NCBI GenBank assembly: GCA_030066555.1 | Contig: JASJBK010000002.1 | Coordinates: 1 to 32,172 of the forward strand | Source of the DNA: Halieaceae bacterium | GTDB lineage: Bacteria; Pseudomonadota; Gammaproteobacteria; Pseudomonadales; Halieaceae | Length of the DNA stretch: 32,172 nt | Direction of reading: 5' to 3' | In this document: in pieces, positions 1 through 32,172 of the stretch | How positions within the stretch are numbered: position 1 is the stretch's first letter | How the letters are laid out: every line of letters begins with the position of its first letter | Position numbers and translations under genes: made by a program | Notes under the pieces: model-generated | Seen by the model: only the letters and a program-made list of their open reading frames with translations | What the model was told of the DNA's origin: nothing | Databases searched by the model: none

Positions 1-1036
1 TGCGGCTCTGCAGGCTCTTCAGGAACCAGCGCGCTTCCTGCAGGCTGTCGCGCATATAGGTATTGTCGGCACTGTTGTCGGCGCGCTTAACCAACCCTGC
101 GTAGTCGGCGTTGATCTTGAGTCTGGGCGCGATATCCGGGTTGAGTTCGACAACCCAGGCGCCGTTCTTCTTGCTGACAAAAACGTCCGGCACCACGTAC
201 TCGGTGTTGTCGGTGCCGATCATTTGCCCGGGATTCGGGTTCAGCGACTGGATCAGCGCCAGGACTTCACGCAGCTCCGGTTCGCGAATCTTGCTGCGGC
301 GAATCAGCTGGGCGTAATCACGGTTTCCAAGCAGGTTCATGTAGCGGTTGACGATCAGGCGCGCCTCGGCGAGGTAGGGGGTGTCCGCCGGCAGCTGGTG
401 TAGCTGCACCAGCAGGCACTCGCGCAGGTCGTGGGTGCAAACACCGGGCGGGTCGAATTGTTGCAGCCGGTGCAGTACTGCCATCACCTCGTCCAGCTCG
501 ACCTCGAGGTCGGCTGCCAGCCCGGACCAGATATCCTCCACTGGCGCGGTGAGGCGGCCGTTGTCGTCAGTGGCATCGATGATGGCCATGGCGATGACGC
601 GGTCGGTGTCCGACAGGCGGGTCAGGTTGAGCTGCCAGAGCAGGTGATCGCCCAGCGTTTCGCCACTGGAATTGCGGCTGTCGAAGTCGAAGTCGCTGTC
701 CGGTGGTGGGGCAGACGCGGCGCCCACCGGGGATTGGTAGACATCTTCCCACTGGGTATCTACCGGCAGTTCGTCAGGGAGCTGCGCTTCGAAATCGGAC
801 AGCTCACGCTCTGCGCTGGCGGTGGGTTCCGCCTCGCTGCGGGTCTCCGTCTCGATATTTTCCAAACCCTCTGACTCAAGCGACTCCTCCACGTCCAGCA
901 TGGGGTTGGTCTCCAGGGCTTCCTGGATTTCCTGCTGCAGGTCGAGGGTGGAGAGCTGTAGAAGCTTGATAGCCTGCTGCAGCTGGGGTGTCATTACCAG
1001 CTGTTGGCCAAGCTTGAGTTGTAGGGACTGTTTCAT
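1..1036 (-). CDS. rpoN: RNA polymerase sigma-54 factor RpoN (partial; C-terminus lies beyond window start)
   Basis: Reverse-strand translation from ATG at 1036 reads MKQSLQLKLGQQLVMTPQLQQAIKLLQLSTLDLQQEIQEALETNPMLD, the conserved RpoN N-terminus; located downstream of lptB as usual. Confidence 0.95.
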   Translation of the reverse strand, partial: MKQSLQLKLGQQLVMTPQLQQAIKLLQLSTLDLQQEIQEALETNPMLDVEESLESEGLENIETETRSEAEPTASAERELSDFEAQLPDELPVDTQWEDVYQSPVGAASAPPPDSDFDFDSRNSSGETLGDHLLWQLNLTRLSDTDRVIAMAIIDATDDNGRLTAPVEDIWSGLAADLEVELDEVMAVLHRLQQFDPPGVCTHDLRECLLVQLHQLPADTPYLAEARLIVNRYMNLLGNRDYAQLIRRSKIREPELREVLALIQSLNPNPGQMIGTDNTEYVVPDVFVSKKNGAWVVELNPDIAPRLKINADYAGLVKRADNSADNTYMRDSLQEARWFLKSLQSR

Positions 1037-1195
1037 AAATGTTTTTGGGGCTCCCTGCGGTCAGTGTAGCCCTGCTACTGTGACGAGGCAACTTTGGCAT
1101 GAAACTAGCATGCCTTTATTGAGGCAGTGCATTTTCAGGTGGGAAAATTTGGTGAAAATGTGAGCAAGTCCCCATCCCGGGCGGGTGGAGACGCT

Positions 1196-1921
1196 CTAGA
1201 GCCTGAATTCGTGCCCCAGGTAGACCTTGCGAACCTGGTCGTCCGCGAGGATGTCGTCGGCGCTGCCGGCGGCGATGATATGCCCCTCGCCGACGATGTA
1301 GGCTTTCTCGCAGATGCTGAGGGTCTCGCGCACATTGTGGTCGGTGATCAACACGCCGATACCACGGGCCTGCAGGTGAGAGACGATTTGCTTGATGTCG
1401 TTGACGGAGATCGGGTCGACCCCGGCAAAGGGCTCGTCCAGCAGGATGAAGTCGGGCTCGTTAGCCAGCGCCCGGGCGATCTCCACGCGTCGGCGCTCGC
1501 CACCCGACAGCGCCATGCCGGCACTGTCGCGGATATGGGCGATGTGGAATTCCTCCAGTAGCTCCTCGACCTTTTCCCGACGCTGGGCCCGCTTCAGGTC
1601 GCGGCGGTGCTCGAGGATGGCCATCAGGTTGTCCTGCACGGACAGCTTGCGAAAGATCGAGGCTTCCTGGGGCAGGTACCCAATGCCCTTGCGGGCGCGG
1701 CCGTGCATGGGCAGGCGCGTCAGGTCCTGGCCATCGATGGTGATCATGCCGCGGTCGGGTGGAATGATGCCGACGATCATGTAGAAGCAGGTGGTTTTGC
1801 CGGCTCCGTTGGGGCCCAGCAGGCCGACAATCTGGCCGCTCTCGATTTCGAGGCTGACGTCCTGCACCACGGCGCGGCCGCGGTAACTCTTGGCGAGATT
1901 GCTGGCGGTGAGGACGGCCAA
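1196..1921 (-). CDS. lptB: LPS export ABC transporter ATP-binding protein LptB
   Basis: Walker [10 protein letters not shown], signature LSGGERRR, Walker [13 protein letters not shown]; adjacent to lptA and rpoN. Confidence 0.96.
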
Positions 1922-1931
1922 TGGGCGTCGC

Positions 1932-2477
1932 CTATTCGTCTTCTTCTTCGAGCTTGTGGGCCGGGATTACAACTACGACGCGGCTGTTGTTGCTGGTTTC
2001 GGCGGCGGCCTTGACCAACTGCTGGTTAATGAAATAGTCGATCAGGTCGCCCTGCACGGTCGAGCCGTCCTGCTCGACCTGGGCGTTTTCGCGCAGCTGG
2101 ACTCGCTCCTCACTGCGAAAGTACTCGATGATGTCGCCGTGGGCGTGCATCAGCGGGCTGTCGATTTCCGGCTGCTGTTGCATGCGTGCCGGCGAGCCCT
2201 CGGCGACAATGCGCCCGGCCTCATTTTCAGTCTGGTAGAAGGTAATGCGATCAGCAGTAATCTTGATGGTGCCCTGAACCAGTTCCACATTGCCCTGGTA
2301 GACCGTGCGCCCGGTTTTCTCATCCCGCAGGGCTTCGTCGGTGGTGATATGGATCGGCTGCTCGGTGTCGTCGGGCAGGGCGCTGGCCTGCATTGGCGGC
2401 AGCAACAAAGCCGCAAAGACCGCTGCCGCAAGTGCGGGCAGTGACCGGGTAGCCTGTTGCCTGCGAAATAATGCCAT
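1932..2477 (-). CDS. lptA: LPS transport periplasmic protein LptA
   Basis: Signal peptide ([33 protein letters not shown]) followed by LptA/OstA-like sequence ([38 protein letters not shown]). Start chosen at 2477 rather than the longer ORF start at 2537. Confidence 0.9.
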
Positions 2478-2533
2478 GGGTGCAGTATAGAGCCTGATCC
2501 CGCCCCGCCTGAAGCGCGGCTGTCGTGAAAAAG

Positions 2534-3070
2534 TCATGGCTCGTCCGCGTACAGGAAGGGCTGACGGGCCTGTTCCAGCAGGTCCTGGGCGTCGAGAATG
2601 AACTCGCAGGCCTCACGCACGGCGCCCATACCGCCGCTGCGCTGGCTGCGCCAGTCGGCGTGGGAGGCGACGAAATCGTCACCGTCGGCCACGGTCATGC
2701 CCAACCCCACTGCCTGGATGGCGCCCAGGTCCGGCAGGTCATCGCCCATGTAGGCCACCTGCTCGAGTGCGAGGTTCATGCCTGCCACCATTTCCTTGAG
2801 GGCATCGAGCTTGTCATCTCTTCCCTGGACAATGCGTTCGATGCCAAGTTCCCCGGCGCGGCGGTCGACAATGCTGGAACGACGGCCGGTGATGATGGCC
2901 ACCTCGATGCCGGCGGCCTGCAGCAGCTTGATGCCGAGTCCGTCCGGTGTGTAGAAGGCCTTGAGTTCTTCACCGACGTTGCCGTAGTAGAGCCTGCCGT
3001 CGCTGAGCACGCCGTCAACGTCCAGTACCAGCAGGCGAATGCGGCGGGCTTTCTCCAGCGCCAGGCTCAT
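2534..3070 (-). CDS. kdsC: 3-deoxy-D-manno-octulosonate 8-phosphate phosphatase KdsC
   Basis: HAD motif DVDGVLSDGRLYY, TGRRSSIVDRRAGELGI, YMGDDLPDL; 4-bp overlap with kdsD. Confidence 0.95.
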   Translation of the reverse strand: MSLALEKARRIRLLVLDVDGVLSDGRLYYGNVGEELKAFYTPDGLGIKLLQAAGIEVAIITGRRSSIVDRRAGELGIERIVQGRDDKLDALKEMVAGMNLALEQVAYMGDDLPDLGAIQAVGLGMTVADGDDFVASHADWRSQRSGGMGAVREACEFILDAQDLLEQARQPFLYADEP

Positions 3071-4047
3071 ACCACGCCCGCCTTGAGGATGTCCTGCAGC
3101 TTCACGACTCCGGTGGGGCGCCGGTTGTCGTCGACGGCGATCAGTCCGGTGATGGTGCGCTCCTCCATAATGTGTAGCGCCTCCGCGGCGAGGATTTCCT
3201 TGTCGATGGTGATCGGATCAGCATTCATGACGGTCTCGATGGTAGTGGCATGGATATCCATTTCGTTGTCGAGCGCACGGCGCAGGTCGCCATCGGTGAA
3301 CACACCCAGCAGCTGGCCGCCGTTGTCCAGCACCGTGGTAAGCCCCAGCCCCTTGCTGCTGACCTCGACCAGCGCCTCGTCCAGCAGAGTACCGGCGCTG
3401 ACCCGGGGCAATTCGTCGCCGCCGTGCATGATGTCATCCACCTTGAGCAGGAGCTTTCGGCCCAGGGCGCCCGCCGGGTGTGAAAAGGCAAAATCTTCCG
3501 CCGTGAAACCCCGGGCCTCCAGCAGCGCAATTGCCAGCGCGTCGCCGGCCACCAGCGACACCGTGGTGCTGGAGGTCGGTGCGAGGTCCATGGGGCAGGC
3601 TTCCTGGGCCACGCGGGTGTCAAGATTGACGTCGGCCGCCCTGGCCAGCACGGAATCGGGATTGCCGGTCATGGTCACCAGCGGTACCGCCAGCCGCTTC
3701 AGCAGCGGCAGCAGCGTCACTACCTCGCTGGTAGAGCCACTGTTGCTGAGGGCGATCACGCTGTCCTGGCTGGTAATCATGCCGAGGTCGCCGTGACTGG
3801 CTTCCCCGGGGTGAACGAAAAAGGACGGGGTGCCGGTACTGGCCAGCGTGGCTGCAATCTTGGTGCCGATATGCCCGGATTTACCCATGCCGGTGACCAC
3901 GACGCGGCCCTGGGTATTGAGCAGGATCTCGCAGGCGCGGGTAAAGCTGTCATCGAGGCGGTCGAGCAGGTCGGTGATGGCGTCGCGTTCGAGTTCGACA
4001 GTACGGCGCACGGCGCCGAGAAAATCGGGGTGTTCGGGTCTGGACAC
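3067..4047 (-). CDS. kdsD: D-arabinose 5-phosphate isomerase KdsD (SIS + tandem CBS)
   Basis: SIS domain VVVTGMGKSGHIGTKIAATLASTGTPSFFVHPGEASHGDLGM; C-terminal CBS pair. Confidence 0.95.
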   Translation of the reverse strand: MSRPEHPDFLGAVRRTVELERDAITDLLDRLDDSFTRACEILLNTQGRVVVTGMGKSGHIGTKIAATLASTGTPSFFVHPGEASHGDLGMITSQDSVIALSNSGSTSEVVTLLPLLKRLAVPLVTMTGNPDSVLARAADVNLDTRVAQEACPMDLAPTSSTTVSLVAGDALAIALLEARGFTAEDFAFSHPAGALGRKLLLKVDDIMHGGDELPRVSAGTLLDEALVEVSSKGLGLTTVLDNGGQLLGVFTDGDLRRALDNEMDIHATTIETVMNADPITIDKEILAAEALHIMEERTITGLIAVDDNRRPTGVVKLQDILKAGVV

Positions 4048-4065
4048 GGATGCTTCCCGGGAGGT

Positions 4066-5052
4066 TTAGCGGGCGGTGTTGTAAAGCCAGTAATAATACA
4101 GCGCGTAGAGCAGGAGAAACAGTACGCCCATGGCGCGGCCGATCTGGTGTTCCGAGGGCGGTGCGCCGATGGCAAGGCGCCGCACTGTGGGCGCGTATAG
4201 GCCGCCCGCCAGCAGCAGGGTAATGCCGAGCATGGAGGCATAGTCCCGCAGCAGTACCTCCTGGTCGAGCACCTGGGTGTCAAACAGGCCCGGCAGTGAC
4301 ATTACGCCAAGCAGGTTGAAGAGGTTTGAGCCCATGACGTTGCCGAGGGCAATCTCGGCGTGGCCCTTCATGGCGCTGGCCAGGGAGGCGGCCAGTTCCG
4401 GGAGGCTGGTGCCGACCGCGACAATGGAAAGTCCGATCACCAGCGGGCTGACACCCAGTTCCATTGCCACGTTGCTGGCGCCCCAGACCAGCACCTTGGA
4501 ACTCAATACCAGCAGCACCAGGCCAATGCCGAAACTGGCCCAGGCCTTGACTGGCCTCATGTGCGGAAGCTCCTCGACATTGGCTTCCTCCTCGGCATTG
4601 GGGTCGTGGGACTGCGAGCGGATCATCTCGAACAGGATGAAGGACAGTGCGCCCAGCATCAGCAGGCCGTCGATCCAGTCCAGCTCGAAATCCAGCAGCA
4701 GCAGACCACAGCCCAGGGTGACCGCCAGCACGGTGGGCAGCTCCCGGCGCAGTCGGTTGCGGTGGACCGGTAGGGGGGCAATCAGCACGGTGATGCCGAG
4801 CACCAGGCCGATGTTGGCCAGATTGGAGCCGATGGCGTTGCCCACCGCCAGTTCACCTGCGCCGGCGATCGCCGCATTGATGCTGACCAGGACTTCAGGG
4901 GCGGAGGTGCCGAGGGAAACGATGGTGAGGCCGATGAGGATGGGCGACATTCCCATGTTCTCGGCGATAGCGGCTGCCCCGGCGACAAACAGGTCTGCGC
5001 TCCAGACCAGGATGATGAAGCCGACCAGAATGGCGGCCGAAGCGATCAGCAT
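4066..5052 (-). CDS. Calcium/sodium antiporter, YrbG family
   Basis: Two inverted alpha-repeats (GNAIGSNLANIGLVLG and GNVMGSNLFNLLGVM); position next to kdsD. Internal ATG at 5052 preferred over ORF start 5166. Confidence 0.88.
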   Translation of the reverse strand: MLIASAAILVGFIILVWSADLFVAGAAAIAENMGMSPILIGLTIVSLGTSAPEVLVSINAAIAGAGELAVGNAIGSNLANIGLVLGITVLIAPLPVHRNRLRRELPTVLAVTLGCGLLLLDFELDWIDGLLMLGALSFILFEMIRSQSHDPNAEEEANVEELPHMRPVKAWASFGIGLVLLVLSSKVLVWGASNVAMELGVSPLVIGLSIVAVGTSLPELAASLASAMKGHAEIALGNVMGSNLFNLLGVMSLPGLFDTQVLDQEVLLRDYASMLGITLLLAGGLYAPTVRRLAIGAPPSEHQIGRAMGVLFLLLYALYYYWLYNTAR

Positions 5053-5251
5053 AAACGTCCTATTCCTGTTAAAGTATCGCCGCTGCTGCGTGTGGCCGCC
5101 GTGGCTCTCGGATTCGCGCCTGAACTCGCGTTTGAACTGGTACGAGTCAGGGCGGTCCAAGTACAACGAAACATCGTATCATGCCGCGGGCGCCTGCATT
5201 ATATAAGCGTCCCAGGGCTATGGAAACGGACCTCTATCGCAGGTGAGCGCT

Positions 5252-5267
5252 TTCAGGCGCGCCTGAA
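5252..5267. promoter_or_regulatory. 16-bp perfect palindrome TTCAGGCGCGCCTGAA in the yrbG/mlaC divergent intergenic region
   Basis: Exact self-reverse-complement; lies 34 bp upstream of the mlaC ATG; the half-site CGCGCCTGAA recurs at 5115-5124. Confidence 0.4.
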
Positions 5268-5301
5268 TTACCAGCAAAACTAGCCAGGACTCACGGACAA
5301 T

Positions 5302-5979
5302 ATGACTGTGCTGCTTCGCAAATTCGCCTACTTTGTACTGCTTGCAACGGTGCTGTGCCCCCTGGCACTGGCCCAGGAGCCCGCCGGGGAAGACGCCTAC
5401 CAGGTCATTGAGCGAACCACCGACCGGGTCATGACCCTGGTGCAGGAAGCCAATGCCTATGCCGACGAAGACCCGGAGCGCTACTTTAATGAATTGCAGA
5501 CGGTGCTGGACGAGGTGGTGGATTTCGCCTATTTCTCCCGCGCCGTCATGGGGCCCTACGCCAGCCGCAAGCGCTACCAGTCGCTCAGCGACGAGGGCAA
5601 GCAGGAACTGCGCGGCCAGGTAACACGCTTTACTGAGGTCATGCGTGACGGCCTGGTGCGTACCTACGGCAAGGGCCTGCTGGCGTTCGGCGGCAGTCGG
5701 GCGGAAATCCAACGGCCGGACGGTTCGCAAGAACTCGGCAACCGGGCGGAAATCCGCCAGCTGATCTACAGCGATGCCCCGGATCCCTACGTGATCGAGT
5801 ACCAGATGCGCAAGGGTAAGGACGGCCAGTGGCGGCTGCGCAACCTGATCGTGGAAACCATCAATCTCGGGGTCATTTATCGCAACCAGTTCCAGGCGGC
5901 TGCTCGCGATGCCGACGGTGACATCAACTACGTGATCGACAACTGGACCACGCCCGAGGGCGAGGCTGAAGCGGGCTGA
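5302..5979 (+). CDS. mlaC: Phospholipid-binding protein MlaC (Ttg2D family)
   Basis: Signal peptide then MlaC-type sequence (YFNELQTVLDEVVDFAYFSRAVMGPYA, LRNLIVETINLGVIYRNQF). Confidence 0.9.
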   Translation: MTVLLRKFAYFVLLATVLCPLALAQEPAGEDAYQVIERTTDRVMTLVQEANAYADEDPERYFNELQTVLDEVVDFAYFSRAVMGPYASRKRYQSLSDEGKQELRGQVTRFTEVMRDGLVRTYGKGLLAFGGSRAEIQRPDGSQELGNRAEIRQLIYSDAPDPYVIEYQMRKGKDGQWRLRNLIVETINLGVIYRNQFQAAARDADGDINYVIDNWTTPEGEAEAG

Positions 5980-6041
5980 CAGACTCGCTATTGGCTGGCA
6001 ATTCTCCTAAACTTCACGCTTTTTTTGCTGCGGGGAAAACC

Positions 6042-6284
6042 ATGCAGGCGCAGGAACTGCAAACACTGCTGACCGAAGAGCTGCCAGACTGCGACGTGGA
6101 AGTGCGCAGCGAGGGCAGTCACTATGACATCCTGGTCATCGGTGAGATGTTCGACGGCCTGCGCCCAGTGCAGAAACAGCAGGCGGTTTACAAGGTTCTC
6201 AATCCGCTGATCACCGGCGGCAGCATTCACGCGGTCAACATACGTACCTACACGCCAGCCGAGTGGCAGGCGCTCGACCACTGA
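6042..6284 (+). CDS. ibaG: BolA-family protein IbaG
   Basis: Short BolA-like protein with HYDILVIGEMFDGLRPVQKQQAVYKVLNPLITGGSIHAVNIRTYTPAEW; between mlaC and hisG. Confidence 0.88.
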   Translation: MQAQELQTLLTEELPDCDVEVRSEGSHYDILVIGEMFDGLRPVQKQQAVYKVLNPLITGGSIHAVNIRTYTPAEWQALDH

Positions 6285-6293
6285 GCCCCGCCC

Positions 6294-6923
6294 GTGCCTG
6301 GCGTACTCACCCTCGCCCTCACCAAGGGGCGTATTCTCAAGGAGACCCTGCCGCTGCTGGCAAGGGCCGGTATCGTGCCGGTCGAGGATATCGCCTCCAG
6401 CCGCAAGCTGGTCTTCGACTGCACGCGGCCCGGGGTGCGCCTGCTGGTGCTGAGGGGTACCGATGTTCCCACCTACGTGCGCCACGGCGCTGCGGACCTG
6501 GGAGTGGTGGGTAAGGACATACTGCTCGAGGAAGGTGCCGATGATCTCTACGAGCCGCTGGACCTTGGCATTGCGCGCTGCCGCCTGATGACCGCTGCGC
6601 CCGTGGGCTGGACGCCGGGGCCCGGCCGGGTGCGGGTGGCGACCAAGTTCACCGGTATCGCCCGGCGCTTTTTTGCCCAGCAGGGTCGGCAGGCGGATTT
6701 CATCAAGCTGTACGGCGCCATGGAACTCGCCCCGCTGATGGGTCTGGCGGACGTGATTGTCGATATCGTCGACAGCGGCAACACGCTGAAAGCCAACGGC
6801 CTTGAGCCCCTCGACCTGATCGCCGACATCAGCACGCGACTGGTGGTCAACAAGGCGTCCATGCGCAGTCAGCACGCCGAAATCCAGGAGCTGATCGCCG
6901 AGCTGCGTGAGGCGTTGGCCTGA
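6294..6923 (+). CDS. hisG: ATP phosphoribosyltransferase, short form HisG(S)
   Basis: [52 protein letters not shown]; 209 aa without the C-terminal regulatory domain; GTG start. Confidence 0.95.
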
Positions 6924-8227
6924 TGCGCAGACTCGATACCCGCGACGCCGATTTCCAGGCCCGGCTGGATAGCCTTACCACCTGGCAGGATAGTGTTGAT
7001 CGCGAGGTCATCCAGGCGGTGGATGCTATCGTCGACGACGTGATCGCCCGCGGTGATGCCGCGGTGCTGGAGTACACCGCACGTTATGACGGTGTGCATG
7101 TGGATGCGGTGGCCGAGCTCGAAATTGGCCGCGAACGCCTGGACGCCGCGCTGGCTGGCCTTGCTGAGGAGCAGCGCAGCGCACTGGAAGTGGCGGCCCG
7201 GCGTATCCAGGACTACCACCAGCGCCAGCTGGGCGAGTCCTGGCACTACCGGGACGGTACCGGCAGCATGCTCGGCCAGAAGATCACCGCCATGGCGCGC
7301 GTCGGTGTCTATGTGCCCGGCGGTAAAGCCAGCTACCCCTCATCGGTGCTCATGAATGTTATTCCCGCGAAGGTGGCGGGCGTGGGCGAAATCGTCATGG
7401 TGGTGCCTACCCCGGATGGGGAAATCAGCCCGCTGGTACTGGCGGCGGCCGCGCTGGCCGGCGCCGACCGCGTATTCGGTATGGGCGGTGCACAGGCGGT
7501 GGCAGCGCTGGCCTATGGGACGGACACGGTGCCGCGGGTCGACAAGATTGTCGGCCCCGGCAATATCTTTGTGGCGACTGCCAAGCGCCGGGTATTCGGC
7601 CAGGTGGGTATCGACATGGTGGCGGGGCCGTCGGAAATCCTGGTGATCTGCGATGGCCAAACCCCCGCCGACTGGATCGCCATGGACCTGTTTTCGCAGG
7701 CGGAGCATGACGAGAACGCGCAGTCCATCCTGTTGTCGCCGGACGCAGCTTTCCTCGACGAGGTGGAACGCAGCATTGAACGGCTGCTACCCGGCATGGC
7801 CCGCGCCGACATCATCCGCAGCTCGCTGGAAAACCGCGGTGCGATGGTACTGTGCCGGGACCTGGATGATGCGACAGCGGTGTCCAACCGGGTGGCGCCG
7901 GAACACCTCGAGCTGTCAGTAACCGACCCCGAGGCGCTGCTGCCGGCCATTGAGCATGCTGGCGCCATCTTCATGGGCCGCTACAGCGCCGAGGCGCTGG
8001 GCGACTACTGTGCCGGCCCCAACCACGTGTTGCCGACCTCGGGTACGGCGCGCTTTTCCTCGCCACTGGGGGTCTATGATTTCCAGAAGCGCAGCTCGGT
8101 TATCCAGTGCAGCCGGGAGGGCATTGCCCAGCTCGCGCCGGTGGCCTCTACCCTGGCCCGCGGCGAGTCCCTGGAAGCGCATGCGCTGTCGGCGGAGTAC
8201 CGCCTCTCTGAATCCGACGGCGACTAG
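6923..8227 (+). CDS. hisD: Histidinol dehydrogenase
   Basis: [71 protein letters not shown]. Confidence 0.97.
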
Positions 8228-8242
8228 CGCGATCTTGTCCGG

Positions 8243-9346
8243 TTAGCTGCTGCGCGGCGGCCGGGAGCCCACCACCACGTTGACGTTCACCTCTGCCGCC
8301 CCGCGCAGCAGGCTCAGCTCGACCTCGTCACCGGGGCGCAGCAGGGCAATCTGGGTCATGGTTATGCGACCGTCTACCACCGGTTCCATGTCGATATGGG
8401 TGATGATGTCGCCCTCGCGAATGCCGTTGCGGGCCGCAGGCCCGTCGGGGTGGGTGCCGGTGACCAGCAGTGACGGCGTGTCCGAGCCGGTCATGAAGAT
8501 GTTCTGCACGTCCAGCCCCATCCAGCCGCGAATCACCCGCCCGTAAGCCACCAGGTCCTGGGCCACACCCATGGCCAGGTCTGCCGGTGTGGCGAGGCCA
8601 ATACCGGTGAACTCGCGGCTACGGGAGAAGGTCGCGGCGTTGATACCCAGCAAGCGGCCCTCGGTGTCGATCAGCGCGCCGCCGGAGTTACCCTCGTTGA
8701 TCGCGGCGTCGGTCTGGATGAAATCTTCGTAGGTGCTGAGCCGCAGCCCGTAGCGCCCCAGCGCGGAGACGATGCCCTGTGACACCGAATGCCCGAAGCC
8801 GTAGGGATTGCCGATGGCCAGCACCACGTCGCCAACCCGGGCCTGGTCCGGGTTGCCGAAGCTGATGGCCTGGATGTCTTCGATATCGATCTTCAGTACT
8901 GCGAGGTCGGTGTCAGCGTCGCTGCCCACCACCTCGGCCAGCGCCGTGCGGCCGTCGTGCAGGCGTACGAGAATCTGGTCGGCGCCGGCGATGATATGCC
9001 CGCTGGTGAGAATCAGGCCCTGGGGAGACACGATGACACCGGAGCCCAGTGAGCGTTGCAGGCGTTCGCGGCGGCGATTGTCGCTGTTGAGGAGGCGGCG
9101 ATAGGCCGGGTCCTCGAGGATCGGCGGCACCCGCTCCCGGATCACCTTTGCCGTGTAGATATTGACCACGGAGGGAATTGCCCGCTGCACGGCGGTGGCG
9201 AAGCTGACCCGGGGATTCTGCTGCACCAGCTCCGCGGCGGTGGGTGCCGGATCGGGACGCTGGTTTGCCGTCCACTGCAGAATCAGGGCAGCGGCGAGTA
9301 TCCCGGCCACTGCGGGCCAGGTGATAAACTGGACTACGCTTCGCAT
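8243..9346 (-). CDS. Periplasmic serine protease of DegS/AlgW type (trypsin-like + PDZ)
   Basis: N-terminal membrane anchor, catalytic elements LTSGHIIAGAD, DTDLAVLKID, NEGNSGGALID, C-terminal PDZ; position after hisD as in algW loci. Confidence 0.9.
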   Translation of the reverse strand: MRSVVQFITWPAVAGILAAALILQWTANQRPDPAPTAAELVQQNPRVSFATAVQRAIPSVVNIYTAKVIRERVPPILEDPAYRRLLNSDNRRRERLQRSLGSGVIVSPQGLILTSGHIIAGADQILVRLHDGRTALAEVVGSDADTDLAVLKIDIEDIQAISFGNPDQARVGDVVLAIGNPYGFGHSVSQGIVSALGRYGLRLSTYEDFIQTDAAINEGNSGGALIDTEGRLLGINAATFSRSREFTGIGLATPADLAMGVAQDLVAYGRVIRGWMGLDVQNIFMTGSDTPSLLVTGTHPDGPAARNGIREGDIITHIDMEPVVDGRITMTQIALLRPGDEVELSLLRGAAEVNVNVVVGSRPPRSS

Positions 9347-9409
9347 GAACAGCCTGCTACGTTGCGGAGCCCGGAATTATACACGCCGCTATTGACAGGA
9401 GAATGCTGG

Positions 9410-10171
9410 ATGAGTGTGTCACTGGCACAACTGACTGCGACCTTTGACCGGATCCTTGAGCCGTCGCGATTCCGCGATTACGCGCCCAATGGCCTGCAGG
9501 TGGAGGGCCGCGCCGAGGTGCGGCGCCTGGTGAGCGGTGTAACGGCCTGCCAGGCCCTGGTGGACGCGGCCATTGAGGAGAACGCCGACGCTATCCTCGT
9601 CCATCACGGCTATTTCTGGCGCAACGAGGCGCCGGTGCTGACCGGTATGAAGCGGCGTCGCATCGCCGCTCTGCTGGATGCGGATATCAGCCTGTTTGGC
9701 TATCACCTGCCGCTGGACGCCCACCCGGAATACGGCAACAACGCCACCCTGGCGGCGCGGCTGGGTATTCTTAGCGAAGGCCCGCTGCACCCCGATGACG
9801 CCTCCGCGGTGGGCAATGTTGGCAGCCTGCCCGCAGAGACCCCGGTGGCGGAATTCCTGGAAACCGTGGCGACAGCACTGGATCGGGTACCGCTGCACGT
9901 GGGGGATGTGAATCGCCGGGTGCGGCGTATCGCCTGGTGTACCGGGGGTGCGCAGGGCTATATCGAGGCGGCGGTGGCGGCCGGTGCCGACCTGTATCTC
10001 ACCGGCGAGGCCTCGGAGCAGACGGTGCACGTCGCCCGTGAGGAAGGCATCGAGTTTATTGCCGCCGGCCACCACGCCACCGAGCGCTACGGCGTGCAGG
10101 CGCTGGGGGAAGCGGTGGCTGCTGAACTGGGCCTGGAGCACCGGTTTATCGATATTGATAACCCGGTGTGA
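9410..10171 (+). CDS. NIF3-like dinuclear metal centre protein (YbgI family)
   Basis: PNGLQVEG, ADAILVHHGYFWRNE, PLDAHPEYGNNATLA, YLTGEASEQTVHVAREEG, AAGHHATERYGV; RBS aggaga upstream of ATG 9410. Confidence 0.93.
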   Translation: MSVSLAQLTATFDRILEPSRFRDYAPNGLQVEGRAEVRRLVSGVTACQALVDAAIEENADAILVHHGYFWRNEAPVLTGMKRRRIAALLDADISLFGYHLPLDAHPEYGNNATLAARLGILSEGPLHPDDASAVGNVGSLPAETPVAEFLETVATALDRVPLHVGDVNRRVRRIAWCTGGAQGYIEAAVAAGADLYLTGEASEQTVHVAREEGIEFIAAGHHATERYGVQALGEAVAAELGLEHRFIDIDNPV

Positions 10172-10201
10172 GGCAGGGGTGGGGGGCTTGTGACGCCGAC
10201 C

Positions 10202-10741
10202 TCAGGCGCTTTTCTCGACTTCCTCGCTCTCGTCGGCAACGGCCGGTGCGGGCTCTTCGATGACGGCGGGCTCGGCGGCCACAAAATCCTCGCCGCTGCC
10301 TGAGGCGGCCTTGTCGAGGCCAAACTCCTCGTTGAGCACGCCCGATGCATAGGGCGACGCCTTGGGTGCATAGTCCAGCGGTGCCTGCACCGCCTCGGGC
10401 TCTGCGTCTGCCATCACCTGCGCCAGGCCACTGTCGGGGATCGTGCGCAGAATGCTGCCGGCCTCGTCGGCGCACAGCTGGCTGGCGCCGCTGGCCAGGT
10501 GGTTGTGCACATCGCGATAGCTTTCAGCCAGGTTGTTGAGCAACTTGGCGGTGTCGGTGAAGTGCTCGACTACCTCATGCTGGTAGTCCTTCTGCTGCTG
10601 AATCAGCTTGTCGACGCTGCGCTCCAGCTCCCGCTGCTTGCGCCCGTCAAAAGAATAGCGGCGTACCACCAGCGCGCCCAACCCACCGCCAACCAGCAGT
10701 GCGATCAGGGCGGTCATCAGGAGACTGCTCAACTCGTACAC
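10202..10741 (-). CDS. zapG: Cell division protein ZapG / YhcB (DUF1043)
   Basis: N-terminal TM helix then KQRELERSVDKLIQQQKDYQHEVVEHFTDTAKLLNNLAESYRDVHNHLASGA; GTG start at 10741 with AGGTG RBS; divergent from zapE as in E. coli. Confidence 0.88.
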   Translation of the reverse strand: MYELSSLLMTALIALLVGGGLGALVVRRYSFDGRKQRELERSVDKLIQQQKDYQHEVVEHFTDTAKLLNNLAESYRDVHNHLASGASQLCADEAGSILRTIPDSGLAQVMADAEPEAVQAPLDYAPKASPYASGVLNEEFGLDKAASGSGEDFVAAEPAVIEEPAPAVADESEEVEKSA

Positions 10742-10853
10742 AATTTCACCTCGCTGTAAGTGCTGTGGGGAGTATAGCTGCTTCCCGAGGCTCTCATCAC
10801 CCCTCCAGCTTCTCCATTGCGCGGCCATGGGCGGCTCGTTAAAGTGTGCGCCC

Positions 10854-11978
10854 ATGACAGACACGGGACACCACAACAGCCCCCTGGAGCGCTACGCCCG
10901 CGACCTGGAACGAGATGACTTCCAGGAAGATCCCGCCCAGCGTCACGCCGTTGAGAAACTGGATGCGCTCTACCGGCAGCTGGTTGCGGCCGAGAACGCA
11001 CTGCAGCGGCAGTCTCCCCTGGGCCGCGCCTGGCAGCGCTGGCGCGGCGAGCGCCCCGAACCGGTTCGTGGCCTGTACCTTTGGGGTGGAGTTGGGCGCG
11101 GCAAGACCTACCTGGTAGACACCTTTCACGACTGCCTTCCTTTCAAGCGTAAGCTGCGCATCCATTTTCATCGATTCATGCAGCGGGTCCACGCCGAACT
11201 CACCGACCTGGAGGGCGAGGCCAACCCCCTGCAGATCATTGCCGAGGGGCTGGCGCAGGAGGCGAGGGTGCTCTGCTTCGACGAGTTCTTCGTCTCCGAT
11301 ATCACCGACGCCATGATCCTCGGTGGCCTTATGGAGGCCCTGTTCGAGCGCGGTGTTACCCTGGTGGCCACCTCAAATATTGTCCCCGACGAGCTCTACA
11401 AAGATGGGCTGCAGCGGCAGCGCTTCCTGCCCGCCATCGAGCAGGTGAAACGCCACACCGAAGTGGTGAATGTCGATGCCGGTGTCGATTACCGCCTGCG
11501 CGCCCTGCAAAAGGCCGAGCTGTACCACACGCCGCTGGACGAAATGGCCAACGAGAGCCTGTTGCGCAGCTTCGAGAGCCTGGCGCCGGAGGCCGGCATG
11601 CAATGGGAAAGGCTGGAGATCAACGGCCGTTTCCTGAGCAGTCGCTGGGTGGCGGATGACGTGGTGTGGTTTGAGTTCGCCGAGCTCTGTGACGGGCCGC
11701 GCAGCCAGAACGACTACATCGAGATCGCCCGCATCTACCACGCGGTGCTGTTGGGCAATGTGCCGAAGATGGGTGTTGCCAGCGATGACCAGGCGCGTCG
11801 CTTTATCAACCTGGTGGACGAGTTCTACGACCGCAACGTCAAGCTGATCCTGTCCGCGGAAGTGCCAATTCTCGAACTCTATTCCGGTGGCCGTCTGGAG
11901 TTCGAGTTCCAGCGCACCCAGAGCCGCCTGCAGGAAATGCAGTCCGAAGAGTACCTGGCCCGTTCCCACCGCGCATAG
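10854..11978 (+). CDS. zapE: Cell division ATPase ZapE (AFG1 family)
   Basis: GLYLWGGVGRGKTYLVDTFHDCLP, FHRFMQRVHAEL, LCFDEFFVSDITDAMIL. Confidence 0.96.
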   Translation: MTDTGHHNSPLERYARDLERDDFQEDPAQRHAVEKLDALYRQLVAAENALQRQSPLGRAWQRWRGERPEPVRGLYLWGGVGRGKTYLVDTFHDCLPFKRKLRIHFHRFMQRVHAELTDLEGEANPLQIIAEGLAQEARVLCFDEFFVSDITDAMILGGLMEALFERGVTLVATSNIVPDELYKDGLQRQRFLPAIEQVKRHTEVVNVDAGVDYRLRALQKAELYHTPLDEMANESLLRSFESLAPEAGMQWERLEINGRFLSSRWVADDVVWFEFAELCDGPRSQNDYIEIARIYHAVLLGNVPKMGVASDDQARRFINLVDEFYDRNVKLILSAEVPILELYSGGRLEFEFQRTQSRLQEMQSEEYLARSHRA

Positions 11979-11987
11979 CCGCGAGCG

Positions 11988-12914
11988 CTAGAGTTTGTGG
12001 GCCTTGGGCCAGCGCCTCTTCAGGCAAATCCACTGGTCGGGCTGTTCGCTGATCCAGGTTTCGAAATGGTGGTGCACCGCCTCGGTCATGGCGATCGCCT
12101 TCTCGTCCGTGCTGCCACTGTCCGGCACCGGGATCGGTGCGTACAGGGTGACCCGGTAGCGCGCTTTGCCGAGCCGCTCACCGCGAATGGGCAGCACGGC
12201 GCTACCCGTCTTCAGCGCCAGCCTGGCCGCGCTGGTATTGCTCAGGGCGTCGCGACCGAAGAAAGGCACCAGGGCGCCGGTGTCGAGGCGGGTATCCATG
12301 GCCATGCCGATGGAGCGGCCGGCGTGCAGTTCCTTGAGCAATGGTCTTACACCCGCATCGGTGGGTACCAGTTTGACCCCGAAGGACTCGCGCAGCTTGA
12401 ACATCTGCTCGCGCAGGGCGGCGTTTGATTCCGGCGCATAGATCACGCTGACTTCCAGGCCCATGTCCAGCACGATCAGGTTGGTAACCTGCCAGGGTCC
12501 AACGTGGGCCGATACAAATACGGCGCCGCCGGCATCCAGCGCCGCGCGTGCCGCGGGATCGACGATAAACTCTATGCGCCGGTCGCGCTCTTCCCAGATC
12601 TGCCCCAGCTTGATCAGCTCGGCGGCAGATTTGCCAAGGCTGCGGAATATCCCGCGCACTTTTTCATCGCGCCAGGCCTGGTCCCGGTCCGGGAAGGCGA
12701 TGGAGAGGTTGATGTCGGCCTTGCGGGCCTTGTCACCGTAGGGGCCCAGCCAGCCGAAAAGCGCCGCACCCCAGGCGCTGGCGCGCTCCGGCGACAGCCT
12801 GTCCAACAGCCAGAACACGGTATTGAATATACGCGCTTCCAGCCACTGCACGCAGCGCCCCAGCCAGGGCCAGGCTCGGGCTGCGCGCTTGGGTACCAGG
12901 TAGTACTCGGGCAT
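11988..12914 (-). CDS. LpxL/HtrB-like lysophospholipid acyltransferase, variant HX4Q active-site motif
   Basis: LpxL-family layout (AHVGPWQVTNL, GRSIGMAMDTRLDTGALVPFFGRDALSNT, HHHFETWISEQPDQWICLKRRWP). ATG at 12914; the listed ORF start at 13457 runs antisense into the neighbouring gene. Confidence 0.88.
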   Translation of the reverse strand: MPEYYLVPKRAARAWPWLGRCVQWLEARIFNTVFWLLDRLSPERASAWGAALFGWLGPYGDKARKADINLSIAFPDRDQAWRDEKVRGIFRSLGKSAAELIKLGQIWEERDRRIEFIVDPAARAALDAGGAVFVSAHVGPWQVTNLIVLDMGLEVSVIYAPESNAALREQMFKLRESFGVKLVPTDAGVRPLLKELHAGRSIGMAMDTRLDTGALVPFFGRDALSNTSAARLALKTGSAVLPIRGERLGKARYRVTLYAPIPVPDSGSTDEKAIAMTEAVHHHFETWISEQPDQWICLKRRWPKAHKL

Positions 12915-12934
12915 GGGCGCGAGCGTGTAGTGTC

Positions 12935-13594
12935 TCAGGCCTGTTGCGCGGGTCGCTTTGCGTCTGCGTCGGGCAGCGTGCCAAACACGTGGTCCCAGAG
13001 CGGGGAACTCACGCCGTAGCGACCGCCTTCGCCAGAAAAGTGGTGCTTGAGATGGTAGTGCTTGAGGTACTTCGCCAGCGGGCTGCGCATCGGGAAGTGA
13101 TGGGTGGCGTAGTGAATGTAGTCGTAGCACAGGTAGCCGATTATGAAGAACGCAAAAAACGGCTGTAGCCACGGCTGCGGTATCGCCAGCCCGAACAGCA
13201 GGTACAGGGCTGCCATGATCGGCACGCCGCCGGCGGGTGGCATGACCAGGCGCGTCTTGTCCTTGGGATCGTGATGGTGGTTGCCGTGGAAAATAAACAC
13301 GAACCACTTGCCGATGCGGCTCTTTGCCGGGAAGTGAAACACGAAGCGGTGCAGCAGGTATTCCGCCAGTGTCCAGGCGAATACACCAGCTGCCGCCATG
13401 GCCAGCAGCGCCCACAGGCCAAAGCCATGCACCGCCACGCTGCGCCACAGCAGCCACGCGGCCACCGGGCTCCAGAATACCAGTGGCGTAATCGGGTGTA
13501 CGTGGGACAGTCGCTCGAGGGTGTCGTTCTCGAACAGTCGGATGGACTGGTGCTCAGTCTTGGGCTGGGCGTTTTGTTGCGTATCAGGCTGCAT
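12935..13594 (-). CDS. Fatty acid hydroxylase, FA2H/Scs7-like (candidate ceramide N-acyl 2-hydroxylase)
   Basis: Histidine clusters HRFVFH, HGNHHHDPKDKTRLVMPP, YIHYATHHF, YHLKHHF...YGVSSPLWDHVFGT, with the order and flanking residues of FA2H/Scs7. Confidence 0.87.
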   Translation of the reverse strand: MQPDTQQNAQPKTEHQSIRLFENDTLERLSHVHPITPLVFWSPVAAWLLWRSVAVHGFGLWALLAMAAAGVFAWTLAEYLLHRFVFHFPAKSRIGKWFVFIFHGNHHHDPKDKTRLVMPPAGGVPIMAALYLLFGLAIPQPWLQPFFAFFIIGYLCYDYIHYATHHFPMRSPLAKYLKHYHLKHHFSGEGGRYGVSSPLWDHVFGTLPDADAKRPAQQA

Positions 13595-14558
13595 AGCTGT
13601 CTATACCGGAATCGTTCCTGGCCGGATTGGCAGGCGCGGAGTTTTTCTGTTTGTCCCAGAAGCGCTTTGAAGCAAACCAGTCTTGCGGGTGCTTGCGAAT
13701 CCAGGCTTCGAAATGTTGATGGACTTGGGCGGTCATATCCACTGCCTGCTCGTTTTCGCTGGCGTCGGGGTCGCTCGCCCGGATCGGCTCGTGGAAGGTG
13801 ACCCGAAACCTCGCATTGGCCAGGCGTTCAACCTGCACCGGCACCAGGTCACAGTTGAATTTCAGTGCCAGCTTGGCTGGCATCAGCGTGCTCAGCTTGT
13901 CGCGGCCGAAGAAGGGTACGGGAGAGCCCTCGTCGATGCGGCGGTCCATGACAGCACCCGCGGTGCGGCCCTTCTTCAGCGCACGCATCAACAGGCGCGC
14001 ACTGTTGTCCCTGGAAAGCAGCTCGCAGTTGAGCGCCAGGCGGCTGTCGGACAGCATCTTGTCAAGGTAGGGATTGGTCGGCGGCGAATACAGGCTGGAG
14101 TTGGGCATGCCCAGTTTGGCCATGGCCGAGCAGACGACTTCCCAGTTACACACATGAGCGGTGGCGACCACGCAGGGGCGCGAGAAATCAGGTTGCTTTA
14201 CCACGATGTCCAGGCGCTCGTCTTCGGCAAGAATGGTCGCCAGATGGGGGTATTCGCCCAGTACCCGCCCGGCAGCTCCCCAGGCATCGACCACCAGGGC
14301 GTCGAGCGCTGCATCGTCCAGCTCTGGAAAGGCAGTGGCGAAATTGTTGCGGTAGATCGCCGTCTTGCGCTTCATGCGCGGCCCGATCAGGCGCCCCACC
14401 CGACGTCCCAGGCGTGAGGAGAAATCCACCGGTAGCAGCGTGAACAATTTCGCCAGCACCCACACCATGGCAAAGTCGAGTCGCCACAGTGCCCTCTGCA
14501 GGCGAGGGTGACGGCGCGCAATCTTGCGTAGCGGGCTACCAATGATGAATTCAGCCAT
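13584..14558 (-). CDS. LpxL/HtrB-like lipid acyltransferase with canonical HX4E
   Basis: VVATAHVCNWEVVCSAM, KKGRTAGAVMDRRIDEGSPVPFFGRDKLSTLMPAKLALK, HQHFEAWIRKHPQDWFASKRFW; 11-bp overlap with the hydroxylase gene. Confidence 0.9.
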   Translation of the reverse strand: MAEFIIGSPLRKIARRHPRLQRALWRLDFAMVWVLAKLFTLLPVDFSSRLGRRVGRLIGPRMKRKTAIYRNNFATAFPELDDAALDALVVDAWGAAGRVLGEYPHLATILAEDERLDIVVKQPDFSRPCVVATAHVCNWEVVCSAMAKLGMPNSSLYSPPTNPYLDKMLSDSRLALNCELLSRDNSARLLMRALKKGRTAGAVMDRRIDEGSPVPFFGRDKLSTLMPAKLALKFNCDLVPVQVERLANARFRVTFHEPIRASDPDASENEQAVDMTAQVHQHFEAWIRKHPQDWFASKRFWDKQKNSAPANPARNDSGIDSYAA

Positions 14559-14671
14559 GGTTGCTGGTCTTTCCCGGCACTAAAGCCTGGTCACTGTGTC
14601 ATGGAAAAGTGGAACTAAATCAACCGCTTATTATAGCGAAAAGGCATGCCTCGCGGGCTGCCAATTTCGTG

Positions 14672-15595
14672 TCAAAGTGCCGTATTGTCCAGTGTCAGCA
14701 GGCCGTCGTGAAGGCCGATTTGCGGCGACCAGCCGGTGGCCTCGCTGATGGCCCGATTGTCGGTCACCCAGTTGTCGAAGCGCAGTTCCCGCAGCTTGGG
14801 TGGCGTGAGCATGGCGGGTTTGCCGGTCAGCCGCCCCAGGCCCAGACTCAGTGCCGCGACTGCATTCAGCAATGGCGCCGGTACCTGCCACAGACGAACC
14901 TCGCGGCCGTATACCGTGCCGGCTATGGTGGCCATTTCGCGCCAGTTGTAGCCACCGCTTTTTTCATCCCCCAGCTCGAATACCTGGCCTGCCGCTGCCT
15001 CGCCATCCAGGCAGGTCGCGATTGCTTGCACCAGGTCGTCAACGTGCAGCAGCGAGGTGCGCGCCTCGATGCTGCCCGGCACCAGGGCAATGCCGCGAGC
15101 CATCCAGTCAAAGATGGCGCGCATTTCCTCGTCACCTGGGCCATAAATGGCTGGCGGCCGCAGCACTACCCAGTCCAGGCTGCTGGCCTTCACCAGCTCT
15201 TCGCCGGCGCGTTTGCTGCGGGAATACCAGGACAGCTGCGGCTCTCTCGCGGCCAGCGACGACACATGGATGATTCTTGCCCCCGGCGCTACAGAGCCGG
15301 CTGCGGTCAACACAGCGCGGGTACCCTCGCAGTTGGAGACCAGGAAATCTTCGGCTTTGTTGCCGCGCACCACGCCGGCCAGGTGGATTACGGCGTCGGC
15401 ACCGCTCAGCAGCTGCTGCAGGGCGTCCGGCGTTTGCAGGGAGCCGGTGACGGTCTCGATACTATCCGGGAGCCGGCTGGCCTTTTGCGGGCTGCGCAGC
15501 AGTGCGCGCACGCTATCGCCGCGCCCGAGAAGATGGGCGCAGAGGCGTTGTCCTATGAAGCCTGTCGCGCCGGTCAGCGCAACCAGTCTGGCCAC
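14672..15595 (-). CDS. NAD(P)-dependent epimerase/reductase (extended SDR), candidate CerR-type ceramide reductase
   Basis: TGATGFIG nucleotide-binding motif, YSRSK (YX3K) catalytic motif, LRPPAIYGPGD; next to the acyl-AMP ligase and near spt. Confidence 0.85.
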   Translation of the reverse strand: MARLVALTGATGFIGQRLCAHLLGRGDSVRALLRSPQKASRLPDSIETVTGSLQTPDALQQLLSGADAVIHLAGVVRGNKAEDFLVSNCEGTRAVLTAAGSVAPGARIIHVSSLAAREPQLSWYSRSKRAGEELVKASSLDWVVLRPPAIYGPGDEEMRAIFDWMARGIALVPGSIEARTSLLHVDDLVQAIATCLDGEAAAGQVFELGDEKSGGYNWREMATIAGTVYGREVRLWQVPAPLLNAVAALSLGLGRLTGKPAMLTPPKLRELRFDNWVTDNRAISEATGWSPQIGLHDGLLTLDNTAL

Positions 15596-15607
15596 TCTGG
15601 CGCCGCT

Positions 15608-17377
15608 TTAGGCGGTGGCTACCCTGAGGCGAACTTCCTCGGCCACCGCGTTGAGGCGCTCATTGTCATGGGCGGCAATGAAGTCCTGGCGTGCCTTGGA
15701 GCGCGACAGCTTGCCTGAAGAGGTCCGGGGCAGCGAGTGGGGTGCTACCAGTTCAACGTAGCAGTCGAGGCTCAGTTCCATGCGCACCAGGGCGGTGAGG
15801 CGACGCACCAGGTTATTACGCTTGTTGGGGTCGGTTTCACGACACTGGACCACCAGGACACAGAGCTCGTCGCCCTCATGGTCCGGAGCGGAGAAAGCGA
15901 GGGCATCGCCCACCCGTACTTCCGGCTGGGACTCAGCGATGTGCTCGAGATCCTGCGGCCAGATATTGCGGCCGTGGATGATGATCAGGTCTTTCTTGCG
16001 ACCGGTGATAGTGATGATGCCGTCGGCCAGGTAGCCGATATCACCGGTGTTGAGCCAGCCGTCTTCGCACAGGGCGTGGCTGGTCTCTTCCGGCAGTCCG
16101 AAATAGCCTGACATGACGCTGGGGCCGCGCAGGTAGATGACACCGCTGTGCCAGTCCGGCAGCGCCTTGCCATCGTCGTCGCGTACTTCGACGTCGAAGC
16201 CTGGCAGCGGATAGCCGCAGTTGACGAAGTGGCGGCCGCGGCCGCTGTTTTCTGACTCTTCCAGCAGCACCGCTTCGTGGTGGTCTGCCAGGTGGTCGCT
16301 GTCGATATGGTGGGTGGTGAAGCCGGTGTTGAGCGGGGAAAAGCTGATCCCCAGGGTGCACTCGGCCATGCCGTAGCAGGCCAGGAAGGCGCGACGGTCG
16401 AAGCCGCAGGTCTCCAGCATGTCGGCAAAGTGTTCCAGCGTCTGCGGCCGGATCATCTCGGCGCCAATGCCGGCCACGCGCCAGCTAGAGAGGTCGTACT
16501 GCTCGAGATCGGCGGGCCGAACCCGGCGCGCGCACAGGTCGTAGCCGAATGACGGCGCAAAGGAAATCGTCGCGCGGGTCTTGGTCATCAGGTTGAGCCA
16601 CTGGCGCGGGCGCATGGCGAACTCGCGGGTGTCCAGGTAGTCGATGGATACCTGGGCGGACATGGGTACCAGCACAAAGCCGACCAGGCCCATGTCGTGG
16701 TAGTAGGGCAGCCAGGACATCATGCGATCGTCGGAGCCCATTTCCAGACCCTGCATGATGGCCTGCAGGTTGGCCATGGCAGTCTGGTGCTCGATGACGA
16801 CGCCACGCGGGAAGCGGGTGCTGCCCGAGGTGTACTGGATGTAGGCGATATCGGTGGGCTTCACCTCCGGCAGCGCCAGGCCGGTATCGGGCAGGGCGTG
16901 GAAGGCTTCCGGCTCCTCGACCATGCGAATGGCCAGGTCTTCGCTGGCTTCCTGCAGGAAAGGCAGGTAGCCCTCGGAAGCGACACCAATGGCGGCATCG
17001 CTGGCTTCCAACAAGCGCTGCAGCTGGGCAACGTAGGCGCTGTGGGCGCCGACCTTTACCGAGGCAGGCAGGGCAACGGGGATCAGGCCTGCATACTGGC
17101 AGGCGTAGAAAAAGCGAATGAATTCGGGGTCGGTTTCAGCAACCAGAGCCACGCGGTCGCCCTTGTGCAGGCCGAGGCCCAGCAGCTTACGCGCCAACAT
17201 CTGCGACTGTTGGCGCAGGTCAGCGTAGGAGATGCTGGCATAGATTTCGCCGCGACCGGTATAGAAATTGGAGCCGGTCTCGCCCTGGGCCGCGTAGTCG
17301 AGCGCATCGGTGAGCGTCTCGAAATCTGCCGCGCGATAGGCCAGGTCGTGGTGCGTCGGCGTAGCGTTAGGTTGCAA
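15608..17377 (-). CDS. Fatty acyl-AMP / acyl-ACP ligase (FAAL-like AMP-binding enzyme)
   Basis: YIQYTSGSTRFPRGVVIEHQ, SWLPYYHDMGLVGFVLVPM, GWLNTGDIGYLADGIITITGRKKDLIIIHGRNIWPQDLE, SLPRTSSGKLSRSKAR; FAAL-style A5-A8 motifs. Confidence 0.9.
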   Translation of the reverse strand: MQPNATPTHHDLAYRAADFETLTDALDYAAQGETGSNFYTGRGEIYASISYADLRQQSQMLARKLLGLGLHKGDRVALVAETDPEFIRFFYACQYAGLIPVALPASVKVGAHSAYVAQLQRLLEASDAAIGVASEGYLPFLQEASEDLAIRMVEEPEAFHALPDTGLALPEVKPTDIAYIQYTSGSTRFPRGVVIEHQTAMANLQAIMQGLEMGSDDRMMSWLPYYHDMGLVGFVLVPMSAQVSIDYLDTREFAMRPRQWLNLMTKTRATISFAPSFGYDLCARRVRPADLEQYDLSSWRVAGIGAEMIRPQTLEHFADMLETCGFDRRAFLACYGMAECTLGISFSPLNTGFTTHHIDSDHLADHHEAVLLEESENSGRGRHFVNCGYPLPGFDVEVRDDDGKALPDWHSGVIYLRGPSVMSGYFGLPEETSHALCEDGWLNTGDIGYLADGIITITGRKKDLIIIHGRNIWPQDLEHIAESQPEVRVGDALAFSAPDHEGDELCVLVVQCRETDPNKRNNLVRRLTALVRMELSLDCYVELVAPHSLPRTSSGKLSRSKARQDFIAAHDNERLNAVAEEVRLRVATA

Positions 17378-17432
17378 AAATGAATCCCCCTCATTTTTGG
17401 CGGATCTACCGCCAGCGCATCAACTCCCGGTC

Positions 17433-17445
17433 ACCTGACTCAGGT
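17433..17445. promoter_or_regulatory. Inverted repeat ACCTGA-C-TCAGGT upstream of the acyl-ACP ligase gene (candidate operator)
   Basis: Exact 6-bp arms with 1-nt spacer, 56 bp upstream of ATG 17377, in the 533-bp divergent intergenic region. Confidence 0.35.
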
Positions 17446-17472
17446 CAACAGCGCAAAATCAAATAAGGCCCC

Positions 17473-17507
17473 TCAACTCTTTTCCCGGACTATTCCGGAA
17501 GAGTTGA
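17473..17507. other. Imperfect hairpin in the ligase/N-acyltransferase intergenic region
   Basis: TCAACTCTT-ttc-CCGGA-ctat-TCCGG-AAGAGTTGA: 9-bp and 5-bp stems separated by a 3-nt bulge, 4-nt loop; no T-tract. Confidence 0.45.
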
Positions 17508-17843
17508 AGACCGTTCCTGCCCCCAAATGGTCTCCGGCGCTGATGCGGCCGCTTGATCACCGTTCGAAACCGATGTGTACAACCGCTTGCGTCATGCTCT
17601 CAGGCCTTTTGTTATTCTCACCCGATAGGCGAAAATGGTAGCACCGATAACACTGTAACTTATAGGTAATAATACCAATCGAACCGGTCATGGCGGTGGC
17701 CAAATTGAGGGGTTTTTCCGGTGATTCGTCTAATAACGGGTTGCTGTTGCATGCCGCTACCCAAACCCTCTTCCGAAAACCCCGCCTCGCGGTCGACGGC
17801 AGGACGCAACTATATGTTATTTAAGCCCTTTTTGCCACACCCT

Positions 17844-17872
17844 TTGGTTGGCGAATAAATCGGGGCTATACT
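17844..17872 (+). promoter_or_regulatory. Candidate sigma70 promoter for the GNAT/N-acyltransferase gene
   Basis: TTGGTT - 17 nt - TATACT, 38 bp upstream of ATG 17911; -10 is 5/6 to consensus, -35 is 3/6. Confidence 0.4.
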
Positions 17873-17910
17873 GCGCGCCCCACGCCTTCCGAGTACCGAG
17901 TAGAAAATCC

Positions 17911-19053
17911 ATGAACGGCCAGAGCGCCGCGTCCATCCGCCTGGAGACGCTGGAAACCCCGTCACAGCTTCGCGATTTCCTGGCGCTGCCTCATCGTCTA
18001 TACGCTGAAGACAGCGCCTGGATTGCTCCGCTGACCCTTGAGCAGCGCCAGCGCTTCTCGCCAAAGAACCATTTTTTCCAGCATGCACGCTGGCGCGGCT
18101 GGGTCGCCTATCGCGACGGCGTGCCGGTCGGTCGCATTACCGCCCAGGTTGATGAACTGCACCAGGCTCACCACGGCGACCATGTGGGTTACTTCGGTAT
18201 GGTCGAGGGAGACGATGACGCCGAGGTTTTCGCCGCCCTGTTTGAAGCTGCCGAGAGCTGGCTGCGCAGCGAGGGCATGCAGCGGGCCCGCGGTCCGCTC
18301 AACCTGCACATCAACGAGGAAGTGGGCCTGCTGGTCGACGGCTTCGATACCCCACCCTTCGTGCTGATGGGGCACGCCAGGCCCTTCTACGGAGAGCGCA
18401 TCGAAAGCCATGGCTATCGGGGCGCCCGCGACTTGCTGGCCTACCACATCCGGCCCGACTTCGAGGCGCCTCGAGTCATGACGAAGCTGGCCGAGCGGGT
18501 TTCGGGCCGTGTCACCGTGCGCGCGCTGGATCGCGCGCGGATCGACGCCGAGGCGGCAGTCATGCTGGAAATCTTCAACGACGCCTGGAAACACAATTGG
18601 GGCTTTGTGCCTCTGGGAGAAGAAGACTGGGCGGATACGGTCAAGACCCTCACCAGGCTGATGCCAGACGACTATATCCAGATCGCCGAGTACGACGGCG
18701 AGCCGGTGGCCTTCATCGTTGCCCTGCCCAATATCAACGAGGCCGCTCGGGACCTGAAGGGTCGCCTGTTCCCGTTTGGCTGGCTCAAGCTGCTGTGGCG
18801 CCTCAAGGTCCGGCACCCCCGGACCGCCCGGGTGCCGCTGATGGGCGTGAAGCAGGAATTCCAGCACTCTCGGCTGGGTCCCACGCTGGCCTTCATGGTG
18901 ATCGATGCAGTGCGCAAGGCCCTGCATGCCCGCGGCGTCGAAGACGTCGAAATGGGCTGGATACTTGAGGACAACGACGGGATGCGCAATATTATCGAGA
19001 CCATCGGCGGCCAGGCGTACAAGCGCTACCGCGTGTACGAAAAACCTCTCTAG
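17911..19053 (+). CDS. Large GNAT-family N-acyltransferase, candidate bacterial ceramide synthase (bCerS-like)
   Basis: ~380 aa GNAT-type protein (PVGRITAQVDELHQ, GYFGMVEGDDDAEVFAALFEAAESWLRSEGMQRARGPLNLHINEEVGLLVDGFDTPP, VEMGWILEDNDGMRNIIETIGGQAYKRYRVYEKPL); genomic context with spt/ACP/ligase/SDR. Confidence 0.8.
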   Translation: MNGQSAASIRLETLETPSQLRDFLALPHRLYAEDSAWIAPLTLEQRQRFSPKNHFFQHARWRGWVAYRDGVPVGRITAQVDELHQAHHGDHVGYFGMVEGDDDAEVFAALFEAAESWLRSEGMQRARGPLNLHINEEVGLLVDGFDTPPFVLMGHARPFYGERIESHGYRGARDLLAYHIRPDFEAPRVMTKLAERVSGRVTVRALDRARIDAEAAVMLEIFNDAWKHNWGFVPLGEEDWADTVKTLTRLMPDDYIQIAEYDGEPVAFIVALPNINEAARDLKGRLFPFGWLKLLWRLKVRHPRTARVPLMGVKQEFQHSRLGPTLAFMVIDAVRKALHARGVEDVEMGWILEDNDGMRNIIETIGGQAYKRYRVYEKPL

Positions 19054-19062
19054 GAACCCCGC

Positions 19063-19881
19063 ATGCAACTGGACCCCGAATCCCACCAGATGACCGCCAT
19101 TGTCCTGGCCGGAGATCGCAGCAAAACCGATTCCCTGGTTGATCAATCCCCTGCGGGCTGCAAGGCGTTGATCGATATCGACGGCACTCCCATGGTGCGC
19201 CGGGTGCTGGACTCGCTGCTGGCATCCAAGGTGGTGTCGGCAATCACCATGGCCGGGCCGGAGGCCGATGAGCTGGCCACCGATGCCGGGATTACTGCGC
19301 TGGTGGATGCCGGCAAGGTAAGCTGGCGCGCACCCCAGGCGAGCCCCTCCACCAGCGCCTACCAGGCCATGCAGGCAGTCGATGCCGACCAGCCGATCTT
19401 GCTGACCACCGCGGATCACCCGCTGCTGACCCCGGAAATTGTCGATGCCTTCGGTCGCCAGAGCCTGGCGGATGATGTCGATGTGGCAGTAGGGCTGGCA
19501 CCGCACGCGCTGGTTACCGAGGCCTACCCAGGTATCAAGAAAACTGTGCTGCGCTTCGCCGACGGTGAATTCTGCGGCTGCAACCTGTTTGCCTTTCTCA
19601 CCCCGGAGGGCCGGCGCGCGGCAAACTTCTGGCGCAAGATCGAGCAGGAACGCAAGAAGCCGCTGCTGGTGATCGGCCTGCTGGGCTGGTGGGCAGTGAT
19701 TCGTTACCGGCTGGGGCTGCTGCCCCTGGAAGACGCGCTGGCCAAGCTGTCCAAACGCCTTGGCCTGCGCATGCGGGCGGTAATCCTGCCCTATGCCAAT
19801 GCCGCCATCGACGTCGACTCCATCGCCGACCTGATGCTGGTCAAGGGCTCCCTCGAAAAAGCTGTGGATAGGGACGCTTAG
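19063..19881 (+). CDS. MobA-like NTP transferase (nucleotidyltransferase), role unknown
   Basis: MTAIVLAGDRSKTDSLVDQSPAGCKALIDIDGTPMVRRVLDSLL, ILLTTADHPLLTPE; starts 9 bp after the N-acyltransferase gene. Confidence 0.75.
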   Translation: MQLDPESHQMTAIVLAGDRSKTDSLVDQSPAGCKALIDIDGTPMVRRVLDSLLASKVVSAITMAGPEADELATDAGITALVDAGKVSWRAPQASPSTSAYQAMQAVDADQPILLTTADHPLLTPEIVDAFGRQSLADDVDVAVGLAPHALVTEAYPGIKKTVLRFADGEFCGCNLFAFLTPEGRRAANFWRKIEQERKKPLLVIGLLGWWAVIRYRLGLLPLEDALAKLSKRLGLRMRAVILPYANAAIDVDSIADLMLVKGSLEKAVDRDA

Positions 19882-19975
19882 TCCGGGCGGGCCGCGCAGG
19901 CACGCGTAGTCAGGGCGGGCCGCGGCGGGGCGCGCAGCCAGGCACGCATAGTCCGGGACGCGCAGTCACGGACGT
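19879..19975. repeat. Degenerate GC-rich direct repeat, about 3 units starting TAGTC(C/A)GGG
   Basis: Units at 19879-19906, 19907-19948 and 19949-~19975 share TAGTCCGGGCGGGCCGCGCAGGCACGC-type sequence; the first unit begins at the stop codon of the upstream CDS. Confidence 0.6.
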
Positions 19976-20862
19976 GGCAGCGTCAGCACCTGCGCGCCGG
20001 CCACCTCAAACTGTTCACCGGCGTCATCGAGTCGGCGCTGTTCTACGGTCAGGCGCCAACCCCCTTCTTGCCGCTCAACCCTGTAGCGGTTGTAGGCTGC
20101 GACGTCTGCGCCGTACAGTCCCCTGGCCGAAGCCGAGGGCACCGCGAACACCGGTACTTCGCCATCGGCGCCCGGCAGGTGGTCAAGCCGCGCCCGGTGC
20201 CCGTGTCCGTGTAACACCAGCTCAGCGCCGTGTGTGGCCAGGGTGTCAGCGACGGCGCTGGCATTGCGCAATGCCTTGCGCCACTTCTCGACTCCCGGCA
20301 CCGGCGAGTGGTGTACGTAGACCACGCGGAACTTGCCGCGGGTCGCATCGAGCAGCGCGCCAAGCTCTGATAGTTGGGCGGCGCTGACTTCCCCGCTTGC
20401 CATCAGTGGCGGTGTTGGAACGGCACTGGACAGGCCGATGAAGGCCAGTTCGCCGCGGATCCTCAGGCTCGGGAATCCCGCTTCCCGATCCGGGTCGGAG
20501 GCCATGTAATCCTGCCACAGGGCAAAGGTCTGCCCGGGGTCATCGCGCACCAGCGCGTCGTGATTGCCCGGGATTACCGCCACTGTGTCTGCCGCTCCCA
20601 GGCTTTCCAGCCAGGCCTGGGCCTGGCGGAATTCTTCCGGCAGGCCGGTGTGGGTCAGGTCACCGGTCACCAGCAGCTGGCTAAGCTCCAGGGTCGCCAG
20701 GTCGTCTGCCAGCGCCGACAGCACTTCGCGGCGGTGTTCAAAGCGACGCTTGCGCCGCCAGGAGAGATAGCTCAGCAGGCGCTTGCTGAGTAGCTGCGAG
20801 AGGCGCACGCCTCCGAGGTCCGAGAGATGGGGGTCGGAAACCTGCGCAAACTGTTGCGCCAT
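19966..20862 (-). CDS. Calcineurin-like metallophosphoesterase
   Basis: FAQVSDPHLSD, LLVTGDLTHTG, VIPGNHDALV, YVHHSPVPG, LHGHGHRARLDHLPG. Confidence 0.9.
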   Translation of the reverse strand: MAQQFAQVSDPHLSDLGGVRLSQLLSKRLLSYLSWRRKRRFEHRREVLSALADDLATLELSQLLVTGDLTHTGLPEEFRQAQAWLESLGAADTVAVIPGNHDALVRDDPGQTFALWQDYMASDPDREAGFPSLRIRGELAFIGLSSAVPTPPLMASGEVSAAQLSELGALLDATRGKFRVVYVHHSPVPGVEKWRKALRNASAVADTLATHGAELVLHGHGHRARLDHLPGADGEVPVFAVPSASARGLYGADVAAYNRYRVERQEGGWRLTVEQRRLDDAGEQFEVAGAQVLTLPRP

Positions 20863-20897
20863 GGCGGGCCTGCCTTGCTTCTGGGTCGAGATTCGGG

Positions 20898-23350
<2,453 letters not shown>

Positions 23351-23382
23351 TGCTTATGACCTGTATCTGTCGAGCGGCTTGC

Positions 23383-23437
23383 TACCGTTAGTGTCGCGAA
23401 GATTGCGACATTAGTAACGGTAAATAGTAACGGTAAA
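23383..23437 (-). promoter_or_regulatory. Hairpin plus 2x13-bp tandem repeat between acp and spt; candidate leader/attenuator or operator cluster
   Basis: TACCGTTA-g-TGTCGC-gaagatt-GCGACA-ttag-TAACGGTA stem-loop; exact tandem TAGTAACGGTAAA at 23412-23424 and 23425-23437, so TACCGTTA can pair with either TAACGGTA copy. Confidence 0.55.
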
Positions 23438-23475
23438 TATTTCAGCCTGGCAGGCCCACCGCCGCAACGGTCCGG

Positions 23476-23718
23476 TCAGGGATTGAGGCCCTGGACCTTC
23501 TGGGCCAGCTCACCGATGGTGTTTACATCCGGCAGGATGTTGAGGGGGATGGAGATATCGAAGTGATCCTCGATCTTCTCGATGAACTCCATGACTTCCA
23601 GGGAGCTCAGGCCGATGTCCGCCACCAGGTCGGTGGTTTCCGTGAGCTCAACGTTTTTCTTGTTCAGCGGCCCAAGCGCGCCGTACATGAATTCGAGGTA
23701 TTCGCGGTAGTCGGCCAT
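23476..23718 (-). CDS. Acyl carrier protein dedicated to the spt locus (AcpR-like)
   Basis: 80 aa; phosphopantetheine site region DIGLSSLEVMEFIEKIEDHFDISI. Confidence 0.9.
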   Translation of the reverse strand: MADYREYLEFMYGALGPLNKKNVELTETTDLVADIGLSSLEVMEFIEKIEDHFDISIPLNILPDVNTIGELAQKVQGLNP

Positions 23719-23794
23719 CCTGCCCGTGCCCTTGCGCCGTTAATTGCAAGTCGCTAGATTTCAAAGCCGGAACTATACCCACGGTACCCCCGCA

Positions 23795-24868
23795 ATGCCA
23801 GCGATTTGGTTAATAGACGCTTACCGCGCAGGTGAGCGCGGTCAGGTGCGTGCGCTGGCAGATGCGGTGGCGGCGTCGCTGGGCTGGCCCTGTCGCCGCA
23901 TCGAGCTGGACTATCGCTCGCACATCATCCTGCCGCATATTCTTGGCGCGGCCAGTGTCAGCGGCATTACCGAGGCCTCGCGCCGGGCGCTGGCGCCGCC
24001 CTGGCCGGACCTGGTGATTACCTGCGGAGTGCGCAATGAGCCGGTGTGCCGCTGGATCCGCAAACAGTCCGGGGGGCACACCCGCTACCTGCACCTGGGC
24101 CGTCCCTGGGGTCGGCTCGACAGTTTCGACCTGGTGGTGACCACGCCCCAGTACCGCGTGCCCGATCGGGCCAATGTGGTCAACAACGAACTCACCCTGC
24201 ACAGCTTTGACGGCGATCGCCTGCAGGCCGCCGGTGCACGCTGGGCCGAGACCTTTGCGTCACTGCCGCCACCCTATGTGACGGTGAACATCGGTGGCGA
24301 CAGCGGGCCGTTCACTTTCGGGCCGAAGGCGGCTGAGCGGCTGGCGCAGGATGCATCAAGCCTGGCGCGGGAACTGGGTGGCTCGTTGCTGGTGTCCACC
24401 AGTTCGCGCACCCCGGTCGCGGCAGCAGATATCCTTGAGCGGAACATCGATGTGCCCTGTCATGTGTACCGCTGGCGCCCCGACGACCAGGACAACCCTT
24501 ACCTGGGGATGCTGGCGCTGGCGGAGCGGCTGGTGGTCACCGGTGACAGCATCGCCATGCTCTCTGAGGCCTGCGCCACCGGCAAACCTGTCTATATCTA
24601 TGACCTGGGCGGCATGCGCGAAGAGGTGCCCGTCGAGCGCGACTTTCGCTGGGGCGGGTTTTTCTACGGGCTGTTGATGCGCTGGCTCTGGCAGCGGCTC
24701 AGTCGCGACATCACCCTGGTACACCGGCAACTGTTGGCAGCGCAACGCGCCAGCTGGCTGGGCGAGGCGCCGCCCTCGCAGGCCGAGGCGCCGGTCAATG
24801 ATCTCGCCCGTGCAGTCAGTGCCACCCGGGCACTACTTGGCGAGCCCCAGGCTGTCGACCTCGAGTAA
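23795..24868 (+). CDS. ELM1 (DUF1022)-family protein, GT-B glycosyltransferase-like, paralogue 1
   Basis: IWLIDAYRAGERGQVRALADAVAASLGW, PDLVITCGVRNEPVCRWIRKQSGGHTRYLHLGRP, NPYLGMLALAERLVVTGDSIAMLSEACATGKPVYIYDL. Confidence 0.82.
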   Translation: MPAIWLIDAYRAGERGQVRALADAVAASLGWPCRRIELDYRSHIILPHILGAASVSGITEASRRALAPPWPDLVITCGVRNEPVCRWIRKQSGGHTRYLHLGRPWGRLDSFDLVVTTPQYRVPDRANVVNNELTLHSFDGDRLQAAGARWAETFASLPPPYVTVNIGGDSGPFTFGPKAAERLAQDASSLARELGGSLLVSTSSRTPVAAADILERNIDVPCHVYRWRPDDQDNPYLGMLALAERLVVTGDSIAMLSEACATGKPVYIYDLGGMREEVPVERDFRWGGFFYGLLMRWLWQRLSRDITLVHRQLLAAQRASWLGEAPPSQAEAPVNDLARAVSATRALLGEPQAVDLE

Positions 24869-26584
24869 ACGAGCGCTGCCGTCACTCAACTGGTAAACGT
24901 GGTCGGCGGCGCTGACCATGGCGCGGTTGTGAGAAATGGCGAGGATGGTGAGGTGACCCTTGAGCTGCTCCATGGATTCCCGCACTGCGGCCTCGCTGTC
25001 GGGATCGAGTGCGCTGGTGGCCTCATCCAGGATCAGCAGTTTGGGGTTGTTGACCAGGGCGCGGGCGATAACGATGCGCTGGCGCTGCCCGCCGGAGAGT
25101 TTGCCGCCCCGTTCACCCACCACCGTTTCCAGGCCCTCTGGCAGTCGCGCCACGAAGTCCCAGGCACCGGCGGCCTTGAGTGCACGTTCGGCGTCTGCTG
25201 TGCTGAGCGCCGGGTCGCCAAGGGTAACGTTGTGAAGGACGCTGTCGTGTAGCAATACGGTGTCCTGGGGTACGTAGCCAATCATGTCGCGCCAGGCGCG
25301 GATATCCAGTGCCTCCAGGGAGCGACCGTCGAGCTGCACTTCACCGCTGTCGGGGCGCAGCAGGCCGATGGTCAGGTCGATGATGGTGGTTTTGCCCGCA
25401 CCCGATGGCCCGATCAGGGTGGTCAGCGAACCGGCGGGAATTTCCAGGGTGAGCCCGTTGAAGACCGGGTGCTTGTCGTAGGCAAAGTTCACCTGGTCGA
25501 AGCGGATGCTGCTGTCGAGGCTTGGCGTGCTGCCGCCGTGCAGCTGTTCGCGGGCGTCATTGGCGGCGGCGATACTGTCCTGCATGGCCCAGTAGGCGCT
25601 CTCGCCCTGCACCAGTTTCTGGTACTGCTTCTGCACCTTGCCCAGGAAACTGAAGGCGCGGCCCAGGGTCACCACCAGTACCATCACTGTGGTGAGCGCC
25701 ATGCCGTAGCCCTCCAGCGCCACGTAGATGCCCAGGCAGATGAACAGTGCGAACATGAGCTCCTGGGCGGAATCCAGCACCGCGGCGCTGAGCACCTGTA
25801 CTCGCAGCGCCTTGTTGAGCCGCCGTGTTTCGTGGGTCAGCACGGTGTCTGCCAGGTGTTCCCGGGCCATGGCCTTGAGCGGTTTCACCGATTGGAGGGT
25901 GTCTGTGAGGTTGGCGATCAGCGAGGTCATCAGGTTGGTCTGTTTGCGGCCTGCCTTGCGGGTTATGCGCACCAGGAAGTGGGACAGCCCGATGACCACC
26001 GCACCGGCGCCGATGGCCACCAGCGACGCCTGCCAGGACAGGGCGAAGGCAACGGCGCCATAGATGACCGCCTGGATCAGGAAGGTAATGGCGGTGGCGC
26101 CGTGCACAAAAGAGGCGGAGGAGCGTTGGGCCTCCGTGGCCAGCGAATTGGTGAGCTTGCCCACCGGCTGGTGCAGGAAGTACTCCCACTTGCTGCGCAG
26201 CACCGCGCGCAGCATCTGCAGGCGCAGGTCGGTGCCGACCTGGGCCGCGGTATAGCCCACCTGGCGCTGGGCAATCAGCAGGAACACGCTCTTCAGGGCC
26301 ACGCCGGCGACGATGATCAGCAGCATATTGCCGAGGGTGGGCGCGATGCCGAGGCCGTCTAGGGTATTGAGCACTGCGGCCTCAAAGCCGGATTGCGCTT
26401 CACTTTGTACGCCCATGCCGAGTTCGGCGGCTGCAGAACTCGCCTCGCCACCCACGGCGATGTTCAGCAGCGGCAGCAACGCGGACAGGCCGACACCCTC
26501 GGCGATACCCGACAGCAGCAGGGCCAGCAGCATCAGCACGGTGTGCAGACGGTAGGCCCGGAAAAAGCTGAGCATGAGTTTCAT
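24833..26584 (-). CDS. MsbA-like ABC exporter (fused TMD-NBD)
   Basis: N-terminal TM region; Walker A GPSGAGKTT, Q-loop YVPQDTVLL, signature LSGGQRQR, Walker B LLILDEATSALD; ATG at 26584 rather than ORF start 26869. Confidence 0.9.
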   Translation of the reverse strand: MKLMLSFFRAYRLHTVLMLLALLLSGIAEGVGLSALLPLLNIAVGGEASSAAAELGMGVQSEAQSGFEAAVLNTLDGLGIAPTLGNMLLIIVAGVALKSVFLLIAQRQVGYTAAQVGTDLRLQMLRAVLRSKWEYFLHQPVGKLTNSLATEAQRSSASFVHGATAITFLIQAVIYGAVAFALSWQASLVAIGAGAVVIGLSHFLVRITRKAGRKQTNLMTSLIANLTDTLQSVKPLKAMAREHLADTVLTHETRRLNKALRVQVLSAAVLDSAQELMFALFICLGIYVALEGYGMALTTVMVLVVTLGRAFSFLGKVQKQYQKLVQGESAYWAMQDSIAAANDAREQLHGGSTPSLDSSIRFDQVNFAYDKHPVFNGLTLEIPAGSLTTLIGPSGAGKTTIIDLTIGLLRPDSGEVQLDGRSLEALDIRAWRDMIGYVPQDTVLLHDSVLHNVTLGDPALSTADAERALKAAGAWDFVARLPEGLETVVGERGGKLSGGQRQRIVIARALVNNPKLLILDEATSALDPDSEAAVRESMEQLKGHLTILAISHNRAMVSAADHVYQLSDGSARLLEVDSLGLAK

Positions 26585-26660
26585 GGAGCGGTTCCGGTGG
26601 GGCGCTGGGCGAAGCGCGGCATTATGCCGACAGCGGCAGCGCTTCTCAAACCGGCAGCAT

Positions 26661-27731
26661 TCACCAGCGCATCCTGCGCAAAAGCAGCAGGGCCGCCAGG
26701 AACACGATGACGGTGGGCAGGAAGGCCACCACGGGTACCGACAGGGAGAGCAACTGGCCCAGTGCGTAGATGATCTGCGCGCCGAGGTAGAAGAGGATGC
26801 CCACCAGGGCGCCGATGCCGAGATTGACACCGAAATTGCTGCTGCGCCGCGAGCCCAGGCTGGCGGCAATGGGTGTGGCCAGCAGCACCATGGCGCCCAC
26901 GGTCAGTGGCAGGGCCAGCTTCTGCCAGAATGCACCGAAATAGCTCTGCCATGCCTGGCCGTTGGCCTTCAGGAACTGGCTGTACTTGTACAGCACTGAC
27001 AGGGTCATGCTGTCGGCAGTCAGCGCCAGGGAGGGCAACTCGTCCTTGTCCCACATGTTACCCACCTCCAGCTCTGCGTGGCCGCGGGTGCGGAACACGC
27101 CATCCACAAGGTATTTTTCTCGCACCCGCTTGAGCAGCCAGCGCCGCCCGGAGCGGACTTCTGCAGCGCCCGCGTGCAGGGTGCGCACCAGCTGGCCGTC
27201 CTCGTCAAACTCGTAGACGTCGATACCGCCGGGTACGCCGTTCTCATCGAGCCGGGCAAGGTGGACGTAGCGGCGCTCATTGCGTGACCAGACGCCGCCG
27301 TCGGGAATGCGCACGTCGCCCCGGTAGCGCAGATACTGGCGTTCCTGTTCCGCATGCTGGTGCAGCCTTGGGGTGGCGAATTCGAGGCCGGCCCACAGCA
27401 GTGTCATCAGCAGCAGGGTAGGCAGCGCGATGGCGGTCAGCAGCGACCTGCGCGAGACGCCGGCGCAGCTGATCACGGTGAGTTCGTTGTAGCGGTCGAG
27501 GTTGGCCAGGGCCATGATGCTGCCCAGCAGCGCGATCACCGGCGCCAGTCCCACCAGCTGCTGGGGCAGTGTGTAGATCGTATAGCGGGCCACCGCCAGG
27601 GCGTCGTAATCGAAGCGGGTGCGCTCCAGTTCGGTGATGAAAGCAATCAGCCCGAACACAGCGCCCACGACCAGCAGCACCATCAGCCAGCCACGTACCA
27701 GGTTGGCGGCAATGTAGCGGCGCAGGATCAC
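26661..27731 (-). CDS. lptG: LptG-like permease (YjgQ family)
   Basis: ILRRYIAANLVRGWLMVLLVVGAVFGLIAFITEL, YTLPQQLVGLAPVIALLGSIMALANLDRYNELTVISCAGVSRRSLL; GTG start overlapping the lptF stop. Confidence 0.88.
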   Translation of the reverse strand: MILRRYIAANLVRGWLMVLLVVGAVFGLIAFITELERTRFDYDALAVARYTIYTLPQQLVGLAPVIALLGSIMALANLDRYNELTVISCAGVSRRSLLTAIALPTLLLMTLLWAGLEFATPRLHQHAEQERQYLRYRGDVRIPDGGVWSRNERRYVHLARLDENGVPGGIDVYEFDEDGQLVRTLHAGAAEVRSGRRWLLKRVREKYLVDGVFRTRGHAELEVGNMWDKDELPSLALTADSMTLSVLYKYSQFLKANGQAWQSYFGAFWQKLALPLTVGAMVLLATPIAASLGSRRSSNFGVNLGIGALVGILFYLGAQIIYALGQLLSLSVPVVAFLPTVIVFLAALLLLRRMRW

Positions 27732-28858
27732 GAGGCGTTCCTCGCGCGCCGGCTGCGCCGCAGGCGTGGCGGGTTGACCAGCAGCACCAGGATCACGGCG
27801 ACCACCGCATGGGCCGCCCACAGGCCGGGGAAGCGCGGCACTGTGCCCTGTTCGATGCCGGTGCGCATGACGGCGGTCAGGCTCAGCAGGCCGATGTAGA
27901 TGCCCAGGGCGATGAAGAAACTGCGCAGTCGCGACTCGCGCGGCGCGGTGCGTCCCAGCGGTACGGCCACCAGCGCCAGCAGCAGGGTGGCCAGCGGCGT
28001 GGTGATGCGCCACTGGTACTCGGCGATGTCCTTGGGCTCCGGGGAAAGTGACAGGTTCAGGGTGGTTTCCGCCTTGCGACGATACTGCTCGCGGGCCTCC
28101 TCGTTGGCGAGGCTCACCTCCATGCGGTTGAACTTCAGGGTGATGTCCTGGCGCTTGCGCTTGTCGAGCAGGTAGTTGTAGCCGTTGTGAAATTCCGCGG
28201 TCAGCGCCTGGCCCGGGTTGAGGGTGGGCAATGCCGCCGACTCGGCGATAATGATCTCCTCGCGACCCTTGCCCGGGTAATGGCGCTGCATGAATATTCC
28301 CTTGTGCAGGCCGCGTTCCAGGTCCAGGCCCTCGGCGATGAAGGTGTAGTCGCTACCCTCCATATTCACGAACTCTCCCGCTGCCATCTTCTTCAGGTCG
28401 AACTGGGCCGCGGCTTCAGCCTCGAGTCGGTAGCTCTCGCGGTAGGCCCAGGGGCGACCCAGTATGGAAATAACGCCGGTGATGATGGCCACCACTACCG
28501 CCAGTTTGAACACCGCTTCGAGAATCCGCGCACGGCTCAAGCCCGCGGCATACAGGGCGTTCATTTCCGCATCCCGGTACATGCGCCCGATGGCAGCCAG
28601 CACCGAGAAAAACAGGGCCGAGGGGAGCAGCACCTCGAGGGTGACCAGCGTATTGAGCCCTACCAGCTGGAAGGCGGTGAGCATGTCGAGTTTGCCCTGG
28701 GCCGCCAGGCCCAGCTGCACAGAGGCGGAATAGCCAATGAACACCAGCACCAGCAGGCCGAGGCCTGACACGAAGGGGCGCAAAATTTCCAGGCTGATGT
28801 AGCGATCGACGATCAAGCGAGCGGTCCCTGTCCGCAGCGGGGGGTGGTTCCCGCGCAT
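27728..28858 (-). CDS. lptF: LptF-like permease (YjgP family); start ambiguous (ATG 28858 or TTG 28816)
   Basis: IVDRYISLEILRPFVSGLGLLVLVFIGYSASVQL, LLPSALFFSVLAAIGRMYRDAEMNALYAAGLSRARIL, TTPLATLLLALVAVPLGRTAPRESR. Confidence 0.88.
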   Translation of the reverse strand: MRGNHPPLRTGTARLIVDRYISLEILRPFVSGLGLLVLVFIGYSASVQLGLAAQGKLDMLTAFQLVGLNTLVTLEVLLPSALFFSVLAAIGRMYRDAEMNALYAAGLSRARILEAVFKLAVVVAIITGVISILGRPWAYRESYRLEAEAAAQFDLKKMAAGEFVNMEGSDYTFIAEGLDLERGLHKGIFMQRHYPGKGREEIIIAESAALPTLNPGQALTAEFHNGYNYLLDKRKRQDITLKFNRMEVSLANEEAREQYRRKAETTLNLSLSPEPKDIAEYQWRITTPLATLLLALVAVPLGRTAPRESRLRSFFIALGIYIGLLSLTAVMRTGIEQGTVPRFPGLWAAHAVVAVILVLLVNPPRLRRSRRARNAS

Positions 28859-28987
28859 TGTAACGCAAGCCAGTAAGACCGACGCGGGTGGCAACCGGTT
28901 CCCAGAGGGGTGCATCTGGCCATTTTGGCCCGCTTGGCGCATAATTGCGCGCTTTTCGAGGCGGGGCCCCCCGTCCAATCCCATGAT

Positions 28988-29027
28988 GGCCTCCAGCCCA
29001 AATCCAAGAGAGGGCCTCCAGCCCAAA
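28988..29027. repeat. 15-bp direct repeat GGCCTCCAGCCCAAA in the 5' leader of sulfotransferase 1
   Basis: Exact copies at 28988-29002 and 29013-29027, 25-bp period. Confidence 0.7.
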
Positions 29028-29041
29028 CCAGAGAAAGTCGG

Positions 29042-30019
29042 ATGTTTAAGCTGAGCGACGGCGTCAAGAAGGCGCTGATTCTCATTCCCACGCAGCCCCT
29101 GCCCGCAAAAACCCGGGTGGCGCTGCGCCGCAAGCACCTGGCCAACCTGGAACTGGCCAAGGCCCACGCAGCGCAGTTCCTGATTATCGGTCATCCCAAG
29201 AGCGGCAATACCTGGCTCAAGGTGATGATCTCGCGGCTCTACCAGCTGCGTTACGACCTGCCCGAGTCCAAGCTGATCAACACTGACGAATTTGCCCGCA
29301 AGATCCCGGAAATCCCGCGGCTGGCCGCCACCAACGGCGTCTACAGTTACGAGGGCGAAGTCGGCAAGCTGCTGGCAGTGGGTGCACCGGATAATCCCCT
29401 GCGCCAAAAGCCGGTACTGTTTCTGGCCCGCAACCCGATCGACATCGCCGTAAGCTGGTACCACCAGTTCACCAAGCGCCAGTCACGCGCCAAGCAGGAA
29501 CTGATCAACCATTCCATCGAGCACCCCATCGACCGCAACACGGTGGAGATGTGGGAGTTCGTACGCCACTCCGACATCGGCCTGCCATTCCTGATCAACT
29601 ACCAGAACCAGTGGGCCGAGGCGATTGCCGAGCTGCCCCGCGGGCTGATGGTGCGCTATGAAGACCTGCGCGCCGACCCGGTGCCAACCCTGCACAGGAT
29701 CGTCCAGCACATGGGCGAGAACTTCTCCGAGGAAGAGGTGCGCGCCGCCGTGGAGTGGGGCTCCTTCGACAACCTGCAGAAGCTGGAGACCAGCGGCACC
29801 TTCAGCCAGGGTGGCATGAAGCTGGTCAACAAGAACGACCCCAGCACCTACAAGGTGCGCCGCGGCAAGGTCGGAGGGTACCGGGAAGACTTCAACGAGG
29901 CGCAGGTGACCGAGCTCGAGGCGCTGGTGCGCGACCTTATTTCTCCCCAGCTCGGCTATTGCCAGGAAAGCAGCCAGGAAAGCAGCCAGGAAAGCAGCAC
30001 AGAGAGCCGCGAGGACTGA
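29042..30019 (+). CDS. PAPS-type sulfotransferase
   Basis: 5'-PSB motif IGHPKSGNTWLKVMISRLYQL and 3'-PB motif LARNPIDIAVSWYHQF; C-terminal KVRRGKVGGYREDF resembles the SULT RKGxxGDW region. Confidence 0.9.
   Translation: MFKLSDGVKKALILIPTQPLPAKTRVALRRKHLANLELAKAHAAQFLIIGHPKSGNTWLKVMISRLYQLRYDLPESKLINTDEFARKIPEIPRLAATNGVYSYEGEVGKLLAVGAPDNPLRQKPVLFLARNPIDIAVSWYHQFTKRQSRAKQELINHSIEHPIDRNTVEMWEFVRHSDIGLPFLINYQNQWAEAIAELPRGLMVRYEDLRADPVPTLHRIVQHMGENFSEEEVRAAVEWGSFDNLQKLETSGTFSQGGMKLVNKNDPSTYKVRRGKVGGYREDFNEAQVTELEALVRDLISPQLGYCQESSQESSQESSTESRED
29963..29998 (+). repeat. 3 x 12-bp tandem repeat CAGGAAAGCAGC encoding (QESS)3 at the sulfotransferase C-terminus
   Basis: Exact copies 29963-29974, 29975-29986, 29987-29998. 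Confidence 0.95.
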
Positions 30020-30020
30020 G

Positions 30021-31142
30021 ATGCCGCCGCGCACCTGGGTCATCCTCAGTGACAAACGGGGCGACAATGGGCAGGTAGACACCATCGTCGAAGCCCTGGG
30101 CTGGCCGATAGAGCACAAGTATGTGCATATGAAGCCCGAGTGGGTGCTGGGAAAACCTCGCTATCGCCCCTCTCTCGATCACCTCGATCTCAGCCAGTCC
30201 GACGCTCTGGAAGCACCGTGGCCGGAACTTATTATCACCGTGGGCCGACGGCCCTCCATGGTGGCGCTGTGGATTCGCAAGCAATCCGGCAACCGTACGA
30301 AGATCGTGCTGGTGGGCAAACCCTCCGGACATATGCTGGACTTCTCGCTGGTGGTGGCCAGTGCCGAGAACCAGATGCCGCCGCTGCACAACTTCCAGGC
30401 CACCACGCTGCCGCTGATGCGTATCACCGCAGAGGATGTGGCCGAGGAGGCGGTGGCCTGGCGCGAGCGCTTCGCGGAGTTGAAACGGCCGCTGATCGCC
30501 ATGCTGATCGGTGGCGAAACCAATCCCTTTATCATGAACCGCAAGGTGGCGCGGGACCTGGTGGCCACCGCCCGCTGGGTGGTGGATGAACTGGGGGGTA
30601 CCCCCTATATCACCACCAGTCGTCGCACCACGCCGAAGGTGCTGGAAGTGCTGCGCGCCGAGTTGCCGGAAGAGGCGATCTACTTCGAGTGGTCAGCGGA
30701 CGCCACGGACAACCCCTACCGGGCACTGCTCGGCTCTGCCGACGGTTTTATCGTTACCGGCGACAGCGTGTCGATGATGGTGGAAGTCATCAAGCTGCAC
30801 AAACCGCTGGCGATCTTTCCGCTGCCCGGTGGCTGGCTGGGCAGGATCGACCAGCTGCGCCGTTCACTGGCGCACTGGCTTTTCCGGCCCAAACTGACGT
30901 CAGGTTTTGATCGCCTGCGCCACGCGGTGGCGAGGGGCGTGCACCACATCGACTACTTCAAGGTGTTGAGTGCCACCCGCGACTTCCGCGCTTTCCACAA
31001 GCTGCTGGTCGATAATGGTTACGCGGTGTGGGCTGGCCAGGCGTTTCGCAAGGACGAGCTTGCACTGCCCGACGATGTGGGCGTGGTGATCAAGCGGATT
31101 GAGGCGCTGTTTCCGGCAGACAGCCAGACAGGTTCCGCCTAG
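30021..31142 (+). CDS. ELM1 (DUF1022)-family protein, GT-B glycosyltransferase-like, paralogue 2
   Basis: WVILSDKRGDNGQVDTIVEALGW, PELIITVGRRPSMVALWIRKQSGNRTKIVLVGKP, LIGGETNPFIM, NPYRALLGSADGFIVTGDSVSMMVEVIKLHKPLAIFPL. Confidence 0.83.
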   Translation: MPPRTWVILSDKRGDNGQVDTIVEALGWPIEHKYVHMKPEWVLGKPRYRPSLDHLDLSQSDALEAPWPELIITVGRRPSMVALWIRKQSGNRTKIVLVGKPSGHMLDFSLVVASAENQMPPLHNFQATTLPLMRITAEDVAEEAVAWRERFAELKRPLIAMLIGGETNPFIMNRKVARDLVATARWVVDELGGTPYITTSRRTTPKVLEVLRAELPEEAIYFEWSADATDNPYRALLGSADGFIVTGDSVSMMVEVIKLHKPLAIFPLPGGWLGRIDQLRRSLAHWLFRPKLTSGFDRLRHAVARGVHHIDYFKVLSATRDFRAFHKLLVDNGYAVWAGQAFRKDELALPDDVGVVIKRIEALFPADSQTGSA

Positions 31143-31765
31143 CGCATCCCGAGAACGTTCTTCATGAAGTGGGTGCCGAAGCGGCTGATGCGCTGGGCTG
31201 CCACCGCCAGCGGGCTCTGGTCCAGGTAGTTGAGCTGCACCATGCGCCGCTCACCCACGAAGCGGGTGTGGCCGTGCCAGGAATGGTCGGTGCGGCGGAA
31301 GGCCAGCAGGGTGCCGCCGAGCGGCGCGACCTGGGCCGCGTAATCCCCGATATCGGACTTCGAGCGCAGCATGCGTAACTGGCCGTCCTCGTGATCCCAG
31401 CCCTCGTTGAAGTACACCAGCACAGTGATCACTTTGCTTTTGTGATCGGTGTGAATGTTGCCATCGGTGCGCTCGCAGAACTTGCGGACCGTCACCGTGG
31501 TCGGCAGGCTGGCGAGATCCATGTCGAAGCGCTCGCCGAGCACCTCGGCGAAGGCCTGGCCCTGGATTTCATCCATCAGCGCGCCGAAGGCCGGACCGTA
31601 GCTCAGGTTGTCCAGAGCGTGATTGGCGGCCGTGTCGATCGCCGGGTAGTCGGCGTTCACCTTCGCCAGGGCGTCAGCGGAAAGGAAGTCCGGCACCACC
31701 ATGAAGTCGAAGGGGTCGCTGTTGAGGTCCGCGCTGCGGACTGCGTCGAGGTTGATCAGAGACAT
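31139..31765 (-). CDS. 2-oxoglutarate/Fe(II)-dependent oxygenase
   Basis: HTD metal motif in GNIHTDHKSKVITVLVYFN and distal HSWHGHTRFVGERRMVQLNYLD; ATG at 31765. Confidence 0.78.
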   Translation of the reverse strand: MSLINLDAVRSADLNSDPFDFMVVPDFLSADALAKVNADYPAIDTAANHALDNLSYGPAFGALMDEIQGQAFAEVLGERFDMDLASLPTTVTVRKFCERTDGNIHTDHKSKVITVLVYFNEGWDHEDGQLRMLRSKSDIGDYAAQVAPLGGTLLAFRRTDHSWHGHTRFVGERRMVQLNYLDQSPLAVAAQRISRFGTHFMKNVLGMR

Positions 31766-31882
31766 GCGCGAATTGTACGGGCAGGCGCGAAACCGCAGCA
31801 AGTGAGAGGCCCGGTAATAGTGCGGCAAATCAAGAATTCCTGTATCATGCGCCGCCTTTTCAAGCCGGAGAATTCCCCGCCC

Positions 31883-32172
31883 ATGGGCGACAAAGCCCGC
31901 GCCGCCGCGCGCATCCTGATCATGCTGCTGTGCTTCTGGTTGCCGGCGCAGCGCCGCAAGCGCCTGGAACGCTGGCTGCGGGGTCGCGAGGAATTCAAGA
32001 AGCTCGAGCGCTGTGACTGGGTGCTGATGAGCTGGGGGAAGTCCGGCCGAACCTGGCTGCGGGTCATGCTGTCCCGCGCCTACCAGCTCAAGGGTGGGCT
32101 GGCCTCTGACGAGCTGCTGGATTTCGACAATTTCCGCGCCAGTGACGCCTCACTGCCGGCTGTGTTCTTTAC
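31883..32172 (+). CDS. Second sulfotransferase, partial (runs off the window)
   Basis: Translation from ATG 31883: MGDKARAAARILIMLLCFWLPAQRRKRLERWLRGREEFKKLERCDWVLMSWGKSGRTWLRVMLSRAYQLKGGLASDELLDFDNFRASDAS; P-loop region parallels IGHPKSGNTWLKVMISRLYQL in sulfotransferase 1. Confidence 0.8.
   Translation, partial: MGDKARAAARILIMLLCFWLPAQRRKRLERWLRGREEFKKLERCDWVLMSWGKSGRTWLRVMLSRAYQLKGGLASDELLDFDNFRASDASLPAVFF

Follow-up and report, generated by a model that had tools for sequence, protein, structure and literature searches.

The closest described relatives of the hydroxylase discussed here, which we call FAH, are yeast Scs7, animal FA2H and plant FAH1-2. FAH shares with these enzymes the PF04116 domain, the fold, all histidine motifs, the RLVMPP and GV(T/S)S..WD.VFGT signatures, and a ceramide pathway context. 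Among bacteria, FA2H homologues of myxobacteria have been connected to sphingolipid formation (Ring, Schwar and Bode 2009, cited in PMC10002949). As described, they resemble FAH in being bacterial and sphingolipid-connected, and the citing review (PMC10002949) mentions neither LpxL-type acyltransferase partners nor a loss of lipid A. For Caulobacter CC_0202, the reported activity is hydroxylation of the amide-linked acyl chain in bacterial ceramide lipids, a modification that is reported to affect sensitivity to polymyxin and colistin (PMC11324152). In contrast to FAH, a PF04116 protein, CC_0202 belongs to the DesA desaturase/hydroxylase family and is encoded away from spt. The CYP152 fatty acid 2-hydroxylases of Sphingomonas, H2O2-dependent P450s that yield 2-hydroxy acids in sphingolipid-bearing bacteria (PMC10002949), are of a family unrelated to FAH. 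A Pfam search of FAH found PF04116 only, with no LpxO, DesA-type or CYP152 hydroxylase domain.

Given the published myxobacterial FA2H homologues, the Caulobacter DesA-type enzyme and the Sphingomonas P450s, the enzyme class of FAH is not new. Our literature search returned no description of a module in which two LpxL-type acyltransferases, here named LatA and LatB, enclose such a hydroxylase, and nothing joining Halieaceae with sphingolipids. What is new here is the LatA-FAH-LatB module in lipid-A-less genomes, not the enzyme itself. The analysis also points to a specific candidate gene for ceramide hydroxylation, one shared by many marine and predatory bacteria.

The DNA analyzed (the window) is a stretch of 32,172 nucleotides from a Halieaceae bacterium (contig JASJBK010000002.1). 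Five proteins that it has in common with the ceramide clusters of E. coli BL21(DE3) and Caulobacter are encoded together: serine palmitoyltransferase (SPT; 22148-23350, minus strand), an AcpR-type acyl carrier protein (DIGLSSLEVMEF; 23476-23718, minus strand), a fatty acyl-AMP ligase (FAAL, an AasR-type acyl-AcpR synthetase), a CerR-type NAD-dependent epimerase/reductase, and a bCerS-type GNAT N-acyltransferase (17848-19053, plus strand, with its start probably inside the ORF). SPT scored 593 bits against the NCBIfam equivalog NF047599 (cut-off 500), and FAAL 793 bits against the subfamily model NF006624 (cut-off 600). Identities to the BL21(DE3) sphingolipid cluster are 53% for SPT, 46% for FAAL, 41% for CerR, 50% for bCerS (YghO) and 40% for the acyl carrier protein. 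The bacterial ceramide locus proposed in the preliminary description of this DNA is borne out by these matches. Other genes of the region travel with the core: an NTP-transferase (PF12804; 19063-19881, plus strand) is kept beside bCerS in most gammaproteobacterial and alphaproteobacterial loci, a metallophosphoesterase (19966-20862, minus strand) is kept beside SPT, and an ELM1-family protein (PF06258; 23744-24868, plus strand) is kept in the clusters.

FAH lies within a row of minus-strand genes, in the order FAAL (17377-15608), CerR (15595-14672), LatA (14558-13584), FAH (13594-12935) and LatB (12914-11988, ATG at 12914). FAAL and CerR are separated by 12 bp, CerR and LatA by 113 bp, and FAH and LatB by 20 bp, while LatA overlaps the first 11 bp of FAH. 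This spacing suggests that the five genes form an operon read as one transcript. LatA and LatB are both PF03279 acyltransferases of the LpxL/HtrB type. The E. coli BL21 cluster has no FA2H-type gene and no annotated LpxL-type acyltransferases, whereas the window has both.

The FAH ORF, with its ATG start and stop within 12935-13594, encodes 219 amino acids. The FA2H-like motifs that drew attention to it are all present: HRFVFH, HGNHHHDPKDKTRLVMPP, HYATHHF, YHLKHHF and YGVSSPLWDHVFGT. PF04116 (FA_hydroxylase) was the sole Pfam domain found (E=1.1e-18, 68.4 bits against a cut-off of 31), well clear of chance, and NCBIfam had no useful name for any of 55 FAH orthologues. A PDB sequence search with FAH alone returned only yeast Scs7 (4zr1, 4zr0; E=2.4e-30, residues 32-212), and a profile of the 55 orthologues matched Scs7 at E=9e-40. 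The four histidine motifs of the di-metal centre align at Scs7 positions, with H82, H87, H103, H106, H107, H161, H165, H166, H181, H184 and H185 falling on Scs7 histidines; all 11 are invariant in the 55 orthologues, which come from many genera. An AlphaFold2 model built from these orthologues (pLDDT 82.5, pTM 0.81) predicts four long helices, fitting membrane spans, and several shorter ones. In the Foldseek comparison, which had been proposed alongside HMM searches, the model had Scs7 as its only significant match in the PDB (TM 0.75, rmsd 2.5 A, 40% identity). The same genome encodes four PF04116 paralogues with a sterol-desaturase-type motif pattern. The two that were tested matched zero PDB chains, yet their Pfam scores were above that of FAH. 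Within this genome, the match to Scs7 therefore belongs to FAH.

A phylogenetic tree placed the FAH clade apart from these four paralogues (support 96/87). Yeast Scs7, a single eukaryotic row on a long branch, joined a second bacterial FA2H type (98/88) and not the FAH clade, which suggests that FAH is an FA2H-like sister group that is not nested with the eukaryotic enzymes. The FA2H/Scs7 assignment of the preliminary description is supported by sequence, fold and motifs, with this placement as a qualification. The second type is 31-45% identical to FAH and occurs in some SPT-bearing Halieaceae (L126:7856-8635, L127:6387-7160 and L026). Two SPT-positive genomes without a close FAH orthologue (G101 and G241) have a distant PF04116 hydroxylase inside the ceramide cluster, and the one tested matches Scs7 (E=1.6e-12). 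In another gammaproteobacterial family, FAAL and bCerS have a different, distant PF04116 hydroxylase gene between them in the ceramide cluster (L112:9865-10593, L113:9127-9921). It appears that ceramide clusters have recruited related hydroxylases on more than one occasion.

The N-terminal cytochrome b5 domain of FA2H is present in animals, fungi and protists and absent in plants, and is not strictly defining of these enzymes. FAH, unlike Scs7 and FA2H, has no fused b5 domain by Pfam, just as had been noted from its sequence, and a b5 gene (PF00173) was found neither in its own metagenome-assembled genome (86% complete) nor in any of the 18 FAH-positive genomes among 58 related ones. Four genomes do have a b5 gene, and all four are without FAH. 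No redox gene turned up among those ORFs of the window that were scanned with Pfam. The absence of PF00173 speaks against cytochrome b5 as the redox partner, so another donor is needed, in keeping with the separate electron donor predicted earlier.

In the reading that we favor and consider likely, FAH is a membrane-embedded monooxygenase of the FA2H/Scs7 type with a di-metal centre (di-iron in vivo). Acting at the inner membrane with O2 and a non-b5 electron donor, perhaps of the ferredoxin or rubredoxin type, it would hydroxylate the amide-linked acyl chain at C-2 in the ceramide that the adjacent SPT-AcpR-FAAL-bCerS-CerR pathway supplies. LatA and LatB would then probably O-acylate the same sphingolipid, and the product may stand in for lipid A in lipid-A-less relatives. 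By analogy with FA2H, 2-hydroxylation of the ceramide N-acyl chain by FAH is a well-supported prediction; it is from the biochemistry of FA2H that we infer both the O2-dependent chemistry at C-2 and the preference for ceramide over free fatty acid as the substrate.

The distribution of FAH follows that of ceramide synthesis. Among the 58 related genomes, an FAH orthologue was present in 18 of the 19 that encode SPT and in none of the 39 that do not (Fisher p=4e-14, a statistic that ignores shared ancestry). The sole SPT-positive genome without an orthologue is 66% complete. Within a single family, both states, SPT with FAH and no SPT, are scattered patchily over the genera. When 369 genomes spread over the class were sampled, three had a close FAH orthologue (E<1e-90), and all three were SPT-positive; 18 further SPT-positive genomes had none. 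FAH therefore implies ceramide, and the reverse does not hold. PF04116 includes carotenoid and sterol hydroxylases as well as sphingoid-base hydroxylases, and FAH could conceivably be a carotenoid or sterol enzyme that lies here by chance. Such an identity found no support in the window, which has no recognisable carotenoid or sterol gene, nor in the SPT-exclusive distribution, nor in the fold, which matches Scs7 only, and we regard it as barely credible.

A ceramide hydroxylase is also what the genomic neighborhoods point to. Scanning contigs with an alignment of 19 FAH sequences yielded 80 loci, 72 of which had one or more of the core ceramide genes in the flanking sequence examined. Where both flanks extended at least 9 kb, ceramide genes lay within 10 kb of FAH in 40 of 42 loci, and these linked loci span Halieaceae, Porticoccaceae, Thiohalobacter, Roseovarius and Bacteriovoracia. 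There are three arrangements: one in Halieaceae and Porticoccaceae, a second in Thiohalobacter/Thioalkalivibrio and Roseovarius, and a third in Bacteriovoracia, where FAH is near CerR-bCerS-SPT in a gene order unlike the others. Their common denominator is the ceramide core. Operon position, co-occurrence with SPT, and linkage that recurs, with differing gene orders, in three unrelated lineages together uphold the link between FAH and ceramide. Bacteriovorax stolpii, for its part, is said to contain a sphingophosphonolipid. In the tree, FAH of Roseovarius is nested among the Thiohalobacter/Thioalkalivibrio sequences, which suggests horizontal transfer from gammaproteobacteria to alphaproteobacteria. 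The cluster is borne by Roseovarius and close kin at L060-L063, L065-L070, L072, L075 and L077. One locus (L102, CAMAXE010000001.1) is titled as a Klebsiella pneumoniae metagenome-assembled genome; in the tree, its FAH is a neighbor of sequences from uncultured gammaproteobacteria, and the title is probably wrong.

The neighborhoods also bear on the substrate. FAH might 2-hydroxylate the acyl chain before its entry into ceramide, as free fatty acid or acyl-AcpR, with the same final product. It shares its operon with a fatty acyl-AMP ligase, and free fatty acids are what mammalian FA2H is given in its one established in vitro assay, the in vivo substrate being unsettled (PMC10002949). However, FAH of Bacteriovoracia lies beside ceramide genes with no fatty acyl-AMP ligase detected nearby, and the structure of Scs7 was read as favoring ceramide over acyl-CoA (PMC10002949). 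Hydroxylation ahead of ceramide assembly thus seems rather unlikely to us. Another position on the sphingolipid is less likely still. FAH could modify C-4 of the sphingoid base, as Sur2/SBH-type members of its family would, or the O-acyl chains added by LatA and LatB, which flank it in most gammaproteobacterial and alphaproteobacterial loci. The motifs (HRFxFH, HGxHHxxPxDxxRLVMPP) and fold of FAH are instead of the Scs7 type, unlike the sterol-desaturase-type paralogues of its own genome, and no LatA- or LatB-type acyltransferases were detected at the Bacteriovoracia FAH loci. We consider hydroxylation at these other positions distinctly improbable and retain C-2 of the ceramide N-acyl chain as the preferred site.

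In E. coli, enzymes of the PF03279 family add secondary acyl chains to lipid A. The same 11 genomes lack all three of LpxC, LpxB and KdtA (WaaA), and every one of them is SPT- and FAH-positive (G000, which is the window's own, G001-G003, G008, G009, G016, G021, G027, G030 and G044); completeness is at least 90% in nine of these. This group has apparently lost lipid A. Both FAH-flanking acyltransferases are kept in all 11 genomes, and in nine of the 11 they are the only PF03279 genes. As they are kept in genomes unable to make lipid A, LatA and LatB probably act on the sphingolipid, and the locus marks a sphingolipid system in which lipid-A-type acyltransferases outlast the genes for lipid A. 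LatA keeps the HX4E motif (HVCNWE) expected of active enzymes. In LatB, HX4Q (HVGPWQ) replaces it, a conserved departure from the catalytic HX4E that is seen in 52 of 53 loci.

The LatA-FAH-LatB gene order could also be taken to mean that FAH hydroxylates acyl chains of lipid A, in an LpxO-like role. This is contradicted for the genus of the window by the loss of LpxC, LpxB and KdtA from FAH-positive genomes, and all 39 SPT-negative genomes, almost every one of them with lipid A genes, lack FAH. We rejected the role, which is very improbable on this evidence.

In the 11 genomes, the sphingolipid probably replaces the lost lipid A. We suggest tentatively, as one possible route, that in lipid-A-less gammaproteobacteria the hydroxyl placed by FAH on the ceramide N-acyl chain might be the acceptor for acyl esters added by LatA and LatB, giving a multi-acylated acyloxyacyl-ceramide that would replace lipid A and be exported by the MsbA, LptF and LptG proteins of the cluster. 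A replacement for lipid A in the outer leaflet, and its assembly, are directly testable in cultured Halieaceae.

The hydroxy acids 10:0 3-OH and 12:0 3-OH are typical of lipid A. Pseudohaliea rubra, of the Halieaceae, has neither of them, and both are present in most of the relatives compared with it; 12:0 2-OH is one of its dominating hydroxy acids, found in it alone among six type strains, and the species resists both polymyxin B and colistin (PMC3679898). This chemical profile fits that expected of a lipid-A-less cell with 2-hydroxy-ceramide. Chromatocurvus halotolerans contains 12:1 3-OH and no 2-OH acid above 0.5% of whole-cell fatty acids (PMC3679898). It carries FAH (locus L049), and its profile counts against a simple prediction of 2-hydroxylation. 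Fatty acids of Roseovarius are mixed, with 16:0 2-OH in some species only. With one species fitting, one lacking 2-OH acids and one genus mixed, chemotaxonomy was rejected as proof of 2-hydroxylation.

Genes for an MsbA-like ABC exporter (24833-26869), an LptG-type permease (26661-28013) and an LptF-type permease (27728-29464), all on the minus strand and the first and last with starts probably inside their ORFs, adjoin the ceramide cluster of the window. They do so likewise in Thiohalobacter loci, where LptG is cluster-linked, and lptF and lptG copies also belong to the E. coli BL21 sphingolipid cluster. These transporters are candidates for the sphingolipid export machinery. Finally, several genes near the end of the window may tailor the lipid further. 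A 2OG-Fe(II) oxygenase (31139-31828, minus strand) is cluster-linked in Thiohalobacter and Roseovarius, where it adjoins the NTP-transferase and bCerS genes, and in L126 and L127 a relative adjoins the second FA2H type; a second hydroxylation is possible. A sulfotransferase (28910-30019, plus strand) and a second ELM1-family protein (30021-31142, plus strand) are kept in several clusters, and the lipid may possibly bear a sulfated head group.

Follow-up and report, generated by a model that had tools for sequence, protein, structure and literature searches.

We hypothesize that the sulfotransferases of a gene island in Halieaceae bacteria decorate the headgroup of a glycosphingolipid that stands in for LPS where lipid A has been lost, a reading that we consider rather probable. 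The window analyzed here is the whole of one contig (C266, 32172 bases) of a 3.2-Mb metagenome-assembled genome, which consists of 267 contigs, is 86% complete and has Halieaceae as its named relatives.

A sequence-only reading of this DNA had placed two PAPS-dependent sulfotransferases at the end of the window, and both score far above the PF00685 cut-off of 22 bits, the second being cut by the contig end. SULT1 (29042..30019, plus strand, 325 aa) was assigned from the Sulfotransfer_1 profile (80.5 bits, E 1.7e-22) together with its motifs, namely the PSB loop GHPKSGNTW, the 3'-phosphate motif RNPIDIAVSW and the C-terminal VRRGKVGGYR. The 5' part of SULT2 (~31883..32172, plus strand) is continued on contig C157 (L012:7622-8515, minus strand), where the catalytic THNNY His is retained, and SULT2 scores 84.2 bits to PF00685 (cut-off 22). 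The SULT-family PAPS-binding motifs quoted in that reading are all three found in the sequence, and it had correctly described an ELM1-like gene and a 2OG oxygenase between the two sulfotransferases: ELM1b (30021..31142, plus strand; PF06258, 171 bits, assigned by profile and AlphaFold model) and a 2OG-Fe(II) oxygenase-like gene (31139..31765, minus strand; PF13640, 35 bits), which is kept between ELM1b and SULT2 in relatives. Past position 32172, where the same reading had suggested checking for further sulfotransferase genes, there are at least two more, SULT3 on C157 (86.3 bits to PF00685, cut-off 22) and a fourth on contig C70. By profile score and PAPS residues the sulfotransferases belong to the PF00685 family, and the profile scores together with conservation over 44 related loci show that the calls are not due to chance.

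The PAPS-binding residues (Lys/Ser/Thr of the 5'-PSB loop, Arg/Ser at the 3'-phosphate) are invariant or nearly so in SULT1 (n=44), SULT2 (n=34) and SULT3 (n=30), and the catalytic His of the SULT type is present in 34/34 SULT2 and 30/30 SULT3 sequences. In SULT1 the corresponding position is an Asn in all 44 orthologues, next to an insertion of 5 residues. Because of this replacement, SULT1, which is the only sulfotransferase lying wholly inside the window, would appear to have the least certain activity of the sulfotransferases; a base other than His is possible. The genome also encodes APS kinase.

The last 263 bases of the window overlap the end of C157 with 5 mismatches, and the genes at this join are contiguous in a congener (L054/L143). 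C157 carries the remainder of SULT2, SULT3, a SolA-like oxidase, GTx1, ELM1c, GTx2, a GT2 and orfX. On C70 are found the fourth sulfotransferase, a third GTx, a second 2OG oxygenase, a phosphopantetheinyl transferase, an O-antigen-ligase-like gene and a DAGK-like gene. The joins of C266, C157 and C70 are supported by the congener G159, which has the same gene order, from rpoN-lptB-lptA-kdsC-kdsD through the fourth sulfotransferase, on one 85-kb contig. The island measures roughly 40 kb.

The bacterial ceramide set aasR, acpR, spt, cerR and cerS is complete in the window. Serine palmitoyltransferase (SPT, 22148..23350, minus strand; NF047599, 593 bits, cut-off 500) and the fatty acyl-AMP ligase AasR/FAAL (15608..17377, minus strand; NF006624, 793 bits, cut-off 600) score above curated cut-offs, and AcpR, CerR and bCerS were assigned by domain, motif and position. 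The AcpR-like acyl carrier protein (23476..23718, minus strand), read from the sequence as 80 aa with a GLSS motif, is encoded just upstream of SPT, and the CerR-like NAD-dependent reductase occupies 14672..15595 (minus strand). The putative ceramide synthase, a bCerS-like GNAT protein (17911..19053, plus strand, start codon inferred), is conserved next to a MobA-like NTP transferase (19063..19881, plus strand). A fatty acid hydroxylase (12935..13594, minus strand; PF04116) lies nearby. Between the ceramide genes and SULT1 are ELM1a, a putative glycosyltransferase (23744..24868, plus strand; PF06258), an MsbA-like ABC exporter that is a candidate flippase (24833..26584, minus strand), and the island-type LptG-like (26661..27740, minus strand) and LptF-like (27728..28810, minus strand) permeases.

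A contig scan of genomes for SULT1 returned 44 loci, onto which the island proteins were mapped. The order SPT-ELM1a-ABC-LptG-LptF-SULT1-ELM1b-2OG-SULT2-SULT3-GTx1-ELM1c-GTx2 recurs in dozens of these loci, in Halieaceae and some Porticoccaceae, and in other families of Gammaproteobacteria the layouts are altered with SPT still nearby (L044, L046, L082, L083, L086, L088). Among 120 family genomes, a SULT1-like match was found in 41, the same 41 that have SPT, and in 0 of the 79 that lack it; these family members are related, so that the 41/41 does not represent 41 independent events. Some of these carriers, such as G164, G174, G179 and G182, have SULT2/3-type matches only and no close SULT1. 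In 147 genomes of the order, five have a SULT1-like match at E<1e-40, all of them with SPT and four with both on the same contig; three further genomes have SPT without a match at this threshold. The rearranged layouts in other families weigh more than the co-occurrence within the family. A Myxococcota metagenome-assembled genome (L094) contains a SULT1-GTx-2OG-SULT2-ELM1 block, and the best SPT match of this genome is only 36% identical, which indicates that the sulfotransferase block is able to occur without this ceramide pathway and hints at horizontal transfer or at another acceptor.

What, then, is sulfated? The sequence-only reading had proposed a ceramide or glycosylceramide. Its functional link between sulfotransferases and sphingolipid genes is strongly supported by the synteny across families and by the 41/41 co-occurrence with SPT; the part that fared less well is a simple sulfated ceramide. 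A sphingolipid carrying a sulfated oligosaccharide is more likely, because the island has three ELM1 (GT-B-like), three GTx (GT8-like), one GT2 and one O-antigen-ligase-like gene. The AlphaFold model of ELM1b (pLDDT 91) resembles the GT-B enzymes EarP, galactolipid synthase MGD1 and MurG. GTx1 has a sub-threshold Pfam match to GT8 only, and its predicted model (pLDDT 86) resembles GT-A enzymes, among them GlyE and LgtC. For both proteins the TM-scores are modest, about 0.4-0.5, and support the fold class, not the substrate; a sequence search found no solved relatives of either. The predicted ELM1 and GTx folds point to a glycosylated lipid, and since they resemble glycosyltransferases the product is more likely to be a glycosphingolipid with sulfate than a ceramide sulfate without sugars.

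The probable purpose of this lipid is suggested by the lipid A genes missing from the source genome. No LpxC was detected in this genome or in any of its three congeners. Among the 120 family genomes it is missing in 28, of which 26 have SPT (Fisher p 1e-13, kinship ignored), and 15 genomes with SPT keep it; LpxK is missing in 27. We scored lipid A loss on both genes, and both are missing in 24 of the 41 SPT-bearing genomes, these being the source genome, its three congeners and 20 others. Left out of the losses were G221 (LpxK present) and G204 (LpxK in pieces), as well as the SPT-lacking G184 (70% complete) and G261 (83%, LpxK present). That the missing LpxC reflects assembly gaps was rejected, since the absence holds in the near-complete G209 (8 contigs, 99%), G190 (100%), G163 and G164 (both 99%) and agrees with LpxK. 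A single ancestral loss is disfavoured as well: the loss of lipid A seems to be recurrent because the LpxC state needs about six changes on the island-gene tree, of which at least four are forced by starred branches (quick tree of island proteins, G221 counted as lacking).

The LptFG pairs bear on the export of the product. In the source genome the island LptF/LptG is the sole LptFG pair found, and the lipid-A-less genomes checked (G000, G157, G159, G163 and G164) have the island pair only. The LpxC-bearing carriers G042, G165 and G166 have both the island pair and a canonical pair, the two types being only 25-30% identical. In G160, LpxC is present, yet only the island LptFG was found.

Gene identities, synteny, co-occurrence with SPT, absence of LpxC and LpxK and the lack of a second LptFG pair were computed, and we infer the substrate, the sulfation site, the order of steps, the export route and the outer-leaflet location. 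Judging by their families, FAAL, AcpR, SPT, CerR and bCerS would make a ceramide, which the GT-B-like ELM1 and GT8-like GTx enzymes would then glycosylate. Hydroxylation and further acylation are probable, given the fatty acid hydroxylase, the 2OG oxygenases and the LpxL-like acyltransferases, and up to four sulfotransferases would add sulfate from PAPS. The MsbA-like ABC protein may flip the product, and island LptF/LptG with LptB and LptA would transport it to the outer membrane. In lipid-A-less lineages, LPS would be replaced in the outer leaflet by this anionic, sulfated glycosphingolipid.

Could the sulfotransferases and glycosyltransferases instead make a sulfated capsule or exopolysaccharide, with the sphingolipid genes as mere neighbours? 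Marine bacteria commonly have sulfated polysaccharides, the block contains an O-antigen-ligase-like gene, and L094 has the block without an orthologous SPT. However, the exact co-occurrence with SPT (41/41, and 0/79 in family genomes lacking it) and the adjacency that persists in the rearranged layouts of other families argue against this explanation, and no capsule polymerase or export set was recognised among the island genes examined; we regard it as unlikely. The ligase-like gene, which the window genus has in its island and which is matched inside the Mangrovimicrobium cluster (L067), would also suit a long sulfated polysaccharide attached to the glycosphingolipid in the manner of an O-antigen, with the sulfotransferases acting on the chain and not on the core headgroup. 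This seems more doubtful still, as the gene is unmatched at the same place in several carriers (G163, G164 and G042), while all 41 carriers retain a sulfotransferase.

The product might also be a plain anionic ceramide derivative like the ceramide diphosphoglycerate of Caulobacter, the sulfotransferases acting on a small molecule or a protein. The NTP transferase does resemble nucleotidyltransferases of the Caulobacter region, and known SULT-fold enzymes often use small molecules. Nevertheless, most loci have glycosyltransferase genes alongside the sulfotransferases, and the neighbourhood of the ceramide genes showed no recognisable ceramide kinase, the DAGK-like gene lying further along the island, so that we consider this explanation very improbable. 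The sulfated glycosphingolipid headgroup remains our preferred reading.

The animal galactosylceramide sulfotransferase, which forms sulfatide, carries out a PAPS-dependent sulfation of a glycosphingolipid, the same type of reaction as proposed here; the window proteins are SULT-type PF00685. In Sphingomonas, glycosphingolipids are thought to replace LPS and lipid A in the outer leaflet. S. koreensis lacks LPS and needs its sphingolipids (PMC11324152). Common to both groups would be a sphingolipid-based glycolipid in place of lipid A. Unlike Sphingomonas, the Halieaceae are Gammaproteobacteria, have sulfotransferases and a dedicated LptFG, and show patchy lipid A loss within one family.

Caulobacter crescentus has aasR, cerR, acpR, spt and cerS in the region CC_1168-CC_1152 together with a second LptF/LptG, a proposed flippase and nucleotidyltransferases (PMC11324152). 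The grouping of ceramide genes with extra LptF/LptG copies, a flippase candidate and nucleotidyltransferases is thus shared with the island. In contrast, Caulobacter adds phosphoglycerate via CpgA-D and keeps its LPS (PMC11324152, PMC12275187), and descriptions of its region mention no sulfotransferase, ELM1 or GTx block; these belong to the Halieaceae island. The island MobA-like NTP transferase and CC_1153 are both described as nucleotidyltransferases and are likened here by that description. None of CpgA, CpgB and CpgC was recognised among the genes as assigned in the island. The sulfate-1-deoxyceramides of the Black Sea are bacterial sphingolipids with sulfate on the fatty acyl chain, for which anaerobic producers were proposed (PMC11334938). 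Like the proposed island product they are sulfated bacterial sphingolipids, and the word sulfotransferase is absent from that report (PMC11334938).

In the open-licence literature we found neither LPS loss nor sphingolipids reported for Halieaceae, and no report on genes for the sulfated sphingolipids of bacteria; the combination of sulfotransferases, ceramide genes and lipid A loss was not found in the literature searched. If our reading is true, the island provides genes for a sulfated bacterial glycosphingolipid and a natural series of related marine bacteria with LPS replaced, and it suggests that sphingolipids have an Lpt export route of their own, a question still open for Caulobacter (PMC11324152). 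A broader proposition is that free-living Gammaproteobacteria dispensed with lipid A on more than one occasion and depend on a polysulfated, LPS-like glycosphingolipid that has an LptFG machine of its own for export; we judge it to be evenly balanced between true and false.

Cultured type strains with and without the loss make the idea directly testable: Pseudohaliea rubra DSM 19751 (G170) is without LpxC and LpxK, and LpxC is present in Chromatocurvus halotolerans DSM 23344 (G042) and Mangrovimicrobium sediminis. For P. rubra, resistance to polymyxin B and colistin is reported and 12:0 2OH is one of the main hydroxy acids, and C. halotolerans is polymyxin sensitive (PMC3679898). The resistance of P. 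rubra fits the absence of lipid A and is not specific, because this strain resists 10 of 13 antibiotics tested (PMC3679898). Against our reading, the polar lipids reported for P. rubra and C. halotolerans are PG, PE and unidentified phospho- and aminophospholipids with no glycolipid, so that the product would have to escape standard TLC or be too polar.

Several further genes accompany the island. Two LpxL-like acyltransferase genes (11988-12902 and LAT2, 13584..14558, the latter on the minus strand) adjoin the ceramide genes and are retained in lipid-A-less genomes, including this one; the sphingolipid may be what they acylate. In L087, L088, L090 and L091, a LAT2-like gene is also found immediately upstream of SULT1. 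The Lpt and Kdo genes lptB, lptA, kdsC and kdsD (1196-4047) are kept without LpxC and LpxK; in this segment lptC is absent from its usual place between kdsC and lptA, and Kdo may belong to the sphingolipid glycan or to a capsule. On C70 (L011, 6871-10090), the O-antigen-ligase-like gene, a gene of unknown function and the DAGK-like gene adjoin the fourth sulfotransferase, and the DAGK-like product may be a lipid kinase with the sphingolipid as its substrate. Finally, orfX (L012, 2-649; L143, 6965-7891) is conserved and accompanies the island in many loci, with a sub-threshold Pfam match to a Tam41-type cytidylyltransferase (E 0.027).
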